A stretch of DNA of 64,000 nucleotides from Kaistia adipata DSM 17808. Lineage in GTDB: Bacteria; Pseudomonadota; Alphaproteobacteria; Rhizobiales; Kaistiaceae. Of this stretch, positions 1 through 64,000 are shown in pieces (the stretch's first letter is position 1; each line of letters starts with the position of its first letter). The translations under genes and the position numbers were made by a program. The notes under the pieces were generated by a model that was not told where the DNA came from, ran no database searches, and saw nothing but the letters and a program-made list of their open reading frames with translations. Location: contig NZ_AUHO01000007.1 in the NCBI RefSeq assembly GCF_000423225.1, positions 372,001 to 436,000 on the forward strand. The letters run 5' to 3'.

Positions 1-49
1 TCGCTGGCAATGCGCGGCATTGGTACTGGCTGGCGTAAAGCGGATGCAG

Positions 50-84
50 CCCCTTCACCTCTCCCTCAGGGAGAGGTGAAGGGG
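50..84. terminator. Strong palindrome downstream of the deacetylase gene
   Basis: A perfect 16-bp stem (arms 50-65 and 69-84) with a 3-nt loop lies just past the 3' end of the minus-strand deacetylase gene. Its CTCTCCC/GGGAGAG arms match other repeats in the window (near 5.0, 19.1 and 36.0 kb), so it is probably a family palindrome that may also act as a terminator. No T-tract follows on either strand. Confidence 0.5.
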
Positions 85-115
85 CGCTCGAACCCGAGGC
101 CGACGCCTCCTCGAG

Positions 116-856
116 CTACCGGCTCGCCTCGGTCTGCACGTCGTCGAGCCTGACGAAGACGGTGCCCTTCTCGATCAGCCGCTGGATGCCGTCGACGACG
201 CCCTTGCCGGCCGGGTGTCCCGGCTGGTTGATGTGGGCGATGATGACGTCGCCGGAACGGGCGGCGGCGATGCGCTTCGCCACCGTCGTCGCGGGCAGCG
301 ACGCGCCCATGTCGGCGTTCAGCGAAAAACCGGCGATCGAATAGCCAGCGGCGCGGATCGCATCGAGCGCGTCGGGGCTGTAAACGGCCGTGGCGCCGCG
401 AAACCAGCGCGGCGCCTTGCCGGTCGCCTGCCGGACGGCCGAGGCGCCACCCTCGACCTCGTTTCGCACGGCCTCCAGCGAGCCGGCCGTCTTCAGGCCG
501 TAGAGCCGGGCGGTGTCGGTGATCGCCGGCACATGCTGGTCGCCATGGTTCTCGATCTCGAACAGGTCGGGATGGGCGGTCAGGATCGCCATGGTCGCCT
601 GGTTCCGCTTCAGCCAGCGATGTGTGACGAAGAGGGTCGCCGGGATGCGGTTCGTCACCAGCGTGTCCAGGATGCGGCGGTCGATCGCGCCGGAGCAGGC
701 GTCGAAGGTGAGCGCCACCACGCGCGGTCCCGGCGGCGGCGCGGCGATGCGCAGCTTCAGTTCGACATCGTGCGACCTGGCCAGGGCCGGGGCGGAAAAC
801 GCCAGGGCCGCGCCGGTGGCGAGGAGGGCGGCGAGCGCCAGACGGGAGCGGAACAT
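116..856 (-). CDS. Polysaccharide deacetylase family protein (NodB-like)
   Basis: 246 residues. Residues 1-26 form a signal peptide ending in ALA, so the protein is exported. A NodB-like fold follows: motif 1 reads TFDAC near residue 50 where canonical enzymes have TFDD, so the usual second (metal-binding) Asp is replaced by Ala. Motif 2 appears as ENHGDQH (H-x3-H), motif 3 as WFRG, and the last motif as IIAHINQPGH. By family it would remove N- or O-acyl groups from a surface or periplasmic glycan. The altered motif 1 suggests a divergent subfamily, and activity is not certain. The gene stands alone and ends at a strong palindrome. Confidence 0.85.
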   Translation of the reverse strand: MFRSRLALAALLATGAALAFSAPALARSHDVELKLRIAAPPPGPRVVALTFDACSGAIDRRILDTLVTNRIPATLFVTHRWLKRNQATMAILTAHPDLFEIENHGDQHVPAITDTARLYGLKTAGSLEAVRNEVEGGASAVRQATGKAPRWFRGATAVYSPDALDAIRAAGYSIAGFSLNADMGASLPATTVAKRIAAARSGDVIIAHINQPGHPAGKGVVDGIQRLIEKGTVFVRLDDVQTEASR

Positions 857-1184
857 CGGAGACTCCGGAACGCGTTGGACGGGGACGGGATCCGCTGCTT
901 CAAGAAGGATAGGCGCGCCCTTGCCATCCTGCCATGCCGCGCGTTGTCGCGTCGCGCGCGGAGGCGTGTGGACGCGCTCTGCACTTTGCGAATGCCTGAC
1001 TTGACGCTAAGGTCAAGTGCCCGGACCTGTGGAGGGGCTCACAGTCGTCCGGAGCGAGGCGGAGGCGCCTCATGACCCGCGAGACGGCAAGCATACGTTG
1101 CAGGACCTGGCGACGGCAGCGCGCATTCGGGAACCGGCTGCGAGGGGCGGTGCCGGTGGCGCCGCGTCGGCGGAGGGCCGCGCC
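857..1184. other. Divergent intergenic region, deacetylase / response regulator
   Basis: This 328-bp region separates the divergent deacetylase and response-regulator genes. The only clear structure is a 20-bp dyad at 999-1018. I see no supported small gene. Reading frames extending upstream from the response regulator lack a good ribosome binding site. Confidence 0.5.
999..1018. promoter_or_regulatory. Perfect dyad ACTTGAC-N6-GTCAAGT, candidate operator
   Basis: Perfect 7-bp arms ACTTGAC (999-1005) and GTCAAGT (1012-1018) are separated by GCTAAG. The compact dyad resembles sites bound by MerR-family dimers, but no such regulator is encoded nearby. It lies between two divergent genes and could control either. 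Confidence 0.35.
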
Positions 1185-1583
1185 ATGACAGAGCACGCGC
1201 CACTGATCCTGCTGGTCGAGGACGAAGCCATGCTGCGCATGGCCGCGGCCGACCTGCTTGAGGAAATGGGCTTTCGCGTCGAGACGGCCGGTTCGGCCCG
1301 CGAGGCGACGGCGCGTGTCGGCCATGCCGGCGCGGCCTATGACGCGGTGATCATCGATCTCGGCCTTCCGGATCGCTCGGGCGCCGATCTGGCGCGCGAG
1401 ATCCGCGGCAATCGCGCCGATGTGCCGATCGTCATCGCCAGCGGCTACGACGAGACGGACCTCGACAACGTGCTGGCCGACGACGCGCGCATCGGTTTTC
1501 TCGGCAAGCCTTACGGCGCCCGCAGCATGACGCGGGTGTTCGCGGCGCTCGGCATCGCCATTGGCCATTCCGTGACCGACTGA
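1185..1583 (+). CDS. Single-domain response regulator (receiver only)
   Basis: 132 residues starting at ATG 1185, so that the receiver fold (LILLVEDEAML) begins at once; longer upstream readings add low-complexity sequence. Acidic residues ED near position 13, the phospho-acceptor Asp in IIDLGLPD, and a Lys in LGKPYG match a CheY-like receiver. There is no output domain, so it probably acts by protein contact or in a phosphorelay. No kinase gene is adjacent. Related stand-alone receivers are common in Hyphomicrobiales, often with unknown partners. Confidence 0.85.
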   Translation: MTEHAPLILLVEDEAMLRMAAADLLEEMGFRVETAGSAREATARVGHAGAAYDAVIIDLGLPDRSGADLAREIRGNRADVPIVIASGYDETDLDNVLADDARIGFLGKPYGARSMTRVFAALGIAIGHSVTD

Positions 1584-1698
1584 GCCCGGTGTCGCGCGCC
1601 ATGCAACCAAGGCGCGGTTCGCGCGTCGTGCCTGAGGACGGGCGCCGCGTCCGGGCGGCATTCGCAAGCGGCACCTCGAACAGGCGGATGGCGCGATC

Positions 1699-2250
1699 TT
1701 GGAAACCGGGCTCTATCTCGACACGTCGCTCAGGCTGGGGGCGGCCGCGCTCTGCGGTCTTCTCATCGGCATCAACCGGGACGCGCACGAGAAGCCGGCT
1801 GGCATGCGCACGCTGGCGCTGGTGGCGCTGGGCGCCGCGCTGGTGACGCTGAGCGCGCTGCGGATCCCGGAATTCACGGGCGAGCCGGACGCGCTGAGCC
1901 GCGTCCTGCAGGGCGTCATCCAGGGCGTGCTCGCCGGTATCGGCTTCATCGGTGCCGGCGCCATCCTGCGGCTCGGCCGGCGCGGCGAGAATGTTCAGGG
2001 CGTGACGACGGCGGCGACGGTCTGGGTCTCCGCGGCGCTCGGAATCGCCTGCGGCATGGGCCAATGGCCGATCGTGCTCGTCGGGATGGTCCTGGTCTTC
2101 CTCATCCTCATCGTCGCCAAGCATTTCGAGAACTGGCTGCTGCGGCAATTGCTGGCGCATGGCGAGAAGGGCCATCCCGACCGCAGCGTCCGGATGGCCG
2201 AGGAGGGCGGCGACCCGCCGCCTAGGTCAGGACGCTCGCGCCGAGGTTGA
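1699..2250 (+). CDS. MgtC/SapB family membrane protein
   Basis: 183 residues with a TTG start, since no ATG or GTG lies in frame near the conserved N-terminus (YLDTSLRLGAAALCGLLIG). About four membrane segments, the GINRD motif after the first helix and the GFIGAGAIL motif after the third are typical of MgtC-like inner-membrane proteins. The family is linked to magnesium limitation and acid or phosphate stress. The C-terminal 40 residues are hydrophilic. Its last 29 bp overlap the convergent DUF1345 gene. Confidence 0.82.
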   Translation: METGLYLDTSLRLGAAALCGLLIGINRDAHEKPAGMRTLALVALGAALVTLSALRIPEFTGEPDALSRVLQGVIQGVLAGIGFIGAGAILRLGRRGENVQGVTTAATVWVSAALGIACGMGQWPIVLVGMVLVFLILIVAKHFENWLLRQLLAHGEKGHPDRSVRMAEEGGDPPPRSGRSRRG

Positions 2251-2884
2251 TGGCCAGCGCCAGAAGCGTCGTGTTGAACACGAAGGACGCGATCGAGTGG
2301 AACATCATGACCATCCGGAAATCGGTGGTCCGGACGTTCACGTCCGAGGTCTGGAACGTCGCGCCGAGGCAGAACGAGAAATAGAAGAAATCCCAGATCG
2401 ACGGCTCCGGCGTGTCCGGGAAAATCAGCCCGCCGACGTCATCCTCCTTGCCGTCCGCGTTGCTGTCGGTGCCGGCAGGCGCGTAGTAGAGGCGGGCATA
2501 GTGGAAGGCGAACAGCGTGTTGAACGCCGTCCAGCCGAGCGGAATGCTGATGATGGCGATCGCGAGATGCGCCGCTGACGTGTTGGCGCCATTCAGGATC
2601 GAGAAGATCGAATAGAACGAGAAGGCGATGGCGCCGACCGTCAGGCACATGATCAGGACGATGCCTTCGTCCTCGCTCCTCGCCCGCAGCCGCAGCTTGT
2701 CGAGATTGGCCCTCGTCGCGAGCCGCAGCTGAAAGAACAGATAGACGATGAAGAATACGTCGCCGGCGGCGATCATCGCGAATTCCGGCCGCACCAGGCG
2801 GATGACGAAATAGGCGATGATGGCGACGAGGATCGACTGGTAGAAATGCGGGTGCTGCTGCCAGTGGCGTTGGACGAAGGAAAT
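2222..2884 (-). CDS. DUF1345 membrane protein, probable ATT start
   Basis: The conserved DUF1345 pattern (AGDVFFIVYL, SEDEG, WDFFYFSFCLGATFQTSDV) is clear. The first standard start codon is a GTG at 2794, which would remove the first membrane helix (ILVAIIAYFVIRLV) that the family has. The frame stays open upstream to the pbpC stop codon with no ATG, GTG or TTG. The best start is ATT at 2884, with AAGGCGGAG 7-8 nt upstream, giving 220 residues, the usual family length. Translation may be coupled to pbpC, whose stop lies seven codons upstream in the same frame. Four to five membrane segments; function unknown. Confidence 0.7.
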   Translation of the reverse strand: MSFVQRHWQQHPHFYQSILVAIIAYFVIRLVRPEFAMIAAGDVFFIVYLFFQLRLATRANLDKLRLRARSEDEGIVLIMCLTVGAIAFSFYSIFSILNGANTSAAHLAIAIISIPLGWTAFNTLFAFHYARLYYAPAGTDSNADGKEDDVGGLIFPDTPEPSIWDFFYFSFCLGATFQTSDVNVRTTDFRMVMMFHSIASFVFNTTLLALAINLGASVLT

Positions 2885-2905
2885 CGGACTACTCCGCCTT
2901 GCGGG

Positions 2906-5140
2906 TTACTCGACGAATACGGTCACGCGATCCGACCGGCCGGCCGAATCGACCACCGATAGCGTAACAAATCCGGGTCCGTCCGGCGCCCAGCTTTCGC
3001 TGCGCGCGAAGGGCGTGCGGGCGATCGGCACGCCATTGGCGAACCAGGTGAAGGGCGGCTGGCCGTTGCGGATCTTGATCGCGAGCGGCATCGGATCGCC
3101 GGCGCGGATGCCGAGATCGACCTGGACGCCGTCGGGCGGGAAGGCGATCTCCGGCGTATCGGGCGCCTTGCTGGTGAGAACGTCGTTGCCGCGAAAGCGC
3201 TTCAGCGGCGCCGGCAGGTCGCCATTGGCGGCGATCAGCGCGCCGCGCGGGGCGGAGGGGAGCGGGGCGCGCTGGCCGCCCATCTTGTCGAACGCCTCGA
3301 ACAGCAGCGGCGCGGCCGTGCCGATGCCGGAAAGGCCGGAGACGGGCGCGCCATCGGCCCGGCCGGCCCAGACGCCGATCACCGTGCGGCCGTCGAAGCC
3401 GATCGACCAGGCGTCGCGATAGCCGTAGGAGGTTCCGGTCTTGTAGGCGATGCGGCCGCGGGCGCCGATCGTCGGCGGCGGCACGTCGGCGAGGATGTTG
3501 CCGACATACCAGGCGGCGAGCGGCTCCAGCACCGGCGCGGGCTCGGCCGTCGGCGTGCGCGGCGCGGGCTCGGCATGCAGGCTGACCGGCCGGCCGCCGC
3601 GGGCGATCGCGCCATAGAGCGCGACGAGATCGCGAAGCGAGATGCCGACGCCGCCGAGACCGACGGCGAGGCCGGCGGCCGACATGTCGGGCAGGCGCGG
3701 GCTGGCCTCGGCGCGCTTCATGCGGGCGATCAGCCGCGCCGGGCCGACCGCGTCGAGCACCTGCACCGCCGGCACGTTGAGCGACTGGGTGAGGGCATCG
3801 TGAATGGTGACGGTGCCGCGATAGAAGCCGTCGAAATTGACCGGGGCGTAGCCGGCGAAGGCCGACGGCTTGTCCTCGATCAGGCTCTGCGGATGGGCGA
3901 GACCCTGCTCGAAGGCGAGGCCGTAGATCAGGGGCTTCAGCGTCGAGCCGGGCGAACGGATCGCCTCCGTCATGTCGACGAAGCCGTTGCGCGTGCCGTC
4001 CATGAAGCCGGCCGAGCCGACGGACGCGAGGATGTCGCCGGTGACGTGGTCGGCGACGAGGATGGCGACGGAGGCCTTCGGGCCGGCCTTGGCGGCGCGG
4101 GTTCCGGCGAGCGCCTCGAGCTTGGCCTGCAACCTCCCGTCGACGGTGAGCTGGATGACCGGGTCCGTCGGATGGCGCCTGCGGGCCTGGTCGCCGAGAT
4201 GGGCGGCGAGCATCGGGAACGGCTTGCGCCCCGTGGGCACGCGCTCGGTCTTGGCGGCTGCCGCCGTTTCCTCGTCCAGCACGCCTGCCGTCACCAGCCG
4301 GTCGAGCACGCGGTCGCGCGCCGCCTTGGCCGCCTTCGGGTCGCGGTCGGGCCGGCGCGCCTCGGGCGATTGCGGCAGCGCGACGAGAAGCGCGGCCTCG
4401 GCGATCGTCAGCCGGCGCGGCTCCTTGCCGAAATAGGCCAGCGTCGCGGCGCGGATGCCCTCGAGATTGCCGCCATAGGGTGCGAGAGTCAGGTAGAGCG
4501 ACAGGATCTGGTTCTTGTCGAGCTTCTGCTCCAGCGCGCGGGCGTGCACGATCTGCCTGAGCTTGCTCTCGGCCTGCCGCGTCGAGCCGCCCTGCACCAG
4601 CCGCGCCACCTGCATGGTGAGCGTCGAGCCGCCGGAGACGATGTGGCCGTTGCGGACGACCTGCGTCGCGGCGCGGCCGAGCGCCCACCAGTCGACGCCG
4701 TGATGCTCGTCGAAGCGCCGGTCCTCGTAGCCCTTCAGCATGGTGAGGAACATCGGGTCGACGTCGGCGAGCTTCACCGGCAGCCGCCAGCGGCCGTCGG
4801 CGATCGTATAGGGCCGGAGCAGCGCGTCGGTGCGGTCGACGACGATCTGCGAGGTCGGCACATTAGCCGGATCCGGCACCGGCGGCAGGCTCTTTTCGAT
4901 CAGGCGCAGCGCATCGGACAGCCCCGCATAGCCGAAGAAGCCGGCGAGCCCGGCGACGACCGCGGTGACGGCGAGACGGCGGGGCCATTTGCGCCCTTCT
5001 CCCTCCCCCTTGTGGGGAGGGCCGGGGAGGGGGGGCGCTGGGGACGAATCGGACGTGTCCGGAGAGGGCGAGTTGGTACCCCCCTCTCCAACTCTCCCCC
5101 GCAAGGGGGGAGAGAGACCGTCGTCGCGCTCCATCGACAT
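2906..5140 (-). CDS. pbpC: Penicillin-binding protein 1C
   Basis: 744 residues, bifunctional peptidoglycan synthase. An unusual Pro/Gly-rich cytoplasmic tail (1-53) precedes one membrane helix (about 56-74). The GT51 glycosyltransferase domain carries EDRRFDEHHGVDWW (from 139) and GGSTLTMQ (170-177). The transpeptidase domain has SxxK as SPGSTLKP near 397, SLN in TQSLNVPAVQ, and KTGTSYGYRDAW near 565. The C-terminal segment matches the PbpC-specific domain. It lies 14 bp downstream of the alpha-2-macroglobulin gene, a pairing also known from E. coli (pbpC-yfhM), where the two are thought to act together in cell-wall repair and defence. The N-terminal tail is translated from palindromic repeats. 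Confidence 0.95.
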   Translation of the reverse strand: MSMERDDGLSPPLRGRVGEGGTNSPSPDTSDSSPAPPLPGPPHKGEGEGRKWPRRLAVTAVVAGLAGFFGYAGLSDALRLIEKSLPPVPDPANVPTSQIVVDRTDALLRPYTIADGRWRLPVKLADVDPMFLTMLKGYEDRRFDEHHGVDWWALGRAATQVVRNGHIVSGGSTLTMQVARLVQGGSTRQAESKLRQIVHARALEQKLDKNQILSLYLTLAPYGGNLEGIRAATLAYFGKEPRRLTIAEAALLVALPQSPEARRPDRDPKAAKAARDRVLDRLVTAGVLDEETAAAAKTERVPTGRKPFPMLAAHLGDQARRRHPTDPVIQLTVDGRLQAKLEALAGTRAAKAGPKASVAILVADHVTGDILASVGSAGFMDGTRNGFVDMTEAIRSPGSTLKPLIYGLAFEQGLAHPQSLIEDKPSAFAGYAPVNFDGFYRGTVTIHDALTQSLNVPAVQVLDAVGPARLIARMKRAEASPRLPDMSAAGLAVGLGGVGISLRDLVALYGAIARGGRPVSLHAEPAPRTPTAEPAPVLEPLAAWYVGNILADVPPPTIGARGRIAYKTGTSYGYRDAWSIGFDGRTVIGVWAGRADGAPVSGLSGIGTAAPLLFEAFDKMGGQRAPLPSAPRGALIAANGDLPAPLKRFRGNDVLTSKAPDTPEIAFPPDGVQVDLGIRAGDPMPLAIKIRNGQPPFTWFANGVPIARTPFARSESWAPDGPGFVTLSVVDSAGRSDRVTVFVE
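4993..5114. repeat. Palindromic repeats inside the 5' coding region of pbpC
   Basis: Two CTCTCCCCC-type palindromes of the family seen elsewhere in the window lie within the first 50 codons of pbpC. One has arms 5092-5100 and 5105-5113 around GCAA; the other lies at about 4993-5034. Translated on the minus strand they give PPLRGRVGEGG and PPLPGPPHKGEGEG. They keep the reading frame. Confidence 0.7.
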
Positions 5141-5154
5141 CGCGGCTCAGCGCC

Positions 5155-8100
5155 TCACTTCGTCGTCGTCGGTCCGACGATCTCGACCGAGGCCGTATCG
5201 GTGTGGGCCTGGCGCTCGGGGTCGTACATGTCCTCGACCGTCGCGGCCGGATGCACGAAGGTGCCCGGCGAGACGGCGCGGACGCCGTAGGCGACCGTGA
5301 ACTCCAAGGGATCGCCGGACGAGCGGGTCAGCGCCGCCACGAAGCGGTCGGTGCGGGCCTCGGTATGGGCGAGGCTGGTGGTGCCCTGCAGCCACTCATA
5401 GGAAGAGGTGTCGCCCGAGCGCGAGATGTTGGGGTTCTCGATCTCGAAGCCGGCCGGCAGCGGATCGACCACCATCAGCCGTCCGAACCGGGCCTGGTCG
5501 GCCGCCACCTTGAGCACCACCACCAGCCGGTCGTTCTGCGCGACCGTCGACGGGTCTGCCTCGCTGCCGTCGGAGTTGAAGTAGCTGCGGGTGATCGTGA
5601 AGCCCTCGCCGCCGGCCGGCTCCGGCGAGGCCGGAATGCCGGTCAGCGTCAGCGCCGCGTCGAGCGGGATGTCGCTGGTATTGGCGACGACGAGCGGCTG
5701 GGTATCGACATCCGAGCCGAGGAGCTTGCGGTAGAGCGGCACCTCGCCCTTGTGGCCGTCGATCTCGATCGAGGCCTCTCTCAGGTCCGCCATCATCGCG
5801 GCGGCCGCCATCAGCATCCAGCCCTGCTCCTGGGTGGAGAGATAGCGGCGGCTGTCGCGGGTGGTCGCCACCTCGTTGACGAGGGTCTTCACGTCGATGC
5901 TCTTCTCGCCGCTCTCCGCGACGAGGGTGAGCACCGCCGCCTGATCGCGCAGGCCGGAGCCGTAGTCCTCGCGGCCGGCGAGCTGCTGGCCGGTGGCGCG
6001 GCGGAGATTGTCGATGGCGACGCCGAGCACCGTGCCCGAGCGTGCTTTGTCGCCATAAAGCGCCAGCGCCGCGCCGATCTGTGCCTGCGCCAGCGGCGTC
6101 GCGAAGTTGTTCAGCTTCGTCTCCGCGTAGTAGCGCAGGTCGCCGATCGCCGCCTTGCCGTTGCGGGCAAGCACGTAGAGCGAATAGGCGATCGCCTCGC
6201 CGCCCCGGTCGAAGTCGGTGGCATAGCCGACCTTGTTCGAGAGGTTGTCGAGCGCGTTGTTGAACGCGACCTCCGGAACGAGATAGCCGGCCGCCTTGGC
6301 GCGGGTCAGGAAGTCGGTGACATAGGCGTCGAGCCAGAGATCGTCATAGCCCGGCCCCCAGAGGCCGAACGAGCCGGCCGAGGACTGGTTGTCGAGCACC
6401 TTGCCGATCGAGGCCTGGATGCGCTCGCGCAGTTCGCTGTCCTGCGCGATGCCGATCGTCGCCGCCACCTGGTTCAGGTAGAGCAGCGGCATGGCCTTCG
6501 AGGTGATCTGCTCGGTGCAGCCATAGGGGTAGCGGTCGAGCGAGGCGAGGATCGCCGCGACGTCGAGCTTGGCCGTGCCGCCGACGGCGAGCGTCGCGCT
6601 CGTCGTGCCGGGCACGAACTCGGAGAAGGCGTAGCGGTCGAGGCTCAGCGTGTTGCCCGGCGCCATCGAGATCAGCGAGCGGCGCGACACCGGCTGGCCG
6701 GCGGGGCGAATGCCGAGCATGTAGGTCCGGTCGAAGGTCTGGCCATTTTCCGGGCTTGCCAGGCTGACGGTGATCTCGTGGTCGCCGATGTCGACGGCCT
6801 TGATCGGCAGCGCGACGGTCGCGCGGCCGGCCTTCTCCAGCGGGATCGCCTTGTCCGCATCGGCGGGTTCCATGGCGACGCCGGGCGCCGCGACGGTGAG
6901 CCGGTAGTCGCCCGCCGGGCCCTCGACATTGTTGATCTCGACGAGGATGCGGCTCTGGTCGTCCGGCGTCATGAAGCGCGGCAGGCTGGCCATCAGCACG
7001 ACGGGATCGCGCACGATGACGTCCTGCTCGGCGTGGCCGACGCCTTCCTTCGACCAGGCCATCGCCATGACGCGGACCGTGCCGTTGAAGTCGGGCAGGT
7101 CGAAGGTGATCGTCGCCTTGCCGTCGCCGTCGACCTTCACCACGCCCGAATAATAGGCGATCAGCTTCTCGGTCGGCGGGGGGGACTTCAGCCCCGCCGC
7201 GCCGCCGTCGCCGCCGGAGCGGAGGCGGCCGGGAACGCCCTGCATGCGGTCGATCAGCAGGCCGTAGAGGTCGCGGATCTCCATGCCGAGCCGGCGCTGG
7301 CTGAAATACCAGCCATCGGGATCAGGCGTCTTGAACTGGGTCAGGTTGAGGATACCGACATCGACGGCCGCGACCGTGACATAGGCGTCCTCGCCCGCTT
7401 TCAGGTTGGCGAGCGTGACGGGGATGGTCAGGGGGCCGCGCGGCCGGATCTGCGCCTCGGCGCCGAGCTTAACGTCGATGCGGCGGTCGGCCGGATCGAC
7501 CGGCACCCAGGCGAGGCCGAGCGCGCGCGACGGCATCCGCTTCGCCTGGACGTCCATCGGCCGGAACAGCGTGGCGGTGACATAGGCGCCGGGGCCCCAA
7601 TTGGTCGTCACGTCGAGGTCGACGGTGGTGCCGCCCTCCGGCACATCGACTGTCTTCATGTCGATGACGCGGTCGTCGATCACCATGATCTGGGCGATGC
7701 CGGGGAAGCGCGGATCGAGGCGCAGCTTGGCGGTCTCGCCGGGCTTGTAGTTCTTCTTGTCGAGCGAGACGGTCAGCATGTCCGGCGTCTCGGACGCGGC
7801 CGAGGCATCGACATACCAGCCGGCGTCGAAGGCGTAGCTCGACGAGGTCGGTGTGTCGCCGGCGAGCGCCACCGTCAGGCGGAAGCGGCCCCAGTTGACC
7901 TTGCTTTCGACCGTCGCCGGCTTGCCGGCCGTGAGGTCGACCGTGCCGTTGGCGACGCGGGTCGCCGTGGTGATCGCCTCGTATTTCCAGGCGCCGTCGC
8001 GACGGTACCACTGGTAGTTCGTGTCGAGCTTCTCGATCGACCAGGTCGCGCCATCCGCATCGATGCGCTGGCCGTCCGGACCGATGGCGATCAGCTCGAA

Positions 8101-10668
8101 GGAAGCCGCGCCGCCCTCCGGCACGCTGCCATCAAAGCTCGGCTTGATGCCGATATGCGGCTTGGTGCCGTCGGCCGGCAGCGTCATCCGCCGCTCGACC
8201 GCGCGGCCATTGGTATCGGTGACGCGGACGATGATCTCGGCGTTGAAGAGTTTTGTCGTCTCCGGCAGGCCCGGCACGGTGGCGTCGAAGCTGGCGCGGC
8301 CGTCCTCGTCGGTGATGGCGCTGGCGCCGAGCGAATCCCTGATGCTCTCGACCGGATCGTCCGAAAGGCCGAACGAATAGCCGGGATAGTCCGGGCTGAC
8401 GCTGGTCGGCGTCGCGATGATGTCGCCGTCGACGCCGAGGCCGATCGCGTTGGCGCCGTAGAGATATTTCGCGGTGAGCTCGATCGGGAAGGTGCCGCCC
8501 GAGGTGAGGCGCTCGGCGGTGGTCTTCAGTTCGAAGGCGACGCGTTCCGGCTCGAAATCGTCGACGAGCGCCGAGATCTCGGTCAGCGCCGCGCCGTCCG
8601 GATCGGCATAGAGCTGGAAGCGCCAGGCGCCGCGCTGGGCGCCGTCGGGAATGGCGACGTCCTGGCTGTAGCCGCCCTGACCCTCGTCATCGAGCTTGGT
8701 GCGCAGGAACTCGACGCCGTCCGGGCGGTCGACGACCAGCGTCAGCGGCAGGCCGGAAACCGCCTTGGCCTGGCTGTCACGCAGCAGCGCGGTCAGGTGC
8801 ACGGTTTCGCCGGGGCGGTAGATGCCGCGCTCGGAGGTGAAGAACGTGTCGAGCGCGCCCGGTGCCGGACGGCCGTCGACGCCGCGATCGGTCAGGTCGA
8901 ACGCCGTCTTCTTCATGTCGAGGAAGGCGTAGTCGCCGGCCTCCGTCTGCGCGACCAGAAGCTGGGGCGCCATGCCGCCGGTGCCGCGCGCCAGGCCCGG
9001 CTCGAAATGGACATAGCCGTCGGCGTTGGTCGTCGCCTCGCCGAGGATCTCGTCATTGGTCGCGACGAGCTTCACCTTGACGCCCGGCAGCGCCTTGGCG
9101 GTGTTGAGCGAGCGGATGACGGCATGGACGCCGTCATTGCCGGAAAGCGCCGACAGGCCGAGATCGGAGACGATGAACCACTGCGTCGCCAGGCTGTTGT
9201 AGTAGTCGTCGCTCGAGCCCTTGGTGGCGGCCTTGGCGGTGATGACGTAGACGCCGGGCTCGATCGTCTTGACCGCGTCGCCGATCGGGATCGCCGTGGT
9301 GATGCTCTCGTTCAGCTTGTTGCCGCCGACTTCGATCTGGCCCTTCCAGACCGAGGTTCCGGACTGGTTGGCGATCTGGCTGGCCGAATAGGTGTCGAGC
9401 TGGCGCAGGAAATTGCCGTCGCGCACCGCGATGGCGATGGAGCGATCGCCGATCCGGTAGACCTCGGCGTCGATCAGATCGGTGTTGATCGAGTCGATCG
9501 GGATCGAGGCGCCCTGGCCGGCCGGCAGCACATAGGCGTTGCCGGCGAAGCCGACCCACGGCGCGCGGTCGCGGATATAGCTCGAGACCTCGGCCATCTG
9601 CTGCAGCCTCTCGCCGTCGGCGGAGGGCAGGCCGGCACGGAAGCGCATCGTGTAGCGCTGACCGTGCTTCAGTCCGTCGATGCAGATCTGGTTGTCCTGC
9701 GGCTCGACCGCGAGGCCCTTGCCGCCCTCGACGACGACGAAGTCGGAGAGTGTTGGATCGGAGACGGGGAGCGGATCGGAGAAGATGACGCACATGCGTG
9801 GCGAGGCGGCGTCGGCATCGACCGTGTTGGAGACGATGCGGAAGCCGCGCTCGGCGATGAGCTTGTCATAGGCAGCGCGCAGCTGCGGATCCTGCTTGTA
9901 TTCGAGGCTGAGACGATAGGCCTTGATCGCCGTCTTCCACATCTCGCGCTTTTCCAGCGCGCGGCCGAGCAGGCCGAGGGACTGCGCCTGTTCCCCGGCG
10001 CCGTCGGCGCGGAGATAGGCGTTGATCGCGGCGGCGGAGGCGGCCGTCTGGACCTGCTGGCGCTCGCTGTATTCGCTCGGGTCGCGCTCGAGCAGCGCGG
10101 CGGCGAAGGCGCGCCAGAGCGCCGGATCGTCGGGCGCGATGGCGAGCATGGCGCCGAGATCGCGCACGAGCTCCGTCGTGTTGCCGGTCTGGCGGGAGCG
10201 TTCCGCGCCCTGGCGGATCGTGTCGTAGCCGATGCCGTGCGAGGGATAGTCGCTGGCGAGCGATCCGAGCTGGCGCTTCGCCTCGTCGAAGGGCGAGGGG
10301 CCGAGGAAGGCGAGTTCCTCGATCCGCTTTTCGGTGACGCTCTTGTCGATCGCCCTGGCCGTGACGATGCGGCCGGCATTGGCGCCGGGCGAGACCGCGA
10401 GTGCGCCGAAATCGCTCTTCAGGAAGCACCACTTGGCCTTGGTATTGTAGGTGAAGGCCTTGCAGGACGGATCGTCGGCGCAGGCCGAGGCGCAGGCCTT
10501 CTGCTCGACGTCCTTCAATGTCTGGTAGTCGAAGCCGGGATAGTCGGCGTCGCGGCTGATGATGACACGTCGCGGTCCGCTCTCCTGCGCGCCGGCCGAT
10601 GTCGCCAGGCCGCCGAGGGAGAGCGTCAGGCCGAGCACGAGCCCCAGAATTCCGCCGATACCGCGCAT
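5155..10668 (-). CDS. Bacterial alpha-2-macroglobulin family protein
   Basis: 1837 residues from ATG 10668, chosen because it opens a signal peptide (MRGIGGILGLVLGL, cleavage near AGA-QE) and has GGGAG 8 nt upstream; a longer reading to 10758 adds 30 unlikely residues. Just after the signal a Cys-rich PAN/apple-like module (DVEQKACASACADDPSC) is present. A large MG-domain region follows, then the complement-like domain with the thioester motif YGCTEQ near residue 1380. Proteins of this class (YfhM-like) trap proteases in the periplasm. Genetic pairing with pbpC, directly downstream, supports a role in protecting and repairing the cell wall. Confidence 0.93.
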   Translation of the reverse strand: MRGIGGILGLVLGLTLSLGGLATSAGAQESGPRRVIISRDADYPGFDYQTLKDVEQKACASACADDPSCKAFTYNTKAKWCFLKSDFGALAVSPGANAGRIVTARAIDKSVTEKRIEELAFLGPSPFDEAKRQLGSLASDYPSHGIGYDTIRQGAERSRQTGNTTELVRDLGAMLAIAPDDPALWRAFAAALLERDPSEYSERQQVQTAASAAAINAYLRADGAGEQAQSLGLLGRALEKREMWKTAIKAYRLSLEYKQDPQLRAAYDKLIAERGFRIVSNTVDADAASPRMCVIFSDPLPVSDPTLSDFVVVEGGKGLAVEPQDNQICIDGLKHGQRYTMRFRAGLPSADGERLQQMAEVSSYIRDRAPWVGFAGNAYVLPAGQGASIPIDSINTDLIDAEVYRIGDRSIAIAVRDGNFLRQLDTYSASQIANQSGTSVWKGQIEVGGNKLNESITTAIPIGDAVKTIEPGVYVITAKAATKGSSDDYYNSLATQWFIVSDLGLSALSGNDGVHAVIRSLNTAKALPGVKVKLVATNDEILGEATTNADGYVHFEPGLARGTGGMAPQLLVAQTEAGDYAFLDMKKTAFDLTDRGVDGRPAPGALDTFFTSERGIYRPGETVHLTALLRDSQAKAVSGLPLTLVVDRPDGVEFLRTKLDDEGQGGYSQDVAIPDGAQRGAWRFQLYADPDGAALTEISALVDDFEPERVAFELKTTAERLTSGGTFPIELTAKYLYGANAIGLGVDGDIIATPTSVSPDYPGYSFGLSDDPVESIRDSLGASAITDEDGRASFDATVPGLPETTKLFNAEIIVRVTDTNGRAVERRMTLPADGTKPHIGIKPSFDGSVPEGGAASFELIAIGPDGQRIDADGATWSIEKLDTNYQWYRRDGAWKYEAITTATRVANGTVDLTAGKPATVESKVNWGRFRLTVALAGDTPTSSSYAFDAGWYVDASAASETPDMLTVSLDKKNYKPGETAKLRLDPRFPGIAQIMVIDDRVIDMKTVDVPEGGTTVDLDVTTNWGPGAYVTATLFRPMDVQAKRMPSRALGLAWVPVDPADRRIDVKLGAEAQIRPRGPLTIPVTLANLKAGEDAYVTVAAVDVGILNLTQFKTPDPDGWYFSQRRLGMEIRDLYGLLIDRMQGVPGRLRSGGDGGAAGLKSPPPTEKLIAYYSGVVKVDGDGKATITFDLPDFNGTVRVMAMAWSKEGVGHAEQDVIVRDPVVLMASLPRFMTPDDQSRILVEINNVEGPAGDYRLTVAAPGVAMEPADADKAIPLEKAGRATVALPIKAVDIGDHEITVSLASPENGQTFDRTYMLGIRPAGQPVSRRSLISMAPGNTLSLDRYAFSEFVPGTTSATLAVGGTAKLDVAAILASLDRYPYGCTEQITSKAMPLLYLNQVAATIGIAQDSELRERIQASIGKVLDNQSSAGSFGLWGPGYDDLWLDAYVTDFLTRAKAAGYLVPEVAFNNALDNLSNKVGYATDFDRGGEAIAYSLYVLARNGKAAIGDLRYYAETKLNNFATPLAQAQIGAALALYGDKARSGTVLGVAIDNLRRATGQQLAGREDYGSGLRDQAAVLTLVAESGEKSIDVKTLVNEVATTRDSRRYLSTQEQGWMLMAAAAMMADLREASIEIDGHKGEVPLYRKLLGSDVDTQPLVVANTSDIPLDAALTLTGIPASPEPAGGEGFTITRSYFNSDGSEADPSTVAQNDRLVVVLKVAADQARFGRLMVVDPLPAGFEIENPNISRSGDTSSYEWLQGTTSLAHTEARTDRFVAALTRSSGDPLEFTVAYGVRAVSPGTFVHPAATVEDMYDPERQAHTDTASVEIVGPTTTK

Positions 10669-10840
10669 GATTGTCTCCCGCAAGCCGCCGTCTCGATAGC
10701 GCGGCAGTCTACGAGCCGCGCCGCTCGCCGTAAAGCGGCGGCCAATGCCGGTGGACAACGCTAAGTACCTTGGAATGAATGGAAATTAGCCGCGACAGCA
10801 TCGCCGTGTGATGGTGATCACAGAGTTGGGATCGCGCTTC

Positions 10841-11764
10841 TTAGCGTTCGCCGAGCGCCGAAAGCGCTGTCACGGCGGCCGAGGCGCGGTTCTCGACGCC
10901 GAGCTTCTGGTAGACCTGCTCGAGGTGCTTGTTCACGGTGCGCGGCGACAGGCCGAGGATCTCGGCGATGTCGCGGTTCGATTTTCCGCGCGCGATCCAC
11001 AGCAGCACCTCGGCCTCGCGCTGGGTGACCGTGAACTGGCGGCGCAACAGCGCCTCCTGGTCGCTGTCGTCCTCGCTCGACAGGCGGAACAGGAACTCGT
11101 CCTTGCCGGTCTTGCCGAGGAAGGCGAGCTGCAATTGCCGGCCGCCCTCGACGGGGATCGGGCCGGGCTGGCTGGTGCCGCCGCGCTCGCCGGCCGAGAC
11201 GCGCAGCCAGATGCGGATGCTCTCCGGCAGGCGGATGTTGCCGTCCGAGCTTGGCAGCGTCGCTTCCAGCAGCTTCACCGCCTGCGGCGTGCACCAGCGG
11301 ATCTCGCCCTCGCGGTTGGCGGCGAGCAAATAGCGCCCGGCCGTGTCGAGCGCGAGGCGCGCGCTCTGCGCCGTGCGGGCATTGGCGAGATGGACGCGGA
11401 TGCGGGCGAGCAGCACGTCGAGCACGATCGGCTTGGTGACATAATCGACGCCGCCCGCCTCCAGCCCCTCCAGCACGTGCTCGGTCTCCGACAGGCCGGT
11501 CATGAAGATGACGGGCACATGCGCCAGCGCCGTGTTCGCCTTCAGCCGGCGGCAGGCCTCGAAGCCGTCCATGCCGGGCATCACCGCGTCCATCAGCACG
11601 ATGTCCGGCGTGATCCGCTCGACCAGCGTCAGCGCCCGCGCGCCGGATGTCGCGACCAGCACGGTGGCGCCGGAACGCTCCAGCGCCTCGGTCAAGAAGC
11701 TCAGCGTCTCCGGCGAATCGTCGACGACCAGGACGATGTCGCGGCCATGCGTCGTTTCACTCAT
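10841..11764 (-). CDS. Response regulator with receiver, PAS-like and LuxR HTH domains
   Basis: 307 residues. The receiver (1-120) has DD at 15-16, phospho-acceptor D59 in IVLMDAVMPGMDG and K111. A PAS-like middle part (about 135-235) follows, and a LuxR-type HTH at the C-terminus (FTVTQREAEVLLWIARGKSN... SPRTVNKHLEQVYQKLGV). Its ATG overlaps the stop of the sensor kinase gene by 4 bp, so the two are a cognate translationally coupled pair. The likely target is the adjacent divergent urt operon, though this is inferred from position only. Confidence 0.92.
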   Translation of the reverse strand: MSETTHGRDIVLVVDDSPETLSFLTEALERSGATVLVATSGARALTLVERITPDIVLMDAVMPGMDGFEACRRLKANTALAHVPVIFMTGLSETEHVLEGLEAGGVDYVTKPIVLDVLLARIRVHLANARTAQSARLALDTAGRYLLAANREGEIRWCTPQAVKLLEATLPSSDGNIRLPESIRIWLRVSAGERGGTSQPGPIPVEGGRQLQLAFLGKTGKDEFLFRLSSEDDSDQEALLRRQFTVTQREAEVLLWIARGKSNRDIAEILGLSPRTVNKHLEQVYQKLGVENRASAAVTALSALGER

Positions 11765-14700
11765 GGCTCGCTCACCTCCTCCAGTGTCGCCTGGTAGCCG
11801 TCGAAGTCGAAGTTCCGGAGGTGTCCGCGCAGCACCGTCACGAAAGGCTGGTTGTCCGCGTTGGCGAAAAGCGCGTCCAGCTTCGCCTCGATGCCGCGGA
11901 CATAGCCGATCTGGCCGAGGTCGAGAAGCTCGCGGACATGGTCGGCGCCGGGGCTCCGGAGCGGCGCCGCTTGCGGTTCGGGCTTCGGCGCCGGCGGCTC
12001 GTCGATCCAGTCGAGCTGCAGCAGCGCCTGGATGCGGTCGAGCAATTGCCGCACATCAAACGGCTTCGGCAGCGCCGCGTCATGCGCCGCGTCCTCGGCC
12101 GGCTCCGGCTGCATCTCGCCGAGGCTCGCCGACAGCATGACGATTGGCGCGGCATGGCCGTTCTCCCGGAGCTTCCGCGCCAGCTCGAAGCCGGTCATGC
12201 CGGGCATCGAGATGTCGAGCAGGAAGAGGTCGGGCCTTATGTCGGCCGTCAGCGCCAGGCAGGCGGGGCCGTCGCCGACGGCGAGCACCGTGAAGCCGAG
12301 CGGCTCCAGGATCTGGCGCACCAGCTCGCGATGATCGGGGTCGTCGTCGGCGACGAGAATGACGCGGCGCTGGCCCTGATAGCCGAACACCCGCTTTGCC
12401 GGCGAGGGCAGCGGCGCCGGCCGGTTGACGGCCGCCAGCATGACCCGCACCTCGAAATGGCTGCCGATACCGGGTGCGCTGGCGAGCCGGATGTCGCCGC
12501 CCATCAGCTGCGCCAGCATCTTGGTGATGGTGAGCCCGAGCCCGGTGCCGGGCGCGGCCAGCGCCTGGGCGCCATTGCCGCGCTCGAACGGCTCGAAGAT
12601 GCGGTCGAGGTCCTCGGTCGCGATGCCGGGGCCGGTATCCTCGACGGTGAGCGTCGCGATCTGGCTGCGATAGGCGACACGGAAGGTGACGCTGCCTCGA
12701 TCCGTGAACTTGATCGCGTTGGAGAGCAAGTTGACGAGGATCTGGCGCAGCCGCTTCTCGTCGGTCGCCACCACTTCCGGTAACAGCTCCGGCCGATCGA
12801 AGCGGAAGGCGAGGCCCTTCGCCTCGGCCTGGAAGCGGAACATGTCGACCAGCTGGTCGAGGAAATCGCCAAGACGGATCTCGTCGCGCTGCAGCCGCAG
12901 CCGCCCCGTCTCGATGCGCGAGATCTCGAGCAGCCCGTCGATCAGGCCGGAGAGATGCTCGGCGCTGCGGCGGATGACGCTGATATTGCCCTGGCGCGTC
13001 GGCGGGATCGCCTCGTCGCGCTCCAGGATCTGCGCATAGCCGAAGACGGCATTGAGCGGCGTGCGCAGTTCATGGCTCAAGCCGACCAGATAGCGGCTCT
13101 TCGCCTGGTTGGCGGATTCGGCGACTTCCTTGGCGCGCTGCAGCTCGGCGTCGGTCTTCCGGTGCGCCTCGATCTCGCGCAGCAGTAGCGTCGTCTGCCG
13201 CGCCGATTCCTCCTGCGCCACGTGCCGGCTCTCGTTGGCCAGCACGAGGAACCAGGCGGCGATGCCGGAGACGATCAGCAGGATGAAGAAGGCCGCCCAG
13301 AGCGTCTGGCCGATGATGTCGCCAAAGCCGCTTTCGTGCACGTTCTGATAGGACGTCGCCTGCACGTGGATCAGCAGCAGCACCAGGCTGATCACCGCCA
13401 TGAACAGCGTCAGCACGCCGGCATATTGCACGACCCGGGGCCCGACGCGGGCCGCGACCTCGCTCGGCAGCACCTTGGCAGCGGCGATGCTGACCTGGTT
13501 CTGCAGCCGTGCGTGGGGCTTGCAGAGGTCGTGGCAGCGGGCGTCGAGCGAACAGCAGAGCGAGCAGATCGGCCCGGAATAGGCCGGGCAATAGGCAGTG
13601 TCTTCGGGCTCGAAATGGTGTTCGCAGACGGTGCAGCGGATCTCCTTCATCTCGTGCCAATGCGCGCGCGGCTTTCGCGCGAGGTAGTAGCGGCCGCCCG
13701 TGCCCCAGGCGATCAGGGGCGCCGCCACAAGCGCTGCGCCGAGCGCGATGAACGGCGCGAAGGCCTGCGCCACGGCGCCGGCGAGGCCGACCGCCGCCAT
13801 CAGGCCGAGCGCGGTGGCGATCGCCATGGCGCCGACGCCGACCGGGTTGATGTCGTAGAGGTGGGCGCGCTTGAACTCGATCCCCGGCGGCGACAGGCCG
13901 AGCGGCTTGTTGATGGCGAGATCGGCGACGATCGTGCCGAGCCAGGCGACGGCGACGACGGAGAACAAGCCGAGCGTCTGCTCCAGCGCCCGGTAGATGC
14001 CGAGTTCCATCAGGAGCAGCGCGATCGCGACGTTGAAGATCAGCCAGACGACGCGGCCGGGATGGCTGTGGGTTAGCCGTGAGAAGAAGTTCGACCAGGC
14101 GAGCGAACCCGCATAGGCGTTCATCACGTTGATCTTGAGCTGCGAGACGACGACGAAGGCGGCCGTCAGGAACAGGGCCGCGTCGGGCCAGGGCAGCACG
14201 TAGCCGAAGGCGACGACATACATCCGCGCCGGCTCGGCGGCATGCTCGACCGGCACGCCGTGCCGCAGCGCCAGCACGGCGAGGAAGGAACCGAACAGGA
14301 GCTTCGGCGCGCCGACGAGGATCCAGCCGGCGCCGGCGAGCAATGTCGCGATGCGGCCGCGCTTGCCCTCGAGGCCCGTCGCCGGCAGGAAGCGGAGAAT
14401 GTCGACCTGCTCGCCGATCTGCGGCATCAGGCCGAGGATCACCGAGCAGGCGGCGCCGAGCGAGATCAGGCCGAAGGCCGGGTTCGCCTCCGTCGGTGCC
14501 GGGCCCTCGAAGGCGAGCCAGGCCGTGACGGCGCCGGGCTCCTGCCAGAGGATGAAGCCGACCGGCAGGATGTTGAGGATGATCCAGAGCGGCTGGGTGA
14601 AGATCTGGAAGCGGCTGATCCAGGTGATGCCGTGCGTCACCAGCGGGATCACCACCACCGCGCTCAATATGTAGCCGAGCCAGATCGGAATGCCGAAGGC

Positions 14701-15129
14701 GATCTCCAGCGCCGTCGTCATGATCGAGGCTTCGATCGCGAACAGGATGAAGGTGAAGGTGGCGTAGATCAGCGAGGTGACGGTCGAGCCGATGTAGCCG
14801 AAGCCGGCGCCGCGGGTCAGCAGGTCGATGTCGACGCCGTAGCGCGAGGCGTAGCGGGCGATCGGCAGGCCGGTCAGCAGCAGCACGATGCCGACGATCG
14901 CGGTGGCGTAGATGGTGGTGATGGTGCCGTGCGACAGCGTGATCGCGCCGCCGATCGCCTCCAGCGCCAGGAACGAGATGGCGCCGATCGCGGTCTGCGC
15001 GACGCGCGGCGTGGTCCAGCGCCGCGCGCTCTTGGCGGTGAAGCGGAGCGCGTAGTCCTCCAGCGTCTGGTTGGCGACCCAGCGATTGTAGTCACGGCGG
15101 ACGGGGAGGATCCGCTGTCGTCCGGCCAT
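11761..15129 (-). CDS. Hybrid sensor kinase with NCS1-permease-like N-terminus
   Basis: 1122 residues. About 1-480 resembles an NCS1 cytosine/purine-type permease with around 12 membrane segments (GAISFLALEAIGGAITLSHG near residue 50). A cysteine-rich segment (about 497-535) has eight Cys in 39 residues in a CxxC...C...CxxCC...C...C pattern, probably metal-binding. Two more membrane helices and a coiled stretch lead to a HisKA domain (SHELRTPLN, H686), an HATPase domain (DTGPGIA, GTGLGLTI) and a receiver (D972 in LLDISMPGMTG). About 80 further residues at the C-terminus are unassigned. Transporter-kinase fusions such as CbrA sense or move a small solute. Position beside urt suggests urea or a purine breakdown product as signal. 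Confidence 0.92.
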   Translation of the reverse strand: MAGRQRILPVRRDYNRWVANQTLEDYALRFTAKSARRWTTPRVAQTAIGAISFLALEAIGGAITLSHGTITTIYATAIVGIVLLLTGLPIARYASRYGVDIDLLTRGAGFGYIGSTVTSLIYATFTFILFAIEASIMTTALEIAFGIPIWLGYILSAVVVIPLVTHGITWISRFQIFTQPLWIILNILPVGFILWQEPGAVTAWLAFEGPAPTEANPAFGLISLGAACSVILGLMPQIGEQVDILRFLPATGLEGKRGRIATLLAGAGWILVGAPKLLFGSFLAVLALRHGVPVEHAAEPARMYVVAFGYVLPWPDAALFLTAAFVVVSQLKINVMNAYAGSLAWSNFFSRLTHSHPGRVVWLIFNVAIALLLMELGIYRALEQTLGLFSVVAVAWLGTIVADLAINKPLGLSPPGIEFKRAHLYDINPVGVGAMAIATALGLMAAVGLAGAVAQAFAPFIALGAALVAAPLIAWGTGGRYYLARKPRAHWHEMKEIRCTVCEHHFEPEDTAYCPAYSGPICSLCCSLDARCHDLCKPHARLQNQVSIAAAKVLPSEVAARVGPRVVQYAGVLTLFMAVISLVLLLIHVQATSYQNVHESGFGDIIGQTLWAAFFILLIVSGIAAWFLVLANESRHVAQEESARQTTLLLREIEAHRKTDAELQRAKEVAESANQAKSRYLVGLSHELRTPLNAVFGYAQILERDEAIPPTRQGNISVIRRSAEHLSGLIDGLLEISRIETGRLRLQRDEIRLGDFLDQLVDMFRFQAEAKGLAFRFDRPELLPEVVATDEKRLRQILVNLLSNAIKFTDRGSVTFRVAYRSQIATLTVEDTGPGIATEDLDRIFEPFERGNGAQALAAPGTGLGLTITKMLAQLMGGDIRLASAPGIGSHFEVRVMLAAVNRPAPLPSPAKRVFGYQGQRRVILVADDDPDHRELVRQILEPLGFTVLAVGDGPACLALTADIRPDLFLLDISMPGMTGFELARKLRENGHAAPIVMLSASLGEMQPEPAEDAAHDAALPKPFDVRQLLDRIQALLQLDWIDEPPAPKPEPQAAPLRSPGADHVRELLDLGQIGYVRGIEAKLDALFANADNQPFVTVLRGHLRNFDFDGYQATLEEVSEP

Positions 15130-15274
15130 CGCGATCTGCTCATCTTCTGGGCTTGCCTAGTAATTGAGCGAAGATGCGCGATCCCGCGCTGCGGCGCAAG
15201 AGGAACGGTGGTGATTGGAGGCGGGGCACCGGCCCATTCACCGCTCGAACGAGGCCGCCCGCCCCACACTCGCC

Positions 15275-15380
15275 GTCATCCCGGCCTCCGAGCCGGGATC
15301 CATCCGGCCGGGTTGCCTGTCGTCGGCGCGCAATAGCGCAGGCCCTAGGCTGAATGGATTCCTGCTTTCGCAGGAATGAC
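15275..15380. repeat. GTCATCC...GGAATGAC palindromic repeat, copy 1
   Basis: Terminal inverted repeats flank the unit. The left end is a hairpin (ATCCCGGCC / GCCGGGAT); the right end is another (ATTCCTGC / GCAGGAAT). The right half is more diverged than in the other two copies. This end structure is typical of dispersed palindromic repeats in Hyphomicrobiales. Confidence 0.8.
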
Positions 15381-15480
15381 GGAGGTTTCTTTTGGCGGGA
15401 GGGCGCTGTTTCGTCGCCGCGCCTTCTTGGACGACGGCAGGCGTTCGCCATTAGGCCGCGACGCCAGCCCCACGCTCGCC

Positions 15481-15592
15481 GTCATCCCGGCCCCCGAGCC
15501 GGGATCCATCTATCCGCGCCTCGCCGCCGGGGTCCGTGGCGCGAACCGTTCGAGGCTTCGGCTGAATGGATCCTCGCCTTCGCGAGGATGAC
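15481..15592. repeat. GTCATCC...GGATGAC palindromic repeat, copy 2
   Basis: Same unit as copy 1, 206 bp downstream. The right-end hairpin is ATCCTCGC / GCGAGGAT. The linker to the next copy repeats the one before it (GGCAGGCGTT, TTAGGCCGCGACGCC), so the linker was duplicated with the element. Confidence 0.85.
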
Positions 15593-15693
15593 GGAGTTCC
15601 GCAGGCGGGAAGCGGCTTCTTCACCTCTCCCATGGAGAGAGGCCGACGGCAGGCGTTTGCCGTTAGGCCGCGACGCCGGCCAAGCCCTCCGCA

Positions 15694-15805
15694 GTCATCC
15701 CGGCCTCCGAGCCGGGATCCATCGATCCGCGCCTCGCCGCCGGGGTTCGTGGCGCGAACCGTTCGAGGCTTCGGCTGCATGGATCCTCGCCTTCGCGAGG
15801 ATGAC
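15694..15805. repeat. GTCATCC...GGATGAC palindromic repeat, copy 3
   Basis: Nearly identical to copy 2, including the internal stretch CGCGAACCGTTCGAGGCTTC. It lies 213 bp after copy 2, so the three form a tandem array with a period of about 210 bp. Confidence 0.85.
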
Positions 15806-16034
15806 GGTACGCCTCCGCCCTTCCGGAAGAGGACCATCCGCCCAGCCCGACCCCGTCCGATCTACGTCAATCGACGTATATGCTGCACTGCCGAAACTGC
15901 CGAGACTTGCCCCCAAGAACGCGATCGGCCCACTCCGGAAATCCCGCCGATCCCGTTCCACGATGTTCGCACAGAAACCGCCCGATCCGGCGCGCCCCGC
16001 CGGACAAAGGGCCGAACAGGGGGACTAGCAACCG

Positions 16035-17336
16035 ATGCTGAACTATGTGAGCCGGACCATCGGCGCGCTTGCGACGGCAGCCATGATCGGCGCCGGCGTG
16101 ACCGGCGCCGTCGCCGCGGAGGAGACGATCAAGGTCGGCGTCCTCCATTCGCTGTCGGGCACGATGGCGATCTCCGAAACCACGCTCAAGGACACCGTCC
16201 TCTTCCTGATCGACGAGCAGAACAAGAAGGGCGGCGTGCTGGGCAAGAAGCTCGAGGCGGTCGTCGTCGACCCGGCCTCGAACTGGCCGCTCTTCGCCGA
16301 GAAGGCGCGCGAGCTGATCAGCCAGAACAACGTCTCGGTCGTTTTCGGCTGCTGGACCTCGGTCTCCCGCAAGTCGGTACTGCCGGTGTTCAAGGAGCTG
16401 AACTCGATCCTGTTCTACCCCGTCCAGTATGAGGGCGAGGAGAGCGAGCGGAACGTCTTCTACACCGGCGCCGCGCCGAACCAGCAGGCGATCCCGGCCG
16501 TCGACTATCTGATGAGCGAGGAAGGCGGCGCCGTGAAGCGCTGGGTGCTCGAAGGCACCGACTACGTCTATCCGCGCACCACCAACAAGATCCTCGAGGC
16601 GTACCTGAAGTCGAAGGGCGTCGCCGCCGAGGACATCATGGTCAACTACACGCCGTTCGGCTTCTCCGACTGGCAGACCGAAGTCGCGGCGATCAAGAAG
16701 TTCGGCTCCGCCGGCAAGAAGACCGCCGTCGTCTCGACCGTCAACGGCGACGCCAACGTGCCGTTCTACAAGGAGCTCGGCAACCAGGGCATCAAGGCGA
16801 CCGACATCCCGGTCGTGGCCTTCTCGGTCGGCGAGGAAGAGCTGGCCGGCATCGACACCAAGCCGCTCGTCGGCCATCTCGCCGCCTGGAACTACTTCCA
16901 GTCCGTCGACACGCCGGAGAACGAGGAGTTCATCAAGAAGTGGCGCGCCTTCATCGGCAACGAGAAGCGCACCACCAACGACCCGATGGAAGCGACCGTC
17001 ATCGGCTTCAACGCCTGGGTGAAGGCGGTCGAGAAGGCCGGCACCACCGAGCCGGACGCGGTGATCGACGGCCTGATCGGTGTCTCCGTGCCGAACCTGA
17101 CCGGCGGCTTCTCCACCATCATGCCGAACCACCACATCACCAAGCCCGTCTATATCGGCGAAATCCAGGAAGACGGCCAGCTCGACGTGGTGTGGCAGAC
17201 CCCCGGCCTGGTGGTGGGCGACGAATGGTCCGACTACCTGCCGGACTCGAAGGACCTGATCGCCGATTGGCGCGCCCCGATGTCCTGCGGCAACTTCAAT
17301 GTCGCGACCGGCAAGTGCGGCGGCAAGGGTTCCTGA
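16035..17336 (+). CDS. urtA: Urea ABC transporter substrate-binding protein
   Basis: 433 residues with a signal peptide (1-27, cleavage after AVAA). The mature start EETIKVGVLHSLSGTMAIS and the VVDPASNWPLFAEKARELI block are characteristic of UrtA, the periplasmic Leu/Ile/Val-type binding protein for urea. It heads a five-gene urt operon for high-affinity urea uptake, normally induced by nitrogen limitation. A strong hairpin separates it from urtB. No urease genes are in the window. Confidence 0.96.
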   Translation: MLNYVSRTIGALATAAMIGAGVTGAVAAEETIKVGVLHSLSGTMAISETTLKDTVLFLIDEQNKKGGVLGKKLEAVVVDPASNWPLFAEKARELISQNNVSVVFGCWTSVSRKSVLPVFKELNSILFYPVQYEGEESERNVFYTGAAPNQQAIPAVDYLMSEEGGAVKRWVLEGTDYVYPRTTNKILEAYLKSKGVAAEDIMVNYTPFGFSDWQTEVAAIKKFGSAGKKTAVVSTVNGDANVPFYKELGNQGIKATDIPVVAFSVGEEELAGIDTKPLVGHLAAWNYFQSVDTPENEEFIKKWRAFIGNEKRTTNDPMEATVIGFNAWVKAVEKAGTTEPDAVIDGLIGVSVPNLTGGFSTIMPNHHITKPVYIGEIQEDGQLDVVWQTPGLVVGDEWSDYLPDSKDLIADWRAPMSCGNFNVATGKCGGKGS

Positions 17337-17360
17337 CCCCCGCCACAAGACCCGAGAAGA

Positions 17361-17385
17361 CGGGAGGCGGCGCGTCCGCCTCCCG
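17361..17385 (+). terminator. Intercistronic hairpin between urtA and urtB
   Basis: A perfect 10-bp stem (CGGGAGGCGG, 17361-17370; CCGCCTCCCG, 17376-17385) with a 5-nt loop lies 25 bp after the urtA stop. No T-run follows, so it more likely blocks 3' decay of urtA mRNA or attenuates transcription than ends it fully. Confidence 0.65.
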
Positions 17386-17453
17386 CATCATTCCGAAGGG
17401 ACTGCCCGACGCATCCCACGACCCAGCAGGGCTCCGCGCCCGAGGACAAATCC

Positions 17454-19076
17454 GTGGTCGACATGATCCAACGCTTCAAGGCCCTTCTCGCCATCCTGGC
17501 TCTCGTCCTCGTCGCCGCCATGCCGGCCCGCGCGGATGATCTGAAGCCGCTGGTCGACGGGCTCGGCAAGAACGGCTATGCGGCGCTGCGCGAGGCTATC
17601 GGCGCGCTGGCGGCGACCGGCGATCCGGCCGTGGCGCCCGTGCTGCAGGCGCTCGGCGCCGGCGATCTCTATGTGCGGAAATCCGATCGCGCCGTCTTCG
17701 CCGCGACCAAGGCGGATGGCGGCTTCGCCCTCAAGGATCCGCTCACCGGCGCCGACGCCGGCACAGCCGGTTCGCGCGACGTCGAGAAGATCAGGGTCAA
17801 CAACGCGGTGCGCGAGGCGGTGACATCAGCGCTTGGCTCGCTGACGCTGATGAGCGCCGATCCGGCCAAGCGCCGCGCCGCGGCGGCGGATGTGTTTAGG
17901 AACAGCGACCCCGCGCAGATCCCGCTGATCGACCAGGCGATATCAAAGGAGACCGACGCGGGCATCGCGACGACGCTGCAGATGGCGCGCGCCGCGGCCG
18001 TGCTGAAGTCGGACGCTCCCGACGCTGAGAAGGTCGCGGCGATCGCCGCGCTGCAGGCGAAAGGCGGCCGCGACGTGCTGGCGCAACTGACCGCGATCGA
18101 GGCCTCGGCGCCGGACGGCGCGGTCAAGGCGGCGGCGCAGACCGCGATCACCTCGATCCAAGGCACGCTCAAGCTCTGGGACGGCGCGCAGAACATCCTC
18201 TACGGCATCTCGCTCGGCTCGGTGCTGCTTCTGGCGGCAATCGGCCTCGCCATCACCTTCGGCGTGATGGGCGTCATCAACATGGCGCATGGCGAGATGG
18301 TCATGATCGGCGCCTACACGACCTTCGTCGTGCAGGAACTGATCCGCAACAACATGCCCTGGCTGTTCGACTGGTCGCTCGCCATCTCGCTGCCGCTCGC
18401 CTTCCTCGTCGCCGGCCTGGTCGGCGTGCTGATCGAGCGCATGGTGATCCGCTATCTCTACGGGCGCCCGCTCGAGACGCTGCTCGCCACCTGGGGCGTG
18501 TCGCTGATCCTGCAGCAGGCGGTGCGCACCTGGTTCGGTCCGAACAACCGCGAGGTCGGCAATCCGTCCTGGATGTCGGGCGCCTTCGAGCTCGGCAACC
18601 TGACCATCACCTACAACCGCATGTGGATCGTCGTCTTCGCGCTGGTCGTCTTCGCGACGCTGATGCTGGTGCTGAAGCGCACGCCCTTCGGCCTGCAGAC
18701 CCGCGCCGTGACGCAGAACCGGCCGATGGCGTCCTCGATGGGCATCCGCACGCCCTGGGTCGACGCGCTCACCTTCGGCCTCGGCTCGGGCATTGCCGGC
18801 ATCGCCGGCGTGGCGCTCAGCCAGATCGACAATGTCAGTCCCAATCTCGGCCAGGGCTACATCATCGACTCATTCATGGTCGTCGTGTTCGGCGGCGTCG
18901 GCAATCTCTGGGGCACGCTGGTCGGCGCCTTCACGCTCGGCATCGCCAACAAGTTCCTCGAGCCCTATGCCGGCGCGGTTCTCGGCAAGATCCTGGTCCT
19001 CGTCTTCATCATCCTGTTCATCCAGAAGCGCCCGCGCGGCCTGTTCGCGCTGAAGGGCCGGGCGGTGGAGGCATGA
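17454..19076 (+). CDS. urtB: Urea ABC transporter permease UrtB
   Basis: 540 residues from GTG 17454 (an ATG three codons later is equally possible). A signal-like helix (ARA cleavage) and about 220 hydrophilic, Ala-rich residues precede the LivH-type permease domain (from LYGISLGSVLLLAAIGLAIT). The extra N-terminal region is typical of UrtB compared with LivH. Eight or so membrane segments follow and include MGVINMAHGEMVMIGAY. It forms the channel with UrtC. Confidence 0.95.
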   Translation: MVDMIQRFKALLAILALVLVAAMPARADDLKPLVDGLGKNGYAALREAIGALAATGDPAVAPVLQALGAGDLYVRKSDRAVFAATKADGGFALKDPLTGADAGTAGSRDVEKIRVNNAVREAVTSALGSLTLMSADPAKRRAAAADVFRNSDPAQIPLIDQAISKETDAGIATTLQMARAAAVLKSDAPDAEKVAAIAALQAKGGRDVLAQLTAIEASAPDGAVKAAAQTAITSIQGTLKLWDGAQNILYGISLGSVLLLAAIGLAITFGVMGVINMAHGEMVMIGAYTTFVVQELIRNNMPWLFDWSLAISLPLAFLVAGLVGVLIERMVIRYLYGRPLETLLATWGVSLILQQAVRTWFGPNNREVGNPSWMSGAFELGNLTITYNRMWIVVFALVVFATLMLVLKRTPFGLQTRAVTQNRPMASSMGIRTPWVDALTFGLGSGIAGIAGVALSQIDNVSPNLGQGYIIDSFMVVVFGGVGNLWGTLVGAFTLGIANKFLEPYAGAVLGKILVLVFIILFIQKRPRGLFALKGRAVEA

Positions 19077-19115
19077 TTGCCCGGATGATCGCCGCGGCTG
19101 CGGCAGCCGCCAAAC

Positions 19116-19158
19116 CCTCATCCGGCTCCGCGAGCCGACCTCTCCCTCGGGGAGAAGG
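19116..19158. repeat. Short palindromic repeat between urtB and urtC
   Basis: The sequence CTCATCCGGCTCCGCGAGCC followed by CTCTCCCTCGGGGAGAAGG belongs to the same CTCTCCC-type family as copies near 0.05, 5.0 and 36.0 kb. It fills most of the 100-bp urtB-urtC gap. Confidence 0.55.
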
Positions 19159-19176
19159 CAAGAAAGGGCTCCCGAC

Positions 19177-20331
19177 ATGGTGACAAACTTCCTCCTGCGC
19201 GCACTCGACCGCCGCACCGCGATCGTGCTGATCGCCATCCTCGGCGTTGGCATCCTCTTGCCGGTGCTCAACCTGGCGACGGATCCGTCGAGCCCGTTCC
19301 ACGTGCCGACCTATGTGCTGACGCTGCTCGGCAAGTACCTGACCTATGCGCTGCTGGCACTCGCGGTCGATCTCGTCTGGGGCTTCTGCGGCATCCTCTC
19401 GCTCGGCCACGCCGCCTTCTTCGCGCTCGGCGGCTATGCCATGGGCATGTACCTGATGCGCCAGATCGGCGATCGCGGCACCTATGGCAATCCGCTGCTG
19501 CCGGATTTCATGGTGTTCCTGAACTGGAAGGAGCTGCCCTGGTTCTGGACCGGCTTCGACCATTTCTGGTTCGCCGCGATCCTGGTGCTCCTGGTGCCGG
19601 GCATCCTCGCCTTCGTCTTCGGCTGGTTCGCGTTCAGGAGCCGCGTCACCGGCGTCTATCTCTCGATCATCACCCAGGCGATGACCTATGCGCTGCTGCT
19701 CGCCTTCTTCCGCAACGACATGGGCTTCGGGGGTAACAACGGGTTAACGGACTTCAAGGAGATACTGGGCTTCGACATCCAGGCGGATACGACGCGCGGC
19801 GCGCTGTTCTTCGCCTCGGCGCTGGCGCTCGCCGCCGGGTTCTGGATCTGCCGCGCCGTGATCGCCTCGAAGTTCGGCAAGGTGCTGGTCGCCGTCCGCG
19901 ACGCCGAGAGCCGGACCCGCTTCATCGGCTACCGGGTCGAGGGCTACAAGCTCCTCGTCTGGACGCTCTCGGCCATGATGGCCGGCGTCGCCGGCGCGCT
20001 CTACGTGCCGCAGATCGGCATCATCAATCCCGGCGAGTTCGCACCCGCCAATTCGATCGAGGCTGTGATCTGGGTGGCGGTCGGCGGCCGCGGCACGCTG
20101 ATCGGCCCGATCGTCGGCGCGCTGCTCGTCAGTTTCGGCAAGACCTGGTTCACCAGCGGCATGCTCGCCGAATACTGGCTGTTCGTGCTCGGCGGCCTGT
20201 TCGTGCTCGTCACCCTGTTCCTGCCCAAGGGCGTCGTCGGCACGTTCCTGGCGCGCGACCGGAAGAAGCCGGCCGAGAAGCCGATCGAGGACGTCGTGGC
20301 GCCCGGCGCCGTCGGCCAGGCAGCGGAGTAA
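19177..20331 (+). CDS. urtC: Urea ABC transporter permease UrtC
   Basis: 384 residues, LivM-type inner-membrane permease with about 9-10 helices. ALAVDLVWGFCGILSLGHAAFFALGGY split over the early helices and the cytoplasmic loop RDAESRTRFIGYRVEGYK (EAA-like contact with the ATPases) fit UrtC. It lies 5 bp ahead of urtD. Confidence 0.95.
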   Translation: MVTNFLLRALDRRTAIVLIAILGVGILLPVLNLATDPSSPFHVPTYVLTLLGKYLTYALLALAVDLVWGFCGILSLGHAAFFALGGYAMGMYLMRQIGDRGTYGNPLLPDFMVFLNWKELPWFWTGFDHFWFAAILVLLVPGILAFVFGWFAFRSRVTGVYLSIITQAMTYALLLAFFRNDMGFGGNNGLTDFKEILGFDIQADTTRGALFFASALALAAGFWICRAVIASKFGKVLVAVRDAESRTRFIGYRVEGYKLLVWTLSAMMAGVAGALYVPQIGIINPGEFAPANSIEAVIWVAVGGRGTLIGPIVGALLVSFGKTWFTSGMLAEYWLFVLGGLFVLVTLFLPKGVVGTFLARDRKKPAEKPIEDVVAPGAVGQAAE

Positions 20332-20336
20332 GGCGA

Positions 20337-21113
20337 ATGACCAGCACGATCGAACCCGTCGCCCATGCCAAGGCCAAGGATTCGCTGCTCTATCTCGACG
20401 GCGTCAGCGTTTCCTTCGACGGCTTCAAGGCGCTGCGGGGCCTGTCGCTGGTGATCGAGCCTGGCGAGATGCGGGCGATCATCGGCCCGAACGGCGCCGG
20501 CAAGACGACGATGATGGACGTCATCACCGGCAAGACCAAGCCGGATTCGGGCGACGTCTATTTCGCCGGCGACACCGACCTGACCCGGCTCGACGAGGCG
20601 GCGATCGCCTCGCTCGGCATCGGTCGCAAGTTCCAGAAGCCGACCGTGTTCGAGAGCCACACGGTGTGGGACAATATCGACCTGGCGCTGGCCGGCGACC
20701 GCAAGCCCTTCGCCACCCTGTTCCACCGCACCTCGCAGGCCGAGATCGCGCGGGTGGAGGAAATCCTCGATACGATCCGCCTGACCGACAAGCGCGACTG
20801 GCTCGCCGCCAATCTCTCGCATGGCCAGAAGCAGTGGCTGGAGATTGGCATGCTCCTGGCGCAGGAGCCGAAGCTGCTGCTCGTCGACGAGCCGGCGGCG
20901 GGCATGACCGATGCCGAGACGGCCGAGACGGCGATCCTGCTCCAGGAGATCGCCAGGACAAAGTCGGTCGTCGTCGTCGAGCACGACATGACCTTCGTGC
21001 GCGACCTCGGGGTCAAGGTGACCGTGCTGCATGAGGGCTCCGTCCTTTCGGAGGGCTCCCTCGACGCGGCCTCCGCCGACCCCAAGGTCATCGAAGTCTA
21101 TTTGGGGCGGTAG
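20337..21113 (+). CDS. urtD: Urea ABC transporter ATP-binding protein UrtD
   Basis: 258 residues, LivG-type ATPase. Walker A is GPNGAGKTT, the signature is LSHGQKQWLEIG in place of the usual LSGGQ, as in other UrtD proteins, and Walker B is LLLVDEPAAGMT. It pairs with UrtE to drive urea uptake through UrtBC. Confidence 0.95.
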   Translation: MTSTIEPVAHAKAKDSLLYLDGVSVSFDGFKALRGLSLVIEPGEMRAIIGPNGAGKTTMMDVITGKTKPDSGDVYFAGDTDLTRLDEAAIASLGIGRKFQKPTVFESHTVWDNIDLALAGDRKPFATLFHRTSQAEIARVEEILDTIRLTDKRDWLAANLSHGQKQWLEIGMLLAQEPKLLLVDEPAAGMTDAETAETAILLQEIARTKSVVVVEHDMTFVRDLGVKVTVLHEGSVLSEGSLDAASADPKVIEVYLGR

Positions 21114-21282
21114 CGATGGCGCGGAAGTCCACCGGCCAACGCCCCGCTGATCTGCAGCCGGAACCGTTGCAGCGGGCTTCGCAGGATGAGCCGAAAAAAT
21201 CACGGCGCGCCGCCGCCTGGAGCCTCGCTCTGGCGAGATGGGCGGAAGCGTCGGAAGAGCCGGAAGCCGGGAAGGGCTGATC

Positions 21283-21978
21283 ATGCTGGAAGTCAGGAAC
21301 GTCGATCTTCACTATGGCGCCGCGCAGGCGTTGCGCCATGTCTCGCTGACCGCCGAAATCGGCCAGGTGACCTGCCTGATGGGGCGGAACGGCGTCGGCA
21401 AGACGAGCCTGTTGCGGGCGGTCGTCGGGCAAAAGCCGATCTCGGGCGGCGAGATCCTGTGGGAGGGCAAGCCGCTCGGCCGCATGGCACCGCACGAGCG
21501 GGCCAAGGCTGGCATCGCCTATGTGCCGCAGGGGCGCGAGGTGTTCCCGTTGCTCTCGGTGAAGGAAAACCTCGAGACAGGCTATGCGCCGCTGCCGCGG
21601 CGTGAACGCCACGTTCCCGACTATGTCTTCGATCTGTTTCCGGTGCTGAAGGACATGCTGCGCCGGCGCGGCGGCGACCTGTCAGGCGGTCAGCAGCAGC
21701 AATTGGCGATCGGGCGCGCGCTGGTGACGCGGCCGCGCCTTCTCGTCCTCGATGAGCCGACGGAGGGCATCCAGCCGTCGATCATCAAGGACATAGGCCG
21801 CGCGATCGAATGGTTGCGCGCACAGGGGACCATGGCGATCCTCCTGGTCGAGCAATATTTCGATTTCGCGCATGAACTGGCCGATCGTTTCGCTGTGATG
21901 GATCGCGGCGAGATCGTCGTTTCGGGCACGCAATCCGAAATGGGCTCGGAACAAGTCCGCGCCCACCTCACCGTATGA
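21283..21978 (+). CDS. urtE: Urea ABC transporter ATP-binding protein UrtE
   Basis: 231 residues from ATG 21283; an upstream in-frame start would add 15 residues without family support. LivF-type ATPase with Walker A GRNGVGKTS, signature LSGGQQQQLAIGRAL and Walker B LLVLDEPTEGIQPS. The 169-bp gap after urtD is larger than elsewhere in the operon and holds no clear gene. Its 3' end overlaps a convergent small gene by 11 bp. Confidence 0.95.
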   Translation: MLEVRNVDLHYGAAQALRHVSLTAEIGQVTCLMGRNGVGKTSLLRAVVGQKPISGGEILWEGKPLGRMAPHERAKAGIAYVPQGREVFPLLSVKENLETGYAPLPRRERHVPDYVFDLFPVLKDMLRRRGGDLSGGQQQQLAIGRALVTRPRLLVLDEPTEGIQPSIIKDIGRAIEWLRAQGTMAILLVEQYFDFAHELADRFAVMDRGEIVVSGTQSEMGSEQVRAHLTV

Positions 21979-22171
21979 AGCAACGCTCCATCGCCTCAAG
22001 ATCGCGGGCCCGCGTGGTCCGCGGATCGGCCTTGCGCTCCAGCTTGCGATAGAGCGCGCGGATATCGTCTGAATGCACGCCGTCACTCGCCATGAGCATC
22101 GCGATGATGGGCTCGTGCAGCAGTTCGTTGAGTGACGCCTCCCGTGGGAAGCAGGCGGTGGAAACGTCCAT
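21968..22171 (-). CDS. Small conserved-looking hypothetical protein (67 aa)
   Basis: ATG 22171 has AGGAG 8 nt upstream, which marks it as a real gene. The 67 residues are mixed polar and hydrophobic with likely helices (ASLNELLHEPIIAMLMASDGV, DDIRALYRKLE) and no signal or membrane segment. I do not recognise the family with certainty; the pattern resembles short hypothetical proteins common in Hyphomicrobiales. It is convergent with urtE and overlaps its last 11 bp. Confidence 0.6.
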   Translation of the reverse strand: MDVSTACFPREASLNELLHEPIIAMLMASDGVHSDDIRALYRKLERKADPRTTRARDLEAMERCFIR

Positions 22172-22320
22172 GACGGTTTCTCCTGATCTCGCTTCTAGCC
22201 TCATACTAAACAGGTTTTTGCGTGGGTTTTATGACGCCGGTCACAAGCGGGGTTCACATTCGCTTGAGGCCGGCGGGCCGTCGCGCCTGTGAACCCTACG
22301 TGTTGGTTTGCCGAGGAAAT

Positions 22321-22728
22321 TCAACGGCAGTCGGCAGACAAAACGCCGGGCGTGATGATCGTGCCCGCGACGGCGAAGCCTGCGCTGCCGGACTGGTCCA
22401 GCGTTGTGCCGTCCATGGTGATGTCGCTCGACGACATGATGACCATCAGGTCCATCGTCCGCTCGGCCATGGAGTCGTCGATCGTCAGGTTGCGGATCGA
22501 CGCATCCTGGATGCCGACGAACTGGACCGCCTCGCGCCGCGTATTGCTGACCGAGACGTTCTCGGGGGTCAGGCCGGTCGTCGGATTGGGGGCGTATTTC
22601 TGCCAGTCGTCGTCGATATGAACTGGGCGTTGGCGAAGATGCCGTAGGTGACGTTCGAGATCTCGTGGATCGTCATGTCGGTGGCCGAAAACAGCGAGAT
22701 CGCCGTACTGTGCCGGGATTTGAAGCAA
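22321..22728 (-). pseudogene. Remnant of a right-handed beta-helix protein, frameshifted
   Basis: The reading frame ending at 22321 encodes beta-helix-like repeats (GLTPENVSVSNTRREAVQFV, IQDASIRNLTIDD, SSSDITMDGTTLDQSG). Upstream of about 22605-22625 the same style of repeat continues only in another frame (SATDMTIHEISNVTYGIF), showing a frameshift inside a run of GAC/GTC triplets. There is no N-terminus, signal peptide or start: sequence similarity ends near the dgoA terminator. This is the 3' remnant of a larger secreted or polysaccharide-active protein. Confidence 0.65.
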
Positions 22729-22730
22729 AA

Positions 22731-22755
22731 CCGCCCGGCTATCGTTGCCGGGCGG
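22731..22755 (-). terminator. Rho-independent terminator of dgoKA
   Basis: A perfect 9-bp GC stem (CCGCCCGGC 22731-22739; GCCGGGCGG 22747-22755) with a 7-nt loop is followed on the minus strand by TTTTGC. It lies 59 bp past the dgoA stop. Confidence 0.85.
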
Positions 22756-22814
22756 TACAGATTCGAATCAAGTTTTTGAAAACAAATATTTTTTCGAGTT
22801 GGACTGACGTGAGA

Positions 22815-23453
22815 CTACGCAGCAGCAGCCGCCTGTGCGACGGCGAAGGCGGCCACCAGCTTGGCGGCGCGCTCGCCGATTTCGGCGGCCGTCATGCCGG
22901 GCTTGTAGATGTTCGAGCCGATGCCGAATCCGGCGCAACCGACCTTGATGAAGTCGGCGAAGTTGCCCTCGTTGGCGCCGCCGACGGCGAGCACCGGGAC
23001 ATGCTTCGGCAGAACCGCCTTCATCGCCTTGATGCCGGCGGTGCCGATCAGTTCGGCCGGGAAGAACTTGAGCGCGTCGGCGCCCGCGGCGAGCGCCGCG
23101 AAGGCCTCCGTCGGCGTGAATACGCCGGGATAGGAGACCATGCCGAGCGCCTTCGTTTTGCGGATGACGGCAGGGTCGGCGTTCGGGGACACAATGAGTT
23201 CGCCGCCGATGTCCTTGACCGCCTGGACCTGTTCCTCGGTCAGCACGGTACCGGCGCCGACCTTGGCGCGGCCGGCGGCGCGCTTCACCATCCGCTCGAT
23301 CGAGACGAGCGGATCGGGCGAATTGAGCGGTACTTCGATCAGCGTGATGCCGGCCGCGACCAGCGCGTCGAAGGCCGCATCGGCCTCCTCCGGCTTGATG
23401 CCGCGCAGGATGGCGATGATGGGAACGTGGTTGCCGAAGAGGGGATGGGTCAT
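22815..23453 (-). CDS. dgoA: 2-dehydro-3-deoxy-6-phosphogalactonate aldolase
   Basis: 212 residues, KDPG/KDPGal aldolase family. PIIAILRGI at the N-terminus, the catalytic Glu region in LIEVPLNSP, VGAGTV, and the Schiff-base Lys in ALKFFPAE are present; LNSP and PAE favour the phosphogalactonate enzyme over KDPG aldolase. It cleaves 2-dehydro-3-deoxy-6-phosphogalactonate to pyruvate and glyceraldehyde 3-phosphate. It follows dgoK by 23 bp and ends at a strong terminator. Confidence 0.92.
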   Translation of the reverse strand: MTHPLFGNHVPIIAILRGIKPEEADAAFDALVAAGITLIEVPLNSPDPLVSIERMVKRAAGRAKVGAGTVLTEEQVQAVKDIGGELIVSPNADPAVIRKTKALGMVSYPGVFTPTEAFAALAAGADALKFFPAELIGTAGIKAMKAVLPKHVPVLAVGGANEGNFADFIKVGCAGFGIGSNIYKPGMTAAEIGERAAKLVAAFAVAQAAAAA

Positions 23454-23476
23454 GACAATCGTTTCTTGGCGGGATT

Positions 23477-24409
23477 TCAGATGAGGCCGTTGGCGCGGGC
23501 GATGCGGACGAGGCCGCGGCGGACCAGCGCGCCGCCGTCGCGGGTCTCGGCGGCGTGGCCGGCGACGCCGAAGGCGGCGTGATAGGAGCGCGCCAGCGTG
23601 CGCGAGCCGATGATGCGGATCGGCCGGTCGGAATCGAGCAGGCCGACCTGGCGGGCCGCCGCGATCTCGCCGCCGATGACCAGGCCGGAGAGGTAGGCGA
23701 GGTTGTCATCGCCCGAGACGCCGTCCAGCAACTGCCGGACCCGGACCGAGAAGATCGCGGCGAGGAAGGGCAGGCCCTCCAGCACGCTGCGGCGAACCGC
23801 GAGCGCGAAGTCGGCCGAGCCGGCGATATCGTCGGAATCCTCGGCCACCGAGTGCCGCAGCAGCGACTTGCGTGCCAGGAGCTCGAACACCTCGCCGGTC
23901 AGGAAGGTCTGGAACGTCGTGATCGTGCCGTTCTCGATCGCGGCCCATTTGGAATGCGTGCCGGGGAGGATGGCGATGCCGTTGAAGTCGGGCTCCTCCT
24001 CCATCAGGCCGACCAACTGGGTCTCCTCGCCGCGAATGACGTCGCCGTCGCGCGCTTCCGAGCGCAGCACCAGGCCGGGCACGATCGCCATCGGCCGATG
24101 GTCGGCGGTCTGGAACTTGAGCAGCCCGTCGGCGAGGCGGTCCGGAGAGGTCGGAACGCTGACATAGGCCGCCTCGTGCCAGCCCTGCCGGCTGCCGACC
24201 ATGCCGGCCATGATCGCCGGCACCTTCGGCCAGGCGGCGACGAGCGTGTTGAACGCCTCTTCGTGGCCGACGCCGCCGAGCGCGCCGATGCCGTCCGCGC
24301 TGTCCGCCTCGGCGAGGATGGCGCCGTCCATGTCGAGCAGCATGGCGCGGCAGCGCGTGGTACCCCAGTCGACGGCGATCAGGGCGGCGTTGGCGAAGGC
24401 GGCGGGCAT
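23477..24409 (-). CDS. dgoK: 2-dehydro-3-deoxygalactonokinase
   Basis: 310 residues of the DgoK family: IAVDWGTTRCRAMLLD (phosphate-binding loop), MAGMVGSRQGW, LPGTHSKWA and FLTGEVFELL are all conserved blocks. It phosphorylates 2-dehydro-3-deoxygalactonate, the step before DgoA. The pathway usually also needs a galactonate dehydratase and a dehydrogenase, neither of which is in the window. Confidence 0.94.
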   Translation of the reverse strand: MPAAFANAALIAVDWGTTRCRAMLLDMDGAILAEADSADGIGALGGVGHEEAFNTLVAAWPKVPAIMAGMVGSRQGWHEAAYVSVPTSPDRLADGLLKFQTADHRPMAIVPGLVLRSEARDGDVIRGEETQLVGLMEEEPDFNGIAILPGTHSKWAAIENGTITTFQTFLTGEVFELLARKSLLRHSVAEDSDDIAGSADFALAVRRSVLEGLPFLAAIFSVRVRQLLDGVSGDDNLAYLSGLVIGGEIAAARQVGLLDSDRPIRIIGSRTLARSYHAAFGVAGHAAETRDGGALVRRGLVRIARANGLI

Positions 24410-24552
24410 TCTTCTCGATCCGTTGGTTCTAGCGACGGTGGATATGGAATGGTTGTTCGATGATCGGGCGGCGCTGTCAAGGCGCGCGGCGGCGCGACAA
24501 AACGGTCCTGCACCGGGCGGACGACACGGGGAGAGGGCGATGGGGCGCGGGC

Positions 24553-25578
24553 TCAGTTCCGCGGCGCGGGGCCCGTCGAGGCGCGGATGACGAGATCGAC
24601 CGGCCAGAGCTCGTGGATGCTCGCCGGGGCGCGGTCGCCGGCGACGAGTTCCATCAGCAGTTCCGCCACGCGCGTTCCCGCCGCCCGGATCGACGAGCGC
24701 GTCGTCGATAGCGTGGGCACCATGGCGTCGGGGTTGAGGAAGGGGATGACGTCGTCATGCGCGATCATCGATATGTCGCGGCCGAGCTCGAGCCCGGCGG
24801 CGCGGATGGCGCGCAGCGCGCCGAGCGACATCATCATCGAGGAGACGAGGAGGGCGGTCGGGCGCGGCCGCTCGGCCAGGAAGCGGGCGGTGATCCGATA
24901 GCCCGTCTCGTCGGACATGACGCCCTCGGCGACCAGGCGCTCGTCGACTTCGACGCCATGCGCGGCCAGCGCGGCGCGGAAGCCGCGATCGCGGTCGAGC
25001 GCGAAATTGTGGCGCGTTTCGCCATTGATCAGGCCGATGCGCCGGTGGCCGAGATCGAGCAGGTGCTTGGCGGCATGGCGGAAGGCGCCTTCATTGTCGA
25101 TGTCGAGCCAGGCGTAGTCGAGCGGGCTGCCGGTCCGTCCGTGCACGACGAAGGGCAGACCGAGTTCCGTCAGCAGGGCGACGCGCGGATCGTCGACGGC
25201 CGGGCTCGACAGGATGACCGCGTCGACGCGCGAGCTGACCGCCATGCGGCGATAGGTGGCCATCTCGTCGCCCGAACGCGACGGCGACAGCACGATGTCG
25301 ATCTCGTCCTTCATCAGCCGCTCGCCGAGGCCCGCCTGGAACTCGACATAGTGCGGATCGAGCAGCATGTTGCGGTCGGTCGGCAGGACGATGCCGATGG
25401 CGCCGGCGCGGCCGGTGGCCAGGCGCCTGGCGCTGGCATTGGGGCGGTAGTCGTAGCGGCGCGCGGCATCGAGCACGCGCTGACGCGTCTCGGCGTTCAC
25501 TTCCGGGTATCCGTTCAGCGCCCGGCTTACCGTCGTTTGCGACAGACCGAGATGCGACGCCAGTTCCTTCAGCCTCAT
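24553..25578 (-). CDS. LacI-family transcriptional regulator (AglR-like)
   Basis: 341 residues from ATG 25578: MRLKELASHLGLSQTTVSRA is the canonical LacI HTH start, and GGGAGGA lies about 10 nt upstream. A longer reading to 25635 would begin upstream of the gene's own promoter and operator. Hinge helix and ligand-binding domain follow (RPNASARRLATGRAG, HRRIGLING). Divergent from aglEFGAK, as aglR is in Sinorhizobium, so it probably represses that operon and itself. dgoK starts 143 bp downstream on the same strand and could also be linked to it. Confidence 0.88.
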   Translation of the reverse strand: MRLKELASHLGLSQTTVSRALNGYPEVNAETRQRVLDAARRYDYRPNASARRLATGRAGAIGIVLPTDRNMLLDPHYVEFQAGLGERLMKDEIDIVLSPSRSGDEMATYRRMAVSSRVDAVILSSPAVDDPRVALLTELGLPFVVHGRTGSPLDYAWLDIDNEGAFRHAAKHLLDLGHRRIGLINGETRHNFALDRDRGFRAALAAHGVEVDERLVAEGVMSDETGYRITARFLAERPRPTALLVSSMMMSLGALRAIRAAGLELGRDISMIAHDDVIPFLNPDAMVPTLSTTRSSIRAAGTRVAELLMELVAGDRAPASIHELWPVDLVIRASTGPAPRN

Positions 25579-25602
25579 GAAACGCAGGTCCTCCCGCGGC
25601 GT

Positions 25603-25631
25603 ATTCAAAGCGCTTTCAACCGGTCGCGCAA
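25603..25631 (-). promoter_or_regulatory. Promoter and operator of the LacI-type regulator gene
   Basis: On the minus strand, -35 TTGCGC (25631-25626) and -10 TTGAAT (25608-25603) are 17 bp apart. The operator core AAAGCGCTTT (25607-25616) lies in the spacer and -10, so binding would repress the gene itself. Confidence 0.6.
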
Positions 25632-25793
25632 GCATCTCGCCGGTCGGCGCGGCGCCGGCGGCGATTCTGTTGCGATGCGGTAGGGTCTGCTTTCGCGGAA
25701 TCCTCGCGCAGGGTCAAGCAAGTACCCTGATTTATCATATGATTTTCGATATCCGGTTTGTTGCGGCGCACAGCGGCGCCCGTAGTCGCGGGG

Positions 25794-25822
25794 TTGACAG
25801 GCGGGCGGCTTGCCGGTTTGAT
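25794..25822 (+). promoter_or_regulatory. Probable aglE promoter
   Basis: A perfect -35 TTGACA (25794-25799) and -10 TTTGAT (25817-25822) are separated by 17 bp. The start point would fall near 25829, inside the operator at 25828-25843. Confidence 0.65.
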
Positions 25823-25827
25823 TGGGG

Positions 25828-25843
25828 CTCAAAGCGCTTTGAG
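25828..25843. promoter_or_regulatory. LacI-type operator at the aglE start point
   Basis: CTCAAAGCGCTTTGAG is a perfect 16-bp palindrome with the central CG typical of LacI-family sites. The same ten-base core AAAGCGCTTT occurs at the regulator's own promoter. Confidence 0.8.
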
Positions 25844-25963
25844 GAGGTGCGGCGATTTGAAGATCGCGCCGGCGCTTGGTGAAAGCGGAGGGACCAGGGT
25901 TCGGCGTGCTGCGTCGGGCCGCGGGCCTTCCGTCGTGGACAGTGTCTCAGGGAGGTTCCAGCA

Positions 25964-27232
<1,269 letters not shown>

Positions 27233-27241
27233 GCTATGAAC

Positions 27242-27275
27242 GGGCCGGCCGGGTCATCGTTGACCCGGCCGGCCC
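27242..27275 (+). terminator. Very strong hairpin between aglE and aglF
   Basis: A perfect 15-bp stem (GGGCCGGCCGGGTCA 27242-27256; TGACCCGGCCGGCCC 27261-27275) with a 4-nt loop starts 9 bp after the aglE stop, followed by TTTC. It should act as a partial terminator or mRNA stabiliser. Confidence 0.75.
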
Positions 27276-27365
27276 TTTCGCCTCGGCGTGACGGCTCCCT
27301 TCGGAGCCGCCGCGCCGTTCTTGAGTTCCGGCCAGGTGCCGGGCCCAGCAGCGAGAGACGAGAAC

Positions 27366-28333
27366 ATGGCGGTCGCAGAGACTATTGCCGCGCCGGTCGA
27401 GGGGATGCGATCGGATCTGATGCGCCAGCGGATCCGCTCGGCCTGGATCTTCCTGGCCCCGATGCTGGCCGTGCTCGCGCTCGTCGCAGGCTGGCCGCTG
27501 GTCCGAAGCATCTATTTCTCCTTCACCGACGCATCGCTGTCGAACATCGAGGCGGCGCAGTGGATCGGCTTCGAGAACTATCTGTCGGTCACCACGCTGA
27601 AGAGCGGCCGGGTGATCTATGACGGGCTTCTCGCCGACCCGATCTGGTGGCGCGCCGTCTGGAACACCGTCCGCTTCACCATCATCTCGGTGACGCTCGA
27701 GACGATCTTCGGCACCATCGTCGCGCTGGTGCTGAACGCGGAATTCCGCGGCCGAGGTATCGTCCGCGCCGCCATCCTGATCCCCTGGGCGATCCCGACC
27801 GTCGTCTCCGCCAAGATGTGGAGCTGGATGCTGAACGACCAGTTCGGCATCATCAATGACATCCTGATGAATCTCGGCATCATCTCGAGTAAGATCGCCT
27901 GGACCGCCAATCCCGATACGGCGATGGCCGCGGTTCTGCTCGTCGACGTCTGGAAGACGACGCCCTTCATGGCGCTTCTGATCCTTGCTGGCCTGCAGAT
28001 GGTGCCCGGCGATATTTACGAGGCCGCCAAGATCGATGGCGTGCATCCGGTCAAGGTGTTCTTCAAGGTGACGCTGCCGCTGATCAAGCCGGCCCTGATG
28101 GTCGCCGTGATCTTCCGCATGCTCGATGCGCTCCGGATCTTCGACCTGATCTACGTCCTGACGCCGAACAATTCCCAGACCAAGACGATGTCGGTCTATG
28201 CCCGCGAGAACCTGTTCGATTTCGACAAGTTCGCCTATGGCTCGGCCGCCGCGACCTTCCTGTTCCTGATCCTGGCGGTGATCACGGTGGTCTACATCGT
28301 CGTCGGACGGGTCAATTTCGACGGAGGCCGATA

Positions 28334-28334
<1 letters not shown>
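27366..28334 (+). CDS. aglF: Alpha-glucoside ABC transporter permease AglF
   Basis: 322 residues from ATG 27366, with about six membrane helices. The EAA loop (DIYEAAKIDGVHPVKVFFKVTLPLI across residues 215-240) is that of MalF-like CUT1 permeases. Its stop overlaps the aglG start (TAATG), so the two are translationally coupled. Confidence 0.92.
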
Positions 28335-29164
<830 letters not shown>

Positions 29165-29167
29165 TCG

Positions 29168-30835
<1,668 letters not shown>

Positions 30836-30864
30836 CAAGACAAAGGCACGGGAAGGAAACAGAC

Positions 30865-31953
<1,089 letters not shown>

Positions 31954-32050
31954 GGTCGGAGAGGGCAAATCGCCATCTGTCCCGCCGCCGCGATCGCACG
32001 GCGGAGGCAGAGAATGCGGCCATCGCATCCCCGAACCTTGCGCGCGGAAT

Positions 32051-32623
32051 TCAGCGCGCGAACGGCGCCAGCGCGCTCTGGCAGCGGCTCGACAGCGACG
32101 CCGCGTTTTCCTTCAGGCAGGCGACGACGTTGCCGCCGCCGATCGGCACGCCGCGACAATGGGTGCGCACGTCGCGGGCGCAGGACTGGCGCACGAGTGC
32201 CAGTTCCTGGCGCGGGGTGAGGGCTGCGGCCGGCGCCGGAGCGGCGGGCGCGGCCTTGGTGGCCGGGGCGGCCGTGCTCTTCGTGCCATTCGCGGCCGGT
32301 TTGCCGTCCGTCGGGGCAGGCGCCGGAGCGTCAGACGGCGCCGCCGCAGCGCCTCCCACGGCCTGCACGGCACTGCGGCAGGCGTCGGAAAGCTTGGCGG
32401 CGTTCTGTTGCAGGCAGGCGAGCGAGGCCTGGCCGCCGGGAGGCACGCTGGCGCAATAGCTGCGGTAGTCGTCCGGGCAGGCGGAGCGGATCGCCGATTG
32501 CTGGGCCTTGGTCGGGGCCTGGGCGAGCGCGCCGTTCGGCAGGCCAAAGGCGACGAGGGCGGCAAGCGCGGCGGCGCCGTGAAGCGCCGCGTTGCGGAGG
32601 CGGGGCAGGCGGATGGTCGACAT
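32051..32623 (-). CDS. Secreted protein with two cysteine-rich repeats
   Basis: 190 residues from ATG 32623 (GGGAGAG 6-7 nt upstream) with a signal peptide ending ALAQA. Two similar modules, CPDDYRSYCASVPPGG...ACLQQN and CARDVRTHCRGVPIGG...ACLKEN, each carry four Cys with the spacing of Golgi-apparatus-type Cys-rich repeats. A roughly 55-residue Ala/Pro/Lys-rich linker joins them. Small periplasmic proteins of this type are widespread in Hyphomicrobiales; the function is not known. It is convergent with aglK. Confidence 0.75.
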   Translation of the reverse strand: MSTIRLPRLRNAALHGAAALAALVAFGLPNGALAQAPTKAQQSAIRSACPDDYRSYCASVPPGGQASLACLQQNAAKLSDACRSAVQAVGGAAAAPSDAPAPAPTDGKPAANGTKSTAAPATKAAPAAPAPAAALTPRQELALVRQSCARDVRTHCRGVPIGGGNVVACLKENAASLSSRCQSALAPFAR

Positions 32624-32776
32624 GCGATCTCTCCCGTCAGGAACGTGAAGAGCGCCGCGCCGGGCGGCGATCCGGCGCCACTCTACGCGAAACATGACGT
32701 TGCGTAATCTGCCTGTCGTGGCGGAGGTGTATCCGCCCATTTCGCTCCGATCGGCAGGACCGCAGGGCCTGTGCCG

Positions 32777-33157
32777 CTAGCCCCTGTCGACCTCGCCGGC
32801 GGGCTCGAGCAATTCCAGTCGGTTGCCGAATGGGTCGCTGGCGTAGAAGCGGTCATAGCCGGCGAGCGGCTGGTCCTCGTTGGGGGCATAGCCGTTGGCA
32901 AGCAGTCGTTCGCGCAACGCCCCGAGATCGGCGACCCGGAAGGCGGGGTGGGCTTTTCGGGCGGGACGAAACTCTGCCTCGACGCCGAGATGGAGCTGGC
33001 GCCGGCCGGCCTGGAACCAGACGCCGCCGCGCCTGGCGAGATTGGCCGGCTTGGCCAGCTCGGGCAGGTCCAGGACCGTGCCATAGAAGTGGCGGGCGTC
33101 GTCTTCGCGGCCCTCGGGCATGGCAAGCTGGACGTGATCGATGTCGACGATGCGCAT
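32777..33157 (-). CDS. VOC (glyoxalase-like) family protein
   Basis: 126 residues, one vicinal-oxygen-chelate fold. DHVQLAMPEGREDDARHFY at the start and DPFGNRLELLEP at the end mark the paired beta-alpha-beta modules. Metal ligands are probably His8, His56 and the Glu near the C-terminus. Substrate unknown. It is 72 bp downstream of the SMP-30 gene on the same strand and may be in its operon. Confidence 0.82.
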   Translation of the reverse strand: MRIVDIDHVQLAMPEGREDDARHFYGTVLDLPELAKPANLARRGGVWFQAGRRQLHLGVEAEFRPARKAHPAFRVADLGALRERLLANGYAPNEDQPLAGYDRFYASDPFGNRLELLEPAGEVDRG

Positions 33158-33229
33158 GAGCCCTCGCTTGTGTGGGCGTCGCGGCGCTGTTCGCGCCGCA
33201 ACGCAGGAACCGGTCGCGGTCCGGAAGCC

Positions 33230-34132
33230 TTAGCGATCGAGCCGGAACACGTTCTCCGCCACGCCGGGCACGTCGCTCTGGACCGCGAACAGGCCACCGG
33301 CCAGCCGCTCGAGCGGGCCGTCGCCGCCCTGTGCCGTGGTGATGAAGAGCGTCTTCAGGTCCGGGCCGCCGAAGGTGCAGTTGGTGATGTTCGAGACCGG
33401 CATGTCGAGGATGCCGGCGACCTTGCCCTCGGGCGAGACGCGGACGACGCAGCCGCCATGGTAGCGGCAGTTCCAGACATGGCCTTCGCTGTCGATCTGC
33501 GAGCCGTCCGGCGAGCCGCGGTCGAAGCCGGAGAACCAGGGACGGTCGTTCGACACGGCGCCGGTCGCGGGATCGTAGTCGAACTGCCAGATCTCGTTCT
33601 TCATCGTGTCGCCGGTGTAGAAGCGCTTGCGCGCGACGTCCCAGCACATGGTGTTGGTGATGCCGATCGCCGACTTGATCGTGGTCACGCCGCCCTTGCC
33701 GTCGACCCGATACAGAGTGCCGGCCTGGTTGTCGGTGATGTCGACGCCGGAGCCGTCCGGGGCCACGTTGTTGAACATCGTGCCGAGGACGAGGTTGCCG
33801 AACGGATCGGGCCGGCCGTCATTGGAGCGGACGCGCGGCCAGTTCGGCTCCGGCGCCGCGAAATCGGTGCGGGTGTCGCTTTCCGGCTGCCACAGGATGA
33901 CCTTGGAGCCGAGTGCCGCGATCAGCGTGCCAGCGCGATCGGTCAGGCCCAGCGTCGTCACCGGCTCGTCGAAGATCCAGTGATGCGTCGCGCCGGTGCG
34001 CGGATCATAGCGATGGACCAGATAGCGGTTGATGTCGGTCCAGTAGACGGCCTGCTCGGCGGCATTCCAGAGAACGCCTTCGCCACAGCGATCGCCGGCC
34101 GGTACAACGCAAACTGGATCGGTCATGTGCAT
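33230..34132 (-). CDS. SMP-30/gluconolactonase family protein
   Basis: 300 residues, six-bladed propeller lactonase without signal peptide. The metal sites of the family are visible: GEGVLWN (Glu), RSNDGRPDPFGNL, NTMCWD (Asn) and GSPDGSQIDSEGHVW (Asp). AGAGG precedes the ATG by 5 nt. It would hydrolyse a sugar lactone to the acid. Divergent from zwf: since no pgl is found between zwf and edd, it could supply lactonase activity to this pathway, but SMP-30 enzymes usually prefer unphosphorylated lactones. Confidence 0.86.
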   Translation of the reverse strand: MHMTDPVCVVPAGDRCGEGVLWNAAEQAVYWTDINRYLVHRYDPRTGATHHWIFDEPVTTLGLTDRAGTLIAALGSKVILWQPESDTRTDFAAPEPNWPRVRSNDGRPDPFGNLVLGTMFNNVAPDGSGVDITDNQAGTLYRVDGKGGVTTIKSAIGITNTMCWDVARKRFYTGDTMKNEIWQFDYDPATGAVSNDRPWFSGFDRGSPDGSQIDSEGHVWNCRYHGGCVVRVSPEGKVAGILDMPVSNITNCTFGGPDLKTLFITTAQGGDGPLERLAGGLFAVQSDVPGVAENVFRLDR

Positions 34133-34329
34133 GTTTTCCTCTCGCTCCCTTCGGGGCTCGTCCCGATGGCTGATTTCGCTTAGCGTGCGTCCTTCGCGTT
34201 CACACGCGAATCTTGTCGTGCGGATTTAATTTTGATGCTCTAATTTTTTCCCTCAACTTATGACGCGGACTGGATTAGGACACAACGCAGACCAGTGGAG
34301 GTCCGGCTGACACCGGAAAGAGGGATTTC
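34133..34329. promoter_or_regulatory. Divergent promoter region, SMP-30 gene / zwf
   Basis: A 197-bp region with a notably AT-rich block (about 34216-34260) in an otherwise GC-rich window, consistent with promoters. I could not assign -35/-10 pairs with confidence, and no copy of the agl operator is present. Confidence 0.45.
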
Positions 34330-35811
34330 ATGACCAGTCGTATCATCGCCGTCGACCCCTTTGATCTCGTCGTCTTCGGCGCCACGGGCGATCTCGCCTA
34401 CCGCAAGCTCATGCCGGCGCTCTACCATCGCCATCGCGATGGTCAGATCCCCCCGGTCGCGCGCATCATCGGCGCCTCGCGCCGCCCCATGAGCGATGAG
34501 GCCTACCAGAAGCTGACCGAAGCGGCGCTGGAGAAGTTCGTACCGGCCGACGAGCGCGAACCCGAGATGGTCGCCTCCTTCCTGCAGCGCATTTCCTATG
34601 TTGCGATCGACGCCACCGCCGAGAAGGCTGGCTGGCCCGAGCTCGCCAAGGCGCTGAAGGATGGCAAGGACCGCATCCGCGCCTTCTATCTCGCCGTGGC
34701 GCCCGATCTGTTCGGCATCATCTGCGAAGGCCTCGGCGCGCATGACCTGATTACGCCGAACACCCGCGTGATCATCGAGAAGCCGATCGGCAAGAGCCTC
34801 GCCTCCGCCAACGCGCTGAACGATTCGATCGGCAAGGTGTTCAAGGAAAGCCAGATCTACCGCATCGATCATTACCTCGGTAAGGAGACGGTGCAGAACC
34901 TGATGGCGCTGCGCTTCGCCAACGCGCTGTTCGAGCCGATCTGGAACGCCAACCACATCGACAACGTGCAGATCACGGTCGCCGAAAGCCTCGGCGTCGA
35001 AGGCCGTGCCGGCTATTACGACACCGCCGGCGCGCTGCGCGACATGGTGCAGAACCACATCCTGCAGCTGCTCTGCCTGGTCGCGATGGAGCCGCCGGGC
35101 CGCTTCGACGCCGACGCGCTGCGCGACGAGAAGCTGAAGGTGCTGCGCGCGCTGAAGCCGATCGTCGACGGCGAGGTCGACAACGTCACCGTCCGCGGCC
35201 AGTACAAGGCCGGCGCCTCGGCCGGCGGCCCGGTGCCGGGCTATCTGGAGGAGCTCGGCCGCGACGACTCCACCACCGAGACCTTCGTCGCGATCAAGGC
35301 GGAGATCGAGAACTGGCGCTGGGCAGGCGTTCCCTTCTACATCCGCACCGGCAAGCGCCTTCCGACGCGCCTGTCCGAGATCGTCGTCAACTTCAAGGCG
35401 ATCCCGCACTCGATCTTCGGCGACAGCGTCGGCCAGCTCGCCTCGAACCAGCTGATCATGCGGCTGCAGCCGGACGAGGGCGTGCGGCTTTGGCTGATGA
35501 TCAAGGACCCGGGCCCGGGCGGCATGCGGCTGCGCCACGTGCCGCTCGATATGAGCTTCGCCCAGACCTTCAAGGTGCGCAGCCCCGAGGCGTATGAGCG
35601 GCTGATCATGGACGTGATCCGCGGCAACGCCACTCTGTTCATGCGCCGCGACGAGGTCGAGGCGGCGTGGCAGTGGATCGATCCGATCCTCGACGGCTGG
35701 GCCGCTTCGCGCGAGGCGCCCAAGACCTACACGGCCGGCACCTGGGGCCCGTCTTCCTCGATCGCCCTGATCGAGCGCGACGGTCGCACCTGGCACGAAG
35801 AGGGCGCCTGA
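34330..35811 (+). CDS. zwf: Glucose-6-phosphate 1-dehydrogenase
   Basis: 493 residues. The nucleotide-binding GATGDLAYRKL near the N-terminus, the active-site RIDHYLGKE (near residue 178) and IRTGKRLPTR are diagnostic. It oxidises glucose 6-phosphate to 6-phosphogluconolactone, the entry to the Entner-Doudoroff and pentose phosphate pathways. Next to the agl operon as in Sinorhizobium meliloti, so glucose released by AglA can be processed directly. Confidence 0.97.
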   Translation: MTSRIIAVDPFDLVVFGATGDLAYRKLMPALYHRHRDGQIPPVARIIGASRRPMSDEAYQKLTEAALEKFVPADEREPEMVASFLQRISYVAIDATAEKAGWPELAKALKDGKDRIRAFYLAVAPDLFGIICEGLGAHDLITPNTRVIIEKPIGKSLASANALNDSIGKVFKESQIYRIDHYLGKETVQNLMALRFANALFEPIWNANHIDNVQITVAESLGVEGRAGYYDTAGALRDMVQNHILQLLCLVAMEPPGRFDADALRDEKLKVLRALKPIVDGEVDNVTVRGQYKAGASAGGPVPGYLEELGRDDSTTETFVAIKAEIENWRWAGVPFYIRTGKRLPTRLSEIVVNFKAIPHSIFGDSVGQLASNQLIMRLQPDEGVRLWLMIKDPGPGGMRLRHVPLDMSFAQTFKVRSPEAYERLIMDVIRGNATLFMRRDEVEAAWQWIDPILDGWAASREAPKTYTAGTWGPSSSIALIERDGRTWHEEGA

Positions 35812-35962
35812 GCGCCTCCGGCCCTGAACCCGCGGCCATGACGGCCGCCTGAGCGTCGCCCGGACCGGACCCGGCCGCGGGCGATGCTCCAAGACGGAGA
35901 GTGGCCGCGTCGAACCGATCGACGCCGACGCCGTTCTTACGAGATGACCACAGAACGGGGCA

Positions 35963-35997
35963 CCCTCTCCCGTTCACGGGAGGGCGTGGGAGAGGGG
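35963..35997. repeat. CTCTCCC-type palindrome between zwf and edd
   Basis: CCCTCTCCC (35963-35971) and GGGAGAGGG (35988-35996) enclose CCCG/CGGG-containing sequence. It lies in the 251-bp zwf-edd gap, where pgl would be expected by comparison with Sinorhizobium. Same family as the copies near 0.05, 5.0 and 19.1 kb. Confidence 0.6.
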
Positions 35998-36062
35998 TTT
36001 GGAGCGAGCAGGTGCCATCCTGCTTCTCGCGCAGGTTTTGGTTGCCCAGGAGACACCACGTC

Positions 36063-37877
36063 ATGTCCATCCACCCCAAGATCCTCGAAGTCACCGACCG
36101 GATCCGGGCTCGCAGCGAAAAGACGCGCGGCCTGTACCTCGACCGACTCGCCGCCGCCCGTCATGCCGGCCCCCGCCGCGCCGCGCTCGCCTGCGGCAAC
36201 CAGGCCCACGGCTTCGCCGCCTGCGGTCCTTCCGACAAGGCGGCGCTCAAGGGCGATGTCGTGCCCAATCTCGGCATCATCACCGCCTATAACGACATGC
36301 TTTCGGCGCATCAGCCCTACGAGACTTATCCGGAGGTCATCCGCCAGGCGGCGCGGGCGGTCGGCGGCGTGGCGCAGGTCGCCGGCGGCGTGCCGGCGAT
36401 GTGCGACGGCGTCACCCAGGGCCAGACGGGCATGGAGCTGTCGCTGTTCTCGCGCGACGCGATCGCCATGTCGGCCGCCATCGGCCTGTCGCACAACACC
36501 TTCGACGCGGCGGTGTTCCTCGGCATCTGCGACAAGATCGTCCCGGGGCTCTTGATCGCGGCGCTGACCTTCGGCCATCTGCCGGCCGTCTTCATCCCCG
36601 CCGGCCCCATGACCTCGGGTCTGCCGAACGACGAGAAGGCGCGCGTGCGCCAGCTCTTCGCCGAGGGCAAGGCGAGCCGCGCCGACCTGCTGGAGGCCGA
36701 GAGCGCCTCCTATCACGGCCCCGGCACCTGCACCTTCTACGGCACCGCCAACACCAACCAGATGCTGATGGAGATCATGGGCCTGCACCTGCCCGGATCC
36801 TCCTTCGTCAATCCGAACACGCCGCTGCGCGAGGCTCTGACCCGCGCCGCCGCCAAGCGGGCGCTCGCCATCACGGCGCTCGGCAACGAATTCACCCCGA
36901 TCGGCGAGATCATCGACGAGAAGGCGGTGGTGAACGGCGTCGTCGGCCTTAACGCCACCGGCGGCTCGACCAACCACACGCTGCACCTGATCGCCATGGC
37001 GAAGGCGGCCGGCATCCAGCTGACCTGGGACGACTTCTCGGATATTTCCGACGTCGTGCCGCTCCTGACCCGCGTCTACCCGAACGGCCTCGCCGACGTG
37101 AATCATTTCCATGCTGCCGGCGGCATGGGGTTCCTCATCCGCGAATTGCTGCAGGCCGGCCTGCTGCACGAGGACGTCTCTACCGTCTGGGGCACGGGGC
37201 TTTCCGGCTACACGGTCGAGCCGAAGCTCGGCGAGGACGGCGCCATTCACTGGCGCGAGGCGGCCCGGGCGAGCCTTGACGAGAAGGTCCTGGCGCCGGT
37301 CGAAAAGGCCTTCCAGCCGACTGGCGGCCTCAAGCTGCTCTCCGGCAATCTCGGTCGCGCCGTGATCAAGGTCTCGGCGGTGAAGGCGGAGCGCCACATC
37401 ATCGAGGCGCCGGCCAAGGTCTTCCATACCCAGGACGCGCTCATCGCGGCCTTCAAGGCGGGCGAGCTGACCGAGGATTTCATCGCCGTCATCCGCTTCC
37501 AGGGGCCGCGCGCCAATGGCATGCCGGAGCTGCACAAGCTGACGCCGACGCTGGCCGTGCTGCAGGACCGAGGCCTCAAGGTGGCGCTCGTCACCGACGG
37601 TCGCATGTCGGGCGCGTCTGGCAAGGTGCCGGCGGCGATCCACGTCACGCCGGAAGCGGCGGCAGGCGGACCGATCGGCAAGGTGCGCGACGGCGACCGG
37701 GTCCGGCTCGACGCAGTCAGCGGCACGCTGGAGGTGCTGGTCGACGCCGCCACCTTCGCGGCGCGGCCGCAGGTCGAGGAAGACCTCTCCGGCAACGAGT
37801 TCGGCCTGGGGCGCGAGCTCTTCGCCATGTTCCGCGCCAGCGCCGCCCCGGCCGAACTCGGCGCCGGGGTGTTCTAA
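36063..37877 (+). CDS. edd: Phosphogluconate dehydratase
   Basis: 604 residues from ATG 36063; upstream in-frame sequence runs through the palindrome and is not coding. IlvD/Edd family: cluster-ligand cysteines in [17 protein letters not shown] and [14 protein letters not shown], plus [13 protein letters not shown] near the C-terminus. It converts 6-phosphogluconate to KDPG. The KDPG aldolase eda is not adjacent. DgoA at 22.8 kb is a related aldolase but acts on the galactonate epimer. Confidence 0.96.
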
Positions 37878-37932
37878 CGCGTCTTGCAATAACTCTATAA
37901 ATACGACAGTCTAAGTCGTGATTATGCCGTAT

Positions 37933-37965
37933 TCCTTGACCCCGCCGCGCGGTGGGGTTCAAGGA
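37933..37965. terminator. Hairpin downstream of edd
   Basis: TCCTTGA and TCAAGGA pair at the base and CCCC/GGGG above them, with one bulged T and a GCGC loop. About 55 bp past the edd stop. No T-run, so its strength as a terminator is uncertain. Confidence 0.5.
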
Positions 37966-38124
37966 ACACGCCCCGTCGTCTGTCGATGGCGGCGGAAAAA
38001 TGCATGGTCGATGCTGCGTAATACGCTGCGGTACTGCCGGCGGTGCCCGGCAGGGAATGCTTTTTCAAGCCGCTCCGTGAGTTTGGAACGCGCATCGTCG
38101 TCTTGACCCCGCCAAGTCTCTAGA

Positions 38125-38147
38125 AAGTCTGCAATCGTTCCAGACTT
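38125..38147. promoter_or_regulatory. Dyad AAGTCTG-N9-CAGACTT upstream of cysG, candidate operator
   Basis: Perfect 7-bp arms (38125-38131, 38141-38147) are 40 bp upstream of the cysG ATG. The position suggests control of the sulfite-assimilation operon. The regulator is unknown; size and spacing would suit a LysR- or Rrf2-type protein. Confidence 0.45.
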
Positions 38148-38187
38148 CGCGCGGTCCTCCTTTCGGATCGCGCCCGAGGAGAGACGG

Positions 38188-39630
38188 ATGGCCACGGCCG
38201 CACGCAATGTCACGCGCAAGCTGGGTACCTTTCCCGCCTTCCACCGGGTCGGGGGTCGGCGGGTCCTGATCGTCGGCGGCGGCGGTGAGGCCGCGGCCAA
38301 GATCCGCCTGCTCGCCGAGACGAGCGCCGAACTCGTCGTCTTCGCGCCGGAGCTGGAGGGCGAAGCTCGGCGCGATCTCGAGGCCGCGGGCGCCACCCTT
38401 AACGCGCGCTTCCCGGAGGCCGCCGATCTGGCCGATGCCGCGCTCGTCTTCGCCGCGACCGGCGATCTCGATCAGGACCGCGCCGTGCGCGATCTCGCTA
38501 AGGCGGCCGGCATTCCGGTCAATGTCGTCGACCGGCCCGATCTCTGCGATTTCTTCACCCCGGCGCTCGTCAACCGCGCGCCGCTGTCGATCGCGATCTC
38601 CACGGAAGGCGCTGCGCCCGTGCTGGCGCGCCATGTCCGGGCGCGGATCGAGGCGATGTTCTCGCCGCGTCTCGGCGATCTCGCCGACCTCGCGGAACGA
38701 CTGCGGGCGCGCGTCGCGGAAAAGATCGGCTCCGGCGACGCGCGCCGGCGCTTCTGGGCGCATTTCTTCACCGGCCCGACCGCCGCCAAGGTGCTGGCCG
38801 GCCAGGTCGAGGACGGCGAGGGCGAGGGCGAGGCCGCTGCCGCAATCGACCGTGCCGCCGCGCAGTCCGGAACGATCGGCCATGTCAGCCTCGTCGGCGC
38901 CGGCCCGGGCGCCGAGGACCTGCTGACGCTGCGCGCGCTGCGGCTGCTGCAGGAGGCCGACGTCATCGTCTATGACAAGTTGGTACCGGAGGCGATCGTC
39001 GCCATGGGCCGGCGCGACGCACTGCGCATCTATGTCGGCAAGGCCAAGGGTGCGCATGCCGCCAGCCAGGACGAAATCAACGCCATCCTGGTGCGCGAGG
39101 CGCAGGACGGCCGCCGCGTCGTGCGGTTGAAATCAGGCGATCCGCTGATCTTCGGCCGCGCCGGCGAGGAGATGGCGGCGCTTCGCGCGGCCGGCATCCC
39201 GTTCGACATCGTGCCTGGCATCACCGCCGCCGTCGCCGCCGCTGCCGAGAACGAGATCCCGCTGACCTTGCGCGACGTCGCCTCGACGCTCGTCGTCGCG
39301 ACCGGCCACGACATGCGCGGCGACACGCTGCCCGACTGGGCCGGGCTCGCGCTCTCGGGTGCCACCGTCGCCGTCTATATGGGCCGCAGCGTTGCCACCA
39401 AGGTCGCTGCCAGGCTGATCGAAAATGGCCTTAGCGCCTCGACGCCGGTCGCCGTCATCGAGAACGCCTCGCGCGCCGATCGTCGTGCCTATGCCGGCCG
39501 GCTCGACGAACTGGCGGAAATCGCCGACCGGCCGGAGCTCGACGGTCCCGTCGTCATCATCGTCGGCCACGTCGTTGCCGAGAGCGCGCTCGGCGTCACG
39601 CCGCTGCCGCTCGTGGCTCTGGCCGCCTGA
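38188..39630 (+). CDS. cysG: Siroheme synthase
   Basis: 480 residues. The N-terminal half (1-220) is the precorrin-2 dehydrogenase/ferrochelatase module (VLIVGGGGEAAAKIRLL, NVVDRPDLCDFFTPA). The C-terminal half is uroporphyrinogen-III C-methyltransferase (VSLVGAGPGAEDLLTLRAL, RLKSGDPLIFGRAGEE, VVPGITAA-like). It makes siroheme for CysI, encoded two genes downstream in the same operon. Confidence 0.95.
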   Translation: MATAARNVTRKLGTFPAFHRVGGRRVLIVGGGGEAAAKIRLLAETSAELVVFAPELEGEARRDLEAAGATLNARFPEAADLADAALVFAATGDLDQDRAVRDLAKAAGIPVNVVDRPDLCDFFTPALVNRAPLSIAISTEGAAPVLARHVRARIEAMFSPRLGDLADLAERLRARVAEKIGSGDARRRFWAHFFTGPTAAKVLAGQVEDGEGEGEAAAAIDRAAAQSGTIGHVSLVGAGPGAEDLLTLRALRLLQEADVIVYDKLVPEAIVAMGRRDALRIYVGKAKGAHAASQDEINAILVREAQDGRRVVRLKSGDPLIFGRAGEEMAALRAAGIPFDIVPGITAAVAAAAENEIPLTLRDVASTLVVATGHDMRGDTLPDWAGLALSGATVAVYMGRSVATKVAARLIENGLSASTPVAVIENASRADRRAYAGRLDELAEIADRPELDGPVVIIVGHVVAESALGVTPLPLVALAA

Positions 39631-39652
39631 CATCCCGAAGCTGGATCCAAGC

Positions 39653-39976
39653 ATGACCGACAAGCTCATCACTGCCAATCATCTCGCCGACGGGCTCGTC
39701 GTGTTCCTGACCGCCGCCGGTGGCTGGTCGTACCGGCTGGCCGACGCCCGCGTCATCCCGGACGCCGAGCTCGATGTGGCGCTGGCGCACGCCAAGGCGC
39801 AGCACGAGGCGCAGATCGTCGTCGATCCCTACGAGATCGAGGCGACCGTCGATGCGGATGGCGTGCCGGTTCCCGTTCGCCTGCGCGAAAAAATCCGCGC
39901 CGCCGGCGGCCCCACCGTCGCCTATGGCGAGGCCGAGCTCGCCGGGCGCGCCGTCCTTCTGAATCAGGCAGGTTGA
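39653..39976 (+). CDS. DUF2849 domain protein of the sulfite-reduction operon
   Basis: 107 residues from ATG 39653. Starts LITANHLADGLVVFLTAAGGW and matches the small DUF2849 family, nearly always found between cysG and cysI in Alphaproteobacteria. No membrane segment or signal. The conserved context suggests an accessory role in sulfite or nitrite reduction. Its stop overlaps the region immediately before cysI. Confidence 0.87.
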   Translation: MTDKLITANHLADGLVVFLTAAGGWSYRLADARVIPDAELDVALAHAKAQHEAQIVVDPYEIEATVDADGVPVPVRLREKIRAAGGPTVAYGEAELAGRAVLLNQAG

Positions 39977-39979
39977 GTG

Positions 39980-41638
39980 ATGTATCGCTACGACGAGTTC
40001 GACCATGAGTTCGTGACCGCCCGCGTCGCGCAGTTCCGCGACCAGGTCGGCCGCCGCGTGTCCGGCGAACTGACGGAAGACCAGTTCAAGCCGCTCCGCC
40101 TGATGAATGGCGTCTACCTGCAGCTGCACGCCTACATGCTGCGCGTCGCCGTGCCCTATGGCACGATGAACAGTCGGCAGCTCCGGATGCTGGCGCACAT
40201 CGCGCGCAAGTATGATCGTGGCTACGGCCATTTCACCACGCGGCAGAACATCCAGTTCAACTGGCCGAAGCTCTCCGAGATCCCGGACGCGCTGGCCGAT
40301 CTCGCCTCGGTCGAGATGCATGCGATCCAGACCTCGGGCAACTGCATCCGCAATGTCACGGCCGACCATTTCGCCGGCGCCGCCGCTGACGAGGTCGCCG
40401 ATCCGCGCCCCTATGCCGAGATCCTGCGGCAATGGTCGTCGCTGCATCCGGAATTCGTCTTCCTGCCGCGTAAGTTCAAGGTCGCCGTCACCGGGGCCGA
40501 GCGCGACCGTGCCGCGATCCAGGTGCACGACATCGGCCTGCATCTGAAAAAGGACGAGAACGGCCGGCTCGGCTTCGCCGTCTATATCGGCGGCGGCCAG
40601 GGCCGCACACCGATGATCGCCAAGAAGATCCGCGACTTCCTGCCGGAGGAGGACCTGCTCTCCTATTCGGAGGCGATCCTGCGCGTCTACAACCTGAACG
40701 GCCGGCGCGACAACAAGTACAAGGCGCGCATCAAGATCCTCGTGCACGAGACCGGCGCCGACGAGATCTCGCGCCAGGTCGAGGAAGAGTGGGAGCGCAT
40801 CCGCCACGGCGCGCTGAAGCTGCCGCAGGGCGAGGTCGAGCGAATTCGCGAGTATTTCGCCGCGCCCGCCACCTTGAAGGCGCTGCCGCCCAGCGCCGCA
40901 CTGGCGGTCGAACGCGCCCGCGATCCGGAATTCGATGCCTGGGTCGAGCGCAACACCCATCCCCACCACGTCGCCGGCCATGTCTCGGTGACGATCTCGC
41001 TCAAGGCCATCGGCAGCACGCCGGGCGACGCCACGGCCGAGCAGATGGACGCGGTCGCCGACATCGCCGAACGCCTCGCCTTCGACGAGATCCGCGTCAG
41101 CCACGAGCAGAATCTCATTCTCCCGCACGTCGCCGAGGACGATCTCCGCGCGATCTATGACGGGCTCGCGGCGATCGGCCTCGCGACCGCCAATGCCGGC
41201 CTCGTAACCGACATCATCGCCTGCCCGGGCCTCGATTACTGCGCGCTCGCCAATGCCCGCTCGATCCCGGTGGCGCAGCGCATCTCGCAGCGCTTCGGCG
41301 CCATCGAGCGCCAGCGCGACATTGGCGATCTCAAGATCAAGATCTCGGGCTGCATCAATGCCTGCGGCCACCACCATGTCGGCCATATCGGCATCTTGGG
41401 CGTCGAGAAGAAGGGCGAGGAGTTCTACCAGATCTCGCTTGGCGGCTCGGGCGACGAGGATGCGGCGATCGGCGAGATCATCGGCCGCGGCTTCTCGACG
41501 GAGGAGATCGTCGATGCCGTCGAGACGCTGGTGGACACCTATATCGCGAAGCGCGAGAGCCGCGACGAGACCTTCTTGGCCGCCTATCGCCGCCTCGGGC
41601 AGGGGCCGTTCAAGGAAGCGCTCTATGGCACGCCTTGA
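39980..41638 (+). CDS. cysI: Sulfite reductase hemoprotein subunit (nitrite/sulfite reductase)
   Basis: 552 residues from ATG 39980, 3 nt after the preceding stop. GHFTTRQNIQFNW and the [4Fe-4S]-siroheme cysteines (ACPGLDYC near residue 415, then SGCINACGHH) are present. It reduces sulfite to sulfide, probably with electrons from the ferredoxin encoded three genes downstream, because no CysJ flavoprotein is here. The C-terminal 14 bp overlap cysH. Confidence 0.94.
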   Translation: MYRYDEFDHEFVTARVAQFRDQVGRRVSGELTEDQFKPLRLMNGVYLQLHAYMLRVAVPYGTMNSRQLRMLAHIARKYDRGYGHFTTRQNIQFNWPKLSEIPDALADLASVEMHAIQTSGNCIRNVTADHFAGAAADEVADPRPYAEILRQWSSLHPEFVFLPRKFKVAVTGAERDRAAIQVHDIGLHLKKDENGRLGFAVYIGGGQGRTPMIAKKIRDFLPEEDLLSYSEAILRVYNLNGRRDNKYKARIKILVHETGADEISRQVEEEWERIRHGALKLPQGEVERIREYFAAPATLKALPPSAALAVERARDPEFDAWVERNTHPHHVAGHVSVTISLKAIGSTPGDATAEQMDAVADIAERLAFDEIRVSHEQNLILPHVAEDDLRAIYDGLAAIGLATANAGLVTDIIACPGLDYCALANARSIPVAQRISQRFGAIERQRDIGDLKIKISGCINACGHHHVGHIGILGVEKKGEEFYQISLGGSGDEDAAIGEIIGRGFSTEEIVDAVETLVDTYIAKRESRDETFLAAYRRLGQGPFKEALYGTP

Positions 41639-42401
41639 CCCGGTCGCCTTCGGTTTCGAGCAGGAGCACGGATCGGCCTTCGATCATGAAAGCGCGGGGC
41701 TGCAGGCGGCCGCCGCCCTCAATGCGCGTTTCGCCGGGCTGTCCGCGCGCGACCTGATCGAGCGGGCGCTGGTCGAGGTCTTCCCGGGCCGCATCGCGCT
41801 GGTCTCGTCCTTCGGGGCGGAATCGGCGGTGCTGCTGCATCTCGCCGCCTCTGTCGATCGCGGCATTCCGGTCGTGTTCATGGACACGCTGCGGCTTTTT
41901 CCCGAGACGCTTGCCTATCGCGACATGCTGGTGGAACGACTCGGCCTGACCAATGTCCGCACCATCATGCCGGATCCGGAGGCGCTTCAGGCGGCCGATC
42001 CGCACAAGGCACTCTGGATGATGAATGCCGACGCCTGCTGCCGCATCCGCAAGACCGAGCCGCTGGCGCGCGCCATGGCGGGCTTCGACGCCTGGTTCAC
42101 AGGGCGCAAGCGCTTCCAGGCGGCGACGCGCGCCGCGATCCAGGCCTTCGAGCAGGATGGCGACCGCATCAAGGTCAATCCGCTCGCGGCCTGGACGATC
42201 GACGATCTGAAAGCCTATGTGGCCGAACACGACCTGCCGCCACATCCGCTCGTCGCCAAGGGCTATCCCTCGATCGGCTGCCTGCCCTGCACGTCGAAGG
42301 TGAAGCCTGGCGAGGATGCGCGGGCCGGCCGCTGGCGGGGTCTGGACAAGACCGAATGCGGCATCCATCTAGGTCTCGAGAACGACGGAAGCGGCATCTG
42401 A
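41625..42401 (+). CDS. cysH: Assimilatory APS reductase
   Basis: 258 residues from ATG 41625. The P-loop-like SSFGAESAVLLHL and two cysteine pairs, CCRIRKTEPL and GCLPCTSKV, that ligate a [4Fe-4S] cluster show an APS (not PAPS) reductase. The catalytic Cys lies in ECGIHLG at the end. It provides sulfite to CysI. No sulfate adenylyltransferase is in the window. Confidence 0.93.
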   Translation: MARLDPVAFGFEQEHGSAFDHESAGLQAAAALNARFAGLSARDLIERALVEVFPGRIALVSSFGAESAVLLHLAASVDRGIPVVFMDTLRLFPETLAYRDMLVERLGLTNVRTIMPDPEALQAADPHKALWMMNADACCRIRKTEPLARAMAGFDAWFTGRKRFQAATRAAIQAFEQDGDRIKVNPLAAWTIDDLKAYVAEHDLPPHPLVAKGYPSIGCLPCTSKVKPGEDARAGRWRGLDKTECGIHLGLENDGSGI

Positions 42402-42402
42402 C

Positions 42403-42921
42403 ATGAGCCTCTGGAAGAATGGATCCTTCGTCGACGACGCGTTTCGGCGAGTCGCGGATGACGAGCAGTTCGCCGACGGCGAGGCGGTGATCGTCAGCCT
42501 CGCGCGGTTCCGCGCCGAGCGCGACGCGCTGCTGGTGCGGGCCGAGCCGCTTGGCGTCGTGATCGAGCCCGGCGCTGACTGGTCCGACATTGTCGCCGAC
42601 CTGCCGCGTCTCGCGGTGGTGGCGGCCGACCTGCCGAAATTTGCCGATGGCCGTGCGTTCTCGATCGGCCGGCTGCTGCGCGACCGGGACGGCTTCACCG
42701 GGGAACTGCGCGCCGTCGGGGCCTTCTTCCTCGACCAGATTCCCTTCCTGAAGCGTGTCGGCTTCAATGCGTTTTCGACAGACGACCCGCTTGTGCTAAA
42801 GGGACTTCGCGAGGGCCGCTGGCCCGAAGTGACCGAGTATCTGCAACCCGTCGCCGAACGGGGCGAGGTTCCGGCCGGAACGCGGCCATGGGCGCGCCGG
42901 CCCGCGGCCGGGACGGGATAG
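42403..42921 (+). CDS. DUF934 family protein
   Basis: 172 residues, starting 1 bp after cysH. Conserved features are SLARFRAERDALL, FADGRAFSIGRLLRDR, and VGAFFLDQIPFLKRVGFNAF. DUF934 proteins accompany cysI/cysH in proteobacteria and are presumed to help sulfite reduction; no enzymatic activity is established to my knowledge. Confidence 0.9.
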   Translation: MSLWKNGSFVDDAFRRVADDEQFADGEAVIVSLARFRAERDALLVRAEPLGVVIEPGADWSDIVADLPRLAVVAADLPKFADGRAFSIGRLLRDRDGFTGELRAVGAFFLDQIPFLKRVGFNAFSTDDPLVLKGLREGRWPEVTEYLQPVAERGEVPAGTRPWARRPAAGTG

Positions 42922-42936
42922 ACCAAGGATAGTGCC

Positions 42937-43269
42937 ATGAAGATTTTCGTCACCGACCATGCCGGCCAGGAACACGAGCTGGAAGCGCTCGAGGGCTGGC
43001 GCGTGATGGAAGTCATCCGCGACTGGAACGTCGGCATCAAGGCCGAGTGCGGCGGTGCCTGCGCCTGCGCCACCTGCCACGTCTATGTCGATCCCGACTG
43101 GGTCGACCGGCTGATCCCGATGTCGGACGAGGAAGAGGAGCGCCTCGACGACGCGATGGCTGTCAAGTCGAACTCGCGGCTCTCCTGCCAGCTGCTGATG
43201 TCGGAAGAACTCGACGGGCTGCGCGTCCGCCTCGCCCCCGGCAGCGAGCCGGAAGATCTGGCGGCATAG
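42937..43269 (+). CDS. 2Fe-2S ferredoxin (adrenodoxin type)
   Basis: 110 residues. The cluster ligands read ECGGACACATC (C-x5-C-x2-C) with the fourth Cys in LSCQLL. The acidic stretch MSDEEEERLDD matches partner-binding loops of this type. It starts 15 bp after the DUF934 gene, so it is likely the electron donor for CysI; other uses are possible. Confidence 0.9.
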   Translation: MKIFVTDHAGQEHELEALEGWRVMEVIRDWNVGIKAECGGACACATCHVYVDPDWVDRLIPMSDEEEERLDDAMAVKSNSRLSCQLLMSEELDGLRVRLAPGSEPEDLAA

Positions 43270-43707
43270 GGGACTTCGCGAGGGGCACTTGTTGTAAACC
43301 CACGGCCATCATCCTGAGGTGCCCGGCGCAGCCGGGCCTCGAAGGAGGATCCAGGGGGTCTCCTTCGCAAGGTCCGTCTGGTCTCAAAGGGTGACGAGTT
43401 TCGCTGGACCCTCCTTCGAGGCTTCGCTGCGTAAAGAACCTCAGGATGATGGCCGAGGGGCGCTGGGGGGCGTCGTTTCACTAGCGCTGAATCCGGGAAC
43501 CGGCTTCCGTTACCTTGCCTTTTCGGTCGGTCTCCTTTACCTAACCCCCTGTCGAAAAACGTCGGCCGGTTTGGTTATCCCGGCCCCCGCGAAAGCGGTT
43601 GTGTCGCTCCAAGCGATCCCACGGCGCCTTGAAACCGGAAATCCGGGTGGCGCTGTGGCACGAGGTTTTTCGTGCGTGCTCCGCCTGTCCCTCATGGAGC
43701 ACCCCAC
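43270..43707. other. Intergenic region with a 145-bp repeat
   Basis: 438 bp between the ferredoxin and DUF2798 genes. The first half is the CATCATCC repeat (43307-43451). The second half should carry the promoter of the next gene; I see no assignable site or RNA in it. Confidence 0.5.
43307..43451. repeat. CATCATCCTGAGGT...CCTCAGGATGATG repeat, copy A
   Basis: 145 bp bounded by inverted repeats CATCATCCTGAGGT and the complementary end (43439-43451). Inside are secondary hairpins (GCCCGGC/GCCGGGC) and a second arm pair CTCGAAGGAGG / CCTCCTTCGAG. A second copy lies at 50306-50453. Confidence 0.85.
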
Positions 43708-43938
43708 TTGAAGCCCAAGACCATCGTCATCGCGCAGTTCTTCATCTCGGGCATGATGGCCTTCCTCATGTCCGGCTATGCGACGGCCCTGCATTTCGGC
43801 GTCGGCGCGGCGTGGCCGGGCGAGTGGGGCCGCGCCTTCCTACTGGCTTGGCCGGTGGCCTTCGTGCTGTCGCTCGGCGTCGGACGTCTCGGCTTCCTGA
43901 TCGCGACCCGCATCACGGGCGAGGGCCGGCGGGCCTGA
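43708..43938 (+). CDS. DUF2798 small membrane protein
   Basis: 76 residues from TTG 43708, which has GGAG 9 nt upstream; a GTG at 43672 is the alternative. Two hydrophobic segments (IAQFFISGMMAFLMSGYATAL and FLLAWPVAFVLSLGVGRLGF) with the central W-rich part are typical of DUF2798. Inner membrane; function unknown. Convergent with the ABC-2 permease gene. Confidence 0.72.
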   Translation: MKPKTIVIAQFFISGMMAFLMSGYATALHFGVGAAWPGEWGRAFLLAWPVAFVLSLGVGRLGFLIATRITGEGRRA

Positions 43939-43939
43939 T

Positions 43940-45076
43940 CTAGTCCAGTGTCCGGCGGTAGCGGAACAGCGCGATCGCGCCGGCCGCCAGCCAGAAGGCG
44001 GCGAGCGGCCACATCTCGCCGGTGAGATCCGCGGGGCCGCTGCCCTTCAGCATGATGCCACGCACCGAGCGGATGTAGTGGGTGATCGGCAGCGCGCTGC
44101 CGATCAGCTGCGCCCATTCCGGCATGCCGCGGAACGGGAACATGAAGCCCGACAGCAGGATCGACGGCAGGAACCAGAAGAAGGTCATCTGCATCGCCTG
44201 CATCTGGTTGCGGGCGATCGTCGAGAACGTGTAGCCGAGCGTCACGTTGCAGCCGATGAACAGGAACGTCACGGCGAGCAGCACCACGAACGAGCCCATC
44301 ATCGGCACATGGAAGAGGATCTGCGCGCAGACGAGGATGACCGAGACCTGGACGAGACCGAAGCCGATATAGGGCACGATCTTGCCGATCATGATCTCGA
44401 ACGGCGTCGCCGGCGTCGCCATCAGGTTCTCCATCGTGCCGCGCTCGATCTCGCGCGTCAGCGCCAGCGCCGTCATCAGGATGGTGGTCATGGTCAGGAT
44501 GGTGCCGAGCAGGCCGGGCACGATGTTGTAGGCGGTGATCCCCTCGGGATTGTAGCGGCGCTGGATGACGAGATCGACGGCCGAGGGGACGCTAGCCTCG
44601 GCCGCGAGCGGCCCGGTCAGTTCCCGTTTCAGCGCGCTCGAGAGAATCTGGGGCAGGGCGCCGAGCGCGTTCGAGGTGGCGGCCGGATCGGTGGCGTCGG
44701 CCTCCACCAGGAGCTGCGGCCGCGACCCGCGCACCAGGTCGCGCTCGAAGCCGGGCGGCAGGGTGATGACGTAGCTGGCCGAGCCGTCGATCAGCGCCTC
44801 GTTCGCCTCGGCCTCGGTGGCGAGCCCGGGCGCCACGCTGAAATAGCCGGATGCCTCCATCGCCGCCACGATGGCGCGCGAGGCCGGGCCGCCATCGCCG
44901 GCGACGATCAGCGTCGGCAGCCGCTTCGGATCGAGGTTGATGGCATAGCCGAACAGCACCAGCTGGATGATCGGGATGCCGATGATCATCGCGAAGGTCA
45001 GCCGGTCGCGGCGCATCTGGATGAATTCCTTCACCATCAGCGCCAGCACGCGCGAGAGGGAGAAGCCGCCGCTCAT
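43940..45076 (-). CDS. ABC-2 type permease (YbhS/YbhR-like)
   Basis: 378 residues. One N-terminal helix, a large periplasmic domain (about 45-175) and five C-terminal helices (GLLGTILTMTTILMTALALT onward) with EIERGTMENLMATP fit the YbhS/YbhR class of exporter permeases. Its start overlaps the ATPase stop by 4 bp. E. coli has two such permeases (YbhS and YbhR); only one is present here, so it probably forms a homodimer. Confidence 0.88.
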   Translation of the reverse strand: MSGGFSLSRVLALMVKEFIQMRRDRLTFAMIIGIPIIQLVLFGYAINLDPKRLPTLIVAGDGGPASRAIVAAMEASGYFSVAPGLATEAEANEALIDGSASYVITLPPGFERDLVRGSRPQLLVEADATDPAATSNALGALPQILSSALKRELTGPLAAEASVPSAVDLVIQRRYNPEGITAYNIVPGLLGTILTMTTILMTALALTREIERGTMENLMATPATPFEIMIGKIVPYIGFGLVQVSVILVCAQILFHVPMMGSFVVLLAVTFLFIGCNVTLGYTFSTIARNQMQAMQMTFFWFLPSILLSGFMFPFRGMPEWAQLIGSALPITHYIRSVRGIMLKGSGPADLTGEMWPLAAFWLAAGAIALFRYRRTLD

Positions 45077-46056
45077 GGCGATCTCTCCGTCGCCGTGGGC
45101 CGCCCGTTCGCCGGCAAGTCGCCCGCCTGCGCCGTCTGCATCAGCCGGATGAACACGTCCTCGAGGTTGGTCTGGCCGGCGGAGGCGACGGCGTCTGAAC
45201 CGGTCTCGGCCAGCGCCGCGTCGACGGCCGCCCGGAGCGCGGCGGGATCGGGGCCGACGACGTGCAGGTCGTTGCCGAACGGCGCCACTTGCTCGACGCC
45301 CGGCCTGTCGCGCACGATCTTGGCGATCGTGCCGACATCGCGGCCGCTGACGATGATGGTGGAAAGGCCGGAGCTTTCGATCACCTCCTCGACGGTGCCG
45401 CCCGCGACGATCTTGCCATAGGCGATATAGATGATGCGGTGGCAGCGCTCGGCCTCGTCCATGTAGTGGGTCGAGACCAGCACAGTCAGGCCGTCTTCCG
45501 CGAGCGTGTGGATCTCGTCCCAGAATTCGCGCCGCGCCTGCGGGTCGACGCCGGCGGTCGGTTCGTCGAGCAAAAGCAGCCTTGGCTGGTGCATGACCGA
45601 GGCGGCGAGCGCCAGGCGCTGTTTCCAGCCGCCCGACAGCGAGCCGGCGAGCTGGTCGCGCCGCCCGTAGAGGCCGAGCCGCTCCAGCGTCCGCTTCACC
45701 ACGGCCGCTCGGTCGGGCAGGGCGTAGATCCGCGCCACGAAATCGAGGTTCTCGCGGATCGTCAGGTCCTCATAGTAGGAGAAGCGCTGCGTCATGTATC
45801 CGACCAGCCGCTTGATCCGGTTGGCGTCCTTGCGGATGTCGAGGCCGAGGCAGGTGCCGCTGCCGGCGTCCGGGCGCAGCAGGCCGCAGATCATGCGGAT
45901 CGTCGTGGTCTTGCCGGAGCCGTTCGGGCCGAGGAAGCCGACGATTTCGCCGCGGCGCACGTCGAGCGACACATCGTCGACGACGGTCTTGTCGCCAAAG
46001 CGCTTGGTCAGGCCGTGAATGTCGATGACGACGTCTTCGGACCTGTCGGGCGCCAT
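45073..46056 (-). CDS. ABC exporter ATP-binding protein (YbhF-like)
   Basis: 327 residues, one nucleotide-binding domain: Walker A GPNGSGKTT, signature LSGGWKQRLALA, Walker B LLLLDEPTAGVDP, then a DrrA-type C-terminal extension. YbhF of E. coli has two fused nucleotide-binding domains; this one has a single domain. It sits 4 bp from the membrane-fusion gene. Confidence 0.9.
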   Translation of the reverse strand: MAPDRSEDVVIDIHGLTKRFGDKTVVDDVSLDVRRGEIVGFLGPNGSGKTTTIRMICGLLRPDAGSGTCLGLDIRKDANRIKRLVGYMTQRFSYYEDLTIRENLDFVARIYALPDRAAVVKRTLERLGLYGRRDQLAGSLSGGWKQRLALAASVMHQPRLLLLDEPTAGVDPQARREFWDEIHTLAEDGLTVLVSTHYMDEAERCHRIIYIAYGKIVAGGTVEEVIESSGLSTIIVSGRDVGTIAKIVRDRPGVEQVAPFGNDLHVVGPDPAALRAAVDAALAETGSDAVASAGQTNLEDVFIRLMQTAQAGDLPANGRPTATERSP

Positions 46057-46060
46057 GGCG

Positions 46061-47017
46061 CTACTCCGCGATCAGCCGGATGTCGACGGGCTGGCCAGGG
46101 TCGAGCTCGCGCGCCGGACCCTCCGGTCGGGCCTCGACACGATAGACCAGCTTGGCCCGGCTCTCCTTCGAGTAGATCACGGGCGGCGTGTATTCGGCGT
46201 CGGTGGCGATGCTGGCGATCGTCGCCACGAGGCCGTCGGCGCAGCCGTCGCAACCGATCGAAACACGTTGGCCTGGATGGACCGAGGCGCGCTCCGGTTC
46301 GGGCACGAAGAAGAGGATCTTGCGGGCATCTGCGGGCAGCAGCGAGACGACGGCCTGGCCGGCGGGAACGAGTTCGCCCACCTGGTAGAAGATCTCCTCG
46401 ATCCGGCCCGCCTTCACCGCGTTCTGGACCCGGCGGGCTAGATCCGTCTCGGCTTCCGCCACGGCGGCATCGAGCGCGGTCACCTTCTGCTCGGCCGCCG
46501 CGATCTGGTCGGGCCGGGCCGGCAGATTGGCGACGGCGCGGTTCTCCTGCGCGGCGCGGACGCGGGCGGCGGCGGAATCGAGATCCGCCTTCGCCTGGTC
46601 GAGCGCCGCGACGGCGACGACGGAGCGTTGCGACAGGTCGCGGTTGCGGTCGTAGTTCTTCTGCGCCACCGTCAGCGACGCCTCCGCGTCGGCGAGCTGC
46701 GCGTCGAGCACGCGGATCTCCTCGGGACGCTTGCCGGTCCGGAGGTCGGCAAGGCTCGCCTTCGCCTCGGCGAGAGTCGCGCGCGCCTGGTCGAGGGCGG
46801 CGCGCTGGTCGCGGTCGTCGAGGGTGAAGAGCTGGGCGCCGGCGTCGACCGTCTGGCCGCGCGCCACCGGCAGCGCCGTCAGGCGGCCGCTCGCCTCCGC
46901 GCCGACCAGCACATAGTCGGCGTCGACATAGCCATTGAGGACGGCGCCGCGCAGGTCGCCGCCGCAGGCTGCCAGCAGCAGCGCGGCGATGACCGGAAAT
47001 GCGCCGCCGGCCCGCAT
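46061..47017 (-). CDS. HlyD-type membrane fusion lipoprotein (YbhG-like)
   Basis: 318 residues from ATG 47017. The N-terminus ALLLAACGGD is a lipoprotein signal with the lipobox Cys near 20. A biotinyl-lipoyl half-motif (GYVDADYVLVGAEASGRL), a long coiled-coil hairpin (about 85-195) and a beta-barrel part follow. It links the inner-membrane exporter to the periplasm. One base separates it from the TetR gene stop, so the four genes form an operon. Confidence 0.9.
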   Translation of the reverse strand: MRAGGAFPVIAALLLAACGGDLRGAVLNGYVDADYVLVGAEASGRLTALPVARGQTVDAGAQLFTLDDRDQRAALDQARATLAEAKASLADLRTGKRPEEIRVLDAQLADAEASLTVAQKNYDRNRDLSQRSVVAVAALDQAKADLDSAAARVRAAQENRAVANLPARPDQIAAAEQKVTALDAAVAEAETDLARRVQNAVKAGRIEEIFYQVGELVPAGQAVVSLLPADARKILFFVPEPERASVHPGQRVSIGCDGCADGLVATIASIATDAEYTPPVIYSKESRAKLVYRVEARPEGPARELDPGQPVDIRLIAE

Positions 47018-47018
47018 G

Positions 47019-47783
47019 TCAGTCGTCCCGCGTGAGCTTTTCGCCGACCAGCATGTCGATGTTCTCGGTGACGATGCGGCGGATCTCGGCATGGTCATGG
47101 CTTGTCAGCGCGTCGCGGCCGAGCCGCCGCAGCAGCATCGGCTCCGCGACCCGGAAGATCACGAACTGCCCGGAAATCGCGAAGGCGCGATGCGTCGCCT
47201 CGTCCGAGCGTGGATCGAGGCCGAGCAGGATGGCGATCAGGTGGGTCGTCGCCCGCTGGCCATGGCTCATGAAGTCATAGACCACGTCGAACGCCGACGA
47301 GGGCTCCATCTGCTCGCGCATGATGAAGCGTCCCCAGAGCTCGGATTCGGCCTCGCCCAGCATCGAATTGATGTTGGCGTCGATGATGTCCTGTAGCAGG
47401 CGGCGGGCGGTCGGCCGGTCGACGGTACCCTCCAGCGCCTGCGCCGCCCTGTCGATGCTGTCGCCGGTGCGCGCCGCCATCTGCCCGACGACATATTCGG
47501 CGACGGCGCGATGCAGCGCGTCCTTGCTGCCGAAATGGTAGACGATGGCGGCGAGATTGGCTTCCGCGCGCTTGGCGATGTCGCGCGTGGCGGCGCCCTC
47601 GTAGCCATAGCGGCCGAAGGCGTCGAGCGCGGCGAGCAGCAGCTTCTGCCTGGTTTCGGCGCCGCGGTCCTGGCGGGCGCGGCGATAGTGGCGCGATGCA
47701 GGCAGCGCCGGCAGATCGGCGGGCACGTCGACCGCGACGCTGTCGGGATCCGCGCGTTCAACGTTCAGGGCGTCCGCAACCAT
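47019..47783 (-). CDS. TetR-family regulator (CecR-like)
   Basis: 254 residues. The HTH spans about 45-90 (LAALDAFGRYGYEGAATRDI...HFGSKDALHRAV), and the C-terminal domain matches CecR/YbiH-type regulators, which control ybhGFSR exporters in E. coli. About 35 extra residues precede the HTH. First gene of the exporter operon, so probably autoregulating. Confidence 0.9.
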   Translation of the reverse strand: MVADALNVERADPDSVAVDVPADLPALPASRHYRRARQDRGAETRQKLLLAALDAFGRYGYEGAATRDIAKRAEANLAAIVYHFGSKDALHRAVAEYVVGQMAARTGDSIDRAAQALEGTVDRPTARRLLQDIIDANINSMLGEAESELWGRFIMREQMEPSSAFDVVYDFMSHGQRATTHLIAILLGLDPRSDEATHRAFAISGQFVIFRVAEPMLLRRLGRDALTSHDHAEIRRIVTENIDMLVGEKLTRDD

Positions 47784-47803
47784 TCTGCCTTACTCCAATT
47801 CAA

Positions 47804-47856
47804 TTCACCCCTCCCGCGAGTGAAACTATTCGATCCGGCGGTTGCGTCAATCGAAT
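47804..47856. promoter_or_regulatory. Two dyads upstream of the TetR gene, candidate operators
   Basis: TTCAC/GTGAA (47804-47808, 47820-47824; 11-nt spacer) and ATTCGAT/ATCGAAT (47828-47834, 47850-47856; 15-nt spacer) lie within 75 bp upstream of the ATG. Either could be the TetR site; the evidence is positional. Confidence 0.3.
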
Positions 47857-47949
47857 GACTGAATTTATGCAGAACTAAAAGTTTGCGTGGGCCTCTTGCA
47901 GTCCGGCCCTTGAATCCCAAGGGGAATTCGGCCCCTCCGGCTTCCGGGA

Positions 47950-47975
47950 GCATCGGATCCACCCGGATTCGATGC
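47950..47975 (-). terminator. Hairpin downstream of the epimerase gene
   Basis: An 11-bp stem (arms 47950-47960 and 47965-47975, one G-T pair) with loop ACCC about 100 bp past the epimerase stop. No T-tract; weak terminator candidate. Confidence 0.35.
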
Positions 47976-48072
47976 CCAAGGGAGCCTTATTGTGAGATAT
48001 ATCAATCATTTCATCGGGGGGCCGATAGTTATCCGGCAAAGCACCGATGCGGCGAGAGTCCTCTCGGGGCGG

Positions 48073-49029
48073 TCAGGGCGTGACGACGCCCTCGTTGATT
48101 AGCCAATCCACAGCATCGCGGACGCCTTCGAGCGAGTTGTAGCGCGGCTGATAGCCGAGATGGCGCTGCGCCTTCTCGATCGAGCAGCTCGGGCTGTGCG
48201 CGATGTGGTCATAGGTCTGCTCGACGATCGCGGCGCTGTGGCGCTGCTTCCATTCCTCCCAGGGCAGGTAGGCGAGCTTCGCCTCGCGGCCGAACCACGA
48301 CGAGACCGCCTCGGCATAACCGCGCAGCGTGACGGCCTGCGGCGAGACGGTGTGATAGGCCTCGCCGACCGACACGCCCCAGTTGGCGATCGCCTTCATG
48401 AACATCTGCGCCACGTCGTCGGCATGGACGTGATGCACCGTCTCCAGCCCGAAATTCGGCAACAGCAGTTCCTCGCCGCGCGCGAGCGCCGAGAACACGG
48501 CGGGATCGAAATGACCGGCCGGGTTGAGCGGCGCCCAGCCGCGCCCGACGATGTGGCCGGGATGGACGATCGTCGCCGGGAAGCCGTTCCGCTGCGCCTC
48601 GGCCATCAGATAGGCCTCGATCGCCGCCTTCTGCACGCCGTAGTCGCCGAAGGGACGGCGTTTGGCGGTCTCGGGGGTCGGCACCGCGACGCTGGGGCCA
48701 TGCACCCAGATCGTGCCCGTATGCAGGAAATGCCGGACCCGGCCGCGCAGCGCCTCGACGAGTTGTTGCGCGCTTGGCAGCGTGAAGCAGATCATGTCGA
48801 TGACGATGTCGGGCTTCAGCGCGGCGATCCGCTGGCCGAAGGTGCCGGCCGCGTCCTCGGCTTCGCGGTCGGCGATCACCGTCTCGACCGCCGTCCAGGC
48901 CGCATGCGGCTGGTAGGGCGCGCGCTCGCCGCGCGTCACGTTCACAACCTCGAAGCCGGCCTCGACCAGCCGCGGCACCAGATAGGTGCCGACATGGCCG
49001 CTTCCGCCGATGATCACTACGCGCGTCAT
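48073..49029 (-). CDS. NAD-dependent epimerase/dehydratase (extended SDR)
   Basis: 318 residues from ATG 49029 (GGGGGAG 5-6 nt upstream), not the longer reading to 49074. The dinucleotide-binding VVIIGGSGHVGTYL and the active-site YxxxK in DYGVQKAA are present. It belongs to the nucleotide-sugar epimerase/reductase group; the substrate cannot be told from sequence alone. Divergent from the nitronate monooxygenase-like gene. Confidence 0.86.
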   Translation of the reverse strand: MTRVVIIGGSGHVGTYLVPRLVEAGFEVVNVTRGERAPYQPHAAWTAVETVIADREAEDAAGTFGQRIAALKPDIVIDMICFTLPSAQQLVEALRGRVRHFLHTGTIWVHGPSVAVPTPETAKRRPFGDYGVQKAAIEAYLMAEAQRNGFPATIVHPGHIVGRGWAPLNPAGHFDPAVFSALARGEELLLPNFGLETVHHVHADDVAQMFMKAIANWGVSVGEAYHTVSPQAVTLRGYAEAVSSWFGREAKLAYLPWEEWKQRHSAAIVEQTYDHIAHSPSCSIEKAQRHLGYQPRYNSLEGVRDAVDWLINEGVVTP

Positions 49030-49168
49030 TTGAATCTCCCCCGCTTTGCGTGACGCGATGTTAGCGCATGTCATGGCGCTAGCCAGCCGCGATCACGCAC
49101 CTTTCCTCGGACTTGTTGCCGGGGTTGGCGCCGGTGCTATGGTCGGCCGCCCAGCCCAGGAGAACCGC

Positions 49169-50239
49169 ATGTCCGATTGGCCCGATCGCCGTATCCTCGA
49201 GCTTTTCGGGATCGAGAACCCGATCCTGCTCGCCCCGATGGCTGGCTTCGGCACGCCGGCGCTCGCGAGCGCGGTAGCGGAAGCCGGTGGCCTCGGGGCG
49301 CTCGCCTCGGCAACGATCACGCCCGAGCAGGCGCGTGCCGATATCGCCGCGTATCGCGCACTGACGGCGAAGCCGCTCAACCTGAACTTCTTCTGCCACA
49401 GGCCGCCGCAGCCGGATCCGGCCCGCGACGCCGCCTGGCGGGCGCGGCTTGCGCCATACTATCGCGACCTCGGCCTCGATCCCGACATGCCGCTCTCCGC
49501 ATCGAGCCGCGAACCGTTCAACGACGCCTTTCTGGCCGTGGTCGAGGCGCTTCGGCCCGAGATCGTCAGCTTCCATTTCGGCCTGCCGGCCCGGCGTCTG
49601 CTCGATCGGGTCCGGGCAACCGGGGCGAAGGTGATCTCGTCGGCGACGACGGTGGCCGAGGCGCGCTTTCTGGAAGCGGAGGGTTGCGACGCGATCATCG
49701 CGCAGGGCGCCGAGGCGGGCGGCCATCGCGGCATGTTCCTGACGGAGGACGTCGCCAGCCAGGTCGGCACCTTCGCGCTGGTGCCGCAGGTGGTGGACGC
49801 GGTCGGCGTGCCGGTGATTGCGGCGGGAGGCATCGCGGATGCGCGCGGCGTCGTCGCCGCGCTGGCGCTCGGCGCTTCGGCCGTGCAGATCGGCACGGCC
49901 TTCCTCTTCGCGCCCGAGGCGAAGGTCGCGCCCCCGCATCGGCGCGCGCTCGATCGGACGGCGGCCGACGAGACGGCGATCACCAACGTTTTCACCGGCC
50001 GACCGGCGCGCGGCGTCGTCAATCGGCTGATGCGGGACGTCGGACCGCTTTCGGCGGACGCGCCCGCCTTTCCGCTCGCAGGCGGCGCCGTCGCGCCGCT
50101 GCGGGCGGCGACCGAGCCGCAGGGCTCCGGCGATTTCATGCCGCTCTGGTCCGGCCAGGCGGCGCGGCTGGCGAGGCCGATGCCGGCCGGAGACCTTGTC
50201 CGCATGCTCGCGGCCGAGGCGGTGGCAAGGCTGGGGTGA
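49169..50239 (+). CDS. Nitronate monooxygenase-like flavoprotein
   Basis: 356 residues from ATG 49169, with AGGAG 6 nt upstream. 2-nitropropane dioxygenase/NMO family, FMN-binding TIM barrel: NPILLAPMAGFGTPALAS at the start, AQGAEAGGHRG with the conserved active-site His, and AAGGIADARGVVAAL plus GASAVQIGTAF for phosphate binding. It may detoxify alkyl nitronates or propionate 3-nitronate; related proteins have other oxidoreductase roles. Confidence 0.88.
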   Translation: MSDWPDRRILELFGIENPILLAPMAGFGTPALASAVAEAGGLGALASATITPEQARADIAAYRALTAKPLNLNFFCHRPPQPDPARDAAWRARLAPYYRDLGLDPDMPLSASSREPFNDAFLAVVEALRPEIVSFHFGLPARRLLDRVRATGAKVISSATTVAEARFLEAEGCDAIIAQGAEAGGHRGMFLTEDVASQVGTFALVPQVVDAVGVPVIAAGGIADARGVVAALALGASAVQIGTAFLFAPEAKVAPPHRRALDRTAADETAITNVFTGRPARGVVNRLMRDVGPLSADAPAFPLAGGAVAPLRAATEPQGSGDFMPLWSGQAARLARPMPAGDLVRMLAAEAVARLG

Positions 50240-50305
50240 GAGGGCGGTCCCGCGCGGAACCGCCAAACCCTGATCGGTTGGCTGGCAGCCTGACCTCGCT
50301 ACGGC

Positions 50306-50453
50306 CATCATCCTGAGGTGCTTCGCGAAGCGAAGCCTCGAAGGAGGATCCAGCGAAACTCCGAAAAGCTCAGACTCGGTGCCGTCGTCGCATCAAATCA
50401 GCCTCCCGGACCCTCCTTCGAGGCCCGGCTTCGCCGGGCACCTCAGGATGATG
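50306..50453. repeat. CATCATCCTGAGGT...CCTCAGGATGATG repeat, copy B
   Basis: 148 bp with the same terminal inverted repeats and the same internal CTCGAAGGAGG / CCTCCTTCGAG arms as the copy at 43307-43451; the central 40 bp differ. It lies between two convergent transcription units. Confidence 0.85.
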
Positions 50454-50518
50454 GTGGAGTTTGGCAGATCGGTCCGGGAAGTGGTCTCCCCGGAGCGCGA
50501 CCTCGGATCTCGCCCGGC

Positions 50519-51301
50519 TTAGTGGTTGTTGACGCCGAGCGCCTGCTCCAGTTCCTCGTCGGTCATGCCGGTGATGATGCGCTCGACGTCCTCGACGCTC
50601 GTTTCCTTCGGGTTGATGTCGTCGGCGACGACGCGGCCACCGCGCATCACCACGATCCGGTCCACCACCTGGAAGACGTGGTGGATGTTGTGGGCGATGA
50701 AGATGCAGGAATGGCCGGACTTGCGGGCGTTGCGCACGAAGCGCAGCACGCCCTGGGTCTCCGCGACGCCGAGATTGTTGGTCGGCTCGTCGAGGATGAT
50801 CAGGTCACTCTCGAAATACATGGCGCGCGCGATCGCCACCGCCTGGCGCTCGCCGCCGGAAAGCGACCCGACCGGCGTCGAGGGCGGGATGTTCTTGCTG
50901 ATGCCGACGCGTTTCAACAGGTCGCGGGCGACCGCGTCCATGGCGGCGTGGTCGAGGCGGTTCAGGAATCGCGGTCCCTTCACCGGCTCACGGCCGAGGA
51001 ACAGGTTGCGCGCGATCGAGAGCTGCGTGACCAGGGCCGAGTCCTGGTAGATCGTCTCGATGCCGTTGGCGATCGCGTCGGTGGTCGAGCGGATGCTCAC
51101 CTTCTTGCCGCGCACATAGATGTCGCCGCTGGTCGAGGGCACGGCGCCGGAAAGCACCTTGATCAGCGTCGATTTGCCGGCGCCGTTGTCGCCGAGCAGG
51201 CCGACGATCTCGTTCTCGCGGACGGTGAAGTCGACGTCCTTCAGCGCCTGGATCTTGCCGTAGGCCTTGGAGACATGCTCCATGCGGATGAGGTCTGTCA
51301 T
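50519..51301 (-). CDS. Sugar ABC transporter ATP-binding protein (CUT2, FrcA-like)
   Basis: 260 residues with one nucleotide-binding domain: Walker A GDNGAGKST, signature LSGGERQAVAIARAM, Walker B LIILDEPTNNLG. The Asn in EPTNNLG and the single-domain size match FrcA-type CUT2 ATPases, not the double-domain RbsA form. Last of three co-directional genes. Confidence 0.9.
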   Translation of the reverse strand: MTDLIRMEHVSKAYGKIQALKDVDFTVRENEIVGLLGDNGAGKSTLIKVLSGAVPSTSGDIYVRGKKVSIRSTTDAIANGIETIYQDSALVTQLSIARNLFLGREPVKGPRFLNRLDHAAMDAVARDLLKRVGISKNIPPSTPVGSLSGGERQAVAIARAMYFESDLIILDEPTNNLGVAETQGVLRFVRNARKSGHSCIFIAHNIHHVFQVVDRIVVMRGGRVVADDINPKETSVEDVERIITGMTDEELEQALGVNNH

Positions 51302-51304
51302 CGA

Positions 51305-52291
51305 TCAGGTCCCCGCCTGGTGCCGGCGCTCGAGGATGGAGTGCAGCGTCATCATGCCGAGGATGATCGCGCCGATGAAGATGTTGTAGGCGAGGCCGGG
51401 CACGCCGATCAGCACGATGCCGTTGCGCATGACGCGCAGGATGAACACGCCGAGCACGGTGCCGATGATTGTGCCGCGGCCGCCCATCAGCGCCGTTCCG
51501 CCGATCACCACCATGGCGATGACCTCGAGCTCGTAGCCGGCGCCGCTGTTCGGGTTGGCGGCGGAGGTGCGGATCGAGCTGATCACGCCAGCGAACGACG
51601 CCATCGTCGCCGACAGCATGAAGAGCAGCACCTTGGTCCGGTTGACGTTGACGCCGCGCGCCCGCGCCGCGCCAGGATTGCCGCCGGTCGCCTGGATCCA
51701 GTTGCCGGCCTTGGTTTGGGTCAGCACATAGCCGAGCAGCAGGGCGAAACCGATGAACCAGAACAGCGACATGTAGATGCGGAACGGGCCGACATAGAAA
51801 TCGCCGACGAGCACATGGGCGAGCCAGTGCTGCCCCGCGCTCCAGGTCCGCTGCGGGAAGCCGTCGGAGATGAACAGCGCGACGCCGCGCACGACCAGCA
51901 GCATGCCGAGCGTGACGAGGAAGGACGAGATCTTGATCCGCGTCACGAACAGGCCGTTGGCAAGCCCGATCAGTGCCGCGACGGCGAGCGCGATCACGAA
52001 GGCGACCTCGAGCGAGGTGATGCCGGAGTTGAACAGCGTCCACATCAGCACCGGCGCGAAACCGAAGACCGAGCCGACCGAAAGGTCGAACTCGCCTGCC
52101 GTCATCAGGAGCGTCATGGCGAGAGCGATCAGGCCGAGCTCGACGGTGAAGGACAGCGTGTTGGAGATGTTGAGCGGCGACAGGAAGTCCGGGTTGATCG
52201 ACCAGAAGACGGCGATCTCCGCGACCAGCAGGACGAGCGGGCCGAACTCCGGCTTCGAGACGAAGCGCTGGATGAGGGAACGGTTTTCCAC
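51305..52291 (-). CDS. Sugar ABC transporter permease (CUT2, RbsC/FrcC-like)
   Basis: 328 residues with about nine membrane helices. TLLMTAGEFDLSVGSVFGFA (helix pair with the conserved DLS) and GGTALMGGRGTIIGTVLG are hallmarks of RbsC-like permeases. It ends 3 bp before the ATPase gene. Confidence 0.9.
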   Translation of the reverse strand: MENRSLIQRFVSKPEFGPLVLLVAEIAVFWSINPDFLSPLNISNTLSFTVELGLIALAMTLLMTAGEFDLSVGSVFGFAPVLMWTLFNSGITSLEVAFVIALAVAALIGLANGLFVTRIKISSFLVTLGMLLVVRGVALFISDGFPQRTWSAGQHWLAHVLVGDFYVGPFRIYMSLFWFIGFALLLGYVLTQTKAGNWIQATGGNPGAARARGVNVNRTKVLLFMLSATMASFAGVISSIRTSAANPNSGAGYELEVIAMVVIGGTALMGGRGTIIGTVLGVFILRVMRNGIVLIGVPGLAYNIFIGAIILGMMTLHSILERRHQAGT

Positions 52292-52365
52292 GGGGCAGAC
52301 CGAGATGTCATGAGGGCAGGCAGGTCGCCGCCGCGCGCAACGCGGTCATGCGGCCGTCGAGATGG

Positions 52366-52392
52366 GGCATCCGCGGCGGGGCCGCGGATGCC
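52366..52392 (-). terminator. Strong hairpin between binding-protein and permease genes (CUT2)
   Basis: A perfect 12-bp stem (GGCATCCGCGGC 52366-52377; GCCGCGGATGCC 52381-52392) with a 3-nt loop starts 14 bp past the binding-protein stop. As with the urt, agl and pot operons, it would allow more binding protein than permease. Confidence 0.7.
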
Positions 52393-52405
52393 GTTCCAGG
52401 CGGGA

Positions 52406-53338
52406 TTACTTGCCCGACAGGATGTTGTCGTAGACCTGCGCGGTGTCCTTCTCGTAGAGGGCGCCGGTGATGACGTTGAAACCCGGCGGAATGCCGCCCG
52501 CCGCCATGTTGGCGAGCGACAGGGCGACATAGCTGGTCGCCTGCGGGTCCTGCCACTGCGCGGCGTTGACGTAGCCGTTCAGCACTTCCTGGGTGGTGTC
52601 GAGCGAGTTGCCCCAGCCGACGACCGGGATTTCGCCCGGCTTGACGCCGACCTGGTCGAAGACGCGCTTGATCGAGCCGGTGACGAGGTCGCCGAGACCG
52701 ATGATCGCGTTGACCTTGGAGCGGTTGGCGGTGAGGTAATCGACCATGCGGGTGATCACCTCGGCCTGGTCGAGCGTCGCTTCGGTGACCTCATAGTTGA
52801 TGCCGAGCGGACCGAACACGCTCTTGATGCCTTCCTCTTCCTGCACGCCATAGGTGGCGCCCGGAATCTCGACCGGCATCCAGACGAAATCGCCCTTCTT
52901 CACCAGGCCCTTGTCGACGAGGTACTGCGCCCAGGCGCGGCCGAACACGACGTTGTCGCCGCCGACATAGGCGTCGAAGCTGGCCGACGGGTCAGGCGTG
53001 TTGAAGTTGATGATCGGAATCTTCGCCGCGTTCGCTTCCTTGGCCACCTCGACCAGGCTGCCCGGATCGGGGCTGGTCGTGACGATGCCGTCGGCCTTGG
53101 CGGCGATGGCGGCGCGCACCGCTTCCTGGTGCGAGGCGACGTTGCCCTGGTGGAACGAGGTGTTCACGGTGTTGCCCGTGTCCTTCGCCCATTGCTGCGC
53201 GCCGGCGAGGAAATAGGTCCAGACCGGGTCGGCCGAGGTGCCGTGCGAAATCCAGTAGAACGTCTTGGCCTGCGCAACCGCAGGCACTGCTAGCGCTAGC
53301 ATCGCGCCGGCTACAAGTACCGCGAGTTTCCTGAACAA
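52406..53338 (-). CDS. CUT2 sugar-binding periplasmic protein
   Basis: 310 residues from TTG 53338. The ATG at 53353 is followed directly by GGAGGG, which is better read as the ribosome binding site of TTG 53338 (6-nt spacing). The signal peptide ends in VAQA. The fold is RbsB-like (Peripla_BP_4: SPDPGSLVEVAKEANAAKIP, VVGWGNSLDTTQEVLNGY). Ligand unknown, probably a sugar. A LacI-type operator lies inside its signal-peptide codons. Confidence 0.86.
   Translation of the reverse strand: MFRKLAVLVAGAMLALAVPAVAQAKTFYWISHGTSADPVWTYFLAGAQQWAKDTGNTVNTSFHQGNVASHQEAVRAAIAAKADGIVTTSPDPGSLVEVAKEANAAKIPIINFNTPDPSASFDAYVGGDNVVFGRAWAQYLVDKGLVKKGDFVWMPVEIPGATYGVQEEEGIKSVFGPLGINYEVTEATLDQAEVITRMVDYLTANRSKVNAIIGLGDLVTGSIKRVFDQVGVKPGEIPVVGWGNSLDTTQEVLNGYVNAAQWQDPQATSYVALSLANMAAGGIPPGFNVITGALYEKDTAQVYDNILSGK
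53288..53301. promoter_or_regulatory. LacI-type operator inside the binding-protein gene
   Basis: TGCTAGCGCTAGCA is a perfect 14-bp palindrome matching the LacI-family consensus TGNTANCGNTANCA. It falls on signal-peptide codons and imposes two CTA (Leu) codons, rare in this GC-rich genome. Confidence 0.65.
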
Positions 53339-53526
53339 TTGAATCCCTCCCATTGGATCAATGCGTTCCGCGACCACGGCTATGGCTGCCGTTCCGCCGC
53401 CTAGGAGCGGCGCGCATGCGTCCCGGCCGGAGGGTTGCCTCCTGGCCCCTGGCCGCTGCGGTCTGGTGCGAGAGTGGCACATCGATGCCGCGCGCTCAAC
53501 AGGCGCTGCGACAGATAGTCGCCGAT

Positions 53527-53540
53527 TGCTAGCGCTATCA
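53527..53540. promoter_or_regulatory. LacI-type operator upstream of the CUT2 operon
   Basis: TGCTAGCGCTATCA differs by one base from the palindrome inside the binding-protein gene and lies 239 bp away, centre to centre, upstream of that operon. The pair could support repression by DNA looping. Confidence 0.65.
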
Positions 53541-53576
53541 GTCGAGCGGGACGCTGCGTCGCCCGGGTGCCGGCCG

Positions 53577-54857
53577 CTAGAGGCGGTCGCGCAGAGCGTA
53601 CCAGCTCATGCCGGCGACGAGTGCTGGCCAGCGCAGCAGCTTGCCGCCGGGGAAGCGCGGGCAGGGAAGGGCGGCGAAGGCGTCGAGCTTCGCCGGGTCG
53701 CCGAGGATCGCCTCGGCCAGGATCTTTCCGCCGAACGGCGCGAGCGCGACGCCCTGGCCGGAATAGCCGGACGCGGCATAGACGCCGGAGCGCACCTTGC
53801 GCAGGAAGGGCAGGCGGTTGACGGTGACGGCGAGTGTGCCGCCCCAGGCATGGTCGATGCGCGCACCGCCGAGCGCCGGGTAGATCTTGGTCAGGTGGTG
53901 GCGGACGAAGGCGGCGATGTCGGCCGGGTCCGAGCGCGTATAGGTCTCGCCGCCACCGAACAGGATGCGGCCGTCCGGGGTCGGGCGCCAGTAGTAGACG
54001 ACGAAGCGCGAATCCGAGACCGCCTCGCCGCCGGGGATCAGCCCGCCCGGCTGGCCGGCGCCGATCGGCGCCGTCGTCAGGATGTAGTTCTTGATCGGCA
54101 TCGCCCGGGTCTCGGTCTCCTGGTCGATGCCGTCGAGCAGGCCGTTGCCGGCGAGGATGACGATCTCGGCCGTGATCCGGCCGCGCAGCGTCTCGATGAC
54201 GGGCGCGCCGCCGCCCTCGACCAGCTTCTTCGCTGCCGTCTGCTCGTGGATGCGGGCGCCGGCTTTCGCCGCGGCCCTGGCCAGGCCTTGCGCGAATTTG
54301 AGGGGATGCAGGTGGCCGGCCGTGCGGTCGATCCGGCCGCCGTAATAGGCGTCGGTGCCGATCATCGGGGCCAGCTTCTCGGGTCCGATCCATTCGGCCG
54401 CGGCATAGCCGTAGTCGCGGTTCAGCTTCTCGACATAGTGCCGCTCTTCGTCGACGAGGCGTGCCTTGTGCACCGCCTCGACGAGGCCCGGCCGCCATTC
54501 GGCGTCGATGCCGTGCTTGTCGATCAGCTGGTGGACGAGCGCCTTCGCCTCCTCGGCGAGGTTCCAGAGGCGATGGGCTGCCGGCAGGCCGAGGCGCTTC
54601 TCCAGCCATTCCTGGTCGCGGCGCTGGCCGGTGTGGAGCTGGCCGCCATTGCGTCCCGACGCACCCCAGCCGACCTTTTCCGCCTCGATCAGCACGACGT
54701 CGAGGCCGGCCTCGGCGAGGTGCAGCGCCGCCGACAGCCCGGTATAGCCGCCGCCGATGATGGCGATGTCGGCGCGCGTGTCGCCGTCCAGCGGCGCGAA
54801 GGCGAGCGTCTGGTCGGCGGTCGCGGCGTACCAGGAGGGCGCGTGGGGTCGGTTCAT
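53577..54857 (-). CDS. FAD-dependent oxidoreductase (OrdL/PuuB-like)
   Basis: 426 residues from ATG 54857. FAD-binding IIGGGYTGLSAAL near residue 35, then EAEKVGWGASGRNGGQLHTG, and the C-terminal AASGYSGQGVALAPFGGK are typical of gamma-glutamylputrescine oxidase. By context with the PuuA-like ligase upstream and potFGHI beyond, it should oxidise gamma-glutamylputrescine to the aldehyde. Related DadA/OrdL enzymes act on other amines. Confidence 0.86.
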   Translation of the reverse strand: MNRPHAPSWYAATADQTLAFAPLDGDTRADIAIIGGGYTGLSAALHLAEAGLDVVLIEAEKVGWGASGRNGGQLHTGQRRDQEWLEKRLGLPAAHRLWNLAEEAKALVHQLIDKHGIDAEWRPGLVEAVHKARLVDEERHYVEKLNRDYGYAAAEWIGPEKLAPMIGTDAYYGGRIDRTAGHLHPLKFAQGLARAAAKAGARIHEQTAAKKLVEGGGAPVIETLRGRITAEIVILAGNGLLDGIDQETETRAMPIKNYILTTAPIGAGQPGGLIPGGEAVSDSRFVVYYWRPTPDGRILFGGGETYTRSDPADIAAFVRHHLTKIYPALGGARIDHAWGGTLAVTVNRLPFLRKVRSGVYAASGYSGQGVALAPFGGKILAEAILGDPAKLDAFAALPCPRFPGGKLLRWPALVAGMSWYALRDRL

Positions 54858-54996
54858 GCGTGCATCGCCATAGGCTGGGCCGTCAGGCGGCCCCGGTTGC
54901 TGGATCTTGGATGGCGCGTCGGAGGATCCGGCGCGCCATATCATGTTCGGTCACGCTCCGTTGGCGCGAACCGGCAACCGATGCGCGGGAACGCGC

Positions 54997-56397
54997 TCAG
55001 ACGTTCAGCAGCAGGAACTCGCGTTCCCAGGGGCTGATCACCTGCATGAAGGTCTCGTATTCGGCCCGCTTGATCGCGCCATAGGTCGCGACGAAGCGTT
55101 CGCCGAAGATCTCCGCCAGCTCTTCCTGCTCCTCGAACAGCGCCACCGCCTCGAGCAGGCCGCGTGGCAGGTCGATCTCGTCGGAGTTGGCCGAGCCGGT
55201 GACCGGGTCGCCGACCTTCAGCCCTTCCATCAGGCCGAGATAGCCGCAGGCAAGCGACGCGGCGATGGCGAGATAGGGGTTGGCGTCGGAGGAGGGCAGG
55301 CGGTTTTCCAGCCGTCGCCCTGCGGGGCCGGAATTCGGCACGCGCAGGCCCACGGTGCGGTTGTCGTAGCCCCATTGCGTGTTCACCGGCGCGGAGGACG
55401 AGCGCACCAGGCGGCGATAGGAATTCACATAGGGCGCCAGCATGCAGAGCACGGCCGGCAGGTATTTCTGCGAGCCGCCGATGAAGGCGAAGAACTTCGA
55501 GGTCGGGTTGCCGTCCTCGTCGGAGAAGATGTTCTGCCCGGTCGTCACGTCGATGACGGACTGGTGGATGTGCATGGCCGAGCCAGGCTCGCGCGACATA
55601 GGCTTCGCCATGAAGGTGGCGTACATGTCGTGCCGGAGCGCCGCCTCGCGGATCGTGCGCTTGAACAGGAAGACCTGGTCCGCGAGCGCCAGCGGGTCGC
55701 CGTGCAGCAGGTTGATCTCCATCTGCGCCGCGCCCTCCTCGTGGATGAGCGTGTCGATCTCCAGGCCCTGCTGCTCGGAGAAATCGTAGATGTCGTCGAA
55801 CAGGTCGTCGAACTCGTTGATCGCGGCGATCGAATAGGACTGGCGCGCCGCCTCGGGTCGGCCAGAGCGCCCGGTCGGCGGCTCGAGCTGGTAGTCGGGA
55901 TCGGTGTTCGGCTTGACGAGGTAGAATTCGAGCTCAGGCGCGACCACCGGCTGCCAGCCCTGATGGGCGTAGAGCTCGACGATCCGGCGCAGCACCTGGC
56001 GCGGCGCGGTCTCGACCGAGCGGCCGTCGCGGTGATAGGCGTCGTGGATCACCTGCGCCGTCGGGTCGGTTTCCCAGGGCACGACGCAGAGCGTCGACAG
56101 GTCCGGTTCGAACATGACGTCCTGGTCGGCGGCGTCGCTCTGGAAGCGGTCGTCGTCGTCGGGATAGTCGCCGGTGATCGTCTGGGTCAGGATCGAGCCC
56201 GGCATCGACATGGTCGGCCCGGCGAGGAATTTCTGCACGGGCATCATCTTGCCACGGGCGACGCCGGCCTGGTCGGGGACGACGCATTCGATGTCCTCGA
56301 TGCCGCGCGCCTTGAGCCAGTCGCGCGCCTCGTCCAGCGTTTTGACGCCGCGGACGTTGCCGTCCACAACCTTGGCGCCCTTCTTCCGTTTACCCAC
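54997..56397 (-). CDS. puuA: Glutamine-synthetase-family ligase (gamma-glutamylputrescine synthetase-like)
   Basis: 466 residues, glutamine synthetase superfamily. The N-terminal beta-grasp part (DIECVVPDQAGVARGKMMP) and catalytic blocks (ELEFYLVKPNTDPD, GAAQMEINLLHGDP, KPMSREPGSAMHIHQS, NRLPSSDANPYLA) are visible. These features and the neighbours (amine oxidase downstream, putrescine transporter divergent) favour PuuA over a true glutamine synthetase. The puuC and puuD genes are not in the window. Confidence 0.86.
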   Translation of the reverse strand: MGKRKKGAKVVDGNVRGVKTLDEARDWLKARGIEDIECVVPDQAGVARGKMMPVQKFLAGPTMSMPGSILTQTITGDYPDDDDRFQSDAADQDVMFEPDLSTLCVVPWETDPTAQVIHDAYHRDGRSVETAPRQVLRRIVELYAHQGWQPVVAPELEFYLVKPNTDPDYQLEPPTGRSGRPEAARQSYSIAAINEFDDLFDDIYDFSEQQGLEIDTLIHEEGAAQMEINLLHGDPLALADQVFLFKRTIREAALRHDMYATFMAKPMSREPGSAMHIHQSVIDVTTGQNIFSDEDGNPTSKFFAFIGGSQKYLPAVLCMLAPYVNSYRRLVRSSSAPVNTQWGYDNRTVGLRVPNSGPAGRRLENRLPSSDANPYLAIAASLACGYLGLMEGLKVGDPVTGSANSDEIDLPRGLLEAVALFEEQEELAEIFGERFVATYGAIKRAEYETFMQVISPWEREFLLLNV

Positions 56398-56608
56398 GAT
56401 CTCTCCTCGACTGTAACGCCTCTTTCCCCGGAGTGTCGCCAGCGCCGGAGCGAAGTCAACTTGCCCTCGTCGCGTGCGGCGTCAGGTCCTTGCGGACGGG
56501 CGCTATAATCGGTTGAGGTAGCAGGAAATCCCTTCTAACGTCTGAAACTTGGAATGGGTCAGGGGTCTTGTGCGCCCGGCTGGGCAGGGCCTCACAGAGG
56601 GGAACGTA
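56398..56608. promoter_or_regulatory. Divergent promoter region, puuA / potF
   Basis: 211 bp. A perfect -10 hexamer TATAAT lies at 56504-56509 in the potF direction, about 100 bp before its ATG, but the matching -35 is poor. No dyad stands out. Confidence 0.4.
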
Positions 56609-57706
56609 ATGGTCAAGAATGCCTTCCGCGGCGCGCTCGCCGCGGTGCTGATGGTCGGAGCCGCCAGCGGCGCAGTCGCCGCCGACAAGGAAGTCCGCAT
56701 CTTCAACTGGTCCGACTATATCGATACGTCGATCATCGAGGACTTCACCAAGGAAACCGGCATCAAGGTCGTCTACGACGTCTACGACTCGATGGAGATC
56801 CTCGAGACGAAGATGCTGGCCGGCGGCTCGGGCTACGACATCGTCGTTCCGACCGATCGCAACCTGATGCGCATGATCGAAGTCGGCGTGTTCCAGAAGC
56901 TCGACAAGTCGAAGATCCCGAATCTCTCGCACATGTGGGACGAGATCACGACCCGGCTCGCCACCTACGATCCTGGCAACGAATATGCCGTGAACTACAT
57001 GTGGGGCACCACCGGCACCGGCTACAACGTCGCGAAGATCAAGGAGATCATGCCGGACGCGCCGGTCGACTCCATGGACATGTTCTTCAAGCCGGAAGTC
57101 GTCTCCAAGTTCAAGGATTGCGGCGTCTACATGCTGGATTCGCCGGATGACGTGATCCCGGCCGCGCTCAGCTATCTCGGCCTGCCGCCGGATTCGAAGG
57201 ATCCGGCCGAGATCGAGAAGGCGGGCGAGCTGCTGATGTCGATCCGCCCCTATATCCGCAAGTTCCATTCGTCGGAGTTCATCCAGGCGCTCGCCAATGG
57301 CGATATCTGCCTGGCCTTCGGCTATTCGGGCGACGTCATCCAGGCGCGCGACCGCGCCGCGGAAGCCGGCAACAATGTCGAGGTCGCCTATGCGATCCCG
57401 AAGGAAGGCGCGCTGCTCTGGATGGATTCGATGGCCATCCCGAAGGACGCGCCGAACCCGGAAGCCGCGCACGCCTTCATCAACTACATCCAGCGGCCCG
57501 AAGTCATCGCCAAGGCGACGAACTACGTTTCCTATGCCAACGGAAACAAGGATTCGAAGGCCTTCATCGACAAGGAGATCCTCGATGACAAGACGATCTA
57601 CCCGGACGATGCGGTGATGAAGAAGCTCTACACGACGACGCCGAACGACCCCAAGGTCCAGCGTGTCGTCACCCGGCTCTGGACCAAGATCAAGAGCGGC
57701 ACGTGA
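56609..57706 (+). CDS. potF: Putrescine ABC transporter substrate-binding protein
   Basis: 365 residues from ATG 56609. Signal peptide ending VAA; mature part begins DKEVRIFNWSDYIDTSIIED, the PotD/PotF signature. WGTTGTGYN and LAFGYSGDVIQARDRA line the ligand site; the second resembles PotF more than PotD. First gene of potFGHI. A strong hairpin follows. Confidence 0.93.
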   Translation: MVKNAFRGALAAVLMVGAASGAVAADKEVRIFNWSDYIDTSIIEDFTKETGIKVVYDVYDSMEILETKMLAGGSGYDIVVPTDRNLMRMIEVGVFQKLDKSKIPNLSHMWDEITTRLATYDPGNEYAVNYMWGTTGTGYNVAKIKEIMPDAPVDSMDMFFKPEVVSKFKDCGVYMLDSPDDVIPAALSYLGLPPDSKDPAEIEKAGELLMSIRPYIRKFHSSEFIQALANGDICLAFGYSGDVIQARDRAAEAGNNVEVAYAIPKEGALLWMDSMAIPKDAPNPEAAHAFINYIQRPEVIAKATNYVSYANGNKDSKAFIDKEILDDKTIYPDDAVMKKLYTTTPNDPKVQRVVTRLWTKIKSGT

Positions 57707-57721
57707 TCCAGTAGACAAAAG

Positions 57722-57744
57722 GGGCCCGGTCTTGTACCGGGCCC
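57722..57744 (+). terminator. Hairpin between potF and potG
   Basis: A perfect 9-bp stem (GGGCCCGGT 57722-57730; ACCGGGCCC 57736-57744), flanked by AAAA on the 5' side and TTTC on the 3' side, begins 15 bp after the potF stop. Partial terminator or stabiliser. Confidence 0.75.
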
Positions 57745-57781
57745 TTTCACGATGGGTATCGAATCCGGGGGTAGAGGCCTC

Positions 57782-58951
57782 ATGGCAGGTAAGTCGCTAA
57801 CGGCGGGCAAGTCGCTGGGGCCCATCAGGCGCGCTTTCGCGCCCTGGAACGACCCCACGGCCAAGCCCTTCATCCAGTTTCAGAACGTCACCAAGACGTT
57901 CGGCGACTTCACGGCCGTGGACGATCTCTCGCTCAACATCTACGAGCGCGAGTTCTTCGCGCTGCTCGGTCCGTCCGGCTGCGGCAAGACCACGCTGATG
58001 CGGATGATCGCCGGCTTCGAGGAGCCGACCAGCGGCCAGGTCCGCCTCGACGGGCAGGACCTCGTCGGCGTGCCGCCCTACCGGCGGCCGACCAACATGA
58101 TGTTCCAGTCCTACGCGCTGTTCCCCCACATGAATGTCTGGGACAACATCGCCTTCGGCCTGAAGCAGGACGGCATGCCGAAGCCCGAGATCGCGGCGCG
58201 CGTCGACGAGATGCTGGCGCTGGTGAAGCTCGAGAAATTCGCCAAGCGCAAGCCGCACCAGCTGTCGGGCGGCCAGCGGCAGCGCGTCGCGCTGGCCCGC
58301 TCGCTGGCCAAGAAGCCCAAGGTGCTGCTGCTCGACGAGCCGCTCGGCGCGCTCGACAAGAAGCTGCGCGAGGAAACCCAGTTCGAGCTGATCGACCTCC
58401 AGGTCAAGCTCGGCATGACCTTTGTCATCGTCACGCACGACCAGGAAGAGGCGATGACGGTCGCCGACCGCATCGCCGTCATGGACCACGGCAAGATCGT
58501 GCAGATCGCGACGCCTGCCGAGATCTACGAGCAGCCGAATTCGCGCTACGTCGCCGACTTCATCGGCGAGATCAACCTGATCGAGGGCACGATCAGCGCG
58601 ATCGAGGGCGGCATCACGACGCTAGACTGCACCGGCACCGGCGCCAAGGTGCAGGTGACCCAGGACGGCGGCGCCAAGGTCGGCGATACGGCCTGGTTCG
58701 CGGTGCGGCCGGAGAAGGTCGCGATCTCGCTGACCCCGCCCGCCGATCCGAACGTCAACGCCGTCACCGGCGAGGTCTGGGACATCGCCTATCTTGGCGA
58801 CGTCTCGATCTATCACGTCCGCCTCTCCACCGGCGCGACGGTCAAGGCGACGATCACCAATACCACACGCCTCGTCGAGCGGCCGATCACGTGGGACGAC
58901 AAGGTCTGGCTGACCTGGTCGCGTGACGGCGGCGTCGTGCTGACGAGGTGA
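57782..58951 (+). CDS. potG: Putrescine ABC transporter ATP-binding protein
   Basis: 389 residues from ATG 57782. Walker A GPSGCGKTT, signature LSGGQRQRVALARSL, Walker B LLLDEPLGALD, and a TOBE domain with WFAVRPEKVAIS. The roughly 30-residue N-terminal extension before FIQFQNVTKTFGD is usual for PotG. Energises PotHI. Confidence 0.94.
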   Translation: MAGKSLTAGKSLGPIRRAFAPWNDPTAKPFIQFQNVTKTFGDFTAVDDLSLNIYEREFFALLGPSGCGKTTLMRMIAGFEEPTSGQVRLDGQDLVGVPPYRRPTNMMFQSYALFPHMNVWDNIAFGLKQDGMPKPEIAARVDEMLALVKLEKFAKRKPHQLSGGQRQRVALARSLAKKPKVLLLDEPLGALDKKLREETQFELIDLQVKLGMTFVIVTHDQEEAMTVADRIAVMDHGKIVQIATPAEIYEQPNSRYVADFIGEINLIEGTISAIEGGITTLDCTGTGAKVQVTQDGGAKVGDTAWFAVRPEKVAISLTPPADPNVNAVTGEVWDIAYLGDVSIYHVRLSTGATVKATITNTTRLVERPITWDDKVWLTWSRDGGVVLTR

Positions 58952-58955
58952 CGCC

Positions 58956-59879
58956 ATGGCGATGACGACGGATCCGGTGACGCCGGGGCACGCAGGCTGG
59001 CTCCGGTGGCTGGTCGTGGCGGTGCCCTATCTCTGGCTGATCCTGCTGTTCCTGGCACCGTTCCTGATCGTGCTGAAGATCTCGGTCTCGACCACCGCGA
59101 TCGCCATGCCCCCCTATACGCCGGTGCTGGATTTCACCTCCGGTCTCGGTGCGTTGTGGGAGCAGTTCCAGGAGTTCAGCTTCGACAACTACGTTTTCCT
59201 GACGGAGGACGCGCTTTACTGGAAATCCTATCTGTCGAGCCTGCAGATCGCGCTGATCTCGACGTTCCTGATCCTCCTTGTCGGCTATCCGATCGCCTAT
59301 GGCATGGCGCGCGCCAAGCGCGAATGGCGACCGACGCTCTTGATGCTGGTGATCCTGCCCTTCTGGACCTCGTTCCTGATCCGCGTCTATGCGTGGATGG
59401 GCATCCTGAAGCCGGAGGGGTTGCTGAACCAGCTGCTGCTCTGGCTCGGCGTCATCGACCAGCCGCTCAACATCATGCCGTCGACGCTCGCCGTCTATAT
59501 CGGCATCGTCTACTCGTACCTGCCGTTCATGATCCTGCCGCTCTATGCGACACTGGAGAAGCTCGACGAGACGCTGCTCGAGGCGGCGGCCGATCTCGGC
59601 TGCCCGCCGATCCAGGCGTTCTGGAAGATCACCTTCCCGCTGTCGCTGCCCGGCGTCGTCGCCGGCTGCTTCCTCGTGTTCATCCCGGCGGTCGGCGAGT
59701 TCGTCATCCCGGACTTACTCGGCGGTTCCGATACGCTGATGATCGGCAAGACGCTCTGGGCCGAGTTCTTCTCGAACCGAGACTGGCCGGTTTCGTCCGC
59801 CGTCGCCGTCGTGCTCTTGGCGATCCTGGTGGTGCCGATCATGCTGTTCCAGAACGCGCAGAAGAAAGTGACGGAATAG
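58956..59879 (+). CDS. potH: Putrescine ABC transporter permease PotH
   Basis: 307 residues, six membrane helices. The EAA loop LEAAADLGCPPIQAFWKITF and the FVIPDLLGGSDTLMIGKTLW stretch are typical of PotB/PotH. It follows potG by 4 bp. Confidence 0.93.
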   Translation: MAMTTDPVTPGHAGWLRWLVVAVPYLWLILLFLAPFLIVLKISVSTTAIAMPPYTPVLDFTSGLGALWEQFQEFSFDNYVFLTEDALYWKSYLSSLQIALISTFLILLVGYPIAYGMARAKREWRPTLLMLVILPFWTSFLIRVYAWMGILKPEGLLNQLLLWLGVIDQPLNIMPSTLAVYIGIVYSYLPFMILPLYATLEKLDETLLEAAADLGCPPIQAFWKITFPLSLPGVVAGCFLVFIPAVGEFVIPDLLGGSDTLMIGKTLWAEFFSNRDWPVSSAVAVVLLAILVVPIMLFQNAQKKVTE

Positions 59880-59935
59880 GCTATGCGGCTGCTCCCGCTT
59901 CAGGCCGGTCGTCCGGCCGCCATTGGAGGTGGACG

Positions 59936-60757
59936 ATGAGACGCGGTCCGTCCTGGTTCAACATCACCGCGATCACGCTCGGCTTCGCGTTCCTCTACCT
60001 GCCGATCGTGCTGCTCGTGATCTATTCGTTCAACGCCTCGAAGTTGGTGACGGTGTGGGGCGGGTTCTCGACGCACTGGTATGTCGCGCTGCTCAGCAAC
60101 CAGGGCCTGCTCGACGCGGCCTGGGTGACGATCCGCGTGGCGCTGCTGTCGGCGACCTTCGCCACCATACTCGGGACGATGGCGGCGATCGCCCTCGTGC
60201 GCTACGGGCGCTTCCCGGGCGGCACACTGTTCTCCGGCATGGTATTCGCGCCGCTCGTCATGCCCGAGGTCATCACCGGCCTCGCCATGCTGCTGCTGTT
60301 CGTCGCCATCGGCTTCGCGCGCGGCTTCTGGACGCTGACGTTGGCCCACATCACCTTCTCCATGTGCTTCGTCGCCGTGGTGGTGCAGTCGCGCCTGGTC
60401 AGCTTCGACCGCAGCCTCGAGGAGGCGGCGCTCGATCTCGGCTGCCCGCCGCTCCGCACCTTCTTCACCATCACGCTGCCGCTGATCCTGCCGGCCGTGG
60501 TGGCGGGCTGGATGCTCGCCTTCACGCTGTCGTTGGACGACCTCGTGATCTCGAGCTTCACCACCGGTCCGGGCGCCACGACACTGCCGATGAAGATCTA
60601 CAGCCAAGTGCGCCTCGGCGTGACGCCGGAGATCAACGCCATCTGCACGATCCTGATCGGCATCGTCACGACCGGCGTCATTATCGCCTCGATCGTCACC
60701 AAGCGGCGCGAGGTCGAGCGCCAGCGGGCCGAGCGCCTGGCCTTCCAGACGGGCTGA
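59936..60757 (+). CDS. potI: Putrescine ABC transporter permease PotI
   Basis: 273 residues from ATG 59936 (GGAGG 5-6 nt upstream), six helices. Conserved IYSFNASKLVTVWGGFSTHWY and EAALDLGCPPLRTFFTITLP (EAA loop) identify PotC/PotI. Last gene of the transporter operon. Confidence 0.93.
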   Translation: MRRGPSWFNITAITLGFAFLYLPIVLLVIYSFNASKLVTVWGGFSTHWYVALLSNQGLLDAAWVTIRVALLSATFATILGTMAAIALVRYGRFPGGTLFSGMVFAPLVMPEVITGLAMLLLFVAIGFARGFWTLTLAHITFSMCFVAVVVQSRLVSFDRSLEEAALDLGCPPLRTFFTITLPLILPAVVAGWMLAFTLSLDDLVISSFTTGPGATTLPMKIYSQVRLGVTPEINAICTILIGIVTTGVIIASIVTKRREVERQRAERLAFQTG

Positions 60758-60772
60758 GCGCTTGGTCTAAAA

Positions 60773-60810
60773 TACCCGGGTAATATTGACGATCTTGTTT
60801 TATCCGGGTA
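60773..60810. promoter_or_regulatory. Repeated CCGGGTA palindromes before the DUF2239 gene
   Basis: TACCCGGGTA (60773-60782, perfect palindrome) and TATCCGGGTA (60801-60810, one mismatch) recur 28 bp apart, each followed by AAT and, further on, ATCTTG. The pair lies 32 bp upstream of the DUF2239 start codon and looks like a repressor site. Confidence 0.55.
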
Positions 60811-60841
60811 ATTTGCGCATCTTGATTGAGGAGATGCGGCC

Positions 60842-61456
60842 ATGGGCGTTGCGAAAACCATCTACTGCACGGCCTTCCAGGGCCTGACGCGGATTGCCTC
60901 CGGCGTGCTGCCGGAGGTGGCGCTGAAGAGCAAGGAGGCGCTCGAACGCGGCGGCGATCCCGTGCTGCTCTTCGACGACGAGACGAGCCGGCCGATCGAG
61001 GTCGATTTCCGCGGCACGGCGCAGGACGTGCTGGCGCGGCTGCAGCCGGCGCCGGCGGAGGAAGCCAGCAAGGAACCGGCGGAAGACGCGCCGCCGTCGC
61101 GCGGACCGGGGCGCCCGAAGCTCGGCGTGGTGTCGCGCGAGGTGACGCTGCTGCCGCGGCATTGGGAGTGGCTGAACGGCCAGCCCGGCGGCGCGTCGGT
61201 GACGCTGCGCCGGCTGGTGGACGAAGCGCGACGCGCCTCCGAGGGCGGGGAGCGGATCCGTCGCGCCCGGGAGACGACGCTTCGTTTCATGACCGCAATG
61301 GCCGGCGACCTGCCGCTCTACGAGGACGCCAGCCGCGCCCTGTTCGCCGGCGATGCGGAGGTCTTCCGGCAACGGATCGACGCCTGGCCGGTTGATGTCC
61401 GGGACCATGTCGAGAAGCTATCCCGTCCCGCCTTTGAAACGCCTCCGGCCGAATAG
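60842..61456 (+). CDS. DUF2239 family protein
   Basis: 204 residues, soluble. Conserved N-terminus (TIYCTAFQGLTRIASG) with LLFDDETSRPIEVDFRGT, and a basic GRPKLGVVSREVTLLPRHWEWL block after an acidic linker. The latter resembles a ribbon-helix-helix-like or DNA-binding segment, but the family has no firm function. Upstream operator-like repeats suggest stress- or ligand-dependent control. Confidence 0.85.
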   Translation: MGVAKTIYCTAFQGLTRIASGVLPEVALKSKEALERGGDPVLLFDDETSRPIEVDFRGTAQDVLARLQPAPAEEASKEPAEDAPPSRGPGRPKLGVVSREVTLLPRHWEWLNGQPGGASVTLRRLVDEARRASEGGERIRRARETTLRFMTAMAGDLPLYEDASRALFAGDAEVFRQRIDAWPVDVRDHVEKLSRPAFETPPAE

Positions 61457-61485
61457 CCCATTCTGGCGGGCTTGCGGGACGGCGA

Positions 61486-61501
61486 TCGCCCGAACGGGCG
61501 A
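61486..61501. terminator. Bidirectional hairpin between DUF2239 and AsmA genes
   Basis: TCGCCCG (61486-61492) and CGGGCGA (61495-61501) form a 7-bp stem around AA between two convergent genes. No T-run on either side. Confidence 0.4.
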
Positions 61502-61505
61502 GGGC

Positions 61506-63323
61506 TCAGCGCAGGGCGGGCAGAAGCGCGTCGGCGAGGTTGCGGAGTGCACCCTCGCCGGAAGGCGGGGCCTGCTCGCTGCGGCGCGAAAGGCCGCTGA
61601 AATCCGGCACCAGGGTCGGCTGTTCCCAGCTGCCGCCAATGAGGAAGGGCACGGTGACCGGGGTGCTCGTCGGGGCGCCGCCGCGTTCGATCGCCAGCGT
61701 GCCGCGGGCGCTGATCGTCGGCGCCTGCAGCAGCGCCTTGCCGGTCAGGTCGATCGAATAGCCGGTGCCCCTGACGGTGATCGGCGCGGCGGCGACCTGG
61801 TCCGATGAGACCTCGAAGGTGCCGTCCGCCTCGGTGAACTTCGTCGAGCCGCCGAGCAGATTGCCGCTGATCGTGCCATCGGCGGTGATCTGCTGCGACA
61901 GCGCGCCGATGTTGATGCCGTCGAAGGTGCCGTCGGTGATCTTCGCCTGGCCGCTGCCGGCAAGCGAGGCCATCAGGCTGTTCCAGCTGGTGCCATGCGC
62001 CGAGAGATTGACCGTGCCGCTGCCGGTGCCGTCGATCTGGCCGATGCCGAACAGGTCGGAGAGCGCGGCGCGCACCGGCAGGCCGTCGACGCGGCCCTGC
62101 AGCGAGGTCGAGGCCGCCTCGTCCTTGAGCGAGGCCGACAGGCTGGCCGAAAGCCGGCCGCCATAGAGCTGTGCCTCGCCGATCGAGAGCGTCAGCCGCT
62201 CGTCGCGGATCGTCGCCGAGGCGGCGGTGCGGCCGAGGCGGGCGCTGCCGAGCAGGACCTGCGAGGCGGAGACGCGGAGGTCCACGTCGCCCTCGTCCAG
62301 CGAGCCGATCGCGAAGGGCTGGTCCGGGGCCGCGCGCACCGCGGTGACCGCGCTCGCCAGCGCCTCGGCATAGGCGGAGAGGTCGAGGCTCTCGAAGGCG
62401 AGCGTGCCCTGGATCGACGGGCGGCCGGCGACGCGCTCGAGCGACAGCACGCCTTCGCCGTCATTGCCGTCGACGCTGATCTTGGCATCGGCGAAGGTCA
62501 GGATGCCGGCGGCGAGGCTCGCCTGAGATTCGATCGAGGCGCTGCCGAGCGTCGAACCCTCGCCCATCGGCATGTCGAAGAAGCCGGCGAGGCGGCGGAT
62601 AGACGGGGTCGTCACCGAGAGCTGTCCCTCGCCCTCCGGGTTCGCCAGGTTGCGGATGGTGCCGTTGAACGAGGCTCGCAGCGGCGTCGAGGCGATGGCG
62701 AAGCGAAGCGCCGTGGGCTTGCCGCCGACCAGGTCGAGCGGCGTGCCGATCGAGCCGTTGAAGTCGAAATTCTCGTCCTGCCAGCGGGCGCTGCCCTTGA
62801 TGCTGGCGGTCGCGCTCGGGTCGGGCCAGTTGACGTCGGCGTCGACATTGGCGAGCCGGAGTTCGGGCTGGCCGCCGACGGTATAATGCAGCGTGCCGGC
62901 ATGGATGATCAGCCGGCCGAGTTCGGAATCGCCCCGGAGCGCGCGCGGCAGCGTCCAGTTGGCGGCGCCGCGCTCGTCGACGGTGAAGCGGAAGACCGGC
63001 TTTTCCAGCACCAGGGCGGACGGCCGCACATGGCCGACCAGCAGCGACATCAGGCTCAACTCGGCCTGCAGGCTCTCCATCTCGACCAGCGGCTGCGCGT
63101 CGCTGTTGGAGCCGATGCGGACCGTCTCGAAGGTGACTGTCGGGTAGGGCGTGAAGGCGACCGTCGGCGTGCCGTCGAAGGTCAGCGCGCGCCCGCTCCA
63201 GCCGGCGACCTCGCGCGTGATGGAGCGGCGGACCGCCTCGATGGTGACCAGCTTGGGCGCGATCAGCCCGAAGCCGACGCAGATGACGAGAATCGCCAGG
63301 ATGGCTAGCAGGATTTTCTTCAT
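61506..63323 (-). CDS. AsmA-family protein
   Basis: 605 residues. One N-terminal helix (ILLAILAILVICVGFGLIAP) anchors a long beta-rich periplasmic body. The start (RSITREVAGWSGRALTFDG) and the C-terminal AsmA_2-like block (GTGSGTVNLSAHGTSWNSLM, GTFDGINIGAL) identify the family. AsmA/TamB-like proteins span the periplasm and support outer-membrane lipid supply. The final 30 residues are Ser/Pro-rich. Monocistronic and divergent from acsA. Confidence 0.9.
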   Translation of the reverse strand: MKKILLAILAILVICVGFGLIAPKLVTIEAVRRSITREVAGWSGRALTFDGTPTVAFTPYPTVTFETVRIGSNSDAQPLVEMESLQAELSLMSLLVGHVRPSALVLEKPVFRFTVDERGAANWTLPRALRGDSELGRLIIHAGTLHYTVGGQPELRLANVDADVNWPDPSATASIKGSARWQDENFDFNGSIGTPLDLVGGKPTALRFAIASTPLRASFNGTIRNLANPEGEGQLSVTTPSIRRLAGFFDMPMGEGSTLGSASIESQASLAAGILTFADAKISVDGNDGEGVLSLERVAGRPSIQGTLAFESLDLSAYAEALASAVTAVRAAPDQPFAIGSLDEGDVDLRVSASQVLLGSARLGRTAASATIRDERLTLSIGEAQLYGGRLSASLSASLKDEAASTSLQGRVDGLPVRAALSDLFGIGQIDGTGSGTVNLSAHGTSWNSLMASLAGSGQAKITDGTFDGINIGALSQQITADGTISGNLLGGSTKFTEADGTFEVSSDQVAAAPITVRGTGYSIDLTGKALLQAPTISARGTLAIERGGAPTSTPVTVPFLIGGSWEQPTLVPDFSGLSRRSEQAPPSGEGALRNLADALLPALR

Positions 63324-63528
63324 TTGGCCCGGTGTCGACCGCCCCTCACGTTTCGGAAGGTGCTACGACCGAATGGTTTCCCGATAGGCAGAATTCCGTG
63401 ATTTCGCAAGGCTTTTCTCGGTCATGGCAGCCATGTTTCGGGCGTGACTCGGGGATAGGCTGCGGATATCCATGGGCTGTCGGCGCAATCATGCCGCACT
63501 GCAACCTGTCCGGGAGCCTGACCACGTC

Positions 63529-64000
63529 ATGACGTTCGAGACCGCCGCAATCGCCGTCCAGGAACCGCTGTGGCGGCCGTCCGAAGCCCGGATGGCGGCG
63601 CATCCGATGACGCGTTTCCGGGCCGCCGCGGCCGAGCGGGCCGGGCGGGCGCTGCCGGACCACGACGCGCTTCATGCCTGGTCGCTTGCCGATCGCGCCC
63701 GGTTCTGGGATCTGGTCTGGGACTTTGGTGGCGTCGTCGGCGATAAGGGCGAGCGCCGTCTCGTCGATGGGGATCGCATGCCGGGCGCGCGCTTCTTCCC
63801 TGACGCGACGCTGAACTTCGCCGAAAACCTCCTGAAGAAAACGGGCGCGGAAGACGCGCTGGTGTTCTGGGGCGAGGAGCGGGTGAAGCGGCGGCTGAGC
63901 TGGGACGATCTCCATGCGCTGGTATCGCGCCTGCAACAGGCGCTCGCCACCGCCGGCGTCGGGCCAGGCGACCGGGTCGCCGCGATGATGCCGAACATGC
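63529..64000 (+). CDS. Acetoacetyl-CoA synthetase, 5' part (runs off window)
   Basis: 157 codons from ATG 63529 to the window end; the frame stays open. N-terminal blocks match acetoacetate-CoA ligase (AcsA family): EPLWRPSEARM, DLVWDFGGVVG, MPGARFFPDATLNFAENLL, and GVGPGDRVAAMMPN. It activates acetoacetate in ketone-body or PHB-derived carbon use. The catalytic core lies beyond the window. Confidence 0.88.
   Translation, partial: MTFETAAIAVQEPLWRPSEARMAAHPMTRFRAAAAERAGRALPDHDALHAWSLADRARFWDLVWDFGGVVGDKGERRLVDGDRMPGARFFPDATLNFAENLLKKTGAEDALVFWGEERVKRRLSWDDLHALVSRLQQALATAGVGPGDRVAAMMPNM

Follow-up and report, generated by a model that had tools for sequence, protein, structure and literature searches.

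Transporter-kinase fusions have been called rare (PMC13022988, which, like PMC5436829 and PMC5764959, is cited here from an excerpt). One of them, CbrA of Pseudomonas, is a nutrient sensor in which an SLC5-type transporter domain is fused to a histidine kinase (PMC13022988), as the preliminary description of this DNA had noted. The kinase encoded in the window (the whole 64,000-nucleotide stretch that was analysed) has the same general plan; CbrA differs in that its transporter domain is SLC5 rather than NCS1, its ligand is histidine, and a STAC linker and a PAS domain stand where the window kinase has a Cys module and two helices. The CrbS/CrbR system is also similar, since there the expression of a nutrient gene requires a hybrid kinase that combines a receiver with a transporter-like domain (PMC5436829), but its sensor domain is sodium/solute-symporter-like, it contains STAC and PAS, and it controls acs. 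Ks-Amt5 offers a third likeness, since in it a transporter-derived sensor of a small nitrogen compound is joined to a kinase and binds its ligand without carrying it (PMC5764959); however, it has the Amt fold, its ligand is ammonium, and it comes from an anammox bacterium. Mhp1 and CodB share the fold of the window sensor domain as modelled, but their substrates are hydantoin or cytosine and they carry no kinase, and the window sensor on its own goes unrecognised by the Pfam NCS1 model (PF02133). The operon linked to the kinase is of the FmdDEF/UrtABCDE type, that is, an ABC transporter for urea or short-chain amides. In the openly available papers searched we found no study of this permease-kinase family, and none that assigns urea or amide sensing to it.

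Our analysis suggests, with a probability of roughly 0.7, that the window kinase and its regulator make up a two-component system of the transceptor type whose signals are urea and short-chain amides, and in which the regulator binds an inverted repeat and controls urt.

Organization of the locus

The features on which the argument draws are the following:

10841..11764, minus strand: response regulator, 307 aa, with a receiver, a middle alpha/beta domain and a LuxR/FixJ-type HTH
11761..15129, minus strand: hybrid sensor histidine kinase, 1122 aa (single ORF)
12028..12360, minus strand: receiver domain with D972, residues 924-1034 (Pfam)
12439..12765, minus strand: HATPase_c domain, residues 789-897 (Pfam)
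12904..13101, minus strand: HisKA domain with H686, residues 677-742 (Pfam)
13225..13440, minus strand: two further transmembrane helices, residues ~564-635 (AlphaFold model)
13522..13635, minus strand: eight-Cys module, residues 499-536 (alignment, residue positions)
13672..15060, minus strand: NCS1-type (LeuT-fold) permease domain, residues ~24-486 (AlphaFold, Foldseek, profile comparison)
15863..15878, no strand assigned: predicted operator TACGTCAATCGACGTA, 157 bp upstream of urtA (inverted-repeat pattern)
16035..17336, plus strand: urtA, substrate-binding protein (TIGR03407, 544.8 bits, over the cut-off)
17454..19076, plus strand: urtB (64% like the gene annotated urtB in S. meliloti)
19177..20331, plus strand: urtC (77% like the gene annotated urtC in S. 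meliloti)
20337..21113, plus strand: urtD (assigned by order and an ATPase-like translation)
21238..21978, plus strand: urtE (assigned by order; the true start is probably 21283)

By Pfam and residue positions the large protein is a hybrid histidine kinase, with a HisKA domain and its H, a HATPase_c domain, and a receiver with its D. The regulator is of the FixJ/NarL type, with Pfam matches to a receiver and a LuxR-type (GerE) HTH; full-length StyR and FixJ are among the best fold matches of its model, for which the pTM is only 0.50, and its middle alpha/beta domain may be PAS-like. The main elements of the preliminary description were thus borne out: a 1122-aa protein with an NCS1-permease-like domain (confirmed by the model, the fold matches and the profile comparison given below), two helices after the Cys segment, H686 and D972, a LuxR-type regulator whose gene overlaps the kinase end by 4 bp at a common ATGA, and a divergent urtABCDE with urtA starting 905 bp away. 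Its eight cysteines also stand, while the range it gave (39 residues, about 497-535) was one to two places off; they lie at 499, 502, 514, 522, 525, 526, 532 and 536, which is 38 residues. Rfam models at gathering scores found no elements between 10500 and 16500.

The sensor domain and the Cys module

At E<=1 Pfam gave neither a permease family nor a STAC match for the window protein taken singly, and a search of PDB sequences with the sensor profile returned no match, for A1 or for A2, so that a fold search was needed. The AlphaFold model of kinase residues 1-660 (pLDDT 78, pTM 0.80) has as its best Foldseek matches among solved structures the NCS1 proteins Mhp1 (E 2.1e-9) and CodB (TM-score 0.81, target length), and profile comparison gave 99.7% against NCS1-like proteins and 0.2% against UrtC, the control. 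In addition, a free-standing homologue from K. pneumoniae (L256), 40-41% identical to the window protein, scores 38.1 bits against PF02133, over the cut-off of 23.5, and the NCS1 homology of the window sensor therefore holds by transitivity. Membership of the SLC5-STAC kinases (CbrA/CrbS) was rejected, as SLC5-type symporters rank below NCS1 proteins among the fold matches and Pfam gives no STAC match at E<=1.

All eight cysteines are invariant in 77 aligned sequences, and 163 of the 165 loci keep their exact spacing, the exceptions being L133, where the gene was read as 463 aa, and L135, a free-standing permease. Together with the recurrence of the kinase-regulator order, which is found in 68 of 71 sampled copies, this invariance and spacing mean that the arrangement of domains and genes is not due to chance. 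The eight-Cys module is not special to signaling, since one free-standing permease carries the same module as its C-terminal tail, and the tails of other free-standing permeases carry a four-Cys form that keeps 499, 502, 522 and 525, as a two-knuckle site would. Matches to zinc-family Pfam models were weak (best E 0.056) and limited to one or two of 36 members. Because it also occurs as a permease tail, the module probably serves as a metal site with a structural role, and not as a dedicated input.

Distribution and gene neighbours

Linkage across the family, computed directly, points to urea and amides. The sensor kinases are widespread in the phylum sample, with 71 copies in 65 of 397 genomes, and 67 of these copies lie within ~10 kb of urea genes (26; markers urt/ure) or short-chain-amide genes (41; markers amide-type ABC transporter, formamidase and aliphatic amidase). 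Contig ends cut off two of the remaining four; at L185 and L167 the kinase-regulator pair is present with no urea or amide genes nearby. UrtA over the cut-off occurs in 63 of the 65 kinase-bearing genomes, and in the class sample in 10/10 kinase-bearing versus 25/134 other genomes (Fisher p=2.4e-7, uncorrected for kinship). The kinases form one clade on the tree (SH-aLRT 98), on which partners changed between amide and urea at least four times. Among free-standing paralogue loci, seven of the ten read carry urease, formamidase or amidase genes. Residues changing in parallel across four urea clades fall in 18 columns, against a mean of 4.8 (sd 3.4) for mock clades that were smaller or younger than the real ones, and positions such as 285, 336 and 397-401 are therefore leads only.

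A table in PMC12542648 (cited from an excerpt) lists SMb20609 and SMb20610 as a histidine kinase and a two-component response regulator, and these are probably the S. meliloti orthologues of the pair. In the annotations of plasmid-borne members, only the labels 'ATP-binding protein', 'response regulator' and 'hybrid sensor histidine kinase' are used; one member adjoins the plasmid urt-formamidase genes of Klebsiella, and such a cluster ('UTS') in lineage CG307 is discussed in PMC13060141, the main text of which contains neither of the terms histidine kinase and two-component.

The inverted repeat and the proposed signal

An inverted repeat lies upstream of urtA, read in a strict form (TACGT-N6-ACGTA) and a degenerate form (TACGY-N6-RCGTA), the latter chosen after several groups had been looked at. 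The degenerate repeat precedes 124 of 139 kinase-linked urtA genes, and none of the 39 urtA upstream regions unlinked to the kinase has it (0/25 in kinase-less genomes and 0/14 unlinked urtA, second copies in the same genomes included). In the 165 loci (3.33 Mb) it has 153 exact sites, 145 of them <=350 bp upstream of urtA, fmdA or the kinase, whereas the pattern read backward has eight sites, none so placed. Where urtA lies more than 1.2 kb upstream (29 loci), the strict site stands at urtA in 22 and at the kinase in none. Among the sites listed, a strict site also occurs ~60-80 bp before an amiE match in two genomes, once off the kinase contig. It is only placement that is non-random, since across whole genomes the pattern occurs no more often than its backward control: the 4.84-Mb genome of the window has two strict sites against none backward, and three degenerate against 18. 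The strict site is present in only 43 of 67 genomes.

Seven of nine urease-only copies have no operator in the stretch read; the other two, in G267 and G279, have a strict site in front of a urtA that lies ~11-12 kb off and just beyond that stretch. In the urease-divergent clade, six urease-only members lack an operator, and no shared inverted repeat was seen. Where the kinase is unlinked to urtA (G026, G136, G041), none of the seven urtA-like genes read has a site; in two of these genomes, G026 and G136, the kinase is itself preceded at ~100 bp by a degenerate site. No operator occurs in L135, L255-L260 and L262, which are loci of free-standing permeases. Among the sites listed, those in L334, L335, L338, L339 and L340 (G490, G179, G429, C4 of the window's own genome and G041, respectively) have, by the markers used, neither a urea nor an amide gene as a neighbour.

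A sigma-54 (NtrC-type) promoter toward urtA was rejected, as TGG[CT][AG][CT]-N5-TTGC is found in 0/107 divergent intergenic regions. Toward the kinase the pattern occurs in 9/107, seven of these among 48 amide-type regions, where shuffles gave 0.16.

As kinase, regulator and a matching DNA switch adjoin urea and amide uptake genes, the kinase very probably senses urea or related small-amide nitrogen sources. Urea or a small amide would bind to the NCS1-like domain, either from the outside or during passage, although the domain may sense something other than the transported substrate. The resulting conformational change would be relayed by the Cys module, on the cytoplasmic side, and by the two added helices to the HisKA helix, setting the phosphorylation of H686; the module most likely acts as a structural coupler with bound metal, probably zinc. 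Phosphate would then reach the regulator's receiver, via D972 or directly, and a regulator dimer would bind TACGTCA-NN-TGACGTA upstream of urtA and switch urtABCDE, presumably by activation rather than repression. The StyR/FixJ family binds inverted repeats of such a kind.

The pair could sense short-chain amides such as formamide and acetamide even here, the linked Urt being an amide or mixed urea/amide transporter. Amide genes are the commoner partners (41/71), and excerpts of PMC3098086 argue that an amide, not urea, is the cargo of a urt-like system of Bradyrhizobium that adjoins formamidase and amidase genes; PMC2651895 is also cited for this alternative. We consider this alternative rather unlikely, given that the window UrtA is of the classic type, 78-84% like UrtA of named relatives with urease genes after urt (23/80), and that its own genome has two ureases; that both lie on another contig counts against the main reading. 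An excerpt of the review PMC10781810 describes fmdCABDEF of Methylophilus as induced by both formamide and urea; its main text lacks the terms histidine kinase, sensor and two-component. The preliminary description had proposed a urea or purine-derived signal, possibly with a metal or redox input through the Cys module, and control of urt. Gene context, the urease and amidase neighbours of free-standing paralogues, and the repeat at kinase-linked urtA support its urea signal and urt control, and homologues indeed lie mostly near nitrogen genes; urea alone is too narrow, as amides are the commoner partners. Its purine part finds no support. The NCS1 fold does suggest a breakdown product such as allantoin or hydantoin, characterised NCS1 substrates being mostly nitrogen heterocycles (excerpt of PMC13390362), and seven genomes of the same order have allantoinase-like genes, scoring below the cut-off, at a distance of 25-32 kb. 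Yet the kinase neighbours are urea and amide genes, and allantoinase, the purine marker used, exceeds its family cut-off in only 2/65 kinase-bearing genomes, on contigs other than the kinase's; it was rejected as a kinase neighbour, and a purine signal is very improbable.

It is also improbable that another regulator uses the repeat, with the kinase pair simply carried along in the cluster. That the paired regulator binds the repeat is a prediction, 15/139 kinase-linked urtA genes have no degenerate site, and several unlinked urtA in kinase-bearing genomes have none; against this stand its absence from every kinase-unlinked region read, its two or three sites in a whole genome, and the recurrence in these loci of a DNA-binding partner (68/71). 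Slightly less probable still is that the Cys module rather than the permease domain takes the signal, gating urt by nickel, zinc or oxidative state. Urease needs nickel, and intact kinases read all keep the eight cysteines, but so do kinases partnered with formamidase or amidase, and of the permeases with no kinase one carries the identical tail and others the four-Cys form.

Returning to a sensor of urea and amides, our reading would give a large kinase family a predicted ligand class, regulator and DNA site, and its natural switches between urea and amide partners would be useful for mapping specificity. We tentatively propose, at somewhat less than even odds, that urea and short-chain amides, not heterocycles, are the substrates of a distinct NCS1 clade; it would comprise free-standing permeases and transceptor kinases from one fusion, with the Cys tail as a metal-bound gate between ligand and kinase and an own operator marking urt, fmdA and amiE. 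The homology between the sensor and permeases neighbouring urease, formamidase and amidase genes was computed directly. Cytosine permease and allantoin permease are frequent names for free-standing permeases in urease, formamidase and amidase clusters; for those so named next to urease and formamidase, the predicted substrates are urea or amides.

Sensor kinase and regulator

The sensor kinase and its regulator are encoded as follows:

11761-15129, minus strand, sensor kinase, a single ORF of 1122 aa
10841-11764, minus strand, regulator of 307 aa, sharing ATGA with the end of the kinase gene

The 4-bp overlap of the two genes and the residues H686 and D972 are exactly as placed in the preliminary description. 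The own genome holds one copy of the sensor, and its closest named relative, among the matches listed, is that of Kaistia granuli. Pfam matched only the kinase and receiver domains in this protein and no permease domain. When residues 1-660 were modelled with AlphaFold from an alignment of 77 sequences (pLDDT 78, pTM 0.80), the best fold matches were the NCS1 proteins Mhp1 and CodB. A profile of 18 sensors and permeases scored a probability of 99.7% against six NCS1-like proteins (UrtC control, 0.2%). For the regulator, a model whose overall confidence is modest (pTM 0.50) gives fold matches to StyR and FixJ. The Cys module consists of cysteines 499, 502, 514, 522, 525, 526, 532 and 536. Since NCS1 proteins have both termini inside the cell, the module is taken by analogy to be cytoplasmic; two more helices separate it from the kinase.

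The kinase start and the operator are separated by repeats in up to three copies (15256-15809; spacing ~206-213 bp), and the kinase-urtA gap is 906 bp in the window versus 292-572 bp in six relatives. The regulator is followed on the same strand by genes for a penicillin-binding protein 1C-type protein and a bacterial alpha-2-macroglobulin (2906-10758), the latter with 1867 aa and an N-terminal PAN domain.

Urea and amide genes beside the kinase family

Named genomes hold at least 581 relatives of the sensor kinase; urt is present at 73 of the best 80, which were retained, and four of the seven misses are contig ends. A phylum sample of 397 genomes, less biased than the named set, gave 70 with a match to the sensor, of which 65 carry 71 copies at ≥52% identity and five match weakly. 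About 10 kb on each side of all 71 copies was read as contig ends permitted, the window's own sequence serving for its copy, with markers located by tblastn. The nitrogen-gene neighbourhood that the preliminary description set as a check holds for 67 of the 71: classic urt and/or urease genes lie near 26. Another 41 have amide genes nearby, namely formamidase FmdA/FmdB and a urt system of the amide type, and many of these loci also hold an enzyme 76-88% like those annotated as aliphatic amidases. The other four comprise two contig ends (L175, L204) and two real misses (L185, L167). The urea part of the signal suggested in the preliminary description finds support in this gene context; its purine-derived part is not borne out by allantoinase, the purine gene examined, which is over cut-off in 2 of 65 kinase-bearing genomes, on contigs other than the kinase's. 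Weaker allantoinase matches, in 25 genomes measured among the matches listed, come no closer than 19 kb, with seven at 25-32 kb.

The regulator follows the kinase in 68 of the 71 sampled copies. At one locus (L160) tblastn found none, and two others (L166, L169) have a weak match elsewhere and a different kinase without a receiver; these receiver-less kinases form a predicted second output architecture. Both are shorter proteins (885 and 879 aa) that retain the family's sensor and Cys module, and genes for FmdA and FmdB lie close by.

In a class sample, UrtA is over cut-off in 10/10 kinase-bearing versus 25/134 other genomes (p=2.4e-7, relatedness ignored). A quick tree of 82 proteins places 73 kinases in one clade (SH-aLRT 98), with at least four changes between amide and urea partners. 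The 165 loci used for counts include close relatives, and gene calls outside named genomes are based on tblastn.

The own genome has a second urea/amide cluster (C1:1468874-1487259) with an FmdA-like gene, two below-cut-off UrtA-like paralogues and one of two ureases; the sensor kinase and operator are absent from it. Klebsiella records matching the sensor number 342, and one plasmid record (L130) holds a urt-formamidase cluster with kinase and operator, and downstream a regulator-like gene detected by tblastn and absent from the listed annotation.

A predicted operator

The sequence GCATATACGTCGATTGACGTA is common to eight Kaistia-type intergenic regions. In the 3.33 Mb of the 165 loci there are 110 copies of its strict form, TACGT-N6-ACGTA; 108 of these lie no more than 350 bp ahead of urtA, fmdA or the kinase gene, and 98 of 139 urtA upstream regions contain one. 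Some clades have TACGC-N6-GCGTA instead. The degenerate form TACGY-N6-RCGTA, picked after inspection, has 153 sites, 145 of them in these positions, and occurs at 124 of the 139 urtA genes, among which the eight discovery regions are included; read backward, the pattern gives 8 sites, none of them there. Genome-wide counts are not enriched, the backward control being equally common or commoner in many genomes; the operator stands out by placement, not number. The own genome has the strict form twice in 4.84 Mb, one copy 157 bp before urtA.

None of 25 urtA genes in class-sample genomes that lack the kinase has the operator, and neither does any of 14 unlinked urtA genes (12 over cut-off, 2 below) in kinase-bearing genomes. 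In 29 loci urtA lies 1.3-8 kb upstream of the kinase; 22 of these have the strict site at urtA, and none has it at the kinase. A site precedes fmdA in 9 of 49 cases and amiE in two genomes, in one of them on a contig other than the kinase's. Methylovirgula has sites between fmdA and the kinase gene and ~140 bp before the amidase gene. By partner class, in the unbiased sample, sites accompany 35/41 amide, 12/17 urt, 0/9 urease-only and 1/4 other copies, and for two of the urease-only copies (G267, G279) a strict site precedes a urtA 11-12 kb off, beyond the stretch read. Written as TACGTCA-NN-TGACGTA, the operator forms an inverted repeat with a 7-2-7 layout, as NarL-type sites do.

In two genomes of the same taxonomic order, a strict copy lies away from urea/amide marker genes (L334, L335). 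Sigma-54-like promoter matches toward the kinase occur in 7 of 48 amide-type intergenic regions versus 0.16 in shuffles, and these kinase genes may be under nitrogen control.

Ligand, relatives and the Cys module

Transporter-kinase fusions as such are already known. No study found in the open literature searched describes an NCS1-type fusion that combines a Cys tail, urea/amide partner genes and its own predicted operator. The substrates of the partner genes have in common a small carbonyl amide (urea, formamide, acetamide), and we infer that the sensor domain binds such compounds. Urea is the most likely ligand in the window, because its UrtA is of the classic type, which precedes urease genes in many relatives. 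Formamide and urea are reported to induce the fmd genes of Methylophilus (PMC10781810). An amide is argued from gene context to be the cargo of one urt-like system in Bradyrhizobium (PMC3098086), and heterocyclic rings are described as common to characterised NCS1 substrates, with metformin presented as the exception (PMC13390362). Ligand binding would be relayed to the kinase by analogy with two systems: CbrA, whose linker beneath the transporter domain is thought to pass on its motion (PMC13022988), and Ks-Amt5, which binds ammonium without carrying it (PMC5764959).

Free-standing permeases are 38-48% identical to the sensor domain. Ten of their loci were read, from the first 18 records (H141-H158) of the 24 listed, and seven have urease, formamidase or aliphatic amidase genes adjoining or near.

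Enzyme genes beside free-standing permeases
Urease: Acinetobacter (twice), Klebsiella
Formamidase: Moraxella, Tsukamurella, Methylovirgula
Aliphatic amidase: Arthrobacter U41

No urea/amide link was seen at the Streptomyces and a second Arthrobacter locus. In A. baumannii the permease is divergent from the gene of the sensor kinase itself, and in Methylovirgula the order is fmdB-fmdA, kinase, regulator, permease, aliphatic amidase. The eight-Cys module also ends the Methylovirgula permease; four cysteines (499, 502, 522, 525) are kept in the Klebsiella, Acinetobacter and Moraxella permeases and five in a Streptomyces one, and most are lost in two actinobacterial permeases. This distribution shows that the module is not tied to the kinase, and it points to a pair of four-Cys sites that were probably lost one after the other. 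In a chromosome-sized Klebsiella record, a "cytosine permease" gene directly after the urease genes (L256:9956-11563) encodes a free-standing sensor-domain paralogue that is a candidate urea permease.
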